In this document: in pieces, positions 1 to 46,420 of the stretch
Numbering within the stretch: position 1 is the first letter of the stretch
Layout: every line of letters starts with the position of its first letter
IMG/VR virus record: IMGVR_UViG_3300025430_001071
Span: 1 to 46,420 of that record
Reading direction: 5' to 3' (one strand)
From: a virus
Length of the DNA: 46,420 nucleotides
Translations under genes and position numbers: made by a program
Notes under the pieces: generated by a model
The model's database searches: none
What the model saw: only the letters and a program-made list of their open reading frames with translations
What the model was told of the DNA's origin: nothing

Positions 1-2
1 TA

Positions 3-122
3 CAGTTTGCTTTCCCACAGGGCGCAGTTGAACTTGCTCCAGGCAAAGAATGGAGTGTGGATTTCGGAGCGTTGACCAATGCCAAACGTCAAAAATGTGG
101 CGCTAACGCATCAGCCGACTAA
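3..122 (+). CDS. C-terminal end of an unidentified protein (5' truncated)
   Basis: An open frame enters from the left edge and stops with TAA at 120-122, giving the last 39 residues (it reads QFAFPQGAVELAPGK and ends GANASAD). I do not recognise the family. Composition looks like real protein rather than noise, and a further small frame starts 5 bases downstream, as is usual in packed phage genomes. The start lies outside the window, so length and function cannot be judged. Confidence 0.5.
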   Translation, partial: QFAFPQGAVELAPGKEWSVDFGALTNAKRQKCGANASAD

Positions 123-127
123 TCCCA

Positions 128-247
128 ATGACTATCCAGTCTATCCTGAAGACGATGGGTCGGATAGGCCTAGGAATCCTTACAGCCCTGTATGAAGGGC
201 TGACAAGATTAGGATGCGGGCTAGCTGGTATCCCGTATCCGCATTAA
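128..247 (+). CDS. Small hydrophobic protein of 39 residues, unknown
   Basis: An ATG frame five bases after the previous stop encodes 39 residues, beginning MTIQSILKTMGRIG and ending AGIPYPH. The first 35 residues are amphipathic to hydrophobic with regularly spaced Gly and Leu, so a membrane-associated peptide is possible. No good Shine-Dalgarno is seen, and two other short frames overlap it (79-195 and 225-341), so the choice of frame rests mainly on its neat fit after the upstream gene. Function unknown. Confidence 0.35.
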   Translation: MTIQSILKTMGRIGLGILTALYEGLTRLGCGLAGIPYPH

Positions 248-354
248 CCCCACCTTAGGGACCGTTGTCGTCACGGGGGCGAGCTTGCTTGCCCAGGCGT
301 CCGCGCAATTGAACTTCCAGGCGTTACTTGGAGCCGGATAAAGTAACCGGCACT

Positions 355-362
355 AATAAATA
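355..362 (+). promoter_or_regulatory. T4-type late promoter motif AATAAATA
   Basis: AATAAATA resembles the T4 late promoter -10 element TATAAATA. It ends only four bases before the preferred ATG at 367, which would give an extremely short or absent leader. It may therefore be fortuitous here; it is listed because the motif recurs before many other starts in the window. Confidence 0.35.
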
Positions 363-366
363 CACT

Positions 367-1353
367 ATGCGAGCCAAAGAATTCAGCCAACCTAAAAAAA
401 GTCTAGTCATATTTGATATAGACGATACTCTACTTCATACCACTGCCAAAATCAAAGTAGTACGAGATGGACATGTTGTTCGAGAATTAACCAATCAGCA
501 ATTTAACAACTACGAACTACAGCCAGGCGAAGAGTTTGATTTTGGTGAATTTAGAGATGCTGAAAAATTCAATAGAGAAAGTAAACCTATTGAGCCCATG
601 GTTAAAAAATTAAAAACTATATTAAATCATTCAGCTAACAGTGAAGTTATCATGCTTACTGCCCGTGCTGATTTTGATAACAAAAATTTATTCTTAAAAA
701 CATTCAGCGATCTTGGTATTGACATGAGTCGTGTACATGTACACCGTGCTGGAAACTTACCTGGTGATGCTATTCCTGCTGAAAAGAAAGCAGTTTATGT
801 TCGTAGATATGCTGACACTGGCAAGTATGATCACATTCGTTTGTATGATGACAGTCGCAGTAACTTATCAGTGTTTAAAGAATTAAAAAACGAATATCCC
901 AATATAGACTTTAGAGCAATCTATGTAGGACCAGAAGGTAATACAGCACTTCACGAGAGTAGAATTCCAATGAAACATCATAAAGATAACTTCATGGAAA
1001 TGTTTAAAAAGTTTTTACCATTGGCTATGCGTTATATTGGATTGGATCATTTACCTCAAATAAAATTTGAAGCACACATACATGACAGTCATCAACCCAC
1101 TTTTGGCAAATATGAAAATGGCGAACACGTACTTTATGTGGCTCTAATGAATCGTCACCCTAATGATATTTTACGCACAGTAGCTCATGAGTTAGTACAC
1201 TATAAACAAGATACTGAGCATGAATTAGAACATGACAGTGGACGTACAGGCAGTCCACAAGAAAATCAAGCACATGCTATTGCTGGCATCGTGATGCGGC
1301 ATTTTAATAAAAATTATCCTGAATACCTAGGCAGTCATCCTATTACAGATTAA
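367..1353 (+). CDS. HAD-family phosphatase fused to a HExxH metallopeptidase-like domain
   Basis: The 328-residue protein has two parts. Residues 12-22 carry the HAD nucleophile motif FDIDDTLL (D17, D19), followed by MLTARAD (motif II) and YDDS (motif IV acid pair), as in polynucleotide 3'-phosphatase-like HAD enzymes. The C-terminal third carries AHELVHYKQ, a HExxH zinc site, with later Glu-containing helices (PQENQAHAIAG) that could give the third ligand. A SprT-like protein at 20974 has nearly the same zinc motif (AHEMVHAKQ). An upstream TTG at 328 keeps the frame open, but the ATG at 367 starts just before the HAD fold. A strong terminator follows the stop. Substrates of both domains are unknown; a role in nucleic acid end repair is only a guess from the HAD type. 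Confidence 0.75.
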   Translation: MRAKEFSQPKKSLVIFDIDDTLLHTTAKIKVVRDGHVVRELTNQQFNNYELQPGEEFDFGEFRDAEKFNRESKPIEPMVKKLKTILNHSANSEVIMLTARADFDNKNLFLKTFSDLGIDMSRVHVHRAGNLPGDAIPAEKKAVYVRRYADTGKYDHIRLYDDSRSNLSVFKELKNEYPNIDFRAIYVGPEGNTALHESRIPMKHHKDNFMEMFKKFLPLAMRYIGLDHLPQIKFEAHIHDSHQPTFGKYENGEHVLYVALMNRHPNDILRTVAHELVHYKQDTEHELEHDSGRTGSPQENQAHAIAGIVMRHFNKNYPEYLGSHPITD

Positions 1354-1355
1354 AA

Positions 1356-1382
1356 AAATCCCCAGACAAGCTGGGGATTTTT
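1356..1382. terminator. Bidirectional rho-independent terminator
   Basis: A 10-bp perfect stem (AAATCCCCAG / CTGGGGATTT) with a 5-base loop is flanked by A and T runs. It lies between convergent genes and can end both the upstream plus-strand gene and the minus-strand gene that follows. Confidence 0.85.
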
Positions 1383-1432
1383 ACGATAATGTTATAATGG
1401 CTATGCCACTTTATATTATTTTAAAATTATAT

Positions 1433-1702
1433 TTATTTTGTTTTAGCAGTAGCGTTTACAAAGCCGTACATTTTTTCTGCTGTTTCTAGAACCTTGTCCA
1501 AACCTGGAAATTCTGGCATACCAACTTGTGTTATAATTTGTCCAGTCTTTTCATCACGTTTAGCTGACATTTCCCAACCTTGGAATTTCATGCTGTATTC
1601 GCTTTGTACTAGGTCCTTAGCCATTGCTAGAATGTCTGAACGGATTTCATATCCATTTTTGTTAAATTTAACTTCTGGAAGTTTAGGTGTTTCAAATGAC
1701 AT
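1433..1702 (-). CDS. Small phage protein of 89 residues, unknown
   Basis: The protein begins MSFETPKLPEVKFNKNGYEI and is acidic/basic mixed with no membrane segment. An AAGGAG ribosome site lies 7 bases before its ATG. It looks like a type of small conserved protein I associate with T4-like phages of aquatic bacteria, but I cannot name a function. It is the last gene of the minus-strand block and ends against the bidirectional terminator. Confidence 0.75.
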   Translation of the reverse strand: MSFETPKLPEVKFNKNGYEIRSDILAMAKDLVQSEYSMKFQGWEMSAKRDEKTGQIITQVGMPEFPGLDKVLETAEKMYGFVNATAKTK

Positions 1703-1774
1703 TTTATTTCTCCTTATGTGTGTAATGTCTGTGTAAGCAGTTACTTTACTGCCTAAGTATTTAGTATATAGACT

Positions 1775-2329
1775 TTAAGCAACTAAAGCAAGCGGATTTA
1801 AAACTCTTTTGCCCAAGTAGTCTATAACAGCAAGATTGCTGTCGGTGACTTCATTAACATAGGTAGTAACATCAGGCTGGTCAAATTTAATTGTAGCCAA
1901 TGTTTCTCCATGTTCGCTAGTCATGCTGATACCGTGTTTCTTACATAGGTGTTTGATGGCCGCATTGGAACTTAGACATACCATACAACCTTCAAGTATA
2001 CCTTTGGTACGACACCACTGTATACAGCGTTTCATCAATAGGTTTCCCATACCTTGCCCTTGGTATTCTTTAAGAACAGAAAATGCTAATTCCATTTCAC
2101 CAGCTAGGGAGATATGTCCCACAGCAACAAAATTTAAATTAATATCTTCTATAGCAAAGAGAATATGCTGTGAAGTATTGGCTTCAAACTTATCACAAAG
2201 TGAGTCAATGACTGTGTCGTTAGTTGGAAACCCAAAGCGTAGTATCTTAGATTCTGCGTCAAGTTGTTTAAGATGCTGACGATATTTGGAATATTCGTGT
2301 GGTAACACACGTCTAACTGTCTTAAGCAT
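1775..2329 (-). CDS. GNAT-family N-acetyltransferase
   Basis: The 184-residue protein shows the GNAT acetyl-CoA-binding motif A around residues 80-105: a beta strand (LAFSVLKEY) then QGQGMGNLLMKRC, matching the Q/RxxGxG/A loop and following helix. The rest has the alternating strand/helix pattern of this fold, with a later CLSSNAAIKHLCKKHG segment typical of motif B. GNAT enzymes move acetyl from acetyl-CoA to an amine; the acceptor here (protein, metabolite or antibiotic) cannot be told from sequence. It lies downstream of two tiny minus-strand genes and may be cotranscribed with them. Confidence 0.85.
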   Translation of the reverse strand: MLKTVRRVLPHEYSKYRQHLKQLDAESKILRFGFPTNDTVIDSLCDKFEANTSQHILFAIEDINLNFVAVGHISLAGEMELAFSVLKEYQGQGMGNLLMKRCIQWCRTKGILEGCMVCLSSNAAIKHLCKKHGISMTSEHGETLATIKFDQPDVTTYVNEVTDSNLAVIDYLGKRVLNPLALVA

Positions 2330-2332
2330 GAT

Positions 2333-2425
2333 TTAATACCAGTTATGACCTTTGACAATTGCTTCTGCCCGAAGTTGTTGAATAAGTTTAATGGTTTCCC
2401 ATACATCTTTAAAAAACTTTTTCAT
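2333..2425 (-). CDS. 30-residue basic/amphipathic peptide
   Basis: The frame MKKFFKDVWETIKLIQQLRA... ends KGHNWY. Its ATG overlaps the TGA of the upstream 53-residue gene (ATGA), and GGAGG lies 9 bases before the ATG, both good signs of a real, translationally coupled gene. The peptide should form one amphipathic helix. Function unknown. Confidence 0.6.
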   Translation of the reverse strand: MKKFFKDVWETIKLIQQLRAEAIVKGHNWY

Positions 2426-2583
2426 AGTCCGTGCCTCCAGTTTGTGTTACGATAACTGTATTCACGAGCATAATGATCTACTTCTGCCGCGTTGCTTGGG
2501 CGTTTACTTTCAATATATAATTCTAATCCACTTTTTGGTGGAGTTGTTAAAAACTGGATAAGTTTTTTTAATAGTTTTGACAT
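2422..2583 (-). CDS. 53-residue small phage protein
   Basis: The frame starts MSKLLKKLIQFLTTPPKSGL and contains LYIESKRPSNAAEVDHYAREY near its middle, a pattern of an acidic/aromatic helix that resembles small DUF3563-like proteins. AAGGAG lies 8 bases before the ATG. It is preceded by a perfect TATAAATA late-promoter motif and a leader hairpin, and is coupled by ATGA to the next tiny gene. Function unknown. Confidence 0.65.
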   Translation of the reverse strand: MSKLLKKLIQFLTTPPKSGLELYIESKRPSNAAEVDHYAREYSYRNTNWRHGL

Positions 2584-2611
2584 TTTGTGTCTCCTTTACT
2601 GTGTGTCAATT

Positions 2612-2638
2612 AGTAGAAACCATACTAGTGTTTCTACT
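2612..2638 (-). repeat. Perfect inverted repeat in the 5' leader of the minus-strand block
   Basis: AGTAGAAAC and GTTTCTACT form a perfect 9-bp stem with a 9-base spacer. It sits between the late-promoter motif at 2642-2649 and the ribosome site of the 53-residue gene, so it would be a hairpin in the leader RNA. There is no U-run, so it is not a terminator; mRNA stability or translational control is possible. Confidence 0.6.
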
Positions 2639-2641
2639 GAG

Positions 2642-2649
2642 TATTTATA
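2642..2649 (-). promoter_or_regulatory. T4-type late promoter TATAAATA (minus strand)
   Basis: On the minus strand the sequence is exactly TATAAATA, the consensus T4 late promoter element bound by the phage sigma factor gp55. It stands 59 bases before the start of the first minus-strand gene, with room for a leader hairpin. Confidence 0.65.
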
Positions 2650-2744
2650 TCAGTGTATATTACAACAAGATAAAAAACAATGGTTTATTTTTCCAGATTA
2701 TTGTGCTACAATTAACTAAATATTAGAACAATAAGGAAACTGCT

Positions 2745-3044
2745 TTGAAAAGAGCCACACGTAGTTTATTAGAAGAATTAAACTCCATATCAGAACGTAA
2801 AAACGGTGAAGCCATAGTTGAAGCCCGTGCCACACATGTTATCAACAGTGCCATTAATCTACTTGCTTTGATAAAGGAAAATTTCAATCCAGAAGAAGCC
2901 TACGAATTAGAACGTAGACTTATCAATAGTATTAGAGGTGGAGATGCCAGCAAATTCACCCGTAGCATACGTAAATTGCGAGACAATAAAGAAACTCTTA
3001 AACACCTACACATTGTAGACGGCGATGTAAAAGACGAAGATTAA
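2745..3044 (+). CDS. Conserved phage protein of 99 residues, unknown
   Basis: Starts at a TTG preceded by AAGGAAA. The protein reads MKRATRSLLEELNSISERKN and later VINSAINLLALI and LERRLINSIRGGD, predicting an all-helical fold with a conserved N-S-I-R-G core. I associate this pattern with a conserved protein of T4-like aquatic phages but know no function. It ends in an acidic tail. Confidence 0.75.
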   Translation: MKRATRSLLEELNSISERKNGEAIVEARATHVINSAINLLALIKENFNPEEAYELERRLINSIRGGDASKFTRSIRKLRDNKETLKHLHIVDGDVKDED

Positions 3045-3065
3045 TCTGCGTTTTTTTCCAAAGTG

Positions 3066-3073
3066 GATAAATA
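3066..3073 (+). promoter_or_regulatory. T4-type late promoter motif GATAAATA
   Basis: GATAAATA lies 51 bases upstream of the ATG at 3125, in the gap after the previous gene, at a normal spacing for a late promoter with a leader. Confidence 0.6.
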
Positions 3074-3124
3074 ATTGCATACGAGTTCCAGGGTGGAGCT
3101 TTAAAAAGATAAGGAGATGCTAAA

Positions 3125-3595
3125 ATGGCACAAATTTACAAAAAGAACGAAGCAGTACAAGCCCCATTTTTCAAGAATGGTGTTACACTTGACTTTTACA
3201 CAATCACATTCCCAAACTTCAACTTGCAGACTAGCGATACAGCAAGTACATCAACTGTTAGCGTTGGCGGCGTAGCAACAATTTTCTACGGTGCTGATAC
3301 AACACAAGGTACAGCAGTTGCCGCACGTAACCCACTAGCAGTTGCTTTAGAAAAAATCCAAGCTAAGACAAGTATTGAAATCATCGGTACTCCAGTAGTT
3401 GGAACAACTTCTACAGTTAACATTGCTGTTGCTGCACTAGGTGGTGCTTATGGTACTGACGACTATGCTAGCTTCGGTGCTCCAGGTACTGGTAGCGCAT
3501 TTGCTACATACTTGACAACTTTGATGGCTGCTGATAGTAACACATACCAAGGTTACACAATGGCTAACACAACAGTTACAAAAACAACATTCTAA
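3125..3595 (+). CDS. Probable virion protein of 156 residues, unknown family
   Basis: AAGGAGATGCTAAA precedes the ATG. The protein is rich in Thr, Ser, Ala and Gly with alternating polar/hydrophobic stretches, the composition of an all-beta structural protein, and has no signal peptide or membrane segment. It has its own late-type promoter upstream and a strong terminator downstream, so it forms a single-gene transcription unit, which fits an abundant late product. I do not recognise the family. Confidence 0.7.
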   Translation: MAQIYKKNEAVQAPFFKNGVTLDFYTITFPNFNLQTSDTASTSTVSVGGVATIFYGADTTQGTAVAARNPLAVALEKIQAKTSIEIIGTPVVGTTSTVNIAVAALGGAYGTDDYASFGAPGTGSAFATYLTTLMAADSNTYQGYTMANTTVTKTTF

Positions 3596-3617
3596 TTTTT
3601 CGTTAGATAAAACAACT

Positions 3618-3646
3618 AAAGGCTCTTTTTTAAGAGCCTTTTTTTA
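3618..3646 (+). terminator. Rho-independent terminator
   Basis: AAAGGCTC / GAGCCTTT forms an 8-bp stem with a T-rich loop, followed by TTTTT. It ends the 156-residue protein gene. Confidence 0.88.
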
Positions 3647-3650
3647 TGAC

Positions 3651-3658
3651 CATAAATA
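3651..3658 (+). promoter_or_regulatory. T4-type late promoter motif CATAAATA
   Basis: Directly after the terminator and 17 bases before the ATG at 3676. This position restarts transcription for the 3.7-5.5 kb gene run. Confidence 0.55.
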
Positions 3659-3675
3659 CATAAAATAGGTACTTT

Positions 3676-4104
3676 ATGGATCTCATAGAAATTAAAACAT
3701 TGATAGATATTACTCAAACCAAGGTATCTAGGCCCAATCAAGGCAGTCAATTAGAATTAGATCAAAATAGAAATTTCATTACTTTACTCCAGTGTCTTGA
3801 AATACGTAGTATTGTGATATATGAATCTTCTCCAGTTGTGGAGGAAGTATCAATTAAAGACATGGGATTTGGCACAGATTACAAAGGTAAACACAAGGTA
3901 TGGACTTTTACGTTTACGCCAGATCGTGAGGGTGTATATACCGATCAGGAAGGTAATGCCTTGGCCTATCTGGTAACTGATATTAATGGTGTACCAATTA
4001 TTAAAAATTTAACAGAAACAATAAATATAGATAAGGCAATGTTTGAATGTAAAGACATTACCACCAAAAACACATTAATCAAGGCACACCAAGGCACAAT
4101 TTAG
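3676..4104 (+). CDS. Phage protein of 142 residues, unknown
   Basis: Begins MDLIEIKTLIDITQTKV. The middle (YKGKHKVWTFTFTPDREGVY) looks beta-rich, with no signal peptide or membrane helix. It heads a run of five small genes with short gaps or overlaps that leads to the scaffold-like gene at 5558, suggesting a virion or assembly role. No family recognised. Confidence 0.7.
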   Translation: MDLIEIKTLIDITQTKVSRPNQGSQLELDQNRNFITLLQCLEIRSIVIYESSPVVEEVSIKDMGFGTDYKGKHKVWTFTFTPDREGVYTDQEGNALAYLVTDINGVPIIKNLTETINIDKAMFECKDITTKNTLIKAHQGTI

Positions 4105-4136
4105 GCTCCGTAATATATAACTAAAGGAGAGACATA

Positions 4137-4379
4137 ATGTCCACTGGTGAAATAATTGATATAGAAAAAACTAATTTGGAAGCACACGTTGATTTATGTG
4201 CCCAACGCTACAAAAGTTTAGATGAACGCCTTACCTCTATTGAAGGTAAATTTGGTGATCTAAAAAAATTAATTGAAGACGGCCACTCTAGCATGACCAA
4301 AGTTCTTATTGGAACAGCTGGTACAGTTATTACTGGCGTATTAGGATTAATTGTAGTAGTTTTACAAAAAACGCATTAA
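4137..4379 (+). CDS. Coiled-coil protein with C-terminal membrane helix (80 residues)
   Basis: AAAGGAGAG precedes the ATG. Residues 5-50 are charged and heptad-like (LDERLTSIEGKFGDLKKLIEDG), and residues 55-76 form one strongly hydrophobic helix (VLIGTAGTVITGVLGLIVVV). This tail-anchored layout is seen in various small phage membrane proteins; a holin-like or tail/membrane role is possible but not shown. Confidence 0.7.
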   Translation: MSTGEIIDIEKTNLEAHVDLCAQRYKSLDERLTSIEGKFGDLKKLIEDGHSSMTKVLIGTAGTVITGVLGLIVVVLQKTH

Positions 4380-4380
4380 T

Positions 4381-4875
4381 ATGAAAATACATGAATTGGT
4401 CGAGGCCATAGGAACTATCGGATCTACCACAGATCTCGTACACAGTGACGGGTTGCCAAAAACTGGATCTAATCCTGCTCCTAATAGCACACAGCCAAAT
4501 CAACCCAATAAGCTAGGGCAACCTAATAAGCCTGGACAACCAAATCAAGAGTTTGATCCAGCGCAACTGGCACAGGTCAAATCAAATTTGAACAGTTTAA
4601 AAGATCCCATCAAAGCCGCCAATGGTGGGCAAGATTTTGATTCAAGTGTGTTGGCCAAGACATTAACTGACCCAAATGCCATGTCTAACAACAATGTCAA
4701 TCCCATGGCAGCTAAGGCATTGAAGGCCATGATGCCGGCATTAAGTGCCACTGAAAAAAATCCACAAACAGCCAACAATCTTAAATCTGTGTTTAGAACA
4801 GCGGCTACTAATCAACAGAAAAATCAACAAGCTGCCGCTAATCAACAAAACGCACAAACCCCAGTAAAAGTATGA
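4381..4875 (+). CDS. Low-complexity Asn/Gln/Pro-rich phage protein (164 residues)
   Basis: Starts one base after the previous stop with MKIHELVEAIG. Residues 30-60 contain repeated PNQPNK/GQPNQ units; the middle is helical and alanine-rich; the C-terminus is a Q/N-rich tail. The next gene starts with a similar MKIHQLL, hinting at a shared N-terminal segment. Its TGA overlaps the next ATG. Function unknown; a disordered virion or scaffold accessory is plausible. Confidence 0.7.
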   Translation: MKIHELVEAIGTIGSTTDLVHSDGLPKTGSNPAPNSTQPNQPNKLGQPNKPGQPNQEFDPAQLAQVKSNLNSLKDPIKAANGGQDFDSSVLAKTLTDPNAMSNNNVNPMAAKALKAMMPALSATEKNPQTANNLKSVFRTAATNQQKNQQAAANQQNAQTPVKV

Positions 4876-5081
4876 AAATACATCAATTATTATCAGGGGT
4901 TAACATAGCCATCACTAATGAAGAAAATCACTTCATTAAAAAACACGACACCAACATTTCACTAACAGGACTAGACGATCACGACCAATGGCTCGCTCAA
5001 AGTTTAGTTCGCAAGGGCGTATATTCACTAAGTAAAGACAGTAGCCAACTGATCAAAAACTTACATGAAACCTCTAACTGA
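4872..5081 (+). CDS. Phage protein of 69 residues, unknown
   Basis: ATGA overlap with the previous gene. Reads MKIHQLLSGVNIAITNEENHF and later HDQWLAQSLVRKGVYSLSKD, which looks like a small winged-helix or helical module, but no family is recognised. It overlaps the next gene by 17 bases, so translation is likely coupled. Confidence 0.7.
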   Translation: MKIHQLLSGVNIAITNEENHFIKKHDTNISLTGLDDHDQWLAQSLVRKGVYSLSKDSSQLIKNLHETSN

Positions 5082-5529
5082 CGATCTTTATAAAAAATTA
5101 GCCACTCTAGGACGCAATGTTAAACAACAACTACGTCAAAAAGGCTTTGTTATTCCTGTCAAAAATAATGACGGGACTGTGAGTTTTGACCGATTCACAG
5201 TGGTACACAAACACGATGGATTTTATACCATACTGGATCATACACATGAAGCCGTGGTAGATCAAATCAATTTGCCACAGACAGCAGTGATCCTGGCCAA
5301 CAATCTAGCTCTAGGTAAATCTAAAGATGATCAGCTGATCAATGAAGACAAGGCATATGGTTACGCAGAATTTGAAGAGCAGGTATATAAACGTGCTCTA
5401 AAACGTAAAGACACTAGTCTGGTACAGTTTGATGTTAGCCAAATCAAGTATGATACTGCCTTGGCCAAACGCAAAATGTCTAAAAACCATATAATGACAA
5501 GTTTTGAGAAACTGGTTAAACTCATATAA
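5065..5529 (+). CDS. Phage protein of 154 residues, unknown
   Basis: Starts inside the end of the previous gene (MKPLTDDLYKKLATLGRNVK). Basic N-terminal helix, a beta-rich centre (HKHDGFYTILDHTHEAVVD) and a helical C-terminus with AEFEEQVYKRALKRKD. No signal peptide. Its place directly before the scaffold-like gene suggests a role in head or virion assembly; this is inference only. Confidence 0.7.
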   Translation: MKPLTDDLYKKLATLGRNVKQQLRQKGFVIPVKNNDGTVSFDRFTVVHKHDGFYTILDHTHEAVVDQINLPQTAVILANNLALGKSKDDQLINEDKAYGYAEFEEQVYKRALKRKDTSLVQFDVSQIKYDTALAKRKMSKNHIMTSFEKLVKLI

Positions 5530-5532
5530 ATA
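5525..5532 (+). promoter_or_regulatory. T4-type late promoter TATAAATA
   Basis: Exact TATAAATA match overlapping the end of the previous gene and 25 bases before the ATG at 5558; expected to drive the large scaffold-like gene. Confidence 0.65.
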
Positions 5533-5557
5533 ACATTAAACTATTTTGGAACCTATC

Positions 5558-7024
5558 ATGAAAACCACAGACTTTAATAAAAATATCACCAGTGCTAAGT
5601 TGCTTGAAAACATTGAAAAGCAATTTGGTAGTCGTGTTAACTTAAACAAGTATGATCGTGAACAGTTGGAAGACATCCGTAACAAACTACGTACACGTAT
5701 TTTCCAACAAGAAGGATCAGCAGGTGTTAATGATTTGTTGACCAATGAAACATACCAAAAAGACAAAGCAATGTTAGAGTTGCTCAACACAAGGATAAAA
5801 GAAATGCTAGGCGAACAAATGAAACAACTAAAAAATAAGATTGATCAACTTAACGAAGCTAAGAAAGGATCAAAACCAGACTTCCTAGATCTGGACAAAG
5901 ATGGCAATAAGAAAGAGCCAATGAAAAAAGCCGCCAAGGATGCCAAAGTAAAAGAAACTATCAAGAAAGATAAGAAAGAACTTGAAGGCAATGCTTTTGG
6001 TAAGGCAGTGCGTGATGCTAAGAAAGATGGTGTTCAACCTGGCGAAAAGATTAAGGTGGGTGGTAAAGAATATCCAGTTAAAGAACAAATGAAGAGTCGT
6101 GTGGTCAAAGGCAAGAGCTATGGTTCACAGGCAACCAGCAGTGATCCAGATCGCGATGATGACACTCCAGATACAACCAGCAAAAAAACCGACTTTGATT
6201 CTAGTGAATTAACCAAGGCCATGGGCGGCAGTGCTCCTAAGAACCCAACTAAGGGTCGTGTACACAAAATGAAGGAAGGCATGAAGCATCCTAAAGATTG
6301 TGACTGTAAAGAATGTATGAGCATGATGGAACGCGATGAAGGCAAGCACAACAACAAGACCACAGGTTTTAAGGCCTTGGCCAAGAAAGCAGGTGGCGGT
6401 GAGAAGGGCGCAAAAATTGCCGGAGCACAACGTCAGAAGATGAAAAAAGCTGGACAGCTAGAAGAAAGTCAGTTCCGTCACAATGTTCGTTTTGTAAATG
6501 AAAGCCTAGCATTCTTGCTACAAGAAGACGAAGAAGGCAAAGCCAAGACAATTACAGCGGCCAGCGACATGGTCAATGACTTTACAGGTTGGATGCAACG
6601 TGTTGGTCAATACCAGACCAAGGCTATCATTGAACTAGCAGACAGTATCCGTGCTGACTTTGGTGCGGCAGAAGCTGAAGCTTTCAAACAAGCAGTTAGC
6701 CCAGCATTGAGTGCAACATTGGAAGTATTAACACAGCAACGTGAAACTATCAGTAATGCTGTTGCCACACTGGCTGGTGAAAGTATGCCAGAAAATCCAA
6801 TGGGTGCTGAACCCAATATGGATGTGGGCGATAACGGAGCTCTTCCAGGCAGCGAGCCAGATGCTATGAATCCAGACATGGGTGGCGGTGATGACTTTGG
6901 CGCAAGTGATGCAGCCGCGGGTGGTGACGTAACTTCTGGACGTGAGATGCGTGAAAGCCGTCAACAACGTACAGCACGTAGACTAGCCGAAGCACACAGC
7001 ATCATTGCTAGACTGGCCAAATAA
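5558..7024 (+). CDS. Large charged, possibly scaffold-like phage protein (488 residues)
   Basis: Very rich in Lys, Glu, Asp, Gly and Ala. The N-terminal 110 residues are heptad-like helix; then a linker holds PDFLDLDKDGNKKEPMKKAA, a segment I associate with T4-like aquatic phage proteins, resembling a calcium-loop DxDxDG. Around residue 250 lies a small Cys cluster (DCDCKEC). The C-terminal part contains a helical domain and a Met/Gly/Asp-rich disordered tail ending RRLAEAHSIIARLAK. A prohead core or virion accessory is the best guess. The ATG at 5558 is preferred over an upstream TTG at 5546 because it begins a clean MKTTDF and follows the late promoter. The stop shares one base with the next ATG. 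Confidence 0.7.
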   Translation: MKTTDFNKNITSAKLLENIEKQFGSRVNLNKYDREQLEDIRNKLRTRIFQQEGSAGVNDLLTNETYQKDKAMLELLNTRIKEMLGEQMKQLKNKIDQLNEAKKGSKPDFLDLDKDGNKKEPMKKAAKDAKVKETIKKDKKELEGNAFGKAVRDAKKDGVQPGEKIKVGGKEYPVKEQMKSRVVKGKSYGSQATSSDPDRDDDTPDTTSKKTDFDSSELTKAMGGSAPKNPTKGRVHKMKEGMKHPKDCDCKECMSMMERDEGKHNNKTTGFKALAKKAGGGEKGAKIAGAQRQKMKKAGQLEESQFRHNVRFVNESLAFLLQEDEEGKAKTITAASDMVNDFTGWMQRVGQYQTKAIIELADSIRADFGAAEAEAFKQAVSPALSATLEVLTQQRETISNAVATLAGESMPENPMGAEPNMDVGDNGALPGSEPDAMNPDMGGGDDFGASDAAAGGDVTSGREMRESRQQRTARRLAEAHSIIARLAK

Positions 7025-7377
7025 TGAGATTATTTGAAGTAGACTTAGGATCCGCTCGCGATGTTATGGCAGTAATGCAGGGCCTTGCCAACAAGCAAGG
7101 TCAACCTAGTGAGCTACCTTGGCCAGTGGTCCAAAATATCCTTAAGCCATTCAATTTGGGCATCAGCACACCTGATGCTCTAATAGCATTAAAGAACTCA
7201 GTTGATCCGCAGGGTGATGTTATACAGGATATAACAGATGATGGCACAGTTGTTTTGAACACTCGAGTAAAAGATCCCAACGCCGATCAAGGCGATGTTG
7301 CTACTCCCAAGGCAGGCAAGGGCGGTCCTAGTTTGGATTCCATGGCATCACACGCCGCAAAAGAAGTTACCAAATAA
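7024..7377 (+). CDS. Phage protein of 117 residues, unknown
   Basis: Starts in the TAATG overlap. Reads MRLFEVDLGSARDVMAVMQG; the first 70 residues look like a compact helical domain (LPWPVVQNILKPFNLGISTPDALIALK is split by turns), and the rest is a low-complexity tail. Coupled to the preceding scaffold-like gene, so probably part of the same late structural set. No family recognised. Confidence 0.7.
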   Translation: MRLFEVDLGSARDVMAVMQGLANKQGQPSELPWPVVQNILKPFNLGISTPDALIALKNSVDPQGDVIQDITDDGTVVLNTRVKDPNADQGDVATPKAGKGGPSLDSMASHAAKEVTK

Positions 7378-7406
7378 TTGCTTTTATAAAGTTAAGGTAG
7401 TATAAT
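7378..7406 (+). promoter_or_regulatory. Host-type promoter, TTGCTT-17-TATAAT
   Basis: A perfect TATAAT at 7401-7406 with TTGCTT 17 bases upstream, directly before the exonuclease start at 7414. It suggests host-polymerase (early) expression, unlike the late-type structural genes upstream. Confidence 0.7.
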
Positions 7407-7413
7407 TAACATT

Positions 7414-8136
7414 ATGACTATCTACAATCCTCCACCGTTCATTGAACGATTCCAATATAAAAACTGTAAACAGGTCAACGACCCCGTTACAAAGAAACGT
7501 GTTTATCAAACTCCCGACGGAGAAACACTGCCCAGTGTGACCACTATCCTTGGCGCTACTAAGGATATGACTGCTCTCAATGAATGGCGCAAGCGTGTGG
7601 GCGAGGCCAATGCCGCACAGATTACCAAAGAAGCCAGTGGAGTTGGCACAGCCATGCACGCCAATTTGGAACGCTTCTTAATTGGTGAACAACGTCAGCC
7701 TGGCAATAATCCAGTTCATGTACAGGCCAATAAAATGGCTGATGTTATTATTGAAAATGGATTGAGTAAAATGGATGAAGTATGGGCCATGGAACAATCA
7801 CTGTATTTTCCAGGACTGTATAGTGGTACCACTGACTTGATCGGTGTATTTGAAGGTGAACCTGCGGTGTGCGATCATAAGCAGACTAACAAGCCTAAAA
7901 AGTTAGAATGGGTTGACGATTATTTTATGCAATTGGTTGCCTACATACTAGCACATAACGAAGTATACGGCACTGACATTCGTAGAGGTGTGGTGTTTAT
8001 GTGTAGTAGAGATTTACAATATCAACAATTTGATCTATTACCGCAAGATTTTAACAAATGGCAAGATGCTTGGTTAAACAAGGTAGAAGAATATCACACC
8101 ACTGGCCTAAAAGGCTACCGACAACTATTGAGTTAA
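7414..8136 (+). CDS. PD-(D/E)XK family exonuclease
   Basis: The 240-residue protein has the pattern of phage/RecB-type exonucleases: GVGTAMHANLE (H82), then YSGTTDLIG (G138, D141) and AVCDHKQTNK (D154, K156), i.e. the GxxD...DxK core that binds catalytic metal, followed by QLVAYILAHNEVYG, the Q-x-Y helix of this nuclease group. Such enzymes degrade DNA ends during phage recombination or host DNA breakdown. The gene has its own host-type promoter with a very short leader and stands alone on the plus strand before a minus-strand gene. Confidence 0.85.
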   Translation: MTIYNPPPFIERFQYKNCKQVNDPVTKKRVYQTPDGETLPSVTTILGATKDMTALNEWRKRVGEANAAQITKEASGVGTAMHANLERFLIGEQRQPGNNPVHVQANKMADVIIENGLSKMDEVWAMEQSLYFPGLYSGTTDLIGVFEGEPAVCDHKQTNKPKKLEWVDDYFMQLVAYILAHNEVYGTDIRRGVVFMCSRDLQYQQFDLLPQDFNKWQDAWLNKVEEYHTTGLKGYRQLLS

Positions 8137-8708
8137 AGTGAAACTATATCAAGGCCTAGTGGTGGTAGACTAGGTGTTTGACGCCAATCCTGTTGAGCCC
8201 ATGGCAATATGCGTATACTGATTAATTGTGCTGGTTCAGAACCCGCATTACAAAGACTGTGCCAAGTACATATATCTGATACAAACGGTTCATCGCATAG
8301 TTTTGATCCTACTGCTTCTGCGGCATCAAATGGAATCATGGGTACAACATTGAATCTACCCTCGGCACCCATTTGATAAATTTTACTTTCGTCCACGCAC
8401 CTGTACCAAGTCCATGTTAACTGTTCACAGTTCTTTATGGGAATAATCAAACTTCTATAAACACTGCCTGCCAGTAGGCTATGGTCCGAATGTATCGTTA
8501 TTGGATCCAAACTAGGGAAATAGCCCTGTAGGACATTGTAGTTGACCACGGTGTTCATGTCAGCACCCAAATGTTCCAATATAACATGCTGTGCTTCTCT
8601 TGGAATTCGTCCCACAAAGCCGTCTGTGGTATTGGGCGGTAACACCTGAGTTTTCAGCCATTCGCTTAAAGCGTTTAAATTGTTTATTTTTACTGGGTAA
8701 AAGTACAT
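8133..8708 (-). CDS. 2OG-Fe(II) oxygenase-like protein (Asp/Asn hydroxylase type)
   Basis: Residues 73-75 give H-S-D in a strand (ITIHSDHSL), and residues 148-166 read TWHSLCNAGSEPAQLISIR, matching the distal His (H150) and the 2OG-binding Arg (R166) of aspartyl/asparaginyl beta-hydroxylase-like enzymes. The length (191) fits. These enzymes hydroxylate a protein or small-molecule substrate using Fe(II) and 2-oxoglutarate. It overlaps the end of the exonuclease gene by 4 bases in convergent orientation. The call rests on three residues and spacing, so the substrate is unknown. Two more oxygenase-like genes lie at 18607 and 19157. Confidence 0.6.
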   Translation of the reverse strand: MYFYPVKINNLNALSEWLKTQVLPPNTTDGFVGRIPREAQHVILEHLGADMNTVVNYNVLQGYFPSLDPITIHSDHSLLAGSVYRSLIIPIKNCEQLTWTWYRCVDESKIYQMGAEGRFNVVPMIPFDAAEAVGSKLCDEPFVSDICTWHSLCNAGSEPAQLISIRILPWAQQDWRQTPSLPPLGLDIVSL

Positions 8709-8752
8709 GTTGGCTGTTCAAATCGGCATTCTATTTAGTTGTGGTCCGGATC

Positions 8753-8760
8753 GATAAATA
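8753..8760 (+). promoter_or_regulatory. T4-type late promoter motif GATAAATA
   Basis: Located 22 bases before the tail-spike ATG at 8782, with AGGGGA as ribosome site in between. Confidence 0.65.
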
Positions 8761-8781
8761 ATATATCAGGGGAATTATACT

Positions 8782-10992
8782 ATGCCAGTAATTGAAATTG
8801 CTAAAGTGCAAATACGTCGAGGACAGGAAAATCAAACAGGGATGCCACAACTAGATTCAGGTGAATTTGGTTGGGCAGAGGATACAGAGCATTTATACAT
8901 AGGTAAACGTATTGTTGACGGAGCAGTTGATGACAGCAATACTCGTATCTTAACAGAAAATGATCTAGTAAACATCTTTGGTTTGATTGCTCCGGGCAGT
9001 GCCGTTGCCAGTACTAGCACCTACAAATATAGAGATAATCTACCACAGGGCTATATTAATTCCACAGTGACTAGTATAGCTACCAAATTAGATGACATGG
9101 CCAATCTTACCGATTGGGGATTAAAGCCTAGTACCACTGCTACAGACATTTATTCATATCTTAATACTGCTATTCAAGATCTGTTTAATAATCAATATAT
9201 TCCCGATGCTAACCGTCAATTACGTATACCTGCTGGTAACTACTATGTTTCTGATGTTGTATATCTTCCACCTAATACAAATTTAGTTGGTGAAGGTAAA
9301 GGATTGACCACACTGATTTTGACCAATACCAGTACTAACTTGTTTCAAACTATAGATAGTCAAGGTAACTTATATGGCACTATGCCTAATAGCAAGGTAA
9401 CACAGCCTAAAAATATTCACATTGAAGGCATGACATTAAAATTTAACACTGGCACTACTTCTACTAATAGTTTGGTAAGTTTAGATAATGTGTACAATGC
9501 TGAAATTATTGACGTGGGATTTGGTGCTCTTACTGCCAGCGCACAGACTTATGAAACATTTGTAATTGATGCCAATGCCAGTAGTGGTGCTGGTCCTAAT
9601 ACCTTTGTGGTAGACACCGCGGCGTATCCGGATTTTATTGGCCTTGATCTTACCACTGGCGTTTACTATGTCACAGGTAATAATGTCTATGCCAACCGTT
9701 TTGCTCAACTGACAACTTTAACTTCAGTGGCCAGTACATTGTACACATTTGCCACAACCAGTACATTTGGCAGTATGGATTTCTCAGTTGGTGGCGAAGG
9801 ATTTAGTCTACTACAATATAACGGATGGGGCAAGGGAGTAGAAGCTCGTGGACAGTATGGCGGATATACTTCCGATGCGGCCAAACTCTGCGCCAACATT
9901 CAAATCAAAGATTGTGAATTTAGTAATTTGAATACCTGTGTGGAAAGCACAGGATCCACAAGTCGCATACTGATTGAAAACAATGTGATCAGCAATTCTA
10001 AAAGAGGTGTAAATTTTTATTATGACGACAGCGTTTCAGATGCTAATATTAATATTGGACCTACTAACGGAATCATTACAAGAAATAGATTTGAAAGTAT
10101 TGTTCAAGAAGCTGTCCATGTGGGTGTAAACCCTAACAACTATCCTAGCAGTCATATCAGTAGCTACAACTATTTTAATAATTGTGCTAATGATCTACAT
10201 CTAACTGACAATGATATAACAACTACTACCTATGCTGTTATTAATTTCCAAAGTATTGGTAACAGAACTGACAATGATTATTTTAATAGAAGAATGATGG
10301 CTGACGTGGCGCTAGCTGGAACTCCGTTTGCCATTTACAATCCTACTTTTTATTATAATCCATTGGCTGTTGGATCTACATCTATTGTAGACAACAGTGC
10401 TATCACTGTTGGTGCCACAGCGGGTACATTGACCAATATTGTTAGTTTCCCTTTCAACAATCAAAGTCAATATATTGAAGTCAAATATTCTATGTCCAGC
10501 AGTGTGTTAGATAGAAAAGGCACAGTGACAGTTAACCTAACAGCCAACGGTGGTGCCAGTATATCTGATACCTATACCTATACAGAGCAACAGGAATCTT
10601 ATGATAGTACCACAAACAATATGGCCATTAGTGCTGGTTGTGGTTTAGATAAATTGGTTGTGGCCAGTTCCTATACTGCTTTGAATAACTTGGTGGGCAT
10701 TAACGGTGGTACAAGTAATTACTATATCACCGGCAGTACCAAATATGCCAACATGACTGCTCTTATTGTTGGTATATCACTAGTTGGTAGTACATTTGTT
10801 ATTATCACACAAAGTAATATGCCACAATTTGATTATAGAACTCCTGGCGAAACTTGGACATTGTTAGAGGCAGATAGTCCTTTGTTCACTACCAGTATTG
10901 TTACAGCATCAAACGCAGTGACCTTGGTATGCGACACCACACAGTGTCTAAACAATGTGTCTATTGAATATCAAACTAGCTTGTTCTTTTAA
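8782..10992 (+). CDS. Tail spike/fibre protein with Mtd-type N-terminus and beta-helix
   Basis: A 736-residue protein. Residues 1-50 (VQIRRGQENQT... SGEFGWAEDTEHLYIG) match the N-terminal domain of the major tropism determinant type, common at the virion end of phage fibres. Residues about 130-170 (RQLRIPAGNYYVSDVVYLPPN) mark the start of a pectate-lyase-like right-handed beta-helix, with repeated short strands, Asn turns and IxxNxF-type rungs up to about residue 490. The C-terminal 240 residues are beta-rich and may form the trimer tip. It most likely recognises or degrades host surface polysaccharide. A late promoter and ribosome site precede it; the next gene begins 3 bases after its stop. 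Confidence 0.85.
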   Translation: MPVIEIAKVQIRRGQENQTGMPQLDSGEFGWAEDTEHLYIGKRIVDGAVDDSNTRILTENDLVNIFGLIAPGSAVASTSTYKYRDNLPQGYINSTVTSIATKLDDMANLTDWGLKPSTTATDIYSYLNTAIQDLFNNQYIPDANRQLRIPAGNYYVSDVVYLPPNTNLVGEGKGLTTLILTNTSTNLFQTIDSQGNLYGTMPNSKVTQPKNIHIEGMTLKFNTGTTSTNSLVSLDNVYNAEIIDVGFGALTASAQTYETFVIDANASSGAGPNTFVVDTAAYPDFIGLDLTTGVYYVTGNNVYANRFAQLTTLTSVASTLYTFATTSTFGSMDFSVGGEGFSLLQYNGWGKGVEARGQYGGYTSDAAKLCANIQIKDCEFSNLNTCVESTGSTSRILIENNVISNSKRGVNFYYDDSVSDANINIGPTNGIITRNRFESIVQEAVHVGVNPNNYPSSHISSYNYFNNCANDLHLTDNDITTTTYAVINFQSIGNRTDNDYFNRRMMADVALAGTPFAIYNPTFYYNPLAVGSTSIVDNSAITVGATAGTLTNIVSFPFNNQSQYIEVKYSMSSSVLDRKGTVTVNLTANGGASISDTYTYTEQQESYDSTTNNMAISAGCGLDKLVVASSYTALNNLVGINGGTSNYYITGSTKYANMTALIVGISLVGSTFVIITQSNMPQFDYRTPGETWTLLEADSPLFTTSIVTASNAVTLVCDTTQCLNNVSIEYQTSLFF

Positions 10993-10994
10993 CA

Positions 10995-11429
10995 ATGTTT
11001 GACAAACCCTACGATGACCGTGTGTCAATCTGGTCTGGCCTACGTGCCCAGATAGAAACTAATCAAGATCCTTTAAATCTTGTTGCCGAATTTTGGCGCT
11101 CTGCGCCTTACGTGCCTTATAATCATAGAGTGGATCCTTATAATCCAAAATCTTGGCCCACACCATGGGAAATAATTTTAGAAAACAAATATGATGATTT
11201 CACTCGTGCCTTGATGATGGCATATTCACTCAAATTTACAAATAAATTTAACAAATCTGTAATTTATGTAAAGACACTGGTAGACTCTGCTCAAAATAGA
11301 TCGTACAATATAGTTTGTATTGACGAAACATGGGCGATAAACTACAACGATAATATCCCAGTTACCATGGATTCTATACCCGATTCATTTTTGGTAGAAA
11401 ATATAATCGAAGTTACGATCCCACGGTAA
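10995..11429 (+). CDS. Phage protein of 144 residues, unknown
   Basis: Begins MFDKPYDDRVSIWSGLRAQI and has conserved-looking WPTPWEIILENKYDD and VCIDETWAINY segments; aromatic-rich mixed alpha/beta with no membrane helix. It follows the tail spike by 2 bases, so it is cotranscribed with it and could be a fibre assembly or virion protein. I know no function for this family. Confidence 0.75.
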   Translation: MFDKPYDDRVSIWSGLRAQIETNQDPLNLVAEFWRSAPYVPYNHRVDPYNPKSWPTPWEIILENKYDDFTRALMMAYSLKFTNKFNKSVIYVKTLVDSAQNRSYNIVCIDETWAINYNDNIPVTMDSIPDSFLVENIIEVTIPR

Positions 11430-11463
11430 ATATCATCTCGATACATTAGAAAAGGTTACATAT

Positions 11464-13788
11464 ATGATCACAGTGGTCAAACGAAACGGGGTAAAAGTCC
11501 CTTTAGATATTAGCAAAATACAAAGACAGGTAGCACATGCTTGTAATGGAATTGACGGGGTCAGTCCAAGCATGGTAGAGATTAAAGCACAAATAGAATT
11601 ACATGATGGCATGACCACAGAGACAATAGATGAACTATTGCTCAAAGCCATGGTAGATTTAATAGATGAAACAGAAAACCCAGAAATTAACAATGTAAAT
11701 TATCAGTATGTTGCTGGGCGTCAGCGTGTCAGCATGTTACGTAAAGAAGTTTATGGAAGTTATACTCCACCTAAACTATATGAGATCGTAAAGAAAAATG
11801 TTGACACGGGTATGTATACCCCAGAACTACTGGAGTGGTACACTGAAGATGAGTGGAATATTATTGATCTATTCATTGATCACAGCAAAGACGAAGAATA
11901 TACCTACGCCGCTATTGCTCAGCTATCAGAGAAATATTTGGTACAAAATCGTGCTACTGGTAAAATCTACGAAACCCCACAGGTACGTTATGCCATAGCC
12001 GCTGCCACTGCTTTCCATAACGAACCCAAGGAAACAAGACTTAAATTAGTAAAGGAATATTATGAATGTGCGAGCGATGGTCATTTTACTCTTGCTACTC
12101 CTGTTTTGGCCGGTCTTGGGACGACTACTAAACAATTTAGTTCATGTGTTCTCATTACTAGCGATGACACTTTAGACAGTATATTTGCATCAGGGGAAAT
12201 GATGGCAAAATATGCGTCAAAACGTGCCGGAATCGGCTTAGAAATAGGCAGAATTCGTCCATTAGGTGCCCCAATTCGCAATGGAGAAATTAAACATACG
12301 GGTATGATACCCTTTCTTAAAAAATGGTTTGCAGATTTACGTAGTTGCAGTCAAGGCGGTATTCGTAATGCTTCGTGTACTGTTACGTACCCAATTTGGC
12401 ATTATCAATTTGAAGATCTTATTGTATTAAAGAACAATCAAGGAACAGAAGAAACTCGTGTACGTCAAATGGATTACTCTGTTGTAGTTAATAAAATGTT
12501 CTGGAATCGTTATAAAAACAATCAGACAATTACATTATTTGATCCTGCCGAAGTTCCAGACTTATATCAAGCATTTTATCGAGATACCGTAGAGTTTGAA
12601 CAACTATATTTGAATTATGAAAAGCATCCGACAATTAAAAAGAAAACGGTATCGGCAGATGAGATATTCAAAAACGGTATACTTAAAGAACGTACTGACA
12701 CTGGCCGTATCTACCTTGTCAACATTGACAACGTTATCAACCAGGGCCCTTTTGATACGAAGCTTGACCCGATATATCAATCAAATCTATGCCAAGAAAT
12801 ATTATTGCCCACACGACCTTTCCAAAGGATCGAAGACCCTGATGGACGTATTGCCCTATGTACACTTGGAAGTATAAATTGGGGATCGTTTACCAATCCA
12901 CAACAAATGCGTAAAGCCTGTCGTATACTTGTTCGTAGCCTAAGTAACTTACTGGGATATCAAGACTTTTTGAGTGTACAAAGTAAAATGGCCAATCAAG
13001 AGTTTGAACCTCTGGGTGTTGGTATTACCAACCTAGCCTACTGGCATGCCAAACGTAACTTTAAATATGGCACACAGGAAGCACTAGCAGAAGTTAAACG
13101 ATGGATGGAACATCAAGCGTTTTATCTAACTGAAATGAGTGTTGAATTGGCTAAAGAACGTGGCGCTTGTGAACGTAGCCAAAATACTTTTTATGGTCGA
13201 GGTATTTTTCCTTGGGAACGTCGATCAACCGGCGTTAACGAACTTACAGACTTCACCCCCACATTAGATTGGGAGACTCTACGTATTAACATGCTACAGT
13301 ATGGTATTCGTAATGCCACATTGATGGCAGTGGCTCCTGTTGAATCTAGCTCGGTTGTACTCAATAGCACAAATGGTATTGAAATGCCCATGGAATTGAT
13401 CAGTGTTAAGGAATCGAAAGCAGGCAGTTTTGTGCAAGTAGTTCCTGAATATCGTAGATTAAAGAACCGCTATCAATTGATGTGGGATCAGACTGATTGT
13501 GTTGATTATTTGAAAACCGCTGCCGTGTTGGCCGCATATATTGATCAGTCATTGAGTACAAACACCTTTTACAATCCTGCTAAATTTAAAGATGGAAAAG
13601 TGCCTGGTACATTGATTGCTAAAAATCTAATGCTGGCCTACAAGTGGGGTATAAAGACAATTTATTATAGTCTAATTAATAAAGTTGGATCTAAAAATGT
13701 TTTAAATACTCAAACAGATAGATTAATATCAGTCGAACCTGTTACAGTATATGATGATGAAGAAAATTGCGAGGCCTGCGTACTATGA
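11464..13788 (+). CDS. nrdA: Class Ia ribonucleotide reductase, alpha subunit
   Basis: The 774-residue protein reduces ribonucleoside diphosphates to deoxy forms together with NrdB. Residues 1-90 form an ATP-cone (VVKRNGVKVPLDISKIQ). Catalytic residues are in place: C228 (FSSCVL) and C466 as the redox pair, N441-C443-E445 (NLCQE) as the active-site Asn, thiyl Cys and Glu, a YY pair (KTIYYSL) for radical transfer, and C769/C772 (CEACVL) as the C-terminal dithiol that takes electrons from glutaredoxin. AAAAGG precedes the ATG. It overlaps nrdB by ATGA; the phage glutaredoxin lies two genes on. The full-length ATP cone suggests normal allosteric control. Confidence 0.96.
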   Translation: MITVVKRNGVKVPLDISKIQRQVAHACNGIDGVSPSMVEIKAQIELHDGMTTETIDELLLKAMVDLIDETENPEINNVNYQYVAGRQRVSMLRKEVYGSYTPPKLYEIVKKNVDTGMYTPELLEWYTEDEWNIIDLFIDHSKDEEYTYAAIAQLSEKYLVQNRATGKIYETPQVRYAIAAATAFHNEPKETRLKLVKEYYECASDGHFTLATPVLAGLGTTTKQFSSCVLITSDDTLDSIFASGEMMAKYASKRAGIGLEIGRIRPLGAPIRNGEIKHTGMIPFLKKWFADLRSCSQGGIRNASCTVTYPIWHYQFEDLIVLKNNQGTEETRVRQMDYSVVVNKMFWNRYKNNQTITLFDPAEVPDLYQAFYRDTVEFEQLYLNYEKHPTIKKKTVSADEIFKNGILKERTDTGRIYLVNIDNVINQGPFDTKLDPIYQSNLCQEILLPTRPFQRIEDPDGRIALCTLGSINWGSFTNPQQMRKACRILVRSLSNLLGYQDFLSVQSKMANQEFEPLGVGITNLAYWHAKRNFKYGTQEALAEVKRWMEHQAFYLTEMSVELAKERGACERSQNTFYGRGIFPWERRSTGVNELTDFTPTLDWETLRINMLQYGIRNATLMAVAPVESSSVVLNSTNGIEMPMELISVKESKAGSFVQVVPEYRRLKNRYQLMWDQTDCVDYLKTAAVLAAYIDQSLSTNTFYNPAKFKDGKVPGTLIAKNLMLAYKWGIKTIYYSLINKVGSKNVLNTQTDRLISVEPVTVYDDEENCEACVL

Positions 13789-14879
13789 GTAAACAACAAT
13801 ATGATTTAACTGTAGCACCTAATTACCTAAAACGTAGAATGTTTTTAGATGGTGCTGTCACAGTACAACGATTTGAAGAATACCGTCATCCACGGATAGC
13901 CAAATTTGAAGAACTGGCACGTGGTTTCTTTTGGGTTCCTGAAGAGATCAGTCTTACCAAAGACAAAATGGATCACAAGGATGCCAGTGACGCAGTCAAA
14001 CATATCTTTACCAGTAACCTACTAAGACAAACAGCACTAGACAGTATTCAAGGCCGTGCGCCAAGTCAAGTATTCACTCCAGTGGTCAGTATACCTGAGT
14101 TAGAGGCATTGGTTAGTAATTGGAGTTTCTTTGAAACAAATATTCATAGTAAATCATACAGTCACATTATTCGTAATGTCTATGGTGTACCTAAGGAAGA
14201 ATTTAACAAGATTCATGATACCAAAGAAATTGTGGAAATGGCTGCTAACATTGGCCACTACTATGAAAAACTACATAAGCTAAACTGTGCCATAGAATCA
14301 GGCACTGCAGTAGATGAATATGAACATGTCAAAGCTATCTGGTTGGCCTTGAACGCCAGCTATGCTTTAGAAGCTTTCCGTTTTATGGTATCATTTGCCA
14401 CAAGTTTGGCCATGGTGGAAAATAAAATCTACATTGGTAATGGAAATATTATTAGTTTGATTCTTCAAGATGAAATTCTACATGCCGAGTGGACTGCTTG
14501 GATCATCAATAATGTAATCAAAGACGATGACCGTTTTATTCGAGCCAAAGAAGAATGTGAAACTGAAGTGTATCAAATGTACATGGATGTAGTACGTGAA
14601 GAAAAAGATTGGGCAGATTATTTGTTTAAATTGGGCCCAGTAATTGGACTAAATGCCACTATCTTAAAAGATTTTGTTGACTATACAGCATTTACTCGTT
14701 TAAAGGATATTGGCATTAAGTATGCTGGTGAACATCCTAAATCTAGTCCTATCCCTTGGTTTAACAAACATGTTAATATTGGCAAAAAACAAAGTGCTCT
14801 ACAAGAAACAGAATCAACAAACTATGTGATTGGCGTGATGAGTGACTCAGTCAGTTACGATGAATTACCGGACCTATAA
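13785..14879 (+). CDS. nrdB: Class Ia ribonucleotide reductase, beta (radical) subunit
   Basis: A 364-residue diiron-tyrosyl protein. Predicted ligands are D86 (ALDSIQGRAPS), E117, H121, E196 (ALEAFRF), E230 and H233 (DEILH); Y125 is the radical tyrosine. The C-terminus (NYVIGVMSDSV...DELPDL) resembles the tail that docks into NrdA. One oddity is clear in the DNA: E117 and H121 are separated by three residues (ETNIH), whereas E. coli and T4 have two (ETIH), while the D-to-E spacing is unchanged. The ATG at 13785 overlaps the nrdA TGA and is chosen over an upstream in-frame start inside nrdA. Confidence 0.96.
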   Translation: MSKQQYDLTVAPNYLKRRMFLDGAVTVQRFEEYRHPRIAKFEELARGFFWVPEEISLTKDKMDHKDASDAVKHIFTSNLLRQTALDSIQGRAPSQVFTPVVSIPELEALVSNWSFFETNIHSKSYSHIIRNVYGVPKEEFNKIHDTKEIVEMAANIGHYYEKLHKLNCAIESGTAVDEYEHVKAIWLALNASYALEAFRFMVSFATSLAMVENKIYIGNGNIISLILQDEILHAEWTAWIINNVIKDDDRFIRAKEECETEVYQMYMDVVREEKDWADYLFKLGPVIGLNATILKDFVDYTAFTRLKDIGIKYAGEHPKSSPIPWFNKHVNIGKKQSALQETESTNYVIGVMSDSVSYDELPDL

Positions 14880-14886
14880 GGAAAAA

Positions 14887-15573
14887 ATGGCAAATGTAAC
14901 AAGTATAAATTTCAGTGGCGACGAGACTTCTGAACTAGCAGTTAAAATAAAATCAGCCTTGGATAAAGCCTTGGCTAATGATCATAAATTACCTGAGGGT
15001 ATTTTAACACTTATTGGTATGAGTGGTAAAAAATATCGTATGTTGATTAATAATTTGATTGCTTCAATCAGTGATGCTAGATATTTAGAAGTTGGCTCAT
15101 GGGCAGGATCCACCGCCTGTAGCGCAATGTTTGGCAACACACTTTGTGCTGTGTGTATTGATAACTGGAGTCAATTTGAAGGACCCAAGGACGTATTTCA
15201 CAGTAATGTAAATGCGATTTTGACACCTGCTATAAATTTTAATTTCATTGAAAGTGATTTTAGACAGGTAGATTTTGACAACATTGGAAAGTTTAATGTA
15301 TACTTGTTCGACGGCCCGCATGACCACGATGATCAGTATGACGGCATTGCCATGGCATTACCTGCGCTTGATGATCAGTTTGTTTTGGTTGTCGATGACT
15401 GGAATTGGCGACAACCAAGAGAAGGCACGATATCTGCCATCTCAAAACTTGGACTTAAGGTTTTAACCAGTTTGGAAATTAGAACTACAGATAACGATAC
15501 CGATGGTGCCGAATTTGGTCAAAATGGTGATTGGCACAATGGGTACTTTATCGCTGTTGTGTCAAAAGTTTAA
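14887..15573 (+). CDS. Class I SAM-dependent methyltransferase-like protein
   Basis: A 228-residue protein with a Rossmann methyltransferase core: RYLEVGSWAGSTA (motif I, SAM-binding glycine loop), CIDNW (motif II acid), FNVYLFDGPHDHDDQYDG (motif IV region with His/Asp cluster) and FVLVVDDWNW. This arrangement resembles the Methyltransf_24 group. The ATG at 14887, 8 bases after the nrdB stop with AAGGAAAA in front, is preferred over a longer frame that would begin inside nrdB. It lies between nrdB and glutaredoxin; substrate unknown, so a link to nucleotide metabolism is only by position. Confidence 0.75.
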   Translation: MANVTSINFSGDETSELAVKIKSALDKALANDHKLPEGILTLIGMSGKKYRMLINNLIASISDARYLEVGSWAGSTACSAMFGNTLCAVCIDNWSQFEGPKDVFHSNVNAILTPAINFNFIESDFRQVDFDNIGKFNVYLFDGPHDHDDQYDGIAMALPALDDQFVLVVDDWNWRQPREGTISAISKLGLKVLTSLEIRTTDNDTDGAEFGQNGDWHNGYFIAVVSKV

Positions 15574-15585
15574 AGGAAACACAAG

Positions 15586-15906
15586 ATGTCAAAAGGCAGT
15601 AGACCTAGACCGTACAGTGTCAGCCAAGAAGAATTTGGCAACAACTATGATGCGATTTTTGGAAAGAAGGAAAAGAATATGAGTAAAGCAATCGTTTGGA
15701 GTAAGTACAACTGTACATTTTGCGAACAGGCCAAAGCATTGTTAAAGGCCAAGGGTATTCCGTTTGAAGAAAAGAAAATTGGTGACGGGTATACCAAGGA
15801 AGAATTATTAGAAGCTGTACCAACAGCTCGCACAGTCCCACAAATTTTCTTAGACGGCGAGTTAGTAGGTGGCTTCACTGAACTACGGGCTCGTCTAAAT
15901 GGATGA
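15586..15906 (+). CDS. grx: Glutaredoxin with an N-terminal phage extension
   Basis: Residues 32-106 are a complete glutaredoxin: AIVWSKYNCTFCEQAKALL has the CxxC redox site (CTFC instead of the usual CPYC), TARTVPQIF has the cis-Pro glutathione site, and LVGGFTEL ends the fold. It is the expected electron donor for the NrdA C-terminal cysteines. The first 31 residues (GSRPRPYSVSQEEFGNNYDA) form an extra segment that I associate with a separate small phage protein, so this is probably a fusion. An internal ATG at 15679 with GAAGGAAAAG before it could also give the glutaredoxin alone. Confidence 0.88.
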   Translation: MSKGSRPRPYSVSQEEFGNNYDAIFGKKEKNMSKAIVWSKYNCTFCEQAKALLKAKGIPFEEKKIGDGYTKEELLEAVPTARTVPQIFLDGELVGGFTELRARLNG

Positions 15907-16366
15907 TAAAGACATATACAGCACAGTCTATAACGGTGCCTTATGGGGGCAATCTTATGATGTTGACTTTAGTAAAATCACAGGATCAATGACTGTGTCC
16001 TGCTCGACTGGCACAGGATCAATACTAGGTGGGGCCATGGGCGCATCTAATCCCTACAATTATGGCACAGTGACTGTGCCAAATACCCATCAACCCGGAC
16101 AGTTTTTGTATAGTACTGGCTCTAATCCGGCTTGGACTGCGCCTAATATCACCACTACTGGCGTTGGATTACATGTCGCCGCTGATGCCGAATTTGAAGG
16201 CGACATCAAATGGAAAGGCCGTAATTTAGGTACACTATTGGAAAAGATTGAAGATAGGCTGGCTATACTAGCTGAACCTAATCCTGCTAAATTGGAAAAG
16301 TTTGCGGCCCTTAAAAAGGCATACGATAACTATAAGTTATTAGAAAAATTAATAGGCGAGGAATAA
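15899..16366 (+). CDS. Phage protein of 155 residues, possibly virion-related
   Basis: Overlaps the glutaredoxin gene by 8 bases. The N-terminal half is Gly/Ser/Thr-rich and beta-like; the C-terminal half (FEGDIKWKGRNLGTLLEKIED ... KLEKFAALKKAYD) is a basic amphipathic helix region I associate with a conserved T4-like phage protein. No signal or membrane segment. Function unknown; a small tail or fibre-associated protein fits the layout. Confidence 0.75.
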   Translation: MDDKDIYSTVYNGALWGQSYDVDFSKITGSMTVSCSTGTGSILGGAMGASNPYNYGTVTVPNTHQPGQFLYSTGSNPAWTAPNITTTGVGLHVAADAEFEGDIKWKGRNLGTLLEKIEDRLAILAEPNPAKLEKFAALKKAYDNYKLLEKLIGEE

Positions 16367-16367
16367 T

Positions 16368-16658
16368 ATGTTGTTAATGAAAAAACCCTACACCAAGGGA
16401 GATGTTGTCAGTTTAAAAGTTGTCAACGGTGATGAGCTGATTGCTCGTTTTGAAGAAGAAACTGATACTACAATCAAAATCAATCGACCCCTGGCATTGA
16501 CCATGGGCCCACAGGGATTGGGCATGATTCCTTGGATGTTTCTAGGCGATGACGAAGATGTGACTTTGAATAAGTCACATGTTTTTGCCATGGCACTTAG
16601 TAAAAAAGATGCTTCTGATCAGTACATGCAGGGTACTACAGGAATCGCACTGCGATAA
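16368..16658 (+). CDS. Small phage protein with Sm/LSm-like pattern (96 residues)
   Basis: Residues 10-75 alternate as five short strands: DVVSLKVVNGDELIARFEE, then TIKINRPLALTMG, IPWMFLGDDEDVTLNKSHVF. The V-x-N-G-x-E-x-x-A-x-F strand pair resembles the Sm/LSm beta-barrel start, so an RNA- or protein-binding barrel is possible. This is a fold guess by eye, not a confident family call. It lies in a row of coupled small genes (2-base gaps on both sides). Confidence 0.7.
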   Translation: MLLMKKPYTKGDVVSLKVVNGDELIARFEEETDTTIKINRPLALTMGPQGLGMIPWMFLGDDEDVTLNKSHVFAMALSKKDASDQYMQGTTGIALR

Positions 16659-16660
16659 TC

Positions 16661-17560
16661 ATGACTGCTATTACGACCGCCACTGAAATTCAAGTACAGG
16701 GTACCTTGGTGATTGATTTGGCCAAAGGTCTTAATATGCAAAAGATCTATACATTGGTACAAGATGCGTATCCTAACGATCCATCTTTGACTGTAACAGG
16801 TGTGTCCATTCCCTTGTTTAATATTGGTTGTAAGCATACAGGGGTTATTGATCCTATCACTGACGTCAAAGAAGCTGTCAGTAGGTTGTATGACCAGTTG
16901 ATGAAAAGTTATTTGGAGCCAATATTCACAGTATTAAAAAAGTTATTTGATGCTCTGAAACATTTTGGACTAGCAGATTTAGATCTTACAATTCCCATAC
17001 TTGACCTTCATATTAGTGATTTGTTTTCTAAGGATTTGTACGATAAACTAAAAGCTAGATTGTTAGACTTATACAATAACGCCAAAGATCAATTGCTTGA
17101 GTTATTGAAATTATTGGAAATACCTTATCCGTTTTTTACGGACTTCAGTATACCAGAACTAGAAATTGATGAAATTGTGAAAAGAGTCAAAGCCAGTTTG
17201 TGGACTTTCTTTTATAAAATTATCAGTAATATTATAGAATTAATTGAAATTGGTCTTAAGGCATATGACCTAGCCACCACTAAAAAATTAGTATGGAGTG
17301 AGCTCTGGAATCAACTTAAACAGGCAATACTTGGACAGATATTAGACTTCTTGTTGCGTATGCCTACTTTCCAAGAAATTGAAGATGCCATCAAGGCCTA
17401 TGCCAAAGCAATTTATGGTAAAGCCGAAGCAACCTATGAAGAATTAATGGCCATTATCAAAAATTTCCATCTTCCAATTTTTGGAAATCCCTTTGATTGG
17501 ATATTTCCTATTGACATATCAGTTAATCGCCCTAATATCGATTTTGCCAAAATAGTGTGA
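16661..17560 (+). CDS. Phage protein of 299 residues, helical, unknown
   Basis: The N-terminus (residues 1-60) is beta-like; residues 65-270 are long Leu/Ile-rich amphipathic helices with repeats such as DLYDKLKARLLDLYNNAKDQ and a recurrent aromatic IPxPFFTDF turn, without true membrane segments. The C-terminus reads FGNPFDWIFPIDISVNRPN. A virion or tail-associated protein is likely from context. Its stop overlaps a GTG frame that continues with similar composition. Confidence 0.7.
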   Translation: MTAITTATEIQVQGTLVIDLAKGLNMQKIYTLVQDAYPNDPSLTVTGVSIPLFNIGCKHTGVIDPITDVKEAVSRLYDQLMKSYLEPIFTVLKKLFDALKHFGLADLDLTIPILDLHISDLFSKDLYDKLKARLLDLYNNAKDQLLELLKLLEIPYPFFTDFSIPELEIDEIVKRVKASLWTFFYKIISNIIELIEIGLKAYDLATTKKLVWSELWNQLKQAILGQILDFLLRMPTFQEIEDAIKAYAKAIYGKAEATYEELMAIIKNFHLPIFGNPFDWIFPIDISVNRPNIDFAKIV

Positions 17561-17694
17561 ATAATTTTGTTGGGCAGATAATAGCAGAATTTGTTAAGGC
17601 CGTAGACAAAATATTAAAATTATTTGGTATATCTTTTGTTATTCCTATAATTGAAATTCCTGTTATCCTGTGTGCTGTAAAAAATCCCTCTTGA
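17557..17694 (+). CDS. Short frame continuing the previous protein's style (45 residues)
   Basis: A GTG overlapping the TGA of the previous gene (GTGTGA) opens a frame in the -1 register: VNNFVGQIIAEFVKAVDKIL... ending AVKNPS. Its Ile/Val/Pro pattern matches the upstream protein's C-terminus, so it is either a small coupled gene or the remainder of that protein separated by a frameshift. No clear slippery heptamer is seen at the junction. It ends at the promoter for the next unit. Confidence 0.4.
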   Translation: MNNFVGQIIAEFVKAVDKILKLFGISFVIPIIEIPVILCAVKNPS

Positions 17695-17724
17695 CATATC
17701 AATAATTCTACCGTACAATAAATA
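17691..17724 (+). promoter_or_regulatory. Overlapping host-type and late-type promoter
   Basis: TTGACA (17691-17696), 17-base spacer, TACAAT (17714-17719). The -10 box overlaps AATAAATA (17717-17724), a late-promoter-like element, so the two exported-protein genes that follow could be expressed both early and late. Confidence 0.7.
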
Positions 17725-17742
17725 ATAATATCCAAAAGGGTA

Positions 17743-17778
17743 AACCAACATAGTTGGTTGCTAGGGTGAGAGACCCTA
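17743..17778 (+). ncRNA. Structured 5' leader with two perfect hairpins
   Basis: AACCAAC/GTTGGTT (7 bp, loop ATA) at 17743-17759 and TAGGGT/ACCCTA (6 bp, loop GAGAG) at 17762-17778 lie in the leader between the promoter and the ATG at 17842; more GC-rich, possibly paired sequence follows to about 17820. The density of structure is unlike other leaders here. It could be a cis-acting RNA; no riboswitch class is recognised. Confidence 0.5.
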
Positions 17779-17841
17779 AGAGCAGGCGGAGCTCGTTCAT
17801 GCTTTTTGGGTCCGTCGCAGTTTACATAAGAGGTATTACAA

Positions 17842-18252
17842 ATGAAAAAATTGTTAATTGTTACAGCACTAATGGCAAGTTCAGCAATGGCACAAACTCC
17901 ACCACCAGACGTCGCCATGGTGGTAAGTATCCAACCACGATATGTCACAGTTCAACAACGACAATGTGAAGTACGTGAAGTAGTAAGAGACAATAGCCGC
18001 GGGGACACCGCAATTGGCGCACTAGCTGGTGGTGCGATTGGTAGTACTATTGGTGGCAATAGTCGTGATAGGCTAGTTGGCGGGGTTGCAGGTGCGTTAC
18101 TGGGCGGTGCTATTGGCAATTCAGTAGGACAAGATTCGGCTCATATTGAGCAACGTGAAGTGTGCCGTATGATACCTGTTCAAATTCAACAAGGTCGTGC
18201 GATAACATTTGATTATCACGGACAGCAATTTACTCAAATACTTGGGTACTAA
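17842..18252 (+). CDS. Exported glycine-zipper protein (17-kDa surface antigen-like)
   Basis: A Sec signal peptide (MKKLLIVTALMASSAMAQ) precedes a 118-residue mature protein. Residues 57-100 contain the glycine-zipper repeat TAIGALAGGAIGSTIGG ... GVAGALLGGAIGNSVG typical of YmgG/Rickettsia 17-kDa antigen proteins of Gram-negative outer membranes; two Cys flank it. No lipobox Cys at the cleavage site, so it is probably not a lipoprotein. It is bacterial in style, acting in the host envelope. AAGAGGTATTACAA precedes the ATG. Likely cotranscribed with the next exported protein. Confidence 0.8.
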   Translation: MKKLLIVTALMASSAMAQTPPPDVAMVVSIQPRYVTVQQRQCEVREVVRDNSRGDTAIGALAGGAIGSTIGGNSRDRLVGGVAGALLGGAIGNSVGQDSAHIEQREVCRMIPVQIQQGRAITFDYHGQQFTQILGY

Positions 18253-18262
18253 GGAAATCACA

Positions 18263-18571
18263 ATGAAAAAAATTATACTGGCAAGTTTAATGACATTGGC
18301 AATGACAGCACATGCTCATGAAGGATTCCATGATCGCTGTTGCTATCGTGGCCATGGACTAGGTTGGGTAGGGCCAGCTTTTATTGGTGGAGTAATTGGA
18401 TATGAATTGGCTCGTCCACCAGTATATGTAGCACCACCTGTGGTTATTGAACAACCTCCTGTTTATATTAACCAACAGCCCTACTATCAAGCACCCCCAG
18501 CAGGCTATCACTGGCAACAGATGATTGACCCACAAACAGGCATCGCAAAGATTGTATTGGTTCCAAATTAA
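18263..18571 (+). CDS. Small exported Pro/Tyr-rich protein
   Basis: The ATG at 18263 follows AAGGAAATCACA, ten bases after the previous stop, and begins a clear signal peptide (MKKIILASLMTLAMTAHA). The mature part has HDRCCYRGHG, a short glycine-rich segment (FIGGVIGYELARPP) and a Pro/Tyr/Gln-rich stretch, ending GYHWQQMIDPQTGIAKIV. It resembles small periplasmic or outer-membrane-associated proteins of proteobacteria. Exact role unknown; pairing with the glycine-zipper gene suggests both modify the host envelope. Confidence 0.75.
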   Translation: MKKIILASLMTLAMTAHAHEGFHDRCCYRGHGLGWVGPAFIGGVIGYELARPPVYVAPPVVIEQPPVYINQQPYYQAPPAGYHWQQMIDPQTGIAKIVLVPN

Positions 18572-18606
18572 TAGACATTGACTGATAATATCTGTTATAG
18601 TTTAGT

Positions 18607-19155
18607 ATGACTACAAATTTAAAAACACACGTACTATCTAGTGGTAAACTAATCTATGTCTATGATGGATTGATACCCGCTGTTATTAGAAATCGCATTT
18701 TTGATTTTGTCCGTAAATCAGCATATTTTATAGGATGGCCTGACGCAGATCATGAAGTAGCCGCAAGACATCAATGTCTGTATACTGCCTACAATGAACA
18801 AAATAATCAGGATGCTGGGCTACTACCATTTTTAAAAACTACCGAAGTAAATGATCTAATCAAAGATCTAGAAGTAAAACGTTCAGTGGTTAATTTATCA
18901 GTGCCCAGTCACACTCATTTCCCACATACACATCCAGAACAACTGGTTGCCTTATACTATGTGAATTTGGAATGGGATCATAGCTGGCATGGCGAAACAT
19001 TGTTTTATTCAGAAGATATGAATGACATTGATCTAGCATTGCCCTATACACCTGGCAGGCTGGTGTTGTTTGATGGACGTACTCCACACAGTGTTAGACC
19101 TCAAAGCCAAATAGCTGATCACTATAGATTCACCTACGCTATTACATTCAACTGA
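18607..19155 (+). CDS. 2OG-Fe(II) oxygenase, prolyl-hydroxylase-like
   Basis: The 182-residue protein has the prolyl-4-hydroxylase-type core: PHTHPEQLVALYYVN (H107 and H109), GETLFYSED, then PGRLVLFDGRTPHSVRP (distal H161) and YRFTYAI (R174, the 2OG-binding Arg). The first metal motif reads HTH rather than the usual HxD, so H109 stands where the acidic ligand would be. It may bind metal in a variant way or have altered activity. Substrate unknown; related phage proteins are common but uncharacterised. The next gene is another oxygenase starting 2 bases after the stop. Confidence 0.75.
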   Translation: MTTNLKTHVLSSGKLIYVYDGLIPAVIRNRIFDFVRKSAYFIGWPDADHEVAARHQCLYTAYNEQNNQDAGLLPFLKTTEVNDLIKDLEVKRSVVNLSVPSHTHFPHTHPEQLVALYYVNLEWDHSWHGETLFYSEDMNDIDLALPYTPGRLVLFDGRTPHSVRPQSQIADHYRFTYAITFN

Positions 19156-19156
19156 T

Positions 19157-19654
19157 ATGTTTGTTATTATCGATAATGCGTTGACTGAAGAAGAAAGGCT
19201 GTCTATCCTGGAGGTATTTGCCAATGGTCCAGGAAAATATGATGGCACAAATTCTGGAAAGAACAAATGGATTGATGTGGAAGATTTTGATAAGCAGGAT
19301 TTTCCACTTAATGCCATCATAGATGTGGCCAAATACAAATTTGATCTCACCAACATGGTGGGAGTTGAATGCTGGAGTCACTATGGAGTGGGGGTAGGCT
19401 ACCACGTTGACAAAGATGAAAAAGTTTGGACTGATACTGGTGAAGTCAAAACACCTATGTGTAGCATAGTATATTATGCCCAAGTAGAAAATCTAGTAGG
19501 TGGCAGATTTTTGAGTACAGAAAAAAACATCATGGCCAAGACCAATAGATTGATCATGTTTTCTCCAGGACTGATACACGGAGTTGAACAGTTTACTGGA
19601 ACTAGGAATATCGTAGCTATCAATCCTTGGTCGTATAAAATAGATTTGACATAA
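19157..19654 (+). CDS. 2OG-Fe(II) oxygenase with complete HxD...H...R set
   Basis: A 165-residue protein: GYHVDKDEK gives H83 and D85, VGGRFLSTE the middle strand, LIMFSPGLIHGVEQ the distal His (H141), and TRNIVAIN the Arg (R150). All metal and cosubstrate residues expected for a 2OG-Fe(II) dioxygenase are present. It is coupled to the preceding, variant oxygenase, so the two may act on related substrates. Substrate unknown. The promoter for the tmRNA region overlaps its last codons. Confidence 0.78.
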   Translation: MFVIIDNALTEEERLSILEVFANGPGKYDGTNSGKNKWIDVEDFDKQDFPLNAIIDVAKYKFDLTNMVGVECWSHYGVGVGYHVDKDEKVWTDTGEVKTPMCSIVYYAQVENLVGGRFLSTEKNIMAKTNRLIMFSPGLIHGVEQFTGTRNIVAINPWSYKIDLT

Positions 19655-19674
19655 GCAACTAAATATCGTATAGT
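19646..19674 (+). promoter_or_regulatory. Host-type promoter, TTGACA-17-TATAGT
   Basis: A perfect TTGACA -35 with 17-base spacing to TATAGT. It is the best promoter upstream of the basic peptide, the homing endonuclease and the tmRNA gene, which may all lie on one transcript ending at the terminator at 20911-20940. Confidence 0.75.
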
Positions 19675-19698
19675 TTAACTTTAACAAGGAGTACCATT

Positions 19699-19770
19699 AT
19701 GGCAAGAGCAAGAAGTTTGAAGACAATGGCTAAACGTGCGGCTAAACGTCACGTTAGTAAACGTCGTTAA
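19699..19770 (+). CDS. 23-residue highly basic peptide
   Basis: A strong AAGGAG sits nine bases before an ATG that encodes 23 residues, 11 of them Arg or Lys, plus one His (it begins MARARSLKTMAKRAAK and ends SKRR). The good ribosome site and the promoter directly upstream argue it is made. It resembles nucleic-acid-binding tails and could bind RNA or DNA; a leader-peptide role for the downstream RNA is another option. Function unknown. Confidence 0.6.
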   Translation: MARARSLKTMAKRAAKRHVSKRR

Positions 19771-19808
19771 GAATTGAGCAAGTCTCAATAGTAAGACTGT
19801 ATGAAGTA

Positions 19809-19828
19809 GATTGAAAAGGATTCAAGAC
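19809..19828 (+). repeat. Imperfect copy of the tmRNA acceptor-arm upstream sequence
   Basis: These 20 bases match 20658-20677 at 17 of 20 positions (GATxGAAAAGxxTTCAAGAC). The second copy belongs to the tmRNA acceptor piece; the homing endonuclease lies between the two. The pair looks like a partial target duplication left by endonuclease insertion. The flanking 19771-19853 region also contains TTGAGCAAG, like the tmRNA coding piece, so it could be a decayed tmRNA fragment. No gene is seen in it. Confidence 0.55.
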
Positions 19829-19864
19829 GTGGGTTCTTTTAGGCGGAGTCGAAGTGTCGTCCGG

Positions 19865-19872
19865 CATAAATA
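19865..19872 (+). promoter_or_regulatory. Late-promoter-like motif CATAAATA
   Basis: Five bases before the preferred homing-endonuclease ATG at 19878. Could give a near-leaderless late transcript of the endonuclease, as T4 homing genes are often expressed late, or be fortuitous. Confidence 0.4.
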
Positions 19873-19877
19873 CATTT

Positions 19878-20651
19878 ATGTATTACTATGTCTATCAAAT
19901 AACAAACTTGCTGAACAGTAAGATTTATGTTGGAAAACATAAATCTGTCAAACATCCTTCTGAAAATGGATACTACGGTTCAGGAAAACAAATCACTGCC
20001 GCTATTAAAAAATATGGTGTAGAAAACTTTAACAAAGAAGTTTTACATTACTGCTCGTCATTAGAAGAAATGGCTGACAAAGAAGCAGAAGTTGTTACAG
20101 AAGATTTTGTAAAAAGATCTGATACTTACAATATGCACAAAGGCGGTCCAGGAGGGTGGGATCATTATAACGGTAGCAAAGAACATAGTGAAAATTCTCG
20201 TAAAGGCGGCAAAAAAAGCGGCAAGCGATTAAACGATTTTATAGCAGAGCAAAAGGCTAATAATACAGAATGGTGGCAAAACTGGTATGCTAATGTAGTA
20301 GAACAAAATCGTAATAAAAATAATAATAGTTGGTTGAACATTTCTGAAGATGAGATACAACGAAGAAAAAAGCAACAAAGTGAAAATGCAGCAGGGCATA
20401 AGAATAGTCAATACGGTAAGATTTGGATATCAAATGTATTGACAAAAGAAGTAAAACGCATTATAATAAATGACACTATTCCAGAAGGATGGGTAAGAGG
20501 CAAGAAAGGCCACGTTCCTAAAAAACTGTGGGTAAATAATAGTGTTAAAGAACATTATATCTTGATTGAAAAAAAGCAAGAATATGTTTCTAAAGGATTT
20601 AGTAGTGGCAGGCTTGAATCAAGTATGGCACGAAACAGAATAGTAGTTTAA
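19878..20651 (+). CDS. GIY-YIG homing endonuclease
   Basis: The first 90 residues form a GIY-YIG nuclease: YYVYQITNLLNSKIYVGKHK (the two Tyr-containing strands), GYYGSGKQITAAIKKYG, and later EMADKEAEVV with the catalytic Glu. The rest is basic and contains repeated segments (SEHSENSRKGGKKSG; LWVNNSVKEHYIL) like the DNA-binding NUMOD units of T4 Seg/I-TevI-type enzymes. The ATG at 19878 begins exactly at the GIY-YIG fold; a GTG at 19854 would add eight residues. It sits just before the tmRNA acceptor piece and is flanked by imperfect repeats, which suggests it invaded the tmRNA locus as a selfish element. Confidence 0.88.
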   Translation: MYYYVYQITNLLNSKIYVGKHKSVKHPSENGYYGSGKQITAAIKKYGVENFNKEVLHYCSSLEEMADKEAEVVTEDFVKRSDTYNMHKGGPGGWDHYNGSKEHSENSRKGGKKSGKRLNDFIAEQKANNTEWWQNWYANVVEQNRNKNNNSWLNISEDEIQRRKKQQSENAAGHKNSQYGKIWISNVLTKEVKRIIINDTIPEGWVRGKKGHVPKKLWVNNSVKEHYILIEKKQEYVSKGFSSGRLESSMARNRIVV

Positions 20652-20652
20652 T

Positions 20653-20910
20653 GCTTTGATAGAAAAGTGTTCAAGACCCGGCTTCGAAGCCGGCACCTCC
20701 ACCTAAGTGTATGCTGTATATTTAGGTGGGGGTGACATGGTGATCGATTGAGCAAAGAGTATTGACAGGATCTACTCGGCAATGTAGAAGCCGTTAGGAT
20801 TGGGGTGACCCGATCGAAGACACAAAAAAAGTAATCGCAAACGACGATACATTCCTATTGGCCGCAAACGCCTAATAGCGAGGTAGTTATACCTTGTAAC
20901 CAAAAATAGC
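20653..20910 (+). ncRNA. ssrA: Circularly permuted (two-piece) tmRNA gene; tag ANDDTFLLAANA
   Basis: tmRNA frees stalled ribosomes and adds a degradation tag. Here the order is permuted: acceptor piece first (P2 3' strand TGTTCAA, T-arm hairpin around TTCGAA, CACCTCC then ACC at 20694-20703), a short spacer (20704-20727), then the coding piece starting GGGGGTG at 20728. CACCTCC pairs with GGGGGTG over 7 bp, and the third pair is G-U, the alanine identity mark. TTGAGCA after the D-like region pairs with TGTTCAA. The tag frame begins at GCA 20837 in the context GTAATCGCAAACGACGA, close to E. coli ssrA, and ends TAA TAG at 20873-20878. Two-piece tmRNAs are known from alphaproteobacteria, cyanobacteria and some betaproteobacteria. 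The T-loop is slightly irregular (6 or 8 bases). Exact processed ends are not determined. Confidence 0.88.
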
Positions 20911-20940
20911 AGAAAGGCTCTTGACGGGGCCTTTCTTTTT
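20911..20940 (+). terminator. Terminator of the tmRNA gene, containing the next promoter's -35
   Basis: AGAAAGGC/GCCTTTCT forms an 8-bp stem followed by a T run. The 10-base loop contains TTGACG, the -35 box of the promoter at 20921-20949. Confidence 0.85.
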
Positions 20941-20949
20941 GTGTATAAT
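20921..20949 (+). promoter_or_regulatory. Host-type promoter, TTGACG-17-TATAAT, nested in terminator
   Basis: TTGACG (20921-20926), 17-base spacer, TATAAT (20944-20949), 25 bases before the metallopeptidase ATG. The terminator stem occupies the spacer. Confidence 0.8.
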
Positions 20950-20973
20950 AGATACACACTTAGAAAGGAATCC

Positions 20974-21399
20974 ATGGACATCCAGTTTAATCTTAGAAAG
21001 AGTGCCACATCGGCCTTTATCACTAACACTATTTTATTTTTTGAACAGGAACTTAAACTTAAAAAAAGCACGTGGAGTATGGGAGTTTTTACTAAACGTG
21101 GCATGGCCAAAGAAACTAATGCCAGGGGCTATGTCAGTAAAATTGGTCCAAAACACTTGATCATGGTTTTAGACTCCAGCTTAGACACTGAACGGTTGGT
21201 TTTGACCATAGCACATGAAATGGTTCATGCCAAACAGTATGCTCGGGGACAGCTCAAAAATATTCCCGATAGATTACAAACCAAATATTGGATGGGCAAG
21301 AAAGTTAGCAAACGCTATCATCAACAGCCTTGGGAATTAGAAGCATTTGCCAAAGAACGCATACTGGCCAATAAGGTTTTCCAAATCATCAACAAATAA
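20974..21399 (+). CDS. SprT-like zinc metallopeptidase
   Basis: The 141-residue protein has TIAHEMVHAKQYARG (HExxH zinc site) and PWELEAFAKE further on, where a Glu could be the third ligand. Size and layout resemble SprT/WSS-type minimal metallopeptidases. The ATG at 20974 follows AGAAAGGAATCC; earlier in-frame starts would lie in the promoter. The zinc helix is close to that of the HAD fusion protein at 367, so the two are probably related. Target protein unknown; DNA-protein crosslink repair is a known SprT-family role but is only a possibility here. Confidence 0.78.
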   Translation: MDIQFNLRKSATSAFITNTILFFEQELKLKKSTWSMGVFTKRGMAKETNARGYVSKIGPKHLIMVLDSSLDTERLVLTIAHEMVHAKQYARGQLKNIPDRLQTKYWMGKKVSKRYHQQPWELEAFAKERILANKVFQIINK

Positions 21400-21463
21400 T
21401 GCTGTTATTGATTTTTTCTATTACAGTCATTGAAACAATTATTGTTAAAAGCTATTAAAACGC

Positions 21464-21492
21464 TTGATCTAAGTGTTAAATACTATTACAAT
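21464..21492 (+). promoter_or_regulatory. Host-type promoter for ahpC, TTGATC-17-TACAAT
   Basis: TTGATC (21464-21469) and TACAAT (21487-21492) with 17 bases between, 57 bases before the ahpC ATG. An inverted repeat overlaps the -10 box. Confidence 0.6.
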
Positions 21493-21512
21493 ATTATATC
21501 AGTATAAACACT
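21472..21512 (+). repeat. Imperfect inverted repeat over the ahpC promoter
   Basis: AGTGTTAAATACT and AGTATAAACACT form arms of about 12 bp (one bulge) separated by 16 bases that include the -10 box. It could be an operator for a redox or other regulator, or a hairpin at the transcript start. It does not clearly match the OxyR consensus. Confidence 0.5.
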
Positions 21513-21548
21513 GAGTACAAGTTTTTCATTATACACACAGGAGGAAAT

Positions 21549-22088
21549 ATGAAAACAATCGGCGATAAGTTAGAACATTTTGTAGTAACAGGTGTTAAGC
21601 CAGGACAACCAGAAGATGCTTTCTTCAACATTACAGATGAAACCTTTTTAGGTAAGTGGAAAGTGATCGTATTCTATCCAAAGGATTTTACATTTGTTTG
21701 CCCAACAGAAATTGTTGCCTATGACAAGTTGAATCAAGATTTTGAAGATCGTGATGCTGTATTGTTGACAGGTTCAACAGACAACGAGTTCTGTAAAATT
21801 GCTTGGCAAAAGAGCCATCCAGATTTGGTCAATATCAAACACACACAATTTGCTGATACACAGCGTGGTGAATTGAGCTTGGCAGAACAACTAGGTGTAT
21901 TCTATGCGCCAGCAGGTGCCGCACTTCGCGCTACATTCATTGTTGATCCAGACAACACGATCCAGCACGTTACAGTAAACAACTTGGACGTAGGTCGTAG
22001 CCCAGAAGAAACTCTGCGTATTCTTGACGCTCTACAAACTGGCGAGCTATGTGCTTGTAACCGTGTGGTAGGTGGGGAGACTCTATAA
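21549..22088 (+). CDS. ahpC: Alkyl hydroperoxide reductase AhpC (peroxiredoxin)
   Basis: A 179-residue 2-Cys peroxiredoxin that reduces hydrogen peroxide and organic peroxides in the cytoplasm. DFTFVCPTE carries the peroxidatic C51; the C-terminal GELCACNR carries C168 and C170 as resolving cysteines, the arrangement of the AhpC type that is recycled by AhpD (as in mycobacteria). AGGAGGAAAT lies just before the ATG. The following ahpD starts at the overlapping last base of the TAA, so the pair is an operon. No AhpF is seen. Confidence 0.95.
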   Translation: MKTIGDKLEHFVVTGVKPGQPEDAFFNITDETFLGKWKVIVFYPKDFTFVCPTEIVAYDKLNQDFEDRDAVLLTGSTDNEFCKIAWQKSHPDLVNIKHTQFADTQRGELSLAEQLGVFYAPAGAALRATFIVDPDNTIQHVTVNNLDVGRSPEETLRILDALQTGELCACNRVVGGETL

Positions 22089-22603
22089 TGACTGCCTGGG
22101 TAGATCAACTTAAAGAAGGTCTGCCTGAGTACGCCAAGGACACTAAGTTGAACTTGGACGCTGTTATTAAGCGTAGTACTCTAGCAGTTGAGGAAGCAGA
22201 AGGTTGTGCGCTGGCCGCCGCAATGAGCACAGGTAACGGGAAATTAGTTACCTTTATTCAAAGTTCTATGGAAAACTCACAAGAACGAGATGCCGCGCTC
22301 ACTGCCGCATCTTTGATGTCGATGAACAACACTTGGTATCCATATGTAGAGATGGCAGAAGATGCTAACCTTAAAGGTCTTCCGGCTCAACTCAGAATGA
22401 ACGCAATCACAACCCACGGTGGTACGACTAAAGAACGATTTGAGGCATATAGCCTTGCCGCAAGCATTGTTGGAAAATGCGAGTTCTGTGTCTCGGCTCA
22501 TTATAATGGATTAAAAAAGATGGGGTATACTGTTGAGCAGTTACGAGATATTGGTCGTATTGCCGCAGTGATGAATTCGGTGGCTAAGGTACTGAATAGT
22601 TGA
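22088..22603 (+). CDS. ahpD: Alkyl hydroperoxide reductase AhpD
   Basis: A 171-residue all-helical thiol oxidoreductase. GKCEFCVSAHYNGLKK carries the CxxC pair (C131, C134) and H138, matching the C130/C133/H137 active site of Mycobacterium AhpD. AhpD takes electrons from lipoylated dihydrolipoamide succinyltransferase via an adaptor and reduces AhpC. Its place one base after ahpC shows the two phage products are meant to work together; electrons must come from the host. Confidence 0.93.
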   Translation: MTAWVDQLKEGLPEYAKDTKLNLDAVIKRSTLAVEEAEGCALAAAMSTGNGKLVTFIQSSMENSQERDAALTAASLMSMNNTWYPYVEMAEDANLKGLPAQLRMNAITTHGGTTKERFEAYSLAASIVGKCEFCVSAHYNGLKKMGYTVEQLRDIGRIAAVMNSVAKVLNS

Positions 22604-22630
22604 TCTGTTGTTTTTATACAACACTTAGAT

Positions 22631-22650
22631 CTCCAATTTGGGAGTTTTTT
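22631..22650 (+). terminator. Possible weak terminator after ahpD
   Basis: CTCC/GGAG stem (4 bp) with a 6-base loop and TTTTTT. Short stem, so efficiency is doubtful; an alternative TTGGG/CCCAA pairing overlaps it. Confidence 0.4.
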
Positions 22651-22686
22651 ACCCAATTTCAGTATACAAGACCTATAAAAATGCTA

Positions 22687-22692
22687 TATAAT
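22687..22692 (+). promoter_or_regulatory. -10 box TATAAT upstream of the porin gene
   Basis: A perfect TATAAT 54 bases before the porin ATG, with no convincing -35 at the usual distance. AAAGGAAG serves as ribosome site. Confidence 0.5.
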
Positions 22693-22745
22693 AAGCAGTA
22701 ACCTAGATTATAGGTACTTAATTTAAATTAAAAGGAAGTTTATTC

Positions 22746-23906
22746 ATGAAGAAAATTTTGTTAGTAGGCCTATTGGCCGCGGCATGTGGATTCGCACAAG
22801 CCGACGAACCTAGCGTTACCGTTTACGGTCGTGTTGATATGGGATTTGGTACATCCACACACGTTGGTGTTCCCAATGGCAATTCAACAAGTATGATTAG
22901 CAGTGCCGACTACGCAAGTCGTTTTGGTTTTAAAGGACAAGACAATTTGGGCGGTGGCGTTCGTGCTGGTTTTGATCTAGAAGCAGGGTTTTCTCCTGCT
23001 ACAGGTGAACAAAATGTAAGTGGTGCTAATGGATCACAAACATTGTTCAATCGCAAGTCTGATGTTTACATTTCAAGCGACAAATTTGGCACTGTCAAAT
23101 TAGGCCGCCAACAAAATCCAATGATTGAAGGTGTTGAAGTTGGTGAAGTACGTGGTGGTTCAAACTTTGGTACAAACCTTACATACTGGAATGACTCAAG
23201 TAGTTTTGGTGGGTCTGCCACTAGCAAAACTGGTGTTTCTGGTCTAACTGGTGGTTACTGGATGAGCAATGTTATTCGTTATGATACTCCTACTTTTGCT
23301 GGTTTCAGAGGTATGGTGTCTTATGTTGCTGGCGGTGTTCCTGATGATAGCGCACTAGGCGATGTTCAAGCAAGTAACAAAGAAATGGCAACATTATTTT
23401 ATACATACAAAGATTTGAATACAGCAATTGGCTACAGTGAATTCCACAATGCTACAGGCGTAACAACTGCTCAAACAAAATTTGCCACAGCAAACTACAC
23501 CTACAACAAGTTTAAAGTTGCAGGCGGATACGTTAACTTTGAAAATCCAAGCGTTGGAGCAGGCGTGGCTAACACAGACTTTGACATGTATATGTTGAGT
23601 GGTATGTACACACTGACTCCAGCTAATGAAATTTCAGTTGGTGCTTACAAGTTGAAAGATAATGCTAACCACAACAATGGTTCCACTCAGTTTTCTCTAA
23701 TGGCTAAACATTATTTGAGCAAACGTTTTGATGTTTGGGCAGGTGTTACATCTGTCAACAACAATGGCGCAAGTGGATTTGGTTCTACAAGTGCTGGTTC
23801 AGGTAATGCTAGTTTAAACAGTTTATCAACTAATTTTGCGGCATACCCGACAGTTGCTGGTAAAGTACAAAATACCTACGCACTAGGTATGGCATACGTG
23901 TTCTAA
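22746..23906 (+). CDS. Trimeric outer-membrane porin, betaproteobacterial type
   Basis: The 386-residue protein has a signal peptide (MKKILLVGLLAAACGFAQA) and the hallmark start of Neisseria/Burkholderia-type porins, SVTVYGRVDMGFG, then SRFGFKGQDNLGGGVRAGFDLE and FNRKSDVYISSDKFGTVKLGRQ, and ends in the beta-barrel signature ALGMAYVF with terminal Phe for BamA recognition. Alternating strands fill the rest. It would form a 16-strand general diffusion pore in the host outer membrane. It has its own promoter region and strong terminator, so it is an independent unit. Carriage of a whole porin by a phage is unusual; it could alter nutrient uptake or surface receptors. Confidence 0.92.
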   Translation: MKKILLVGLLAAACGFAQADEPSVTVYGRVDMGFGTSTHVGVPNGNSTSMISSADYASRFGFKGQDNLGGGVRAGFDLEAGFSPATGEQNVSGANGSQTLFNRKSDVYISSDKFGTVKLGRQQNPMIEGVEVGEVRGGSNFGTNLTYWNDSSSFGGSATSKTGVSGLTGGYWMSNVIRYDTPTFAGFRGMVSYVAGGVPDDSALGDVQASNKEMATLFYTYKDLNTAIGYSEFHNATGVTTAQTKFATANYTYNKFKVAGGYVNFENPSVGAGVANTDFDMYMLSGMYTLTPANEISVGAYKLKDNANHNNGSTQFSLMAKHYLSKRFDVWAGVTSVNNNGASGFGSTSAGSGNASLNSLSTNFAAYPTVAGKVQNTYALGMAYVF

Positions 23907-23921
23907 TTTTACATTAGAGTA

Positions 23922-23949
23922 AAAAAAGGCTACTTAGGTAGCCTTTTTT
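23922..23949 (+). terminator. Rho-independent terminator of the porin gene
   Basis: AAAAAAGGCTAC-TTAG-GTAGCCTTTTTT: 12-bp perfect stem with TTAG loop and T run. Confidence 0.92.
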
Positions 23950-23950
23950 C

Positions 23951-23979
23951 TTGACTAAAAATTCAATACAATTTATAAT
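23951..23979 (+). promoter_or_regulatory. Host-type promoter, TTGACT-17-TATAAT
   Basis: TTGACT (23951-23956), 17-base spacer, TATAAT (23974-23979), directly after the porin terminator and 33 bases before the next ATG at 24013. Confidence 0.78.
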
Positions 23980-24012
23980 ATATATTGTTTAACACAACCT
24001 TGGGAACACTAT

Positions 24013-24414
24013 ATGACCATGCACTTGTTGCCTCCTATGTACTCTACCACCGGAAAGAAAAAAGGTAAAAAGAAATTTGCTTCAGCTGAACATGCTCGTA
24101 AGGCAAGAGAACTAGAAGAAAGCTGGAAAGATCTACTTAAACGACAAGGCATTGAACAAGAAGAAAAACGACGTCGACGTGCTATGACATCAGGCAGTCT
24201 AGCGGATTCTGGTTACAGTCTAAGTATTCCAGCAGGCCGCGGCACCACAGAACATATCAAGAGCTTGAACAGTGGATTAGGTGTAGCAACATTGCCTCCT
24301 CCCAAAGTCTATACAGGTACCAAGGTAAAAGGTATTGGTACTATGCACAAGAGCAATGCTGTGCCAATTTTCAGCGATGAGGAGGCTATCGAAATTAGCC
24401 GCATGCGTCGATAA
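24013..24414 (+). CDS. Basic phage protein of 133 residues, unknown
   Basis: Very basic N-terminal half (KKKGKKKFASAEHARKAREL, then RRRRAM) and a conserved-looking C-terminus KGIGTMHKSNAVPIFSDEEA, a sequence I associate with a small protein found in many T4-like aquatic phages. No signal or membrane segment. A nucleic-acid-binding role is possible from charge only. Confidence 0.75.
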   Translation: MTMHLLPPMYSTTGKKKGKKKFASAEHARKARELEESWKDLLKRQGIEQEEKRRRRAMTSGSLADSGYSLSIPAGRGTTEHIKSLNSGLGVATLPPPKVYTGTKVKGIGTMHKSNAVPIFSDEEAIEISRMRR

Positions 24415-24417
24415 CCC

Positions 24418-24425
24418 TATAAATA
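24418..24425 (+). promoter_or_regulatory. T4-type late promoter TATAAATA, almost leaderless
   Basis: Exact TATAAATA ending 7 bases before the ATG at 24433. Transcription from it would give a leader of a base or two, so either the next gene is leaderless or the motif serves another use. Confidence 0.5.
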
Positions 24426-24432
24426 TCCAACT

Positions 24433-25635
24433 ATGAAGACAACATTTAATGACTATCTAATATCTTACCTAACTCTTTTCAGTGGCTTGAGTATTTCTTT
24501 GGTAGCAATTTATTATTCAGTATCTGGTCTAACAGCCATATACCCAGCCAGTGTTATCCCAATCATTGTCATGGGTGTATTTTTAGAACTGGGCAAGCTC
24601 AGTGCCACTGTTTGGCTAAAACAAAATTGGTCACACGCACCTATGATGTTGAAAGCCTATATATTGCCTGCTGTGGCAATCATCATGTTGATCACCAGTG
24701 TGGGTGTATTTGGATATTTGAGCAAGGCGCACAGTGATCAGAATTTGGTCAGTGGTGATGTACAGGCCCGCCTAGCAGTATATGATGAAAAGATTCGAAC
24801 AGAAAAGGAAAATATAGATGCTAATCGCAAATCTCTCAAGCAAATGGATGAGGCAGTGGACCAAACTATGGCACGCTCAACTACGGAAAACGGCGCAGAT
24901 CGATCAGTCGCAATTCGTCGTTCCCAGCAGAAAGAACGTGGCCGCCTCCTTGAGGACATATCAAAGAGTCAGCAACGGATTACCACTCTTAACGAGGAGA
25001 GAGCGCCTATTGCCGCCGAAGTTAGGAAAGTGGAAGCTGAGGTTGGACCGATAAAATATATTGCGGCCTTCCTCTATGGTGATAATCCTGATGGTAATCT
25101 ATTAGAACGAGCAGTAACTTGGGTAACTGTGTTAATTGTCATTGTATTAGATCCTTTGGCTATTGTGTTATTGCTGGCCAGTCAATATAGTTTTCAGCGT
25201 ATCCGTGAATCAAAAGACAATACCGGCAAAGTGGTAATTGATTCTACAGATACTATTGTTGGTATTGTTCCAGAAGAACATACTACTATTGCTGAGCTAG
25301 ATCAAGATGTTGGCGAACCCCCCACTGCTGAAGATCTTGAAGCAATAGATAATGTTACCACATCAACAGTTGATTATCAATTTATTGATGACATACAAGA
25401 AGTAGATTACCTATCCCCAATAGAAAAAGAAGAATATGTTCAAAATGAAGAACAACGGTCAAGTGCTGTATGGTCAAACACCGTAAGTAATATCAGCCAA
25501 CAGGAATATATACAAGCCAGCCAAGAACGTTTAGAAAATCACATTGATGAAATTGTTGAATTGATCAAGTCTGGTCACCTAAGCCTCGAAGAAGTTCCAA
25601 AAACAGTTAGAGAACAAGTGAGAGTAAAACTATAA
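24433..25635 (+). CDS. Membrane and coiled-coil protein (400 residues), unknown
   Basis: Three hydrophobic helices in residues 10-100 (YLTLFSGLSISLVAIYY; VIPIIVMGVFLELG; AYILPAVAIIMLITSVGVFGY), a long charged coiled coil in residues 105-205 (KIRTEKENIDANRKSLKQMD ... ISKSQQRITTLNEER), a fourth membrane helix near 225-250 (VTVLIVIVLDPLAIVLLLA) and an acidic, flexible C-terminus. The layout places the coiled coil outside one face of the inner membrane. I recognise no family with confidence. A role in membrane remodelling, replication anchoring or superinfection exclusion could be imagined but nothing shows it. Confidence 0.8.
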   Translation: MKTTFNDYLISYLTLFSGLSISLVAIYYSVSGLTAIYPASVIPIIVMGVFLELGKLSATVWLKQNWSHAPMMLKAYILPAVAIIMLITSVGVFGYLSKAHSDQNLVSGDVQARLAVYDEKIRTEKENIDANRKSLKQMDEAVDQTMARSTTENGADRSVAIRRSQQKERGRLLEDISKSQQRITTLNEERAPIAAEVRKVEAEVGPIKYIAAFLYGDNPDGNLLERAVTWVTVLIVIVLDPLAIVLLLASQYSFQRIRESKDNTGKVVIDSTDTIVGIVPEEHTTIAELDQDVGEPPTAEDLEAIDNVTTSTVDYQFIDDIQEVDYLSPIEKEEYVQNEEQRSSAVWSNTVSNISQQEYIQASQERLENHIDEIVELIKSGHLSLEEVPKTVREQVRVKL

Positions 25636-25636
25636 T

Positions 25637-26041
25637 ATGTCAGGTAAAATAACATTAATCACACCACCCGATATCTATGAGAACGGCAATCACAGTACTT
25701 TGTTTATTCATCCCAGTGATGAAGAACAGGATGTAATTAGCCAGTGGTTGGGAAAATCTGGATTGAAAAATGATTTAAACTTCTATATCTTTTCAGGAGA
25801 AAATAATGTTAGTTGGTTTCTTTATGCGCTGAGTCGTTGTGAGCATAAGTATATTAATATAGATTGTTACAACTCTATTACACAAGCATTAGGTGGATAT
25901 ATTTTAGGCAAGAACAATGTTTACTATACAACCATCGATGAAAATCTTGCCGCAGTATATAGTCATATCAATCACAATAGAATAGAAAACGTAACAAAAT
26001 TTCTGGAGACAACATTTAGTGACCAAGCAACACCAACATAA
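25637..26041 (+). CDS. Phage protein of 134 residues, unknown
   Basis: Begins MSGKITLITPPDIYENGNHS, with alternating strands and helices (HKYINIDCYNSITQALGGYIL). I associate the LITPPDIYEN start with a conserved protein of T4-like aquatic phages; function unknown. It overlaps the start of clpX by 23 bases, so the two are coupled. Confidence 0.75.
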   Translation: MSGKITLITPPDIYENGNHSTLFIHPSDEEQDVISQWLGKSGLKNDLNFYIFSGENNVSWFLYALSRCEHKYINIDCYNSITQALGGYILGKNNVYYTTIDENLAAVYSHINHNRIENVTKFLETTFSDQATPT

Positions 26042-27245
26042 TCATAGCTGTGATTTCTGCGGCAAATCAAAAGAAGATGTTGAAAAATTAATAGTAGGTG
26101 AACATAGCGCAATATGTAATGATTGTATTGATCTATGTGTTAACATACTAAATGACGAAAAAACCACAACTGTACAGCATACCAATTTATTAAACCCATC
26201 CTTGATCAAAGATTATTTGGATGAATATGTAATTGGACAGGATGAAGCAAAAATCGTTCTCAGTGTGGCAGTCAGTCAACATTTTAAACGTATCAATAAT
26301 CCCAGCAAGGACGTCAAATTAGAAAAGACCAACGTATTATTACTTGGCCCCACAGGCTGCGGTAAAACCATGATGGCCCGTAAAATTGCTGAGTATTTAG
26401 ATTTGCCATTTGCTATCTGTGATGCCACTAGTATTACTGAAGCAGGCTACGTAGGTGATGATGTGGAAAGTATCCTATTAAGATTGATCAATGAAGCTGA
26501 CGGGGATATGGAAAAAGCATCACGTGGCATTGTCTATATTGATGAAATTGACAAAATAGCACGTAAAGGTGAAAGTGCCAGTATCAGTAGAGACGTCAGT
26601 GGTGAAGGTGTACAACAAGCCCTACTCAAAATGATTGAAGGCAGTATCATGCGAGTTCCGTTCAGTGGAAAACGTAAACATCCTGGTAGCGATATGCAGG
26701 AAATTGATACCAGCAGTATTCTGTTTATTTGTGGCGGCGCATTTGTTGGATTGGAAAAACTTATTGAAAGACGTACCAATAGTCGTACCATAGGATTCCA
26801 GGCTGTCAGCGCAGACAAACAGGATTTAGAAAATATCTATCGATTGACCACTAACAAGGATCTTATACAGTTTGGACTCATCCCAGAGTTTGTAGGACGA
26901 TTTGGATTAATAACCAATGTTGATGAGTTAACTGTGGATCAACTAGTACAGGTATTGAAAGAACCAAAAAATAGTCTTGTAAGGCAATATCAATATATCT
27001 TTAAGTTGGATGGTATCGATTTAGAATTTGACAACGATGCTCTACAACTTGTGGCCGAACAAGCCAAGGAACTCAAAACCAATGCTCGTGGATTAAAAAA
27101 TATTATTGAAAAGACTCTATTACCTTATCAATTTGGTGCTGTAGATTTAGTAGCAAGAGGTTTAACCAAAATTGTGATAAGTAAAAATACCATTGCTGAT
27201 AACGAACCAGCCTTGATGATTTTTGATAAGAAAGTAAATGAGTAA
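26019..27245 (+). CDS. clpX: ClpX ATP-dependent unfoldase
   Basis: A 408-residue AAA+ protein complete from the zinc domain to sensor 2. C11/C14 and C33/C36 form the N-terminal zinc-binding domain; GPTGCGKT (110-117) is Walker A; EAGYVGDD (143-146) is the substrate-gripping pore loop; IVYIDEID (171-178) is Walker B; GKRKH (RKH loop, 219-221) reads substrate tags; TIGF (IGF, 258-260) is the loop that docks ClpP; NARGLK is sensor 2. With the IGF loop kept, it can pair with host ClpP, since no clpP is seen here. The start is a GTG with GGAG 12 bases upstream, needed to include the zinc cysteines. It shares a short overlap with bS21. Confidence 0.95.
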
Positions 27246-27471
27246 ACATAATAATTTTAAAGGATCTACTATTATTGTAGGCGATATGCCTATTAATGTG
27301 GCCCTAAGAAAATTTAAACAAAAAATTGACGATAACGGTAAATTGGAGGATGTTAGATCCAAGATGTTCTATGAAAAGCCTACCACCGAACGTAAACGTA
27401 AGAAAGGTGCCGCTAAATCACGCTGGCGCAAAAAGCTCAGAGAGCAACAACTTCCCAAAAAAATGTATTGA
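27238..27471 (+). CDS. rpsU: Ribosomal protein bS21 homologue
   Basis: The 77-residue protein carries the bS21 signature: [20 protein letters not shown], then [16 protein letters not shown] and a basic tail ending KKMY. bS21 sits on the 30S platform near the anti-Shine-Dalgarno end of 16S rRNA and affects initiation. Phage copies are known and may replace the host protein to favour phage mRNAs. It is cotranslated with clpX (8-base overlap), tying translation control to proteolysis. The first 15 residues ([15 protein letters not shown]) are a little longer than in E. coli. Confidence 0.93.
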
Positions 27472-27496
27472 CTTTTCAAAATAAATCGTGTATAAT
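27468..27496 (+). promoter_or_regulatory. Host-type promoter, TTGACT-17-TATAAT
   Basis: TTGACT overlapping the bS21 stop, 17-base spacer, perfect TATAAT, 24 bases before the exonuclease ATG. Confidence 0.82.
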
Positions 27497-27519
27497 AAAA
27501 TTTTATTAGAAAGATTTAT

Positions 27520-28050
27520 ATGACTCGACACTGCATGATTGATCTTGAAACAATGGACACCAGTCCTAGGGCAACAGTTTTGACATTGGGTGCTGTTCAT
27601 TTCAATCCCTACGGTAATGGATACGGAGATAAAATTTATTTCCGTATCAATATTGATGACCAGGATGCGCTGGGCCGTAAAGTTGATCCCGGCACACTAG
27701 AGTGGTGGGCCCGACAAGATCCTGCTATCATGGAAGAAGCATTCAGTCCTGATGATCGTGTGCCGCTTGTAGATGCCATTGATCAATTTCATAAATTTGC
27801 TTGGGGTTGTGATTGCTTTTGGAGTCACGGAGCTACATTTGACCTTGTGATTCTAGAAGACATTTATCGACAACTCGGCAAGCCTATGCCTTGGAATTTC
27901 TGGCAGTTGCGTGATACACGCACACTATTTGATTTAGGCTATGATTCTGATATGCCCACAAATAGTAAGCATAACGCCTTGGAAGATGCTATCCGACAAA
28001 GCGTGGGTGTACAAAATATCTATCGTAAACTTAATATTAGACCTAAATAA
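27520..28050 (+). CDS. DexA-like 3'-5' exonuclease (DnaQ fold)
   Basis: The 176-residue protein opens with MIDLETMDTSPRATVLTLGA (DxE, motif Exo I), has TLEWWARQDP as in T4 DexA (TIEWWKNQSP), WSHGATFDLVILEDIYR (Exo II Asp) and KHNALEDAIRQ (Exo III, HxxxxD). It is the T4 DexA/Rv2179c type of 3'-5' exonuclease acting on single-stranded DNA or RNA. Its strong host-type promoter suggests early expression, fitting host nucleic acid degradation or repair. Confidence 0.88.
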   Translation: MTRHCMIDLETMDTSPRATVLTLGAVHFNPYGNGYGDKIYFRINIDDQDALGRKVDPGTLEWWARQDPAIMEEAFSPDDRVPLVDAIDQFHKFAWGCDCFWSHGATFDLVILEDIYRQLGKPMPWNFWQLRDTRTLFDLGYDSDMPTNSKHNALEDAIRQSVGVQNIYRKLNIRPK

Positions 28051-28051
28051 T

Positions 28052-28240
28052 ATGGATAAAATTCAAAAACTATTAGATCAGTGTCAACTTAGTGCAGATA
28101 AAACCACAAACATTGACACTGTAAAATTTCAAAGATTATTGGTTAAAGAATGTGCTGTTGCTCTACAGCCTATGCTGAGAGACATGATTAGCAGAAGTCA
28201 TGCTATTGATTTAATTTTAAAACATTTTGGTGTTGACTAA
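28052..28240 (+). CDS. 62-residue phage protein, unknown
   Basis: A clean ATG frame one base after the exonuclease stop: MDKIQKLLDQCQLSADKTT ... AIDLILKHFGVD, all-helical with a conserved-looking Cys. No good ribosome site is visible; translational coupling to the exonuclease is likely. Function unknown. Confidence 0.65.
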   Translation: MDKIQKLLDQCQLSADKTTNIDTVKFQRLLVKECAVALQPMLRDMISRSHAIDLILKHFGVD

Positions 28241-28241
28241 C

Positions 28242-28442
28242 ATGGATACTAATCAACTAGAAGATTGTGGGTGCTTTTACTGTATGGCAGAACGCACTGA
28301 CGTTCTGGGGTTTCCTTTAACCTTAAACACCTTTATTGTTTGCCCAACTTGCGGCAATAAGCGCTGTCCCAAGGCCACCCATCACATATACGACTGTACA
28401 AACAGTAACGATCCAGGACAGCCCGGCAGTCGTTACAAATAA
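28242..28442 (+). CDS. Small zinc-ribbon phage protein (66 residues)
   Basis: CGCFYC near the N-terminus and CPTCGNKRCPKATHH in the middle supply several Cys/His for a zinc ribbon, followed by CTNSNDPGQPGSRYK, a tail found in many small phage zinc-finger proteins I recall. The ATG at 28242 follows the previous stop by one base. Probably a small regulator or a nucleic-acid binder; exact role unknown. Confidence 0.8.
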   Translation: MDTNQLEDCGCFYCMAERTDVLGFPLTLNTFIVCPTCGNKRCPKATHHIYDCTNSNDPGQPGSRYK

Positions 28443-28862
28443 TTACTTAAACCAGCCTAGCTTTTCGCCAGCTTCTTTACGGCGTTCGGCTTCTGCTCTG
28501 CTACCTGGTAATCTGCTGGCCCATAATATAATCAAGGCAAAGAATATGCTTAATCCCAAGCACAATTTCCAATTGCCAGTACGCCAGTAGATTAGGATCA
28601 AACTAAAGTCCATACTTAAAAACATGGCCCATTTAGCCAATGTTGGAAATACTCTACCCTCTTTCCAATTTCGAATAAAAGGTCCAAACAGTTTGTGGTT
28701 CAACATGTAATTGTGAAAGCGTTCACTGCTCTTGCTGAAACACCAAGTAGCAACTAGCGCAGGTGTTGACCAAGGTAACCCTGGTATAATCGTTCCCAAG
28801 TATGCTACTCCTAGGAATATGATACCCAGTGTAAACCAAAATGCTTTTTTAATTTTTTCCAT
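28443..28862 (-). CDS. DUF454 (YbaN-like) inner-membrane protein
   Basis: The 139-residue protein has four hydrophobic segments and the family pattern: LGIIFLGVAYLGTIIPGLPWSTPAL, then CFSKSSERFHNYMLNHKLFGP and NWKEGRVFPTLAKW. The P-G-L-P-x-x-P-F/A-L and F-x-W/Y-L-x-x-H elements mark DUF454. Function of the family is unclear; it is found near heme genes in some bacteria. It overlaps hemA by 14 bases and is translated after it, so a link to ALA or heme handling is plausible. Confidence 0.82.
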   Translation of the reverse strand: MEKIKKAFWFTLGIIFLGVAYLGTIIPGLPWSTPALVATWCFSKSSERFHNYMLNHKLFGPFIRNWKEGRVFPTLAKWAMFLSMDFSLILIYWRTGNWKLCLGLSIFFALIILWASRLPGSRAEAERRKEAGEKLGWFK

Positions 28863-30060
28863 TTAATGCCTCCTTTAGGCTTTCTGTTAAGTAAAATATA
28901 TCCGACTCTGTATGGTTAGGAGTAGGAGTACAGCGTAGTCGTTCGGTGCCCCACGGCACTGTGGGATAATTTATAGGCTGTAGATAAATTCCCTTTTCTT
29001 CTAATAACCAATCACTGATTGATTTACATTTTTTAGCATCACGAATCATTACAGGCACAATGTGTCCATTTTCGCTTAGGGGATTGACTTCTAATCCTGC
29101 GGCTTTGAAATGCTCCCGTGTAGACTCGGCCACTGACATAATTTTAGTTCTTAGTTCGGGATGATCTTGAACATATTTCACACTGGCCAATGCGCCAGCA
29201 CATAGCACAGGACTCATGCTAGTGCTAAAAATAAATCCATCAGCATAACTTCTTACCATGTCGACCAAATCACGACTGCCCGCAATGTAACCGCCTTGTA
29301 CTCCAAATGCCTTGGCCAGTGTGCCTTGTATAATATCCACACCGTCTACACATTTTTGTTCTTCAGCAACACCTGCTCCACGTGGTCCGTATAATCCCAC
29401 AGCATGAACTTCATCCACGTAGACCATGGCCCCATACATACGAGCAATTTCGCAGACATCACTGATTATGCCTCGATCACCATCCATACTATAAACACCC
29501 TCTAGAGCGATGATTGGTTGACAATCGTCGTCTAAACTCTGTAATATTTCTTTTAAGTGATCCAGATCATTATGACGCCAAACAGTGCGTGGGACTTTGC
29601 TGGATTTGATTCCCACAATCATACTGTTATGATTATGTCGATCGCTGATATAATGTATGTTTGGCAGTAGACGCCCTAGCACACTCAGTGTGGCTTGATT
29701 GGCCACATAACCGCTGGTAAAAGTCAATGCTGATGTTTTATCATGTAGTTTGGCCAGTTCCTGTTCTAAGGCCACATGATAATGTGTGGTACCACTGATA
29801 TTTCGTGTACCGCCAGCACCAGCACCTGCGGTGTCTAATGCTGTGTACATAGCATCAATAACAACCTTGTGTTGTCCCATGCCCAAATAGTCATTACTAC
29901 ACCAATTGATAATCTTTTTGATGTTGTATTTTCCGTACCAAATCGCATGGGGGAAATCACCTTTTTGGCGTAGTATGTCCGTGAATACCCTGTAATTACC
30001 CTCGCTTCGTAGCTTTTCCAAACTTTGGGCGATAGTGTCTTGTGTTTTTGGTTTGATCAT
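28849..30060 (-). CDS. hemA: 5-Aminolevulinate synthase (C4 pathway)
   Basis: A 403-residue PLP enzyme that condenses glycine and succinyl-CoA to 5-aminolevulinate, the first committed tetrapyrrole precursor. CSNDYLGMGQH, GAGGTRNISGTTHYH (the RNISGT typical of ALA synthase rather than BioF or Kbl), FTSGYVANQA, DEVHAVGLYG (PLP-binding Asp) and GTLAKAFGVQGGYIAG (PLP Lys) are all present. The ATG at 30060 starts MIKPKTQDT; an upstream in-frame start would add an unlikely hydrophobic stretch. A late-type motif lies just upstream. Most betaproteobacteria make ALA by the C5 route, so the gene may have come from an alphaproteobacterial lineage. It would raise heme supply for the heme oxygenase at 34222. 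Confidence 0.93.
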   Translation of the reverse strand: MIKPKTQDTIAQSLEKLRSEGNYRVFTDILRQKGDFPHAIWYGKYNIKKIINWCSNDYLGMGQHKVVIDAMYTALDTAGAGAGGTRNISGTTHYHVALEQELAKLHDKTSALTFTSGYVANQATLSVLGRLLPNIHYISDRHNHNSMIVGIKSSKVPRTVWRHNDLDHLKEILQSLDDDCQPIIALEGVYSMDGDRGIISDVCEIARMYGAMVYVDEVHAVGLYGPRGAGVAEEQKCVDGVDIIQGTLAKAFGVQGGYIAGSRDLVDMVRSYADGFIFSTSMSPVLCAGALASVKYVQDHPELRTKIMSVAESTREHFKAAGLEVNPLSENGHIVPVMIRDAKKCKSISDWLLEEKGIYLQPINYPTVPWGTERLRCTPTPNHTESDIFYLTESLKEALNGKN

Positions 30061-30068
30061 AATGTTAG

Positions 30069-30076
30069 TATTTATT
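30069..30076 (-). promoter_or_regulatory. Late-promoter-like motif AATAAATA (minus strand)
   Basis: On the minus strand AATAAATA ends 8 bases before the hemA ATG. It overlaps the -35 of the divergent host-type promoter on the plus strand. Confidence 0.45.
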
Positions 30077-30103
30077 GACAACGACTGTGTTAGAGTGTAT
30101 AAT
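30075..30103 (+). promoter_or_regulatory. Host-type promoter, TTGACA-17-TATAAT (consensus)
   Basis: Full consensus -35 and -10 with 17-base spacing, 27 bases before the next ATG. Drives the plus-strand run that starts with the small membrane protein. Confidence 0.88.
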
Positions 30104-30130
30104 ATAGTTTTGCAATAGAAAGAAATCACT

Positions 30131-30400
30131 ATGAAAATTTGGGCATTCGCCAAATGGCACTATAAAAAATTAGAGTTTTGGCAGAAATTCTTCCTTGTTG
30201 GATTCTTTGCCATGGGATGGGGGTTTGCTTCTCCCAGTCATTCTACTGAAGAATTTGTAGCATACATGGTAGCTTTGACTTCTATTAGTTGTGTATTTTT
30301 TAAATGGTTTATTTGGGAGCCAATGATAGATAGTTATAAAAAGTTTCAAAAAGAGCAATATGAGCTTTTTGAGACTATAAAACATTCGGATAAAAAATGA
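30131..30400 (+). CDS. Small membrane protein with two helices (89 residues)
   Basis: Residues 18-36 (WQKFFLVGFFAMGWGFASP) and 43-66 (AYMVALTSISCVFFKWFIW) are membrane helices, with a basic/charged C-terminal helix KKFQKEQYELFETIKHS. It overlaps the next gene by 4 bases. No family recognised. Strong host-type promoter suggests early expression. Confidence 0.72.
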   Translation: MKIWAFAKWHYKKLEFWQKFFLVGFFAMGWGFASPSHSTEEFVAYMVALTSISCVFFKWFIWEPMIDSYKKFQKEQYELFETIKHSDKK

Positions 30401-31209
30401 TAATACACTTTGTATCAGATCTACATTTAGACATCTCAGGTTACCTAGATCTCCCAGGTGGCGATGTGCTTATTTTAGCTGGCGATATCTGCGAAGCCAA
30501 AGAGCTACGCAAAGAGCATCATCAGACTAAAGTGTTAGATCGTGAACCAGGAGCTTTCCCCTGCTACGACTTTTTTAATTTTGTGGTTCCCAAATACAAA
30601 AAAGTATTCATGGTCATGGGCAATCATGAGCATTACAGAGGCCGCTTTGACAAGACCTATGACGAACTCAAGAGCCTGCTTCCCAGCAATGTGTCTCTGT
30701 TGGAGAGCGAAGTGGAAGAGTACGAGGGCGTCATGTTCATGGGGGCTACTTTGTGGACTGACCTCAACAAGGGTGATCCTATTACAGCATGGCATCTTAA
30801 GAGTTCAATGAACGACTACAAAGTTATTCAAAACTATTATCCTGCTAGATCGGTGTACCACAAGTTGACTCCAGAGCATACTGCTGAAGTACATTTTAAA
30901 ACCAAACAGTATTTTAGGATGATGCTGGAAGAACATCGTGACAAGCCCTTTGTGGTAATCACGCATCATGCTCCTAGTTTTCAAAGTGTCAACGAAAAAT
31001 TCAAGCATGATACCACAATGAACGGTGGGTATGCCAGCGACCTAAGCGAATTTGTTTTGGATCACGAAAACATCAAGGTATGGGTACATGGCCACATGCA
31101 TGATCCTGTTGACTATGTGATTGGCGGCACTCGTGTGGTCAGTAACCCAAGAGGTTATACACCTTGGGAAGGCGATCAGTTTGTGCCAGGTCAGTATGTT
31201 GAAGTATGA
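30397..31209 (+). CDS. Calcineurin-like metallophosphoesterase
   Basis: The 270-residue protein contains all motifs of the family in order: SDLHLD (DxH), LAGDICE (GD), MGNHEHY (GNHE), THHAPS (H) and VHGHMHDP (GHxH), which bind two metals. Such enzymes cleave phosphomono- or diesters; substrates range from nucleotides to DNA (SbcD-like) or RNA. Nothing here singles out the substrate. Coupled by overlaps to its neighbours. Confidence 0.9.
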   Translation: MIIHFVSDLHLDISGYLDLPGGDVLILAGDICEAKELRKEHHQTKVLDREPGAFPCYDFFNFVVPKYKKVFMVMGNHEHYRGRFDKTYDELKSLLPSNVSLLESEVEEYEGVMFMGATLWTDLNKGDPITAWHLKSSMNDYKVIQNYYPARSVYHKLTPEHTAEVHFKTKQYFRMMLEEHRDKPFVVITHHAPSFQSVNEKFKHDTTMNGGYASDLSEFVLDHENIKVWVHGHMHDPVDYVIGGTRVVSNPRGYTPWEGDQFVPGQYVEV

Positions 31210-31433
31210 TTGATTATACAGATCTAATGCCGTTGCCCTGCGGTGGCATTGCCTACTACGATGAACCCACGCATGGCATGAATTATTTTTGTGCCCAGTG
31301 TGAGTGTGTGGTAGGCAGTGATGCTATGCCAGAAAGATGTAAGCGTGAAGAAGCTAAATGGAATCTCATCAAACTGCTCGGCGGCAAGGGTTGGGATTAT
31401 TTTGCTGAAGTTGATTTTAATGATTGGAGTTAA
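31206..31433 (+). CDS. Small Cys-containing phage protein (75 residues)
   Basis: Begins MIDYTDLMPLPCGGIAYYDE and has FCAQCECVVGS, then RCKREEA; three to four Cys could bind zinc. Overlaps the phosphoesterase stop by 4 bases. Function unknown. Confidence 0.65.
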   Translation: MIDYTDLMPLPCGGIAYYDEPTHGMNYFCAQCECVVGSDAMPERCKREEAKWNLIKLLGGKGWDYFAEVDFNDWS

Positions 31434-31436
31434 AGT

Positions 31437-31691
31437 ATGAGTTCAACAGTGCGTATCCCTTGGAGTCGTGAACACGACAATGAACATAAGTGGAACGAAA
31501 TCTGCGCCCGCGCAATTGAAATGTTTGGATTGCCAGGGAATAGATTTACTACATTCTTGCATTCAGACTTCATGGATTTCATTTTTGAAAGTAATAAAGA
31601 CGCTCTTATGTTTGCCTTGGAGCATAATGGAGAATTTATTTCTGAACAACAATTGGCTATAGAATTAGTCAGCGGCTATGTATTCAAATGA
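31437..31691 (+). CDS. Tandem small paralogue 1 (84 residues)
   Basis: Reads WNEICARAIEMFGLPGNRF and then MDFIFESNKDALMFALEHNG. The W-x-E-x-x-x-x-A-x-x-x-F-G start and the F-E-S-x-x-D-x-L-M-F-A-L end match, loosely, the neighbours at 31962, 32201 and 32376, so it appears to belong to the same family. Function unknown. Coupled by ATGA to the next gene. Confidence 0.68.
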   Translation: MSSTVRIPWSREHDNEHKWNEICARAIEMFGLPGNRFTTFLHSDFMDFIFESNKDALMFALEHNGEFISEQQLAIELVSGYVFK

Positions 31692-31975
31692 GCCGAGCTG
31701 TCAAACTTACCAAACTACAGTGGAGTAAACTTCGGGCAAAGTTAAGCCAAGATTACCCACGAAGTGTCGTAATGGTACGTTGGAAGATGCGAGAAGTTTT
31801 GGGATTTGTTGATCGTGAACATGAAGAATGGGTTGACTATACGGATGACCCTATGAACATGGGGTGGGGCACCAAATCTAGAATCACCATGATACATTTG
31901 GATTTCTACGATGAACCTAAACGTACAATGTTTTTATTAAAGTATTCAGAGTATCTTCAAAATGATATTAGGTGA
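31688..31975 (+). CDS. Tandem small paralogue 2 (95 residues)
   Basis: Begins MSRAVKLTKLQWSKLRAKLS and ends LDFYDEPKRTMFLLKYSEY, sharing the aromatic-D-E-x-x-R-T-M-F-x-L-K-Y-S terminus of the family. The N-terminal half differs from the others. Function unknown. Overlaps the next gene by 14 bases. Confidence 0.68.
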   Translation: MSRAVKLTKLQWSKLRAKLSQDYPRSVVMVRWKMREVLGFVDREHEEWVDYTDDPMNMGWGTKSRITMIHLDFYDEPKRTMFLLKYSEYLQNDIR

Positions 31976-32201
31976 TGGCACAGTTTGTGGAGAAAGGTAC
32001 TACACGGTAAAGCCCATGTACTGGACTCAGTACGGTGACAATGTTCATTGGGATGAAATGATAACTTGGTGTGTTAGGGCATTTGGACCTACACCAAAAG
32101 ATGGTGTATGGACTCCCAATTCACGATGGTATGCAAATAACACACGACTTTGGTTTAAAAACGAAGCAGATAGGACCATGTTTATATTGAGATTTTCATA
32201 A
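31962..32201 (+). CDS. Tandem small paralogue 3 (79 residues)
   Basis: HWDEMITWCVRAFGP, SRWYANNTRLWFKNEADRT and MFILRFS at the very end give the clearest family pattern: W-D/E-x-x-x-x-W-C...F-G, then R-W-(Y/F), then F-K-N-E-x-D-x-T-M-F-I-L-R-x-S. Stop overlaps the next ATG by one base (TAATG). Function unknown. Confidence 0.7.
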   Translation: MILGDGTVCGERYYTVKPMYWTQYGDNVHWDEMITWCVRAFGPTPKDGVWTPNSRWYANNTRLWFKNEADRTMFILRFS

Positions 32202-32374
32202 TGAATATCATCCCTGAACATGAGTATCATATAGTAGAACTATATGAGTATCCACCCCCTAAAGTTATTGATTGGCTAGAGGAACGGTTCGCTGGCCAAT
32301 GGTTTTATAGAAGTCACAAGATTTATTTTGCTAACGCACAAGATCACATGATGTTTGTGTTAAAATGGAGTTGA
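32201..32374 (+). CDS. Tandem small paralogue 4 (57 residues)
   Basis: A short ATG frame: it begins MNIIPEHEYHIVELYEY, has VIDWLEERFAGQWFYRSHK and ends YFANAQDHMMFVLKWS. It is the shortest member and keeps the Q-W-F...I-Y-F...D-x-x-M-F-V-L-K-W-S core. It fills the gap exactly between its neighbours (one-base overlaps), which supports it being real. Confidence 0.7.
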   Translation: MNIIPEHEYHIVELYEYPPPKVIDWLEERFAGQWFYRSHKIYFANAQDHMMFVLKWS

Positions 32375-32375
32375 T

Positions 32376-32672
32376 ATGGCAACAATGATTAGTAGTGGTC
32401 CTGGCATTTCCAGTATTATTGGCGGATTAAACATTGGATCAGATCATGACCTGCGTCCAATGAAAACTGGCAAGGCCTCGGGGTGGGGTATAGAATATAA
32501 TTGGGTTGAAATTGCTCGAACAGAAAATACCCCAGAGGATATTAATAAGCAAGCTCAGGCCTGGTGCCGAGAAAGATTCGGAACATCTGCTACTCGATGG
32601 TTTGAGAAAAAAGACAAATTTTATTTCAAAAATGAAACAGATATGACAATGTTTATATTGAGGTGGTCATGA
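32376..32672 (+). CDS. Tandem small paralogue 5 (98 residues)
   Basis: The N-terminal 45 residues are specific to this copy; then AQAWCRERFGTSATRWFEKK and KFYFKNETDMTMFILRWS give the family core nearly identical to copy 3. Overlaps the next gene by 4 bases. Function unknown; the compact two-part fold with an aromatic C-terminus could mediate protein binding. Confidence 0.7.
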   Translation: MATMISSGPGISSIIGGLNIGSDHDLRPMKTGKASGWGIEYNWVEIARTENTPEDINKQAQAWCRERFGTSATRWFEKKDKFYFKNETDMTMFILRWS

Positions 32673-33037
32673 GCGAATTATTTTATCGTAGATTTGAAAT
32701 GCAGGTTAAACCCAGTATGCGAAAACTTCGCAGATTAAAACGTCGTGATTATAGGTATGATAAATGGGCATGGGAGATCAGTGATAACATGTTGTATCAA
32801 GATCATATTAACGTTGAAGAAGTAGATTGTGTGGATGTGGTTGTGCCTGCGGATCGTTTGAAAGAAATGGAAGAGCTCTTGACATTCTATGAAAAAATGG
32901 AACGAGAATGGCGTCACCACGATGATGTTGTTAATAGACTAAAGACAGAAAGCCTACAACGTATACGAAATCCTGTGGTTCAAAAGGCCTACGATCAATA
33001 TCAAACACTACTAAATTTGTGTTGGCAAAATGTTTAA
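32669..33037 (+). CDS. Charged helical phage protein (122 residues)
   Basis: Starts at the ATG overlapping the previous TGA. Strongly basic N-terminus (KPSMRKLRRLKRRDYRYDKW), then an acidic strand and a helical tail (KEMEELLTFYEKMEREW). It is not a clear member of the surrounding paralogue family. Overlaps the next gene by 8 bases. Function unknown. Confidence 0.68.
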   Translation: MSELFYRRFEMQVKPSMRKLRRLKRRDYRYDKWAWEISDNMLYQDHINVEEVDCVDVVVPADRLKEMEELLTFYEKMEREWRHHDDVVNRLKTESLQRIRNPVVQKAYDQYQTLLNLCWQNV

Positions 33038-33320
33038 AGGTAGAGGATTTGTTCAATTAACTGGCCGCAGGCCCTATGATGGTGTTGTACCTCCCTATAA
33101 ATCCATTATAAAATCCATGTTTGAAATTAGAGAACGTGCTGATGTGGATGGTGAAACTTGGTACACAGTCCAGGTCAATCCCCGGGTAACTTCTTGGATA
33201 ACAACTCAAGATCCCAGTTTATGGTATAGTCATAAAACCGCCAACAACTACAAGGTCGTAGATACCTATGACATTCATGAAAAATTGTACACAATGTTGG
33301 CCTTGAAATGGAGTAATTGA
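33030..33320 (+). CDS. Tandem small paralogue 6, divergent (96 residues)
   Basis: N-terminal half is unique (RGFVQLTGRRPYDGVVPPYK); the C-terminal half reads SLWYSHKTANNYKVVDTYD and ends LYTMLALKWSN, keeping L-W-Y and the M-x-A-L-K-W-S ending of the family. Last gene of the run; a consensus host-type promoter begins right at its stop. Confidence 0.65.
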   Translation: MFKGRGFVQLTGRRPYDGVVPPYKSIIKSMFEIRERADVDGETWYTVQVNPRVTSWITTQDPSLWYSHKTANNYKVVDTYDIHEKLYTMLALKWSN

Positions 33321-33323
33321 CAA

Positions 33324-33357
33324 TTGACACCGATCATGTTTTCAAGTATAATAAATA
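33324..33357 (+). promoter_or_regulatory. Consensus host-type promoter overlapping a late motif
   Basis: TTGACA (33324-33329), 17 bases, TATAAT (33347-33352): a full consensus. A second TTGACA starts at 33317. AATAAATA (33350-33357) overlaps the -10, so hsp20 may be expressed in both early and late phases. The leader to the ATG is 77 bases. Confidence 0.85.
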
Positions 33358-33433
33358 AATGTGTAGTAGACCTAATGGCTATTACACCTGGGCATAGTGC
33401 CTAAGATTGTCTTACTTTATTAAGGAGAAAATT

Positions 33434-33874
33434 ATGACAAATCATCAATTAGTTCGTTTTGACACCAACGCTCTTAACCGAGCACTTCTAGGATTTGACA
33501 GTTTGTTTGATAACTTTGAACAACGCTTCGCAAATCAAATTAACAACACTTATCCGCCATACAATGTTATCAAGCATGACGAAGATACTTACGAGATCGA
33601 AGTTGCTGTGACTGGTTTTGACAAGGATGAAGTCACTGTTGAAATTGACCAAAATCAATTGATTGTCAAGGGTCAGCGTAAGGAAGTCGAGTTAAACGAA
33701 CCAACCTACCTACATCGTGGGCTTGCTAGCCGTGACTTTACTCGTTCATGGACACTAGCAGAACACATGGAAGTTCGTGATGGTTCTATCAAAAATGGTG
33801 TTCTCACCATTGGACTAAAACGTGTGGTTCCAGAAGCCTTGAAGCCACGTGTTCTTAAACTAACGGCTGAGTAA
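33434..33874 (+). CDS. hsp20: Small heat shock protein, Hsp20/IbpA type
   Basis: The 146-residue protein contains an alpha-crystallin domain: PPYNVIKHDEDTYEIEVAVTGF, DEVTVEIDQNQLIVKGQR, FTRSWTLAEHMEV and SIKNGVLTIGLKRVVPEA (the GVLTI strand end), with a short N-terminal FDSLFDNFE segment. It holds unfolding proteins for refolding. Hsp20 genes are also known from T4-like cyanophages. ATG at 33434 follows AAGGAGAAAATT. It stands as a single-gene unit before a terminator, next to clpS. Confidence 0.92.
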   Translation: MTNHQLVRFDTNALNRALLGFDSLFDNFEQRFANQINNTYPPYNVIKHDEDTYEIEVAVTGFDKDEVTVEIDQNQLIVKGQRKEVELNEPTYLHRGLASRDFTRSWTLAEHMEVRDGSIKNGVLTIGLKRVVPEALKPRVLKLTAE

Positions 33875-33879
33875 GCCAG

Positions 33880-33906
33880 TGGGGGAGCCCTTTCCTCCCC
33901 CATTTT
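33880..33906 (+). terminator. Rho-independent terminator after hsp20
   Basis: TGGGGGAG/CTCCCCCA, 8-bp GC-rich stem with a 7-base loop, followed by TTTT. Confidence 0.82.
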
Positions 33907-33919
33907 AATAGAAAATACT

Positions 33920-34225
33920 ATGACTACAGATACGATTATTGAAGAAAAAACAGTTACTAACAAACGAATCAAAATGCCTAAAAAATACAAGGTTTTGGTT
34001 CTTAATGATGACTATACTCCTATGGAGTTTGTAGTTGAAATGTTTTCTTATGTTTTTAGAAAATCAAGTCACGAGGCAGTGGCATTGACAATGAAAATTC
34101 ATACTGAAGGACAAGCAGTGGCTGGAATTTACACCCACGAAATCGCTGAACAAAAAGTCATCGAAGGTACTGAAATGGCACGTGCTCACGGCCATCCACT
34201 TATATTAAAAGCAGAACAAGAATGA
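33920..34225 (+). CDS. clpS: ClpS adaptor protein
   Basis: A 101-residue protein with the ClpS core: YKVLVLNDDYTPMEFVVEMF, then HEAVALTMKIHTEGQAVAGI and YTHEIAEQKV, ending HPLILKAEQE. The NDDYTPMEFV segment and the His/Met pocket residues match the fold that binds N-end-rule substrates and the ClpA N-domain. A basic 20-residue N-terminal tail is present, as needed for ClpA delivery. ClpS normally works with ClpA, not ClpX; no clpA is seen here, so it would act on host ClpAP. Overlaps heme oxygenase by ATGA. Confidence 0.93.
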   Translation: MTTDTIIEEKTVTNKRIKMPKKYKVLVLNDDYTPMEFVVEMFSYVFRKSSHEAVALTMKIHTEGQAVAGIYTHEIAEQKVIEGTEMARAHGHPLILKAEQE

Positions 34226-34761
34226 GTCTAAAAGAACTAACCAGAGATAAACACGCTGCCGCTGAAGGCACAAGATTTATGAAAGCAGTGTTTGATCAAA
34301 CATTGCCCATGTCGCTTTGGATTGATTATACCTACCAAAAACATCTATGGTATAGAGAAATTGAGACCCAAGCCAAAAAGTTTGGACTGATAGATGGTTT
34401 ACCAGGCATTGAACGAGCCGACCTAATTGCCAAAGATTATAAAGAGATGATGACAGGTAAACTATCTGAATATCATGTCTATAAAGAAATTACCAAGGAC
34501 TACGTTTCCTATATTCGTAAATTAGATGATCCACAACGTGTATTGGCACACCTGTATACTTGGCACATGGGAGACCTGTTTGGCGGGCAAATGATCAAAA
34601 AAATCATTGATGCGCCACACAGTCATTTAGATTTTGAAAATGCCAAGGATCTTATGTTTGTACTACGTGGTATGTTAGACGACAGCATGGCCGATGAAGC
34701 TAATGTGGCCTTTGATTGGGCTATCAAAATACTGGGTGAGTACGATGCCAGTTTGGGATAA
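34222..34761 (+). CDS. ho: Heme oxygenase
   Basis: A 179-residue all-helical enzyme that opens heme to biliverdin IX-alpha, CO and iron. LTRDKHAAAEGTRFM carries the proximal heme ligand H11, and HMGDLFGGQMIKK the distal helix with the flexible glycines (GDLFGGQ). Length is slightly short compared with cyanobacterial HO1 (about 240), as in phage versions. It overlaps the bilin reductase gene, so its product biliverdin is presumably used directly. Ferredoxin must come from the host. Confidence 0.92.
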   Translation: MSLKELTRDKHAAAEGTRFMKAVFDQTLPMSLWIDYTYQKHLWYREIETQAKKFGLIDGLPGIERADLIAKDYKEMMTGKLSEYHVYKEITKDYVSYIRKLDDPQRVLAHLYTWHMGDLFGGQMIKKIIDAPHSHLDFENAKDLMFVLRGMLDDSMADEANVAFDWAIKILGEYDASLG

Positions 34762-35413
34762 GATAGAAAAATTAGCTGATCACTTTGAACAGGTGATTGC
34801 TCAGTCAGCTGACACTGTTCAGGGTGTGGGCGGAGATTATTCGGATTGGCATAATATGCTGTATAGCAGTCCTAGGTATCGCAGGGCACATATCGAGATA
34901 GTGGACAAGCGTGACAGTCATGGTATGTACATACTACATACTACCATATTCCCACACTTCAATGACCCTAGTCCTATATTTGGATTTGATGCTGTTTGTG
35001 GCAAGAATAAAATAACCGGTGCTTTCCATGATTATAGCCATGCTGGAGATCCAAACAGCTTTATGTATCTGTGGTTTAAAGCCAAGGTAAACGGGCTCGA
35101 ATGGAATAAACCCCGACAACTTCCTGAATGGGCACAACAAATCTTTAGCCCTTCCATGGTGGCCGCCGGGAATCTACAAGAAGAAGCAGAAGTAGATCAA
35201 CTGTGCGAAATAGCAAAAGCCACCCTAGATTTTTATCTTGCCAATGTAGGCATAGATCAACAAAGTCTGGCAGACTATCATATGGCACAGAATCGTTACT
35301 GCCATTGGCAAAAGAAAAACCCACAGGTTATACGCAGTATGGTCTCCATGGGAGTGCCAGAAGATACAATGAATCGGTTTGTCAGTGAAGTTCTGTTTCC
35401 CGAAGTAGTATAA
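34745..35413 (+). CDS. Ferredoxin-dependent bilin reductase (PcyA/PebS/PcyX family)
   Basis: A 222-residue protein with the family core HTTIFPHFNDPSPIFGFD (D82, the catalytic Asp equivalent) and CGKNKITGAFHDYSHAG, matching the PIFGFD-x-V-x-G-K-x-K-x-T-G-A-F-x-D pattern of phycobilin-forming reductases. These reduce biliverdin to phycocyanobilin or phycoerythrobilin. The ATG at 34745 lies within the end of the heme oxygenase gene (17-base overlap). Whether it makes a two- or four-electron product cannot be read off; the phage branch PcyX, which makes phycoerythrobilin, is the closest idea. The protein is small for the family but has the whole fold. Confidence 0.88.
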   Translation: MPVWDKIEKLADHFEQVIAQSADTVQGVGGDYSDWHNMLYSSPRYRRAHIEIVDKRDSHGMYILHTTIFPHFNDPSPIFGFDAVCGKNKITGAFHDYSHAGDPNSFMYLWFKAKVNGLEWNKPRQLPEWAQQIFSPSMVAAGNLQEEAEVDQLCEIAKATLDFYLANVGIDQQSLADYHMAQNRYCHWQKKNPQVIRSMVSMGVPEDTMNRFVSEVLFPEVV

Positions 35414-35416
35414 ATA
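35409..35416 (+). promoter_or_regulatory. T4-type late promoter TATAAATA, almost leaderless
   Basis: Exact TATAAATA overlapping the bilin reductase stop and ending 7 bases before the ATG at 35424, the same arrangement as at 24418. Confidence 0.55.
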
Positions 35417-35423
35417 TTATACT

Positions 35424-36818
35424 ATGCGTATAAATGAATTATTACTCGAAGCCTCTGCCTTAGATTTAGGCAAAGTAACCAAATACCCTGAACGGGCACA
35501 GAAATTCTTTGACCTTATTAATCAAGGTCATACTTTTCAAACTGATGCAGGACCTGTACAGTTAGATAAGAGTAACATTGCTCGACTCAAACCACTTTTG
35601 GTAAAAACCAATGTGGGTACTGGAATTAGACCCACTGTGCTGACCACTGACGGTGAAACCATACTAATGAGTAAAATACATTATGATGATGCGGCGTTTG
35701 GTGGCAAAGGTAAAAGTTACACAGGTGCCGCTCAACTAAAACCCCACCCAACATTTGGACATCAAAATCCTGAAGATCCTGATACAGCAATAACACCAGA
35801 ACTGGCCTTAAAATTAGGAGCGTTTCTTTCAGGGCAATTAAATGAAAAGATACAGGCTAATAACTTTTTAGATCAACAAGGCGAAGTGGGTAAGGCAGTC
35901 AAGAACATTGCTAATCAAATCGCAAACGGACAGGTTCCATTGATTCCACAACTTCCAGCAAATCAATTAGGACCAATATTAAATGATGCATTTGAATATC
36001 TTGGTCCTATGCAACTTATTTTTGGTACAGCAAATTTTGAAAACAGTGAAGCATTTTTTGAACATATTGGATCTGATCTTAAAGATCTAGTCGTATATTT
36101 CCCAGGAGCTGTAAATCATCCTGTTGCAGATAGTATAGCCTTAACAAACAGAAAAACAGACAATACTATCTATCTAAGTAGTAAAGGCGGTAAATCTGGC
36201 AAGGGCGCACCTTCGAGTGTTAGCGCATTGATAATGCCTGAGAGCATGAAAAAATCCATTGGAAAAGAACCAGCAGTAACATTTATAAATCTACTACAGG
36301 AATATAAAAAGGGTAAAAGGCCAGCCTGGAGACAACCTTTCGAAGCTGCCAACTGGATACATAGCAACTATCCTGGATCATTAGGTGCCATAGAACAATT
36401 TATGCCATTTGAAGAAGACCTCATGACATGGTTGGCTAGTACTTGGAAGAATCAAAATAAGGGAGTCCCGACTAGCCCTAGACAATTTCCAAAACAATTT
36501 CAGCCACTAGCCTCATTGGTAGCTAAAAATACCAAAGGATCTGATGCGGCATTGTTTTATAACATTCGATATTATGTTTTCCTCTGTATAAGAGAAGCAG
36601 TTAATTCTGGACAAGCAGTTCCTGAGTTTTCAAAACGAATGTTAGAAATACTAGGAGAAAATTATGTTTCTCTGGCCACCAAGGCTGTGGGAAAACCAGG
36701 TGTTGGGCATTATGTAACAACAGCAAAGTGGCCATCAAAGATGGGCGGCAGAATAACTATTGAACGAAAAGACGGGCCAGCCAAGTGGGGCGCTTCAATA
36801 AATTGGTTGTTAAATTAA
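35424..36818 (+). CDS. Phage protein of 464 residues, unknown
   Basis: Begins MRINELLLEASALDLGKVTK. Mixed alpha/beta with several Gly-rich loops (GGKSGKGAPSSVSAL near residue 250) and no membrane segment. MRINELLLE is a start I have seen in other aquatic phage proteins (compare MKIHELVEA and MKIHQLL earlier in this window). It ends KWGASINWLLN. I cannot assign a function; size and late promoter fit a virion or late enzyme. Confidence 0.72.
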   Translation: MRINELLLEASALDLGKVTKYPERAQKFFDLINQGHTFQTDAGPVQLDKSNIARLKPLLVKTNVGTGIRPTVLTTDGETILMSKIHYDDAAFGGKGKSYTGAAQLKPHPTFGHQNPEDPDTAITPELALKLGAFLSGQLNEKIQANNFLDQQGEVGKAVKNIANQIANGQVPLIPQLPANQLGPILNDAFEYLGPMQLIFGTANFENSEAFFEHIGSDLKDLVVYFPGAVNHPVADSIALTNRKTDNTIYLSSKGGKSGKGAPSSVSALIMPESMKKSIGKEPAVTFINLLQEYKKGKRPAWRQPFEAANWIHSNYPGSLGAIEQFMPFEEDLMTWLASTWKNQNKGVPTSPRQFPKQFQPLASLVAKNTKGSDAALFYNIRYYVFLCIREAVNSGQAVPEFSKRMLEILGENYVSLATKAVGKPGVGHYVTTAKWPSKMGGRITIERKDGPAKWGASINWLLN

Positions 36819-36848
36819 AAAGTCATTAACTTGATACTAAATAGTTTT

Positions 36849-37217
36849 ATGGATATATTACTATTATTAGTGTTGTACCAGATTAAACACTGGTACGCAG
36901 ACTTCAAAATCCAAACCTATATGCAGACCATTAAAAAAGGTGTCTGGTTAGACCCTATTGGCATGAGCCATACATGGGATCATATTTGGACTTCTATCAT
37001 TATATTATCCGCTTTTTGGTTTATCCATCCTTTTGATATATTCAGCATACCAGTGATAGTATGTTGTGAAGGACTTTACCATTACTTGGTAGATTATACC
37101 AAGGTCAAATATGGCTGTAAGGACAACACCAAACCCTTGTTTTGGAGTCAGTTTGGTTTAGATCAAATGGCTCATCAACTCAGCTACCTAGCGATTGCTG
37201 GGTATATAATACTTTAA
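36849..37217 (+). CDS. DUF3307-like membrane protein (122 residues)
   Basis: Membrane protein with three to four hydrophobic segments (MDILLLLVLYQIKHWYADF; IIILSAFWFIHPFDIFSIPVIV; LSYLAIAGYIIL) and conserved histidines/aspartates (KHWYADF, HTWDHIW, EGLYHYLVDYTK). This H/D-x-x-D in membrane helices resembles DUF3307. The ATG at 36849 is preferred over the TTG at 36831 as it starts the first helix cleanly. Function unknown. Confidence 0.7.
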   Translation: MDILLLLVLYQIKHWYADFKIQTYMQTIKKGVWLDPIGMSHTWDHIWTSIIILSAFWFIHPFDIFSIPVIVCCEGLYHYLVDYTKVKYGCKDNTKPLFWSQFGLDQMAHQLSYLAIAGYIIL

Positions 37218-37276
37218 AACTACACACTTAATTCAGGTTTTTCCACCGTTAAATATTAGCATACAACGGAGGAACG

Positions 37277-37786
37277 ATGAAAAAGTTCATATTTTCATTA
37301 ATCGCGACATTATCAATGGTTTCTGCTCACGCAGAAATCGCACAACAATTTAAAGATCCCACATTCTCAGGCAATGGATGGGCTCAACAACAGCTAACAA
37401 TTATACAAATGGAGCAAAGCGCCAAGGCAGCTATTGCTTCAAAAGAAGCTGCCGCTGTGAGTGCTGCCAATGCCGCTGCCGCACAGACTCCTATAGCACA
37501 GTTCATGAGTCTGTTTACTAGTCAAGTATACAGTCAACTAGCAACACAGCTAACCAACAATTTATTTTCCAGTTGTACTAGCGCAAATGGCGCGGCAATT
37601 CCAGGATGTAATCCAGCAACAACTGGTACTTTTAATATCAATCCAACCACCACAGTGAGTTGGTTTAAAACCGTTAACGACCCCAATTTCAAGGGACAGA
37701 GTAGTGTTACTCTTACTGTAAAGAACACAGCTGATCCAAGTCAGAACACCAGTGTTACTGTTCCAATCAGTCAATTTTCATTCTAA
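37277..37786 (+). CDS. csgF: CsgF-like curli assembly protein
   Basis: The 169-residue exported protein (signal peptide MKKFIFSLIATLSMVSAHA) begins its mature part with AQQFKDPTFSGNGWAQQQLT, matching the QFxNPxFGGN start of CsgF, the region that plugs into the CsgG pore. The C-terminal strands (VTLTVKNTADPSQNTSVTV) end in ISQFSF, as in CsgF. An Ala-rich helix fills the middle. In curli systems CsgF caps the outer side of CsgG and helps nucleate fibres. ACGGAGGAACG precedes the ATG; csgG starts 8 bases after the stop. Confidence 0.85.
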   Translation: MKKFIFSLIATLSMVSAHAEIAQQFKDPTFSGNGWAQQQLTIIQMEQSAKAAIASKEAAAVSAANAAAAQTPIAQFMSLFTSQVYSQLATQLTNNLFSSCTSANGAAIPGCNPATTGTFNINPTTTVSWFKTVNDPNFKGQSSVTLTVKNTADPSQNTSVTVPISQFSF

Positions 37787-37794
37787 GGTGACAA

Positions 37795-38898
37795 ATGAAA
37801 TTATTTAAATTAACACTAATTGCTTTGACCGTAGCCCTAATGGCAGGTTGTAGCACAATACGTCCCATGGGCGAAGTAAAAATATCAGATCAACCAGAAA
37901 TTGTTAAAAATCAAGCTAGAGATTTTGAGTCTGTACCCAGTCCAGATGGTCCTCCAGTGGCAGTGGCAGTTTACAGTTTTAAAGATCTAACAGGACAACG
38001 TAAAAATAGTGCTACATTGAGTTTATTCTCAACAGCGGTTACACAAGGTGCTGAAGCATATCTTATTAAATCTTTGATAGAAGTAGGCAATCGTCAGTGG
38101 TTCACTGTTGTTGAACGTACTAATTTAGACGACTTGTTGAAAGAACGTCAAATGATCAAACAAACTCGTGAGATCTATGAAGGTGCTAAAGCAAGATTAC
38201 TTCCACCAATGACCATGGCTGGTGTTATCCTTGAAGGCGGCATTATTGATTATAATACCAACGTGTTAACAGGTGGCACTGGTATAGCAATATTTGGCAT
38301 TGGCCCACAGACTCAATACACACAGGATCAAGTGGTAATTAGTCTACGCCTAGTAAGCGTACAAACTGGTGAAATATTGACCACAGTTACCGTACAAAAG
38401 AACCTATTGAGCACAGGGGAAGGCATCACTGCCATGAAGTTCTTTAATCAAGACACACAGGCATTTGAGTTAGATAGCAGTCAGAGTTTTAATGAACCAG
38501 GCAACTATGCTCTACGCAGTGCCATTGAACAGGGTGTAGTTGAATTAATTAAAAAGGGCGAGCGTCAAGGACTATGGAAATATAAAGGTGCTGACTTGCC
38601 CAAGGTAGAAGATCCTGTAGTAGAAACTACTCCAGCGACTGTGGTACCAGTAGAAGAACCCAAGAAAGAGGAAAGCAAGCCTGTGAGCTCGATCGCTCCA
38701 GAAACATTCGGAAAGTTAACAGCTTGGGCGAACATGAGAAAACATGAAGATTATAGCAGTGAGAAAATAACACTTCTTAAACCAGGCACACCTGTTAAAA
38801 TTATTGATCGAGGTGATCGCTTTAGCCTAATTGAAGTGGATAGCAAACGAGGTTGGATATACAACAACTTTATAACACAAGGAAACCAAAAGGGATAA
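37795..38898 (+). CDS. csgG: CsgG-like curli secretion channel with SH3-like extension
   Basis: A 367-residue lipoprotein: signal with lipobox LMAGC (C19). Residues 50-260 follow CsgG: VAVAVYSFKDLTGQRKNS, TAVTQGAEAYLIKSL, FTVVERTNLDDLLKERQMI, GVILEGGIIDYNTN, VVISLRLVSVQTGEIL, which build the nine-fold outer-membrane channel. A Pro/Glu linker (275-300) leads to an extra domain (WANMRKHEDYSSEKITLLKP ... RGWIYNNFI) with the pattern of a bacterial SH3 domain, not present in E. coli CsgG (277 residues). It forms the export pore for the curlin-like proteins that follow. Confidence 0.92.
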   Translation: MKLFKLTLIALTVALMAGCSTIRPMGEVKISDQPEIVKNQARDFESVPSPDGPPVAVAVYSFKDLTGQRKNSATLSLFSTAVTQGAEAYLIKSLIEVGNRQWFTVVERTNLDDLLKERQMIKQTREIYEGAKARLLPPMTMAGVILEGGIIDYNTNVLTGGTGIAIFGIGPQTQYTQDQVVISLRLVSVQTGEILTTVTVQKNLLSTGEGITAMKFFNQDTQAFELDSSQSFNEPGNYALRSAIEQGVVELIKKGERQGLWKYKGADLPKVEDPVVETTPATVVPVEEPKKEESKPVSSIAPETFGKLTAWANMRKHEDYSSEKITLLKPGTPVKIIDRGDRFSLIEVDSKRGWIYNNFITQGNQKG

Positions 38899-38919
38899 CA
38901 CTACCCCCAGGAGTAAAAA

Positions 38920-39720
38920 ATGAAAAAAACACTTATAACACTAGCACTACTAGCAACATTTTCAGCATTTGGACAAAGTGCCCCTAGCACACCTATAGCG
39001 GCTACAGCACCAAGTCCAGCGCAGATGATTGCAGTAACAGATACTAACTTTTCAGCAGGCGTACAATCAGCTCTAAACGGAGCAAATACTAACATTGTAT
39101 ACCTACAGCAAAGTGGTAATACACCAACTGTAAACATCCTACAAGATGGTAACAGCAACCGAGCTGGAGCAAATGCCAGCGGTGTAATTAATCCTATGAT
39201 CCTACAAGGTGATAACCAAACATTGACTTTGATTCAACAAGGTGATGGTAACTTGGTAAACACACTACAACTAGTTACAACATCAGGTTCTAGCAACGTT
39301 ACTATTCAACAGTTAGGTCATCAAAATACTATCAACGCACTATGCGGTGGTGGTTCAGCTAACTGTAACAATGTCAATATCAACTGGGCATTGACTGGTA
39401 ACAGCAACACTATCAACTACACAGCTGGTGGCAATCAATTGACCAGCGGTATTAATGTTAACGGTAATGGTAACACATTTACTGATCAACAAAGTTCTGG
39501 TGTAACAGGCGCTGGTAGCCAACAGTTAATTACTGTAACTGGTAACAACAACAGTTTTAGTTTGTCACAGTCTAGCCTAATGCCTAGCAGTATGGTAGTA
39601 AACCAAAACGGTACGGGAACAGCATTTAATATTAGCCAAAGTGGTAGCTTCTCTAACGTAGCCAACGTTCAAAGCAGTGCTAACGGCGGTACTATTAATA
39701 TCACACAACGCAGCCACTAA
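38920..39720 (+). CDS. Curlin-repeat protein (CsgA/CsgB-like)
   Basis: A 266-residue exported protein (signal MKKTLITLALLATFSAFGQ). The mature part is built of repeats of the curlin type, e.g. SSNVTIQQLGHQNTIN and NIVYLQQSGNTPTVNILQDGN: Gln and Asn at fixed spacing with Gly turns (Q-x-G-x-x-N). At least six to eight units can be seen. Such repeats stack into an amyloid beta-solenoid. It carries two Cys in the middle (ALCGGGSANC). Placed directly after csgG with GGAG before its ATG, it is the likely secreted subunit. Confidence 0.85.
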   Translation: MKKTLITLALLATFSAFGQSAPSTPIAATAPSPAQMIAVTDTNFSAGVQSALNGANTNIVYLQQSGNTPTVNILQDGNSNRAGANASGVINPMILQGDNQTLTLIQQGDGNLVNTLQLVTTSGSSNVTIQQLGHQNTINALCGGGSANCNNVNINWALTGNSNTINYTAGGNQLTSGINVNGNGNTFTDQQSSGVTGAGSQQLITVTGNNNSFSLSQSSLMPSSMVVNQNGTGTAFNISQSGSFSNVANVQSSANGGTINITQRSH

Positions 39721-39731
39721 AAGGGGGCATT

Positions 39732-40925
39732 GTGAAGTTATGGCCTCTAATTTTTCTAGTGGCATTATCAGTAGCTCAGGCAGAGATTGGATCTGTAACT
39801 GAGCTAACTGGTAGCGCCACAATCAAGCGCGGTAGTAACACTGTCGCCATAGCCAAAGGCACCGCAATTGAAATTAATGACAAAGTCACGGCCCAAAACG
39901 GCGAAGTCAAAATAACCTTTAAAGATAATACCACAGTCAAAGTAACGGCCAGCAGTAGCATGGTGATAGATGACTTTGTGTACGATCCTAAAACACAGGG
40001 TGGCAAATTAGGCTTAAAAGCCACAGAAGGTACAGTACGCTATGTCAGCGGAAATATCGCACACAATAATCCCAACGCAGTAAACATCAAAACTCCCACA
40101 GCAGCCATTGCGGTACGTGGTACTGATTTTATCATGAGCAGTGATGAAACAGGTAAGAGCATGATAATTTTAATGCCATCATGTGAAGTAGAGCAAAATG
40201 TTAACCTAAAAGGTTTGACCTGTGGTAGTGGTAAAATTGATGTAAACAGTGGTGGGGAAATTATACACATGGATAAGCCATTTCAAGCCACAATGGTTGA
40301 AACAAATGGCACTGCGCCTAGTCCACCTGTAGTTGTTAATTTAAGCAATACCCCAATTGGCAATAACCTACATTTAAGTCCTCCCCAAACAATGAGTGGG
40401 CAGAGCATAGTCGCTGCCGCAAAAGCAGCCGCAGTCAAAACTGGTGATGCCAAAAAAGATGTTGCTAAAAAAGATGATACCGGTAAACAATCTAGCAGTG
40501 ATGCAGGTAATACGCCGCCTGCTGAAACACAAGCACAGGTAGTACAACAGCAACAGCAACGTCAACAACAGGCCGAAGCAGATCAACAGGCCGCGGCCCA
40601 AGCTGCCGCCTCTGCGTTACAACAAGCCGCAAAAGAACAAGCGGCTTTAGAAGCACAGGGCGTAACAGTTAATAGTACTCCTATTACTGATGCTAACGTG
40701 TTTGCTGTATTCCATAATAATGATCCCACACTAAATCAAATTGGCTGGGGCTATGCTAGTTTGAGTCCTAGTGGCAACAACTATGCCAATGTGTCGCTAC
40801 CCTTAAACAGTCAAGTACTTGTGGTAGTTACACAGGATCGTGTGACTGATGCTTATAACTTTGCTGGCGGCAACAACAAGCCACAGGGCAGTATCACTAT
40901 CACACAAACGTATAACACAAAATGA
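39732..40925 (+). CDS. Exported FecR-domain protein
   Basis: The 397-residue protein starts at GTG 39732 with a signal peptide (VKLWPLIFLVALSVAQA). Residues 18-180 form a FecR domain: TELTGSATIKRGSNTVAIAKG, NDKVTAQNGEVKITFKDNTT, and TPTAAIAVRGTDFIM. The middle is low complexity, Lys- then Gln/Ala-rich (coiled), and the C-terminus is a further beta-rich domain. FecR domains occur in signalling and in surface proteins that assemble with peptidoglycan or other partners. Standing between two curlin-repeat genes, it may help anchor or regulate fibre export. Coupled to the next gene by overlap. Confidence 0.8.
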   Translation: MKLWPLIFLVALSVAQAEIGSVTELTGSATIKRGSNTVAIAKGTAIEINDKVTAQNGEVKITFKDNTTVKVTASSSMVIDDFVYDPKTQGGKLGLKATEGTVRYVSGNIAHNNPNAVNIKTPTAAIAVRGTDFIMSSDETGKSMIILMPSCEVEQNVNLKGLTCGSGKIDVNSGGEIIHMDKPFQATMVETNGTAPSPPVVVNLSNTPIGNNLHLSPPQTMSGQSIVAAAKAAAVKTGDAKKDVAKKDDTGKQSSSDAGNTPPAETQAQVVQQQQQRQQQAEADQQAAAQAAASALQQAAKEQAALEAQGVTVNSTPITDANVFAVFHNNDPTLNQIGWGYASLSPSGNNYANVSLPLNSQVLVVVTQDRVTDAYNFAGGNNKPQGSITITQTYNTK

Positions 40926-43069
40926 AAAAGTTTTTATTCTGTTTGTTATTAATGATAACTTCAATGTTGGCAACGGCGCAGAACTTACCAGCTGGCTATA
41001 TTGGGGTATTGCCAAACGGCGCCGGCACTAACGGTTATCAAACATACACATACACCTTTACGCCTAATACATCTGGAGCTTGGTATATAGGGTTTGCATT
41101 TAGGCAAGATCCTGCTTATTGGAGTTTTGGTGCGGTCAGTGTAACAGCCGCTGGTTCGAGTACTAATTTAATACAAAATGGTAATATGCAGTATGGTGGG
41201 TCTACTACAGTAAACAATACCAACTATCAAGGACAAGTAACCACACCAGCAGACTGGGGGGTATGGTATCAAAATGGAACATATCCATCAGCCGCTGGAC
41301 AGTGGCAATGTTGTGGCGGACCTAGTGGTTCTAATGGCGGACAATGGTATGATGGTGCTGTGGGCAGTTATGATGGTATCTATCAAGCTATTAATGTAAC
41401 TGCCGGAGTTACATATACCGTTAGTTTCCAAGCATTGAGTACATCAGGTGCTGAAAATACTTCTAGTATAAGATTAGGCACTTATGCCGGGCAGTGTAAT
41501 TCTGGACAAAGTATCTTCACATGTACCCCACCTAGTTCATCGGGATTTAGCTCAATGTCAACTCCTTCTGATGGACAAGGAGTGGGTGGTGCTCCTCCTC
41601 CCTCTCCTCCGCCCCCAAGTAATGGCGGGGGAACAACCATTTCTGGTAACGGGTCGTCATCTGGATTGAGTGGTATTCAATTTGGCGCAAGTCAAGTGGC
41701 CGACACGCAATGGGATACTGGCAGTTGTTTGAGTTCTAACTCTTGTACTATATATAGTACTAGCCCAGGGATAACTTACGAAAGCGGCAGTCCTACTTAT
41801 ATCGGGTCAGGTCAATATATAGGATTCATACAAAATACAGGCAGTGATAGTTCTAGAAATCCTTGGACCATGATATTATATAATAGTGACGGTACTATTG
41901 CACAGACGTTAGGCACAGGACGTATTGTGGTAGAAGGCAGCGATAATACAGGGCGTAATTACTTTTTCTTTACCAACGATAATTATAATGGAACTCTACT
42001 AAGTGGCAATTTGGGATTGAGTGGGCAAGGTGTTACATTTTCAGGAACCCAAAATCCCACAATATCGCAGACAAATAGTTTTTCATCTAACTTTTCTTCA
42101 ACTCCATTGTCAGCAGGGCAAAGCGGAGGAGGAACTAATAATACTCCAACATTAGTGAGTTCAAGTACTACTAATCAAACTACTACATCATCCAGTACAG
42201 GCACTATAACTGGAGTAAATGATACCATACATTTGCCTAATATAGTGGTATCTGGAGTGAATACCAGCAATTATACATACTCTGTTGTAGGAGTTACTAC
42301 TCCCACAATAACTACAACTACGGTGACTCCTGTCACTACCAACACCTACAGTGATGGTAGCACCACAACTACCAACGGCACCCCTACATCAACACAGACT
42401 ACGACTTATACCTATAGTATAACGCCTGCTACTATCAATAATAGCATGACCAATCCCTATGCTGGTTCTACTACTAACGCTGTTTACATTAACCAAACTA
42501 GCGGAAGTTATAGCAACGTACTGACCGCTAGCCAATATGGACAGGGCAATTTAATCGAAATGTATGTTAACGGAGAAGGCAATAATCTAAACGCTGCACA
42601 AGGATACACCATCAATAGTTTGGGTGTTCCTAGCCAAAGCACAGCCAGCAATTCTAATACAGTAGGGATTACCATATTAGGAAATAATAATACAGTAACA
42701 ACACAGCAGATTGGCAATAATAATACTACCGTGGCCAGTATTACAGGTAATAGCAATCCTACAACTGTTGTACAAACAGGCAACAATAACCAAAGTTTTA
42801 ATCTAATCAATGGTGGCGGCAATGCGTTGACTGTAAGCCAAACTGGTAACAACAATGTAAGCAGTATAAATCTATATGGTGCTAGCAACGTGGCCAGTGT
42901 CACACAGAGCGGCTCTGCCCCAATGAGTTCATTGTTAAACCTAACCAATGCTGGTGGTGCTAATAATGTTAATGTGACGCAAACTGGTGCTACCAGTCAA
43001 AGTTACATACTACAACAAACTTGCTCAAACCCTGCTGGATGTAGCGTGTCAATACACCAAGGTAATTGA
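40922..43069 (+). CDS. Large exported adhesin-like protein with C-terminal curlin repeats
   Basis: The 715-residue protein has a signal peptide (MKKFLFCLLLMITSMLATAQ). Residues 20-200 form a beta-sandwich-like domain with LIQNGNMQYGG and YDGIYQAINVTAGVTYTVSF, the pattern of carbohydrate-binding or DUF642-like modules. A PPPSPPPP linker, a second beta domain and a Thr/Ser-rich stalk follow. The last 190 residues are curlin-like repeats (ITILGNNNTVTTQQIGNNN, TTVVQTGNNNQSFNL, LTVSQTGNNNVSSIN). The design suggests a fibre-tip or adhesive subunit exported through CsgG and joined to the amyloid by its C-terminal repeats. ATGA overlap with the FecR gene. Confidence 0.82.
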   Translation: MKKFLFCLLLMITSMLATAQNLPAGYIGVLPNGAGTNGYQTYTYTFTPNTSGAWYIGFAFRQDPAYWSFGAVSVTAAGSSTNLIQNGNMQYGGSTTVNNTNYQGQVTTPADWGVWYQNGTYPSAAGQWQCCGGPSGSNGGQWYDGAVGSYDGIYQAINVTAGVTYTVSFQALSTSGAENTSSIRLGTYAGQCNSGQSIFTCTPPSSSGFSSMSTPSDGQGVGGAPPPSPPPPSNGGGTTISGNGSSSGLSGIQFGASQVADTQWDTGSCLSSNSCTIYSTSPGITYESGSPTYIGSGQYIGFIQNTGSDSSRNPWTMILYNSDGTIAQTLGTGRIVVEGSDNTGRNYFFFTNDNYNGTLLSGNLGLSGQGVTFSGTQNPTISQTNSFSSNFSSTPLSAGQSGGGTNNTPTLVSSSTTNQTTTSSSTGTITGVNDTIHLPNIVVSGVNTSNYTYSVVGVTTPTITTTTVTPVTTNTYSDGSTTTTNGTPTSTQTTTYTYSITPATINNSMTNPYAGSTTNAVYINQTSGSYSNVLTASQYGQGNLIEMYVNGEGNNLNAAQGYTINSLGVPSQSTASNSNTVGITILGNNNTVTTQQIGNNNTTVASITGNSNPTTVVQTGNNNQSFNLINGGGNALTVSQTGNNNVSSINLYGASNVASVTQSGSAPMSSLLNLTNAGGANNVNVTQTGATSQSYILQQTCSNPAGCSVSIHQGN

Positions 43070-43105
43070 TTTGTAATCTGTTTAGTTTATAATATAGTAT
43101 AAATA
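43066..43105 (+). promoter_or_regulatory. Host-type promoter followed by TATAAATA late element
   Basis: TTGATT (43066-43071), 16-base spacer, TATAAT (43088-43093), then exact TATAAATA at 43098-43105, 26 bases before the GTG start of the RimK-like gene. A dual early/late arrangement. Confidence 0.65.
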
Positions 43106-43130
43106 TACGCACATAACCTAGGGGTCTTCC

Positions 43131-44014
43131 GTGAGTGTCATCATTATTACCAAACAAGCAGAAACTGATTACGAAACCAGCCGATTGCTAGAAAGTTTCG
43201 CCGCTAAGAGCATAGCGGTAAGAGTCTGTCACCCCGATGACTTTGACATCGTTGTAGATCGTGATATCCGTAAGGGCATCAAAACAAGGGCGAAGATGTT
43301 GAACTGCCCAAATTGGTATTGGTTAGATTGGGTGCTGGCATATTGCCGTTCCAATTGGCTGTACTTAGGCATTTTGAACAAGCAGGTGTAATTGTAATCA
43401 ACGGTAGCGCACCAATTGAAACTGCCAAAAACAAAATGATGACTAGCCAAATACTGAGTCGTGAAGGGATACCGATTCCCAAGACCATGATGGTACGTTT
43501 TCCCATACAGGAAAAACTTATTGCGGAAAATATTGGATATCCCTGTGTGGTTAAAGTAGTTACTGGCAGTTATGGTGCTGGTGTATATCTATGCGAAAAG
43601 AAGAAAGATTATAAGAAATTAGTGGAATTTATTGAGAGTTTAGGCAATAAAAAGACTCTTTTAGTCCAAGAATATCTAGGTGATCAGCCAGGGGAAGATC
43701 TACGTGTGCTAGTAATAGGCGGTAAGGTTGCAGGTGCTATGAAACGTACTGCTCCTGAGGGAGATTTCCGTGCCAACATCACTAATGGTGGTACTGGTCA
43801 AGGTTTTGAAGTTAGTCCTGAAATTGATTACATTGCCCGTGAAACTGCTCGTGCTTTGGGTTTAACCATAGCAGGTATTGACCTGTTGTTTGACAAACGT
43901 GGATTCCGTGTATGTGAGGCTAACAGTAATCCAGGGTTCAGCGGTTTTGAAAAATACTGCGGAGTTGATGTTGCCGATTTGATTACAGAATATATCAAAT
44001 ACAAAGTTCAATAA
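43131..44014 (+). pseudogene. RimK-like ATP-grasp ligase, interrupted by a frameshift
   Basis: Two frames together make one RimK-like protein. The first, from GTG 43131, reads MSVIIITKQAETDYETSRLL up to IRKGIK at 43283. The homologous sequence then continues in another frame as NKGEDVELPKLVLVRLGAGI, through NKMMTSQILSREGIPIPKTM, VVKVVTGSYGAGVYL (ATP-grasp loop), LVQEYLG, GDFRANITNGG and FRVCEANSNPGFSGFEK (metal-binding E-x-N) to 44014. The break is at an AAAA run at 43281-43284: one more A would restore a single frame of about 294 residues. RimK-type enzymes add glutamate to ribosomal protein S6 or make similar amide bonds. A real knockout, a programmed shift and a sequencing error are all possible; everything else is intact. 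Confidence 0.85.
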
Positions 44015-44668
44015 TTATTTTGCCATTAAATGGTCAACAAAATCTAATAGTAATAGATGATGTAGACCGTTATGCCACTTGCTACTGATATATTTGCGTG
44101 GTTTCTGATACCAATGTTTTGTACTTTCCAAATGGCATCCAATTAATCCAATCCTATTTTGAATGATAGCCATGGGCTGATTGTTTGCGTAGGTAGCTAT
44201 CGTAGTAAACTTACTATCATCACCAACAAACGTACAACCATCGTAAAAGAAAGCTTCTTGATCAGTGCCCATCCATGTCACTGGAGCCACAGTACTGTAG
44301 GGCCTACGTATATCAGCTGTGGGTTGTTTAATGTACTGTACAGCGTCTACTCCATCTAAAATATCAAAATAGTAGGATCCAGCCCAGTATGCTCCCATAC
44401 ATACACCCAAATAGCGACCACCTTGTTCAACATAATCAGCCACTGCTTGCTGAGCACGACGCCTAAAAAATCTATTATAAGATTCTGTAGAATCCCCTAT
44501 ACCTCCAGGAAATGCCACAATATCAAATGGTTGTAATTTGTCAATGGAACATTCTGCTTCTGTAAATAAAGTTATGTTATACTTAGGGGAGAGTGCTTGA
44601 ATCATGCCATCACAGCAATCCTTACTACATTCAGGATGATGAATGAATAAAGCTATAGAGGGTTTCAT
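44015..44668 (-). CDS. Class I glutamine amidotransferase-like protein (BPL-N type)
   Basis: The 217-residue protein shows IVAFPGGIGDSTES and GGRYLGVCMGAYWAGSYYF, the nucleophile elbow G-V-C-M-G (C90) of the GATase1/DJ-1-like fold, and GCHLESTKHW near the C-terminus, where a catalytic His and Glu fit. It resembles the N-terminal domain of fungal biotin-protein ligase and related stand-alone proteins; true glutaminase activity is not certain. It converges with the RimK-like gene, stop to stop, and could share a substrate with it. Confidence 0.78.
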   Translation of the reverse strand: MKPSIALFIHHPECSKDCCDGMIQALSPKYNITLFTEAECSIDKLQPFDIVAFPGGIGDSTESYNRFFRRRAQQAVADYVEQGGRYLGVCMGAYWAGSYYFDILDGVDAVQYIKQPTADIRRPYSTVAPVTWMGTDQEAFFYDGCTFVGDDSKFTTIATYANNQPMAIIQNRIGLIGCHLESTKHWYQKPRKYISSKWHNGLHHLLLLDFVDHLMAK

Positions 44669-44693
44669 CGTTAATATTTATAGGTATAAACCG

Positions 44694-44721
44694 TTGACAT
44701 TTGATTTCTAGAGTATATAAT
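44694..44721 (+). promoter_or_regulatory. Host-type promoter, TTGACA-16-TATAAT
   Basis: TTGACA (44694-44699), 16-base spacer, TATAAT (44716-44721), only 8 bases before the nuclease ATG at 44729, so the mRNA is nearly leaderless, as with the exonuclease at 7414. Confidence 0.8.
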
Positions 44722-44728
44722 ATAAAAC

Positions 44729-45409
44729 ATGAGTACACAATTACACAGCGCATTTGAGTCTATTTTAAAAATGCCTTATTTTAAAAATGAATCCCACAAA
44801 AGCGGCGGAGCAACTTTTGGTCACGAAGAAGCAGTTGCTGAAAAAATTAAAGGTGCTGGATTTGCAGAAGTTCAAAAATCTGCTTATCCAAATCTAAAAA
44901 AAGGCCTTTTGGTTAAATGGGCAGAAACAGGTAACGATACTGAATTAAAAAAAGCCACTGCTGGAATGCCTAATGGAACTTATATACTACAACCTGCCGG
45001 CAGTCAAAGTTTTCCAGATATTTTGATAAAAGATTTTGACGGAAGGTTTATTGCCAGTGAATGTAAAAGCGGGCAAAAATCATCGGCTCCTATGTGGAAT
45101 GATAATACTCCCAAACCAAATACCATTTATATTTTGTCTTCGGGTAGCAATAATGCCACAACTATATTTCAAGGTAAAGATGTTATCAGTGAAGAAGAAC
45201 AAAAATTAATGGATGAACAGGAAGCAGCCATTGCCAAAGTTGTCAAAGAATATAATGATAAAATGAAAGCTATTGATAAATTTGGACGTGGGTGGGTTCA
45301 AAAATCTCGCAAACAGCATTTCCAAGGCGGCAAAAAAGAAATGACTGATTATTTCTCCCATCCAAATCGTAGACAATGCGAGGAAAATGTGCTACAATAT
45401 GTATTATGA
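44729..45409 (+). CDS. PD-(D/E)XK nuclease, probable restriction endonuclease
   Basis: The 226-residue protein contains FPDILIKDFDGRFIASECKSG: P96-D97 and E111-x-K113 form the PD...ExK metal site, followed by TIYILSSGSNNATTIFQG and a conserved-looking basic C-terminus (NRRQCEENVLQ). The next gene, a DNA methyltransferase, overlaps it by ATGA. Nuclease and methyltransferase as one coupled pair is the layout of a type II restriction-modification system. Recognition site unknown. An alternative is a stand-alone nuclease for host DNA breakdown, with the methyltransferase protecting phage DNA. Confidence 0.75.
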   Translation: MSTQLHSAFESILKMPYFKNESHKSGGATFGHEEAVAEKIKGAGFAEVQKSAYPNLKKGLLVKWAETGNDTELKKATAGMPNGTYILQPAGSQSFPDILIKDFDGRFIASECKSGQKSSAPMWNDNTPKPNTIYILSSGSNNATTIFQGKDVISEEEQKLMDEQEAAIAKVVKEYNDKMKAIDKFGRGWVQKSRKQHFQGGKKEMTDYFSHPNRRQCEENVLQYVL

Positions 45410-46356
45410 CAACAAAACCACTAAAGCCAATCAATGCTCATCTAAGTTCTGTGACACTACAGGATTTGGAAAATCACAAACAGATTACAACTAAACAACT
45501 ACAACGTGATCTTGAAAATTTAAACAAGTTTGATGCCACAACCAATAAGAATAACTTTGCTGGCAATCCATTCCTATATCACTATCAATTTAAAAATCTA
45601 TTAAAATGTCGTAGACAGGATGGCAAAACTATCTATGATATCTATAATGACAGTGCAGCGTGGGCCAAACTGATAGACAACACACGCCAACGCAATCGTG
45701 GCGGACGTACAGCCGCTGGCAATATATTTGAATGTTTTAGAATCAATTTGGGTAGTGTGGTCATGTTCAAAAGCACCACATCAAAGTATCTCTACAAGAA
45801 GTACAAGGCCAAGAATGTGTTAGATCCCACAGCTGGTTGGGGTGGTAGAATGTTGGGTGCTTGGAGTCTGGGTATCAACTATACAGGCATAGATACCAAC
45901 GTGGAAATGAAGCAGGCATACACTGACATGATTGCTTTCTTGGAAGAAGAAACAGGATTTAACAATGAAGTGTTTGAAGTTGTCAATAAACCAAAATTAA
46001 ACATGATTTGGGATTCTTGTCTAAATGTAGACTTCAGTAAGATTGAATATGACTTTGTGCTGACTAGCCCTCCGTATATTAATTTAGAAGTATACGAACA
46101 CATGAAAGAATGGGATAGTGATCGAGCATTTTACGAAACATTCTTTATTCCGTTATGGCAAAAGTGTGTGGACCATATACAGCCAGGCGGGCATGTTTGT
46201 TTTAATATTAGCCCAAAAATGTATGCTGATGCTTTGAAGCATGGATTACAACCCTGTGATGATGAAGAGGATCTGCTACAACAAATGGGACAAAAAGCCA
46301 ATGCCTTGAAGAAAGGCAAAAAGAAACAAGATAAAATTTATATCTGGAAATGCTAA
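45406..46356 (+). CDS. DNA methyltransferase (N4-cytosine/N6-adenine type)
   Basis: A 316-residue enzyme with DPTAGWGGRMLGA (residues 140-152, motif I, SAM-binding) followed later by FVLTSPPYINLEVY (TSPPY, 220-224, motif IV catalytic), then GGHVCFNISP (motif VI-like). The order I then IV and the TSPPY form fit amino-methyltransferases acting on exocyclic amines of C or A. The N-terminal 130 residues may include target recognition. The ATG at 45406 overlaps the nuclease stop. It would protect phage DNA from the partner nuclease or from host enzymes. Confidence 0.85.
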   Translation: MTTKPLKPINAHLSSVTLQDLENHKQITTKQLQRDLENLNKFDATTNKNNFAGNPFLYHYQFKNLLKCRRQDGKTIYDIYNDSAAWAKLIDNTRQRNRGGRTAAGNIFECFRINLGSVVMFKSTTSKYLYKKYKAKNVLDPTAGWGGRMLGAWSLGINYTGIDTNVEMKQAYTDMIAFLEEETGFNNEVFEVVNKPKLNMIWDSCLNVDFSKIEYDFVLTSPPYINLEVYEHMKEWDSDRAFYETFFIPLWQKCVDHIQPGGHVCFNISPKMYADALKHGLQPCDDEEDLLQQMGQKANALKKGKKKQDKIYIWKC

Positions 46357-46361
46357 AACTA

Positions 46362-46369
46362 GATAAATA
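46362..46369 (+). promoter_or_regulatory. T4-type late promoter motif GATAAATA at the right edge
   Basis: GATAAATA six bases after the methyltransferase stop, presumably for a gene beyond the window. A GTG at 46372 opens a frame to the window edge (RAQNRVSLEPVTSTG), but it is too short to judge. Confidence 0.5.
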
Positions 46370-46420
46370 AAGTGCGGGCACAAAATAGGGTGTCGCTAGA
46401 ACCCGTAACTAGCACTGGAC

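Follow-up and report, generated by a model that had tools for sequence, protein, structure and literature searches.

The virus contig analysed here, an IMG/VR record of 46,420 bp referred to below, at its full length, as the window, carries a complete, circularly permuted tmRNA gene (20586-20938), the tag of which, ANDDTFLLAANA, ends in AANA and lacks the LAA-like degron end that is usual for permuted tmRNAs. Tags of this type form a well-supported class associated with phages. We hold with moderate confidence that this anatomically intact tmRNA frees the ribosome, and that its AANA end slows or redirects, during infection, the destruction of proteins that carry the tag.

The gene was identified by an Rfam search of the window. 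The RF01850 (beta_tmRNA) model matched over its full length with 94.2 bits (cut-off 84, E 2.2e-27), and the RF04321 (tmRNA_permuted) model gave 91.3 bits (cut-off 47) for positions 20642-20875; both scores are far beyond chance level, and the identity of the gene as a permuted, two-piece tmRNA is nearly certain. A sequence-only reading of the window had proposed such a phage tmRNA at 20653-20910. The covariance search, above cut-off in both models, confirms the proposal and its location, while the proposed extent turned out a little too short at each end. The parts of the gene and its flanks are as follows.

20439-20467, plus strand: putative promoter-like TTGACA-17-TATAAT (12/12 consensus match), within the upstream endonuclease gene
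20586-20938, plus strand: permuted (two-piece) tmRNA, whole gene (RF01850 model positions 1-331)
20678-20693, plus strand: T-arm CCGGC-TTCGAA-GCCGG with a loop of 6 nt
20694-20703, plus strand: acceptor 3' strand CACCTCC (20694-20700) and ACC (20701-20703)
20704-20727, plus strand: intervening segment between both acceptor strands, presumably removed on processing
20728-20734, plus strand: acceptor 5' strand GGGGGTG with G3-U70 (7/7 pairing, covariation in relatives)
20837-20875, plus strand: tag frame ANDDTFLLAANA, starting with GCA at 20837 and ending with the stop codon TAA
20911-20936, plus strand: terminator-like intrinsic hairpin followed by a T run, in the downstream flank of the tmRNA

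The acceptor 3' strand, CACCTCC-ACC, precedes the 5' strand, GGGGGTG, as the sequence-only reading had stated, and the stem formed by CACCTCC and GGGGGTG is paired at 7/7 positions with a G3-U70 wobble, a feature of alanylation. The ACC of the acceptor end is encoded, while its final A is not present in the DNA. The resume context claimed to resemble that of E. coli ssrA was also found: the tag is opened by a normal AAGTAATC followed by GCA (also given as GTAATC followed by GCA), with 12 codons and then TAA TAG. The order of acceptor, intervening and coding segments, the G3-U70 stem, the resume site and the tag frame are shared with the permuted tmRNAs of RF01850 and RF04321, from which the window gene differs in its 6-nt T-loop and in a tag end that is AANA and not LAA-like. 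Additionally, its D-loop region reads AUCGAU, as compared to UUCGAC in the permuted tmRNA consensus. ARAGORN reported nothing when run on the window tmRNA, probably because of the 6-nt T-loop. The tag is identical in a second contig, which is 99.7% identical to the window over 7.4 kb; as this contig is near-identical and yet differs, an assembly error is unlikely. Processing of the precursor would yield two pieces, acceptor and coding, which together form one tRNA-like domain by pairing. In two other phage tmRNAs, L175 (1501-1884) and L173 (1501-1864), the segment between the acceptor and coding pieces is unusually long and resembles a small ORF.

The unusual A-N-A end, which the sequence-only reading had also pointed out and which is read here at 20837-20875, recurs in 16 distinct phage tmRNAs. 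An IMG/VR scan for tags starting with Ala-Asn-Asp and ending with Ala-Ala-Asn-Ala matched 21 contigs, and every tag was 12 aa long although lengths of 11-14 were permitted. Deduplication left those 16 tmRNA sequences (that of the window and 15 others) with eight distinct tags: ANDDTFLLAANA, ANDSQFLLAANA, ANDDTYLLAANA, ANDSHFLQAANA, ANDSTYLIAANA, ANDANFKVAANA, ANDAQFLVAANA and ANDAYFLVAANA. Their consensus is AND-x-x-[FY]-x-x-AANA. The tmRNA_permuted model scored above cut-off in 16/16 AANA contigs submitted (L187-L202, with L195 cut by the locus end), and three AANA tags were read independently by ARAGORN. All 14 testable acceptor stems of the set, which comprise eight different sequences, pair at 7/7 positions (after shuffling, a mean of 3.5 and a maximum of 9), and their variation across the relatives is compensatory, with G3-U70 kept. 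Codons vary synonymously at all four AANA positions of the 16 distinct tmRNAs, while the peptide end is constant. As AANA itself was specified in the search, selection is supported independently only by these synonymous codons, by the constant tag length and by how rarely other AAxA ends occur. When the eleventh residue was opened to any amino acid and tags were counted if in frame and accompanied by a permuted acceptor stem, this residue was mostly Asn, in some cases Ala and in two cases Tyr; AAYA tags (ANDAEFKVAAYA and ANDSQFKVAAYA) are encoded by two further contigs. In two phage samples drawn regardless of tag, LAA-like ends dominate: for the GGGCC acceptor type, 111 tags could be read and none ended in AANA; for the GGGGG type, 73 could be read and AANA was present only in the window and its near-identical twin.

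It is the tag end that looks new. Two-piece phage tmRNAs as such have already been published: 53 were suggested in the phage genomes known by early 2021, of which 50 are marine or aquatic (PMC9004378). In the open-access literature, surveyed mostly at title level, we noticed no paper on AANA tags and none describing phage tmRNA with an inserted homing endonuclease.

Several other departures from the usual tmRNA were observed in phages. The AANA tmRNAs L187, L190, L199, L202 and L205 have the T-loop GGCAGTG, and not the usual TTCGANT. Very long tags, of 25-33 aa, are encoded by the phage tmRNAs L008 (near 4070, minus strand), L384, L331 and L404, which have in common motifs such as GKGFRFGGSK...TEAAFA or VTVSGKNVKFSAR...SLAV. 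In L461, L466, L470, L465 and L486, frames such as ANDDIYLAAVA follow a resume-like context; these five gave no tmRNA match in Rfam or ARAGORN and may be divergent tmRNAs whose tags end in AAVA.

The AANA pattern was found in none of 399 Burkholderiales genomes and none of 398 Pseudomonadota genomes, a sample of about 800 genomes that is proteobacterial only, so that an AANA tag in hosts of other phyla is possible. A control LAA pattern of the same style had matches in 26/60 Burkholderiales genomes. The exact pattern for the intervening segment had no match in the bacterial genomes searched. As to the host, the AhpC encoded in the window is 69% identical to Burkholderiales proteins, but permuted tmRNA scored above cut-off in only 5/150 Burkholderiales genomes.

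The window belongs to a freshwater myophage that has Methylophilales phage Melnitz and Pelagibacter phage HTVC008M among its relatives; these two phages and Pelagibacter phage Mosig are myophages like the window phage. The window also encodes ribonucleotide reductase, porin, CsgG, FecR and a curlin-repeat protein, as well as the following.

26019-27245, plus strand: ClpX gene with a GYVG pore loop
28849-30153, minus strand: probable 5-aminolevulinate synthase gene (Pfam aminotransferase class I/II fold)
34222-34761, plus strand: probable heme oxygenase gene

The two latter genes have counterparts in aquatic phages known to carry Shemin-pathway genes (PMC11480375). Melnitz shares with the window a two-piece tmRNA and a run of CsgG, curlin-like repeat, FecR and curlin repeat genes, and its CsgG, about 43% identical to that of the window, is one of few in the phage collection to match it. 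However, the tag of Melnitz is the canonical ANDNYVPVDYALAA, unlike ANDDTFLLAANA, and the published description of its tmRNA, an alphaproteobacterial type under glutamine riboswitch control, also sets it apart from that of the window. No similarity of the window tmRNA to sequenced phages was found by blastn. Another known relation is to the TLD-only RNA of mycobacteriophage DS6A, also a phage-borne tmRNA-like gene and thought to affect host trans-translation (PMC4131195); it is without a tag frame, while that of the window is intact.

The region upstream of the tmRNA bears traces of an earlier copy.

19794-19836, plus strand: older tmRNA acceptor-piece remnant, broken in the T-loop, which matches the intact gene of L093 up to GGTTC
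19854-20651, plus strand: SegE-like GIY-YIG endonuclease gene, directly upstream of the tmRNA (Pfam SegE_GIY-YIG 31.8 bits, cut-off 25)

The order in the window is thus acceptor remnant, GIY-YIG gene and intact tmRNA. In the sister contig L093/L178, which is 90-92% identical to the window in blastn segments on either side, the tmRNA is uninterrupted, has another acceptor half than the intact gene of the window and encodes the canonical tag ANAANDEVFALAA; its acceptor half is the one of which the window retains the remnant. Results of this comparison point to an endonuclease-linked replacement of the acceptor half, in which the tag changed too, as the likely history of the locus. Interruption of the T-loop by a group I intron was considered and rejected, as no group I intron core was matched in Rfam at E<=1 in 19700-20640. 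Besides the window, L008, L196, L384 and L045 also have acceptor remnants, mostly cut in the T-loop, at a distance of about 0.8-1.1 kb ahead of an intact phage tmRNA. L008 and L196 have the same layout with GIY-YIG genes, that of L196 being reversed and recognised by its similarity to the gene of the window. The gap of L384 contains a metallopeptidase M24 gene, and that of L045 an HNH-like reading frame, noted by eye and without a Pfam match.

As to the fate of tagged proteins, trans-translation on the phage tmRNA would make use of host AlaRS, SmpB and ribosomes. SmpB was not found in 23 tag-bearing or related phage records, hence it must be supplied by the host. The AANA tag may best be read as the usual ten-residue Ala-Ala tag with an Asn-Ala extension: taken alone, ANDDTFLLAA has the form of an ordinary tag of ten residues, and in the window Asn-Ala comes after it. 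ClpXP recognition is determined mainly by Ala-Ala at the very end, including the free carboxylate, and a change of the penultimate Ala raises KM (PMC7652416), so an AANA end should slow or redirect the destruction of tagged proteins. Ribosome release would be normal and recognition of the AANA end by ClpXP weaker. Since ClpX contacts the C-terminal Ala as well as the carboxylate, and both are retained, slowing is likelier than full escape. Altered handling of the tagged products, as proposed in the sequence-only reading, is plausible. Laboratory tmRNA-DD tags, which end in LDD, free ribosomes without efficient ClpXP degradation. The window tag resembles them in its altered end and, presumably, in its effect on degradation, but it is natural, recurrent in phages and keeps the C-terminal Ala.

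The reading that the tag frees the ribosome and delays or diverts proteolysis has to be weighed against three others. A decaying or non-functional gene is highly improbable. The ARAGORN miss, the T-loop one base short, the alterations around the D-loop and a broken upstream copy would fit a pseudogene, but the model match is full-length and above cut-off, the tag frame and resume site are intact, as is the acceptor stem with its G3-U70, 6-nt T-loops are present in many other phage tmRNAs, and the tmRNA is kept in the near-identical contig. We also doubt strongly that AANA is neutral, that is, a chance extension past an old stop codon which was spread by recombination and does not affect the fate of tagged proteins. 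In favour of it, the tmRNA gene is a mosaic, several AANA phages share nearly identical stretches of the coding piece, and in the sister phage a canonical tag occupies this position; as that phage is 90% identical, the AANA ending is not essential. On the other hand, the same two extra residues and total length recur in the divergent L191, L192, L193, L197 and L200, the tmRNAs of which gave no blastn match to that of the window at E 1e-8, and the last codons vary synonymously and not otherwise.

Another reading, in our view unlikely, takes AANA as a working degron for another protease or adaptor or for the phage ClpX, with destruction by a route under phage control. Its end is conserved and not random, the C-terminal Ala and carboxylate are retained, and the ClpX of the window is complete, with pore, RKH and IGF motifs and with the known degron-contact residues kept except for Thr199, which is replaced by Ser. 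This replacement was rejected as an adaptation to the tag, as a relative whose tag is canonical has the same Ser. A link between AANA and ClpX, seen early on in 3 AANA records vs. 0/29, was likewise rejected after 6/50 further records proved to have ClpX: the gene is present in 3/21 AANA records and 6/79 others (p = 0.39), these counts being lower bounds, as many records are fragments, and ClpX showed no link to tag type. The tmRNA-bearing phages L407, L408 and L448-L453 also have ClpX genes encoding the GYVG pore loop, irrespective of tag type. Slowed or redirected destruction of proteins released with an AANA tag is the reading we retain. A wider proposal, put forward tentatively, is that several phage lineages evolved or exchanged AANA and AAYA tags which bury Ala-Ala by two residues, either uncoupling rescue from destruction by ClpXP or making use of another protease while the infection proceeds.

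The recurrence of a non-canonical tag end bears on the question of why phages carry a tmRNA. The organization of the locus suggests that endonuclease genes aid the swapping of tmRNA halves, and of tags with them, among phages. Tags ending in AANA, which occur in phages and are absent from the sampled proteobacterial genomes, may serve as a probe of whether the freed ribosome, the destroyed protein or one of these alone is what matters.

Follow-up and report, generated by a model that had tools for sequence, protein, structure and literature searches.

Phage tetrapyrrole gene sets

The closest described systems are phage gene sets that combine a 5-aminolevulinate synthase (ALAS), a heme oxygenase (HO), and a ferredoxin-dependent bilin reductase (FDBR). 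Wegner et al. (2024) described phage alaS together with hemO-pcyA/X, including a "broken cassette" form, and all three enzymes of one phage, the ALAS, HO, and PcyA/X of CB_2, were active (PMC11480375). Two reductase types serve as further points of reference. PcyX of marine phages (5owg; Mosig pelagiphage) shares with the reductase described here the FDBR fold, a gene directly behind HO, and the active-site His and Asp. PcyA, known from cyanobacteria and the alphaproteobacterial AX lineage, has the Glu/His/Asp triad and the fold in common with it.

The locus described here contains the same three enzymes as the valaS/vhemO/vpcyA/X set, and its layout matches the broken cassette (hemO and pcyA/X together, alaS nearby). 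In both, a heme-feedback residue of ALAS is altered. This likeness is drawn to the published description of the contigs rather than to contig sequence, and the locus is identified with none of them. Its neighbors DUF454, HSP20, and ClpS are unnamed in the main text of that work. A preliminary description of this DNA implied that the combination of ALAS, HO, and bilin reductase in a phage was new; it was already in print in 2024, in whole or broken form (PMC11480375). The gene set itself is known, and what is new here is the likely pigment, the neighboring genes, and the distribution of the set.

Architecture of the locus

The window, meaning the whole stretch of DNA that was analyzed (46,420 bases), covers IMG/VR record IMGVR_UViG_3300025430_001071 end to end. 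No tRNA genes were found in these 46,420 bases. The genes of interest are the following.

26019..27245, + strand: ClpX-like unfoldase, 408 aa (NF003745, 531.5 bits, cut-off 359); a neighbor only
28443..28862, − strand: DUF454 (YbaN-like) predicted inner-membrane protein, 139 aa (PF04304)
28849..30060, − strand: 5-aminolevulinate synthase (ALAS), 403 aa, PLP lysine K250 (TIGR01821)
33434..33874, + strand: HSP20 small heat shock protein, 146 aa (PF00011); IbpA-like, below the equivalog cut-off
33920..34225, + strand: ClpS protease adaptor, 101 aa (PF02617)
34222..34761, + strand: heme oxygenase (HO), 179 aa (PF01126; PDB heme oxygenases)
34745..35413, + strand: ferredoxin-dependent bilin reductase, Glu-type (PcyA-like active site), 222 aa (PF05996)

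The three genes of the set were confirmed at the positions named in the preliminary description, and their identities as ALAS, HO, and FDBR-family reductase are borne out by the TIGR01821, PF01126, and PF05996 scores and by motifs. The ALAS and HO genes lie on opposite strands with 4.2 kb between their starts. The overlap of HO and the reductase, which had been noticed before, measures 17 bases; ClpS overlaps the start of HO by 4 bases, and DUF454 overlaps the 3′ end of ALAS by 14 bases. Relatives were found in independent metagenome contigs, which, together with the family scores, excludes a chance origin. Relatives reach sizes of up to 364 kb, and some of them carry T4-type capsid genes. The source is a freshwater virus of bacteria, and its three genes cover the entry into heme synthesis, the opening of the heme ring, and the reduction of the resulting compound to a blue-green pigment. 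It is plausible that the host is not a cyanobacterium.

ALA synthase and heme oxygenase

The longest ORF of ALAS spans 28849 to 30153 (− strand), with the ATG at 30060 as the likely start. It contains GGTRNISGTTHYH, and its PLP lysine K250, located within GTLAKAFGV, aligns with the GTLAKA lysine of the ALAS of Rhodobacter capsulatus, whose structure (PDB 2bwn) is matched with 417 bits. In an NCBIfam-type profile search, TIGR01821 was matched with 545.1 bits (cut-off 338.55), and the earlier claim of a full ALAS with a PLP-lysine motif on the other strand is thus confirmed. An identity as 8-amino-7-oxononanoate synthase (AONS), named beforehand as the finding that would overturn this claim, was checked and rejected, the bioF model giving 312.3 bits (cut-off 426.45). 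Glycine C-acetyltransferase (KBL; NF005394, 310.4 bits, cut-off 460) and serine palmitoyltransferase were ruled out by their scores as well. From its family membership, the enzyme is predicted to produce 5-ALA. Where R. capsulatus ALAS has the heme-feedback His342, the alignment shows a Lys in the phage enzyme; hence, it is reasonable to expect that the phage ALAS would lift the precursor limit, as had been suggested.

HO scores 54.5 bits against Pfam Heme_oxygenase PF01126 (cut-off 23), matches PDB heme oxygenases, and contains H11 and a GDLFGGQ stretch. H11 and G117-D118-x-x-G121-G122 are invariant across 14 phage HOs; we take H11 to be the proximal His ligand and the latter motif to be the Gly-rich distal helix.

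Proposed pathway and use of the bilin

We consider it likely, with a probability of roughly two-thirds, that the window represents part of the genome of a large freshwater phage with the known tetrapyrrole set in its broken form, that the reductase makes phycocyanobilin (PCB), and that heme and iron supply is kept open while surplus heme is drained to bilin. Herein, 5-ALA would be converted to heme by host enzymes, and DUF454 beside ALAS may be a membrane partner aiding heme or porphyrin handling. The phage HO, judged by its family, would open part of this heme to biliverdin, iron, and CO, and the reductase would carry out a four-electron reduction of biliverdin, most likely to PCB. Since no Fer2 ferredoxin was found in a profile search of 20 hand-picked, mostly long records (0/20), the host's ferredoxin would be the electron donor. 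PCB rather than phycoerythrobilin would be expected because a Glu is observed at the position of PcyA Glu76. The benefit that we prefer would be an open heme and iron supply during infection, with surplus heme drained to a harmless bilin. Two considerations count against such a drain: making heme only to degrade it costs energy, and phages with HO-FDBR that lack ALAS are left unexplained. Among 25 records hand-picked mostly for length, ALAS is present in only nine and FDBR in 24.

The bilin could instead be a chromophore that alters the light signaling of the infected cell by way of a host phytochrome or a bilin-binding globin. Consistent with this, co-expression of HO and PcyA of the CB_2 phage led to assembly of a functional phytochrome, and in Bradyrhizobium ORS278, the same trio of genes lies next to one for a phytochrome (PMC11480375). 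However, none of 20 records gave a phycobiliprotein match that passed the Pfam cut-off, and we regard the chromophore use as unlikely. A phage-borne bilin-binding protein was considered and rejected: weak Phycobilisome matches occurred in four of the 20 records, all below the cut-off and in frames of at least 756 aa.

Alternatively, iron release from heme might be the main purpose, with the reductase merely removing biliverdin. HO is present in all 42 FDBR-seeded loci, and a role linked to iron has been discussed (PMC11480375). New heme made via ALAS would, however, consume iron first, which leaves no net gain unless old host heme is used, and this purpose appears improbable to us.

Bilin reductase and its likely product

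In the preferred pathway of heme supply and drain, the pigment is set by the reductase. Its likely start is the ATG at 34745, within the HO gene, and both PIFGFD and GKNKITGAF are present. It scores 64.2 bits against Pfam Fe_bilin_red PF05996 (cut-off 31). The predicted structure (pLDDT 93.6) matches those of PcyA, PcyX, PebA, PebB, PebS, and phytochromobilin synthase, with Foldseek E-values of 1.4e-12 to PcyA 2g18 and 7.3e-11 to PcyX 5owg. A phylogeny, proposed earlier as a check, was calculated from 110 sequences after removal of identical ones, with alphaproteobacterial PcyA left out; it places the enzyme inside the FDBR family, not outside of it. Hence, the earlier placement in the PcyA/PebS/PcyX family is upheld by sequence, tree, and fold.

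An assignment to PcyX in particular finds no support in detail. That the enzyme acts as PcyX and yields phycoerythrobilin, as in marine phages, is suggested by the PDB sequence search, where PcyX 5owg is the top match (152.9 bits, against 54.6 for PcyA); identities are 38% to PcyX 5owg, 33% to Mosig, and 26% to Synechocystis PcyA. However, E51/H65/D82 of the reductase correspond to the PcyA triad Glu76/His88/Asp105, so that the PcyX-specific Asp55 is replaced by Glu51. The tree separates a clade of 43 members containing the window enzyme (node support 0.63, modest) from the 53-member clade of PcyX 5owg (support 0.89). At the Glu76 position, the former has E in 40, H in two, and Q in one, with Asp absent, whereas the latter has D in 39, S in 10, N in three, and C in one, with Glu absent. 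Moreover, the CB_2 phage PcyA/X, which lacks the PcyX Asp, produced PCB (PMC11480375), and Glu76 has been described as absent in PcyX, with its acquisition proposed to have accompanied the emergence of PcyA that makes PCB (PMC10151467). A PcyX-like activity is accordingly quite unlikely. Given the Glu in place of the PcyX Asp and the position outside the PcyX clade, PCB is the likelier predicted product than phycoerythrobilin. The enzyme also differs from PcyA, both by the low identity to the Synechocystis protein and by missing the cut-off of the NCBIfam PcyA equivalog PRK02816 (81.5 bits, cut-off 206).

In four distinct relatives, HO stands in tandem with two reductases, one Asp-type and one Glu-type. 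For bacterial hosts or donors of the reductase, a scan of genome contigs gave only four loci, from assemblies titled bins or MAGs.

Neighboring genes

ClpS matches PF02617 with 97.2 bits (cut-off 23). N29, D30, and H61 are invariant in 16 phage ClpS proteins and are presumably the Asn/Asp/His residues of the N-degron pocket. HSP20-ClpS precedes HO-reductase in most relatives; since it also occurs without HO-reductase, ClpS is unlikely to be a dedicated part of the bilin pathway. A role as dedicated pathway regulator was weakened by a second ClpS seed. That phage ClpS directs host ClpAP onto the enzyme that forms ALA in the host (GluTR or ALAS), with phage ALAS taking over, is very improbable: ClpS overlaps HO, stands before HO-FDBR in 75 of 80 loci, and keeps its binding-pocket residues, and GluTR serves as a substrate of Clp in Salmonella and interacts with ClpS1 in plastids (PMC7966870), yet another ClpS used as seed gave 47 of 80 loci without HO in the fetched flank, one HO-less contig (L262) has ClpS followed by a GMP-reductase-like gene, and ClpS is known in unrelated jumbo phages too. 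A literature search joining ClpS, phage, auxiliary metabolic, and heme oxygenase found no reports.

DUF454 scores 93.2 bits against PF04304 (cut-off 35.1) and 60.8 bits against the NCBIfam YbaN equivalog PRK10527, below its cut-off of 163. To our knowledge, the family has no known function. The predicted model (pLDDT 81) has no PDB match at E ≤ 0.001. In ALAS-seeded loci, DUF454 directly follows ALAS in 26 of 36. It also directly follows at least 11 of 55 bacterial HO genes, a lower bound, as the DUF454 places compared were those in HO-bearing genomes and the top ones among the matches listed. In a set of 60 regions, genes were called by a simple longest-ORF rule, and two of these regions (L144 and L149), which yielded no DUF454 ORF, were left out. 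In the HO-DUF454 pairs of Pseudomonadota, as in the window, DUF454 immediately follows a gene of tetrapyrrole metabolism in the same orientation; that gene encodes HO in the bacteria and ALAS in the phage. Literature joining PA0673, PA0672, and heme oxygenase was not found. In a tree from which bacterial frames above 200 aa and duplicates (110 to 93) had been removed, the DUF454 proteins of phages group in a clade of their own. A strict tie of DUF454 to the pathway in phages was weakened by 16 whole contigs (15–99 kb fragments), picked for DUF454 without ALAS or FDBR nearby, as all 16 contain neither gene. That ALAS works as a unit with DUF454, the latter being a membrane protein that takes part in tetrapyrrole metabolism (handling of porphyrin, 5-ALA, or heme) and is linked to ALAS in phages and independently to HO in some bacteria, is a tentative and rather doubtful idea.

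Implications

The window is a well-anchored member of a Glu-type, likely PCB-making freshwater branch. From the tandem Asp-type and Glu-type reductases of the four relatives, phages producing two distinct bilins are predicted, and the recurrent pairing of DUF454 with ALAS or HO hints at what this widespread bacterial family without known function may do.

Tetrapyrrole genes of the window

The preliminary description had placed 5-aminolevulinate synthase (ALAS), heme oxygenase (HO), and a bilin reductase in one phage record, and all are found by ORF listing and family searches.

28849-30060, minus strand: ALAS
34222-34761, plus strand: HO
34745-35413, plus strand: ferredoxin-dependent bilin reductase (FDBR)

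The window ALAS scores 545.1 bits with TIGR01821 (cut-off 338.55), and its nearest solved structures are two ALAS, 7x98 and 2bwn from R. capsulatus. The models for bioF, glycine C-acetyltransferase, and serine palmitoyltransferase each stay below their own cut-offs; with bioF failing, the proposed ALAS identity holds against 8-amino-7-oxononanoate synthase. By alignment count, a Lys occupies the position of R. capsulatus His342. The HO matches PF01126 with 54.5 bits, and the G-D-x-x-G-G stretch is kept in all 14 aligned phage HOs, as is the first conserved His. The predicted FDBR model (pLDDT 93.6) matches structures of PcyA, PcyX, PebA, PebB, PebS, and phytochromobilin synthase. The window is an entire IMG/VR record of 46,420 bases and contains no tRNA genes.

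For the CB_2 phage, PMC11480375 (Wegner et al. 2024) describes an ALAS that rescues ALA-auxotrophic E. coli, an HO that forms biliverdin, and a PcyA/X that forms phycocyanobilin (PCB) and is able to supply phytochrome; heme-feedback residues are described there as lost. Since this gene set is already published with its activities, the window is a further member of the kind published in 2024, in the "broken" layout with HO and pcyA/X together and ALAS nearby.

Genes, motifs, predicted fold, and linkage in relatives are observed; the reactions would run as follows. ALAS would feed 5-ALA into host heme synthesis, HO would convert heme to biliverdin, iron, and CO, and the reductase would form PCB using host ferredoxin; Fer2 was found in 0 of 20 records searched. 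A bilin made for light signalling, the CB_2 product being able to supply phytochrome, is a rather unlikely purpose. Iron would be set free at the HO step; its release as the main purpose is likewise improbable.

Lineage and probable product of the reductase

A tree of 110 sequences, including PcyA, PebS, and PcyX references, together with the structural matches, confirms the FDBR family, and in the phylogeny proposed earlier the window reductase lies outside the PcyX 5owg clade (supports 0.63 for the window clade, 0.89 for the 5owg clade, and 0.997 for their union). At the position of PcyA Glu76 (Glu51 in the window), the 43 members of the window clade carry Glu in 40 cases, His in 2, and Gln in 1, and Asp is absent; in the 53 of the 5owg clade, Asp stands in 39, Ser in 10, Asn in 3, and Cys in 1, and Glu is absent. 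The equivalents of His88 (window H65) and Asp105 (D82) are kept in 109/110 and 110/110. Glu76 is missing from PcyX according to PMC10151467, which proposes that the residue was gained when PCB-making PcyA arose. Judged by residue and clade, PCB would be the likelier product. Against PCB stand the missed NCBIfam PcyA cut-off and an identity of 38% to PcyX 5owg versus 26% to Synechocystis PcyA. Synthesis of phycoerythrobilin by the window reductase is given a low probability, and PCB is retained as the favored product.

Four further FDBRs (L084, L085, L353, and L043), two of them from bacterial bins and two from viral contigs, have Lys at the Glu76 position. The FDBRs at L035:9992-10660 and L037:9992-10660 have His or Cys, from which the product is not predictable.

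Two FDBR frames follow HO in six loci on five contigs, all five with ALAS. They amount to four distinct cases (L033, L046, L050, and L350) because L033 and L356 are one contig fetched twice and the reductases of L350 and L351 are identical.

Adjacent bilin reductase pairs in relative loci
L033:9303-10657
L046:1668-3025
L050:739-2092
L350:4807-6188
L351:2757-4138

The order in all four is HO, Asp-type, Glu-type (named by the residue at the Glu76 position). The two enzymes of a locus share 38-44% identity, and the Asp-type member falls in the PcyX clade. The terms "two FDBR" and "tandem" are absent from the main text of PMC11480375.

Phage identity and origin

Further genes of the window are the following.

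19854-20651, plus strand: homing endonuclease-like gene, a few kb past ribonucleotide reductase genes
37277-37786, plus strand: CsgF of a curli-like set, weak (25.9 bits, cut-off 25.8)
37795-38898, plus strand: CsgG-like protein; its matches are annotated as "curli production assembly/transport component" in Methylophilales phage Melnitz and Pelagibacter phage HTVC008M
40922-43069, plus strand: protein with curlin repeat, curli-like set
43313-44014, plus strand: RimK-like ATP-grasp ligase

The curli-like gene of the window has matches at 43-44% in Methylophilales and Pelagibacter phages. A T4-type capsid (Gp23) match occurs in 4 of 11 records searched, strong only in contigs of 322-353 kb, and an FDBR is also present in a 364-kb contig. 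A large T4-like phage is the probable source of the window, which would then be a fragment of its genome. Megablast of bases 1-25000 against 50,697 phage records gives no match; a tblastn search with the ALAS reaches at best 36% identity in these records, the annotated matches being KBL or BioF. By analogy with the published freshwater set, we infer a freshwater origin. As to hosts, Methylocystis and Methyloparacoccus are cited for two related phages in PMC11480375. In Pelagibacter phage Mosig, a gene annotated as ferrochelatase (L080:4354-5124) lies near HO-PcyX.

Gene neighborhoods in relatives

Of 36 ALAS-seeded loci, 26 have DUF454 immediately after ALAS in the same orientation, at distances of -17 to 154 bases that take ten different values; it lies upstream in two and 9 kb away in one. 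It was not found in seven, of which five have matches running to the locus end within ALAS and one (L071) ends soon after ALAS. Seeding with DUF454 recovers ALAS in 36 of the best 80 of 548 loci. A bacterial sample of 299 genomes, all from a single phylum and selected around a bin titled Rhodobacteraceae, contains DUF454 in 143 and HO in 45. In this sample, DUF454 directly follows HO on the same strand at no fewer than 11 of 55 HO places (G102, G066, G147, G256, G175, G070, G135, G298, G240, G206, and G264), with about 0.06 expected by a rough uniform estimate; the cases are not independent because several genomes look related. Four HO-linked DUF454 genes placeable in the DUF454 tree fall into two separate parts. 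The direct neighbors of DUF454 vary in 58 sampled bacterial regions, HO making up 3 of 116 neighbor ORFs. Both HO and DUF454 occur frequently in the vicinity of type 11 secretion genes (PMC12282271), and iron restriction raises a DUF454 gene (PMC7970244), two published findings that point toward a DUF454-tetrapyrrole link. Against the pairing counts that all 16 further DUF454 contigs, chosen from those without ALAS or FDBR near DUF454, contain neither gene. That ALAS and DUF454 form one functional unit is a tentative and rather doubtful proposal.

HSP20 and ClpS stand beside HO-FDBR in 35 of 42 FDBR-seeded loci. With a ClpS-alignment seed, which is biased toward HO loci, HSP20-ClpS-HO-FDBR occurs in 75 of the best 80 of 376 loci; the short loci L243, L246, L254, and L259 stop shortly behind ClpS or HO, which leaves L262 as the true exception. 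At L262:4456-6443, HSP20-ClpS is followed by a GMP-reductase/IMPDH-like gene (named by eye) in place of HO. When the L262 ClpS serves as seed, HO is missing from the fetched flank in 47 of 80 loci and present in 33; HSP20-ClpS is therefore likely the older pair, with HO-FDBR inserted behind. This weakens control of the pathway by ClpS, which is very improbable even though GluTR is known elsewhere as a substrate of Clp (PMC7966870). The preferred benefit to the phage is that the heme and iron supply would be kept open while surplus heme would be drained.

Follow-up and report, generated by a model that had tools for sequence, protein, structure and literature searches.

A phage-borne curli (type VIII) secretion module predicted to export a lectin-tipped fibre

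As the function of curli genes carried by phages has been without agreement since 2020, a curli-type cluster in a viral genome raises the question of what a phage would export through such a system, and why. We addressed this question using a stretch of 46,420 nucleotides (positions 1 to 46,420 of IMG/VR virus record IMGVR_UViG_3300025430_001071; hereafter the window), in which a preliminary description had placed five contiguous genes, i.e., csgF, csgG, two curlin-repeat genes and fecR. All five ORFs were confirmed there as one tight, operon-like run on the plus strand, consisting of csgF (37277..37786), csgG (37795..38898), curlin-1 (38920..39720), fecR (39732..40925, with a GTG start) and curlin-2 (40922..43069); the last two overlap by 4 bases, and the median gap between them over the relatives is -4 bases. 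The gene directly 5' of csgF (36831..37217, plus strand; Pfam DUF3307, 5.7e-6) encodes a DUF3307 membrane protein and is a conserved neighbour present in 53 related loci; it is no more than a candidate member of the module.

The gene order csgF-csgG-curlin-FecR-curlin recurs unchanged in 98 distinct viral contigs, next to phage genes that these have in common. Genes 5' of the cluster were common to 53-58 related loci, and one 383-kb contig carries both the gp23 capsid gene and a copy of the module; phrog_2 was dropped as a phage marker, as it matches most control genomes, and a 1499-base match in 'Salmonella phage S.Kent 1-2-1' was left out as likely bacterial DNA. These data indicate that the cluster is neither a chance arrangement nor chimeric, and the synteny in 53-58 loci rules out an assembly in which host DNA was joined in. 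The module is not new in kind, as pelagiphages (HTVC008M gp014-gp019 and HTVC023P-type podophages; PMC7029224, PMC9599517) carry a type VIII module of the same gene order, likewise without CsgE, and the record of the methylophage Melnitz annotates all five genes in order plus a CHASE2-cyclase. Although the Melnitz paper describes csgA and csgB as missing (PMC9004378), its record annotates two curlin-repeat proteins. In one scan, viral relatives of CsgG numbered at least 495, so the function of the module, whatever its nature, is common.

The key motifs reported for CsgF and CsgG were borne out. CsgF, which begins with a signal-peptide-like N-terminus, matched its Pfam model right at the model cut-off (1.2e-5) and phrog_35372 more strongly (2.6e-20); the QFKDPTFSGN motif that follows aligns to FQFRNPNFGGN, with which mature CsgF begins in E. 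coli, and in an alignment with the E. coli protein this QFKnPaFsG segment is conserved among phages. CsgG carries the lipobox LMAGC and matched both Pfam CsgG (8.3e-47) and the solved CsgG in the PDB (5.6e-41), as would be expected of an outer-membrane channel. It is related to HfaB, a part of the holdfast-anchoring complex of Caulobacter (PMC6707917; HfaA/HfaB/HfaD), and matched the HfaB model at 3.2e-8; however, it scored far better on the CsgG model (154 vs. 33 bits). Identity to CsgG of cultured phages was only approx. 44%. In the tree, a 99/97 branch set all phage CsgG apart from the 16 sampled bacterial sequences, and mature position 48 was Arg in 83/87 phage sequences, whereas Arg was not among the commonest residues at this position in 20 bacterial sequences. 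Bacterial curli systems (E. coli csgBA/csgDEFG and alphaproteobacterial loci) share with the phage module CsgG, CsgF, the curlin repeats, the lipobox and the CsgF pore segment. The window CsgG ends in a linker and a predicted SH3 domain (SH3_3, residues 312-360; Pfam 4.9e-8), which was overlooked in the preliminary description and distinguishes this CsgG from that of the pelagiphage module. SH3 tails also terminate the CsgG of some other phages, and this predicted ending, here and in some relatives, is a new observation.

CsgE, CsgC and CsgD had been reported as missing, in agreement with the absence of CsgE from 13 viral records and of CsgC and LuxR-type (CsgD-like) domains from 9. The CsgE adaptor, which gammaproteobacteria possess but which is not universal, was also absent from the 15 bacterial genomes holding the nearest csgG, which indicates that it is not required in this CsgE-less branch. 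Wherever the contig extends far enough, csgF was present in 96/96 loci, curlin-1 in 90/90, FecR in 86/86, curlin-2 in 65/76 and a CHASE2-adenylate cyclase, which in the published phage module (PMC9599517) lies downstream, in 64/69. While the five genes first listed are real, the list was thus incomplete, as it lacked the cyclase and a conserved pair of small membrane proteins of approx. 90 residues, which are both part of the module in most relatives, and the SH3 tail of CsgG. Compared to the pelagiphage module, neither the cyclase nor the small pair was found in the window; the contig ends 3.35 kb past curlin-2, and a near relative has the cyclase 4.3 kb on. A further new observation is that, judged by length, the published 'histidine kinases' by the module, with approx. 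90 residues, are too short for kinases.

The small pair bears on the proposal, made for Melnitz on structural grounds (PMC9004378), that the pore formed by CsgG and CsgF serves to lyse the cell or to depolarise its membrane (pinholin-like), with the curlin genes as passengers. One Melnitz copy of the pair weakly matches a holin over its first 23 residues (phrog_4898, 1.1e-4), and the conservation of the pair beside the module in many relatives also speaks for such a device; however, no locus that extends far enough lacks curlin-1 or FecR, the curlin motifs are invariant and the heads of curlin-2 (see below) are shuffled, a pattern which argues against passengers, as these would decay. As an outer-membrane protein, CsgG is not in a membrane that carries the proton gradient; this and the failure to find the pair in the window also speak against a lysis pore, which we regard as decidedly unlikely.

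Both proteins described as curlins appear suited to build a fibre. Curlin-1, an exported curlin-repeat protein and likely the main fibre subunit, had no Pfam match and an NCBIfam CsgA match of 6.8e-4. Its phi-x-Q-x-G motif occurred 6 times as compared to 0.6 expected (0/2000 shuffles as high), its alignment has invariant Q/G/N columns, and its profile matched that of curlin-2 (hhalign, 98.6%); the motif excess, the invariant columns and the profile match together indicate that it is curlin-like. Curlin-2 is much longer than its HTVC008M counterpart (715 vs. 441 aa) and matched Pfam Curlin_rpt (2.6e-5), as only this one of the two curlins did. It comprises a jelly-roll-like N-terminal region (residues ~22-191), a middle domain and a C-terminal curlin solenoid (~507-713). 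The expectation that the repeats would model as a solenoid held for this C-terminal part; the AF2 model here is a regular beta-solenoid, mostly at pLDDT 77-94 between residues 521 and 690, with fold matches to solenoids at Z 15-16. The curlin-2 profile also matched the solved curlin 8c50 by sequence (1.1e-3). Foldseek with the model gave no match under 1e-3, and a second fold search, in which the best solenoid rows were SufB/SufD-like, did not list the solved curlin.

The reported joining of an N-terminal domain to curlin repeats in the 715-residue protein was likewise upheld by the solenoid model and by the domains of its orthologues. Among 54 curlin-2 proteins, 17 carry F5/8-C, 4 PA14 and 1 GLEYA; gp018 of cultured phage HTVC008M has a PA14 domain. 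The N-terminal domain of the window protein showed no Pfam match and only weak jelly-roll similarity (Z ~6), and a lectin-type match was absent from Melnitz curlin-2. Among relatives, N-terminal halves could be aligned in 43% of pairs, as compared to 98% for the C-terminal parts. Curlin-2 is thus a mosaic of a constant curlin C-terminus and a variable N-terminus, which is a new observation, and the variable lectin-type N-termini support the adhesive reading given in the preliminary description. Interchangeable sugar-binding-type heads, here and in many relatives, suggest fibres predicted to grip something, and these heads, which occur even in cultured HTVC008M, give a concrete prediction, i.e., glycan or cell binding. 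Some loci lack curlin-2, and in the loci L087 and L125 a different long protein comes after FecR, which indicates that the curlin-lectin protein is not essential.

The remaining gene matches Pfam FecR (9.7e-10) and phrog_37870 (1.1e-60). Its name underlies a further proposal, made in the pelagiphage papers, that nutrients or cofactors (iron, cobalamin) pass in or out through the pore under FecR control; the missing CsgE gate, which could leave the pore open, and genes for ALAS and a porin in the window would fit. However, the FecR domain directly follows the signal peptide (as for all cluster proteins, assigned by eye and hydropathy only), the sole hydrophobic segment lies at residue 1, and neither the cytoplasmic anti-sigma part nor the later membrane helix of FecI/FecR-type regulators was found. 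A general Pfam/phrog scan found no FecI-type sigma factor among the neighbouring genes that it covered. As it is apparently exported and lacks the anti-sigma part, the protein named FecR is probably not an iron regulator, which is likewise a new reading. The best alphaproteobacterial matches of its profile were mostly long proteins, matched at their N-terminal FecR domain. Four of these were scanned; all had the FecR domain, three had RTX repeats (one also with cadherin/Ig repeats), one was followed by an ABC transporter, and two overlapped the retention_LapA model (1e-8 and 1.3e-5). These adhesin-like relatives, and the two curlin substrates and lectin-type heads that the proposal leaves unexplained, make an uptake or efflux pore very improbable, and the iron-regulation idea loses further ground if FecR is reread as an anchor and the 'histidine kinases' as something else.

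The FecR-domain protein consists of an anchor-like N-terminal beta domain, a helical, low-confidence middle and a conserved C-terminal part. Its model, most of which is of low confidence, matched 5ix9, a cell surface anchoring domain, at a Foldseek E of 8.2e-4 and with Z 8.2 across 73 residues; with Z 6.8, it also resembled the periplasmic anti-sigma domain of PupR. A PDB sequence search with the profile gave weak matches only, e.g. ribosomal L14. LapA/MpAFP-type retention modules may share this fold, but the phage protein is separate, carries a Sec-type signal and lacks a LapA match (none among 27 phage FecR proteins for NF033682 at E 0.01). In the literature searched, no paper tied 'retention module' to FecR or mentioned 5ix9. 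Two other roles were considered. No motif excess was found that would make the C-terminus a curlin repeat. A simple stand-in for CsgE was weakened by the nearest alphaproteobacterial curli loci, which lack both CsgE and FecR, indicating that a CsgE-less system does not need FecR. Unlike the phage module, the alphaproteobacterial loci compared had no FecR-domain gene beside csgG, so these nearest bacteria offer no precedent for its role there. Judged from sequence and model, the protein is more likely an anchor or plug than a regulator.

Overall, we propose, with a probability of about 0.6, that, during infection, an anchored CsgG-CsgF pore encoded by the phage secretes a curli fibre with a lectin tip; the fibre machinery is well supported, while the role of FecR and the benefit are what we infer. 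The cluster is a phage-borne type VIII module, i.e., as first suggested, a minimal export machine with two curlin substrates, to judge from the CsgG, CsgF and curlin matches. Its proteins would leave the cytoplasm via the host Sec pathway; CsgG would form the outer-membrane pore and CsgF its cap, and the SH3 tail would probably tie the pore to peptidoglycan. Curlin-1 would be secreted and then polymerise, curlin-2 would enter the fibre by its curlin part and display its sugar-binding-type head, and the FecR-domain protein may act in the periplasm much like a retention module, anchoring or plugging the pore or the fibre. The infected cell would thereby be coated with adhesive amyloid. Since the heads are the variable part, the best-fitting benefit would be gripping cells or polysaccharide (aggregation, new-host capture, rival exclusion). 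Aggregation, blocking of other phages and retention in biofilm, also raised in the preliminary description, are conjectural ideas that the literature already contained. The absence of clumping in cultures infected with Melnitz, which carries the whole module (PMC9004378), counts against an adhesive fibre.

One may also suppose that the fibre acts mainly in superinfection exclusion, masking or occupying the surface receptors of other phages. Metatranscriptomes show the module expressed in nature (PMC9599517), and heads varying like receptor-binding domains would suit masking; however, the same machinery would aggregate cells too, and the sequence does not separate the two uses. We consider exclusion rather unlikely as the explanation. 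A bolder extension of the exported-fibre reading, which we put forward tentatively and hold to be possible though doubtful, is that many phages of aquatic habitats remodel the infected cell for gripping, with exchangeable lectin heads on an amyloid fibre, a FecR-domain plug taken over from giant adhesins that locks this fibre into the CsgG pore, and a CHASE2-cyclase sensing the periplasm. If true, the phage would run an adhesion organelle, the binding specificity of which would evolve as domains are swapped. As to the host, the ALAS (haem synthesis) and PorB-type porin also encoded in the window point to different hosts.

The five genes of the cluster (37277-43069; csgF, csgG, curlin-1, fecR and curlin-2) were located and identified as the preliminary description had named them. 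The identity of CsgG (Pfam, 8.3e-47; match to the solved CsgG, 5.6e-41) is beyond doubt. CsgF was barely above the Pfam cut-off and matched its own phage family at 2.6e-20; its first mature residues could be aligned with the E. coli CsgF pore segment. Pfam curlin repeats were found in curlin-2 (715 residues), while the smaller curlin-1 fell below the Pfam threshold for these repeats; its curlin-motif count greatly exceeded that of shuffled sequences, many Q, G and N positions were invariant across 20 orthologues, and its profile matched curlin-2 in a profile comparison. No CsgE, CsgC or LuxR-type (CsgD-like) domains were matched in the viral records searched.

In pelagimyophages, csgF and csgG were reported in 2020, and sibling capture was proposed (PMC7029224). 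A module that combines curlin fibres and FecR with a further curlin, an adenylate cyclase and a "histidine kinase" was described in 2022, together with its ocean spread and expression, and exclusion and aggregation were proposed for it (PMC9599517); a lysis role was proposed the same year for the methylophage Melnitz (PMC9004378). The deposited Melnitz annotation (MZ577097.1) holds two curlin-repeat proteins and FecR; the paper states that csgA and csgB are lacking. By sequence comparison, the window cluster is a divergent member of this published phage module, real and well placed. New here are predicted lectin-type mosaic heads on curlin-2, an SH3-tailed CsgG, an inferred anchor-like reading of FecR, and a correction of the "histidine kinase" label.

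The window CsgG as query yielded 32 viral loci, and an alignment-based CsgG search yielded at least 495 relatives, of which 80 were retained. The order csgF-csgG-curlin-1-fecR-(curlin-2) was constant in 98 distinct contigs, save for genes lost at contig ends. Where the contig extends far enough, csgF (96/96), curlin-1 (90/90), FecR (86/86), curlin-2 (65/76) and a CHASE2-adenylate cyclase (64/69) were present; as loci were picked via CsgG, these counts apply to csgG-holding modules. Upstream hsp20-like, ClpS-like, heme-oxygenase-like and DUF3307 genes of the window were repeated in 53-58 loci, and a T4-type gp23 capsid gene and the module occurred together on one 383-kb contig. The possibility, raised in the preliminary description, of host sequence in a chimeric assembly is contradicted by the fixed order in 98 contigs and the shared upstream genes; judged from these comparisons, the cluster is neither chimeric nor rare. 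The DUF3307 membrane protein (36831-37217), which adjoins csgF upstream here and in 53 related loci, may be part of the module. One 383-kb contig (IMGVR_UViG_3300042868_005134) has a csgG-type match at each of its ends, and the match at the contig end starts within csgG; there are two copies, or the genome is circular and was opened at that point.

The window CsgG, approximately 44% identical to that of cultured phages, carries a C-terminal SH3 domain (Pfam) that had been overlooked; such tails were present in several phage branches. SH3 domains of this kind are often cell-wall binders, and in the known structure the CsgG C-terminus is periplasmic. Mature position 48, close to the pore constriction, was Arg in 83 of 87 phage CsgG and usually Phe or Tyr in 20 bacterial sequences. 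In a CsgG tree, a branch with 99/97 support parted all phage sequences from 16 bacterial sequences (a small sample picked by similarity to the phage sequences), a topology compatible with one viral lineage.

Structure prediction of the curlin repeats, proposed earlier as a check, gave a clear C-terminal solenoid in a 20-sequence model of curlin-2 (ten-residue blocks in 521-690 mostly pLDDT 74-94, 62-68 near 561-580), within a model of low overall confidence (pLDDT 56). Residues ~22-191 were jelly-roll-like with weak scores (Z ~6), the matches including CBM35 and collagen-binding domains. Among 48 relatives, 98% of pairs were alignable over the C-terminal 190 residues, as compared to 43% over the remainder. 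Domains in 54 relatives included F5/8 type C (17), PA14 (4) and GLEYA (1), families that are frequent sugar binders; the curlin-2 profile also matched part of a solved GH92 enzyme (7.5e-15), and gp018 of the cultured pelagiphage HTVC008M combines PA14 with curlin repeats. Curlin-2 is thus, by domain matches, a mosaic with lectin-type, putatively sugar-binding heads. In two related loci its place is occupied by long proteins without a Pfam match (L087:10901-15238, 1445 aa; L125:10952-13348, 798 aa), whose C-termini, judged by eye, resemble outer-membrane barrel ends. The swapped N-terminal domains and this replacement suggest that the variable part of curlin-2 is the presented part.

In the window "FecR" protein, a signal peptide is directly followed by the FecR domain, with no cytoplasmic anti-sigma part. 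Model residues 16-111 matched the "cell surface anchoring domain" 5ix9, presumably the retention domain at the N-terminus of the ice-binding adhesin from Marinomonas, with the PupR anti-sigma periplasmic domain second; all 27 phage FecR members weakly matched the Leptospira surface adhesin Lsa33. The phage FecR profile had matches in 99 of 289 alphaproteobacterial genomes, with the longest open frame at 6913 aa. At the best 20 loci, from a list unscreened for true FecI/FecR regulators, most matches belonged to long open frames whose FecR domain sits ~70-145 residues from the start; the remainder were shorter proteins, several with a beginning that resembles an export signal. Among four long proteins scanned, all had FecR, three had RTX repeats (in one case together with cadherin/Ig repeats), two overlapped NCBIfam retention_LapA, and one was followed by an ABC transporter gene. 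In LapA systems, a retention module that remains in the periplasm keeps the adhesin from leaving the outer-membrane channel (PMC13090378); the phage FecR-domain protein may, by analogy, be a holder or plug of the CsgG pore. None of the alphaproteobacterial loci fetched had FecR beside csgG. Among loci assigned to bacteria, three do have this arrangement (L036, L039 and L053, in contigs labelled as genomes of Rhodobacteraceae, Flavobacteriaceae and Pelagibacter), each within a phage-type module and L053 also with phage genes (by eye); these contigs probably represent phage sequence that was binned with bacterial genomes.

Upstream of or near the module, relatives carry a pair of small proteins (85-115 residues) that, by position, appear to be the "histidine kinases" of PMC9599517. 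As they had no kinase match and are too short for a kinase, we correct this label. The module's adenylate cyclase was identified as a CHASE2-cyclase, probably a sensor. The window, where 3.35 kb of sequence remain beyond curlin-2, yielded neither the pair nor the cyclase. In this last stretch, a change of frame divides a RimK-like ATP-grasp gene (43131-44014) into two parts, 43131-43391 and 43313-44014; in a relative (L002:16429-17313) it is one 294-aa frame, and the window copy reflects either a broken gene or a sequencing error. Host-type genes are dense at 21549-34761 (some names assigned by eye), and include an AhpC/AhpD-like pair, a PorB-type porin, ClpX, ClpS-like, hsp20-like and heme-oxygenase-like genes, and 5-aminolevulinate synthase (1.2e-163).
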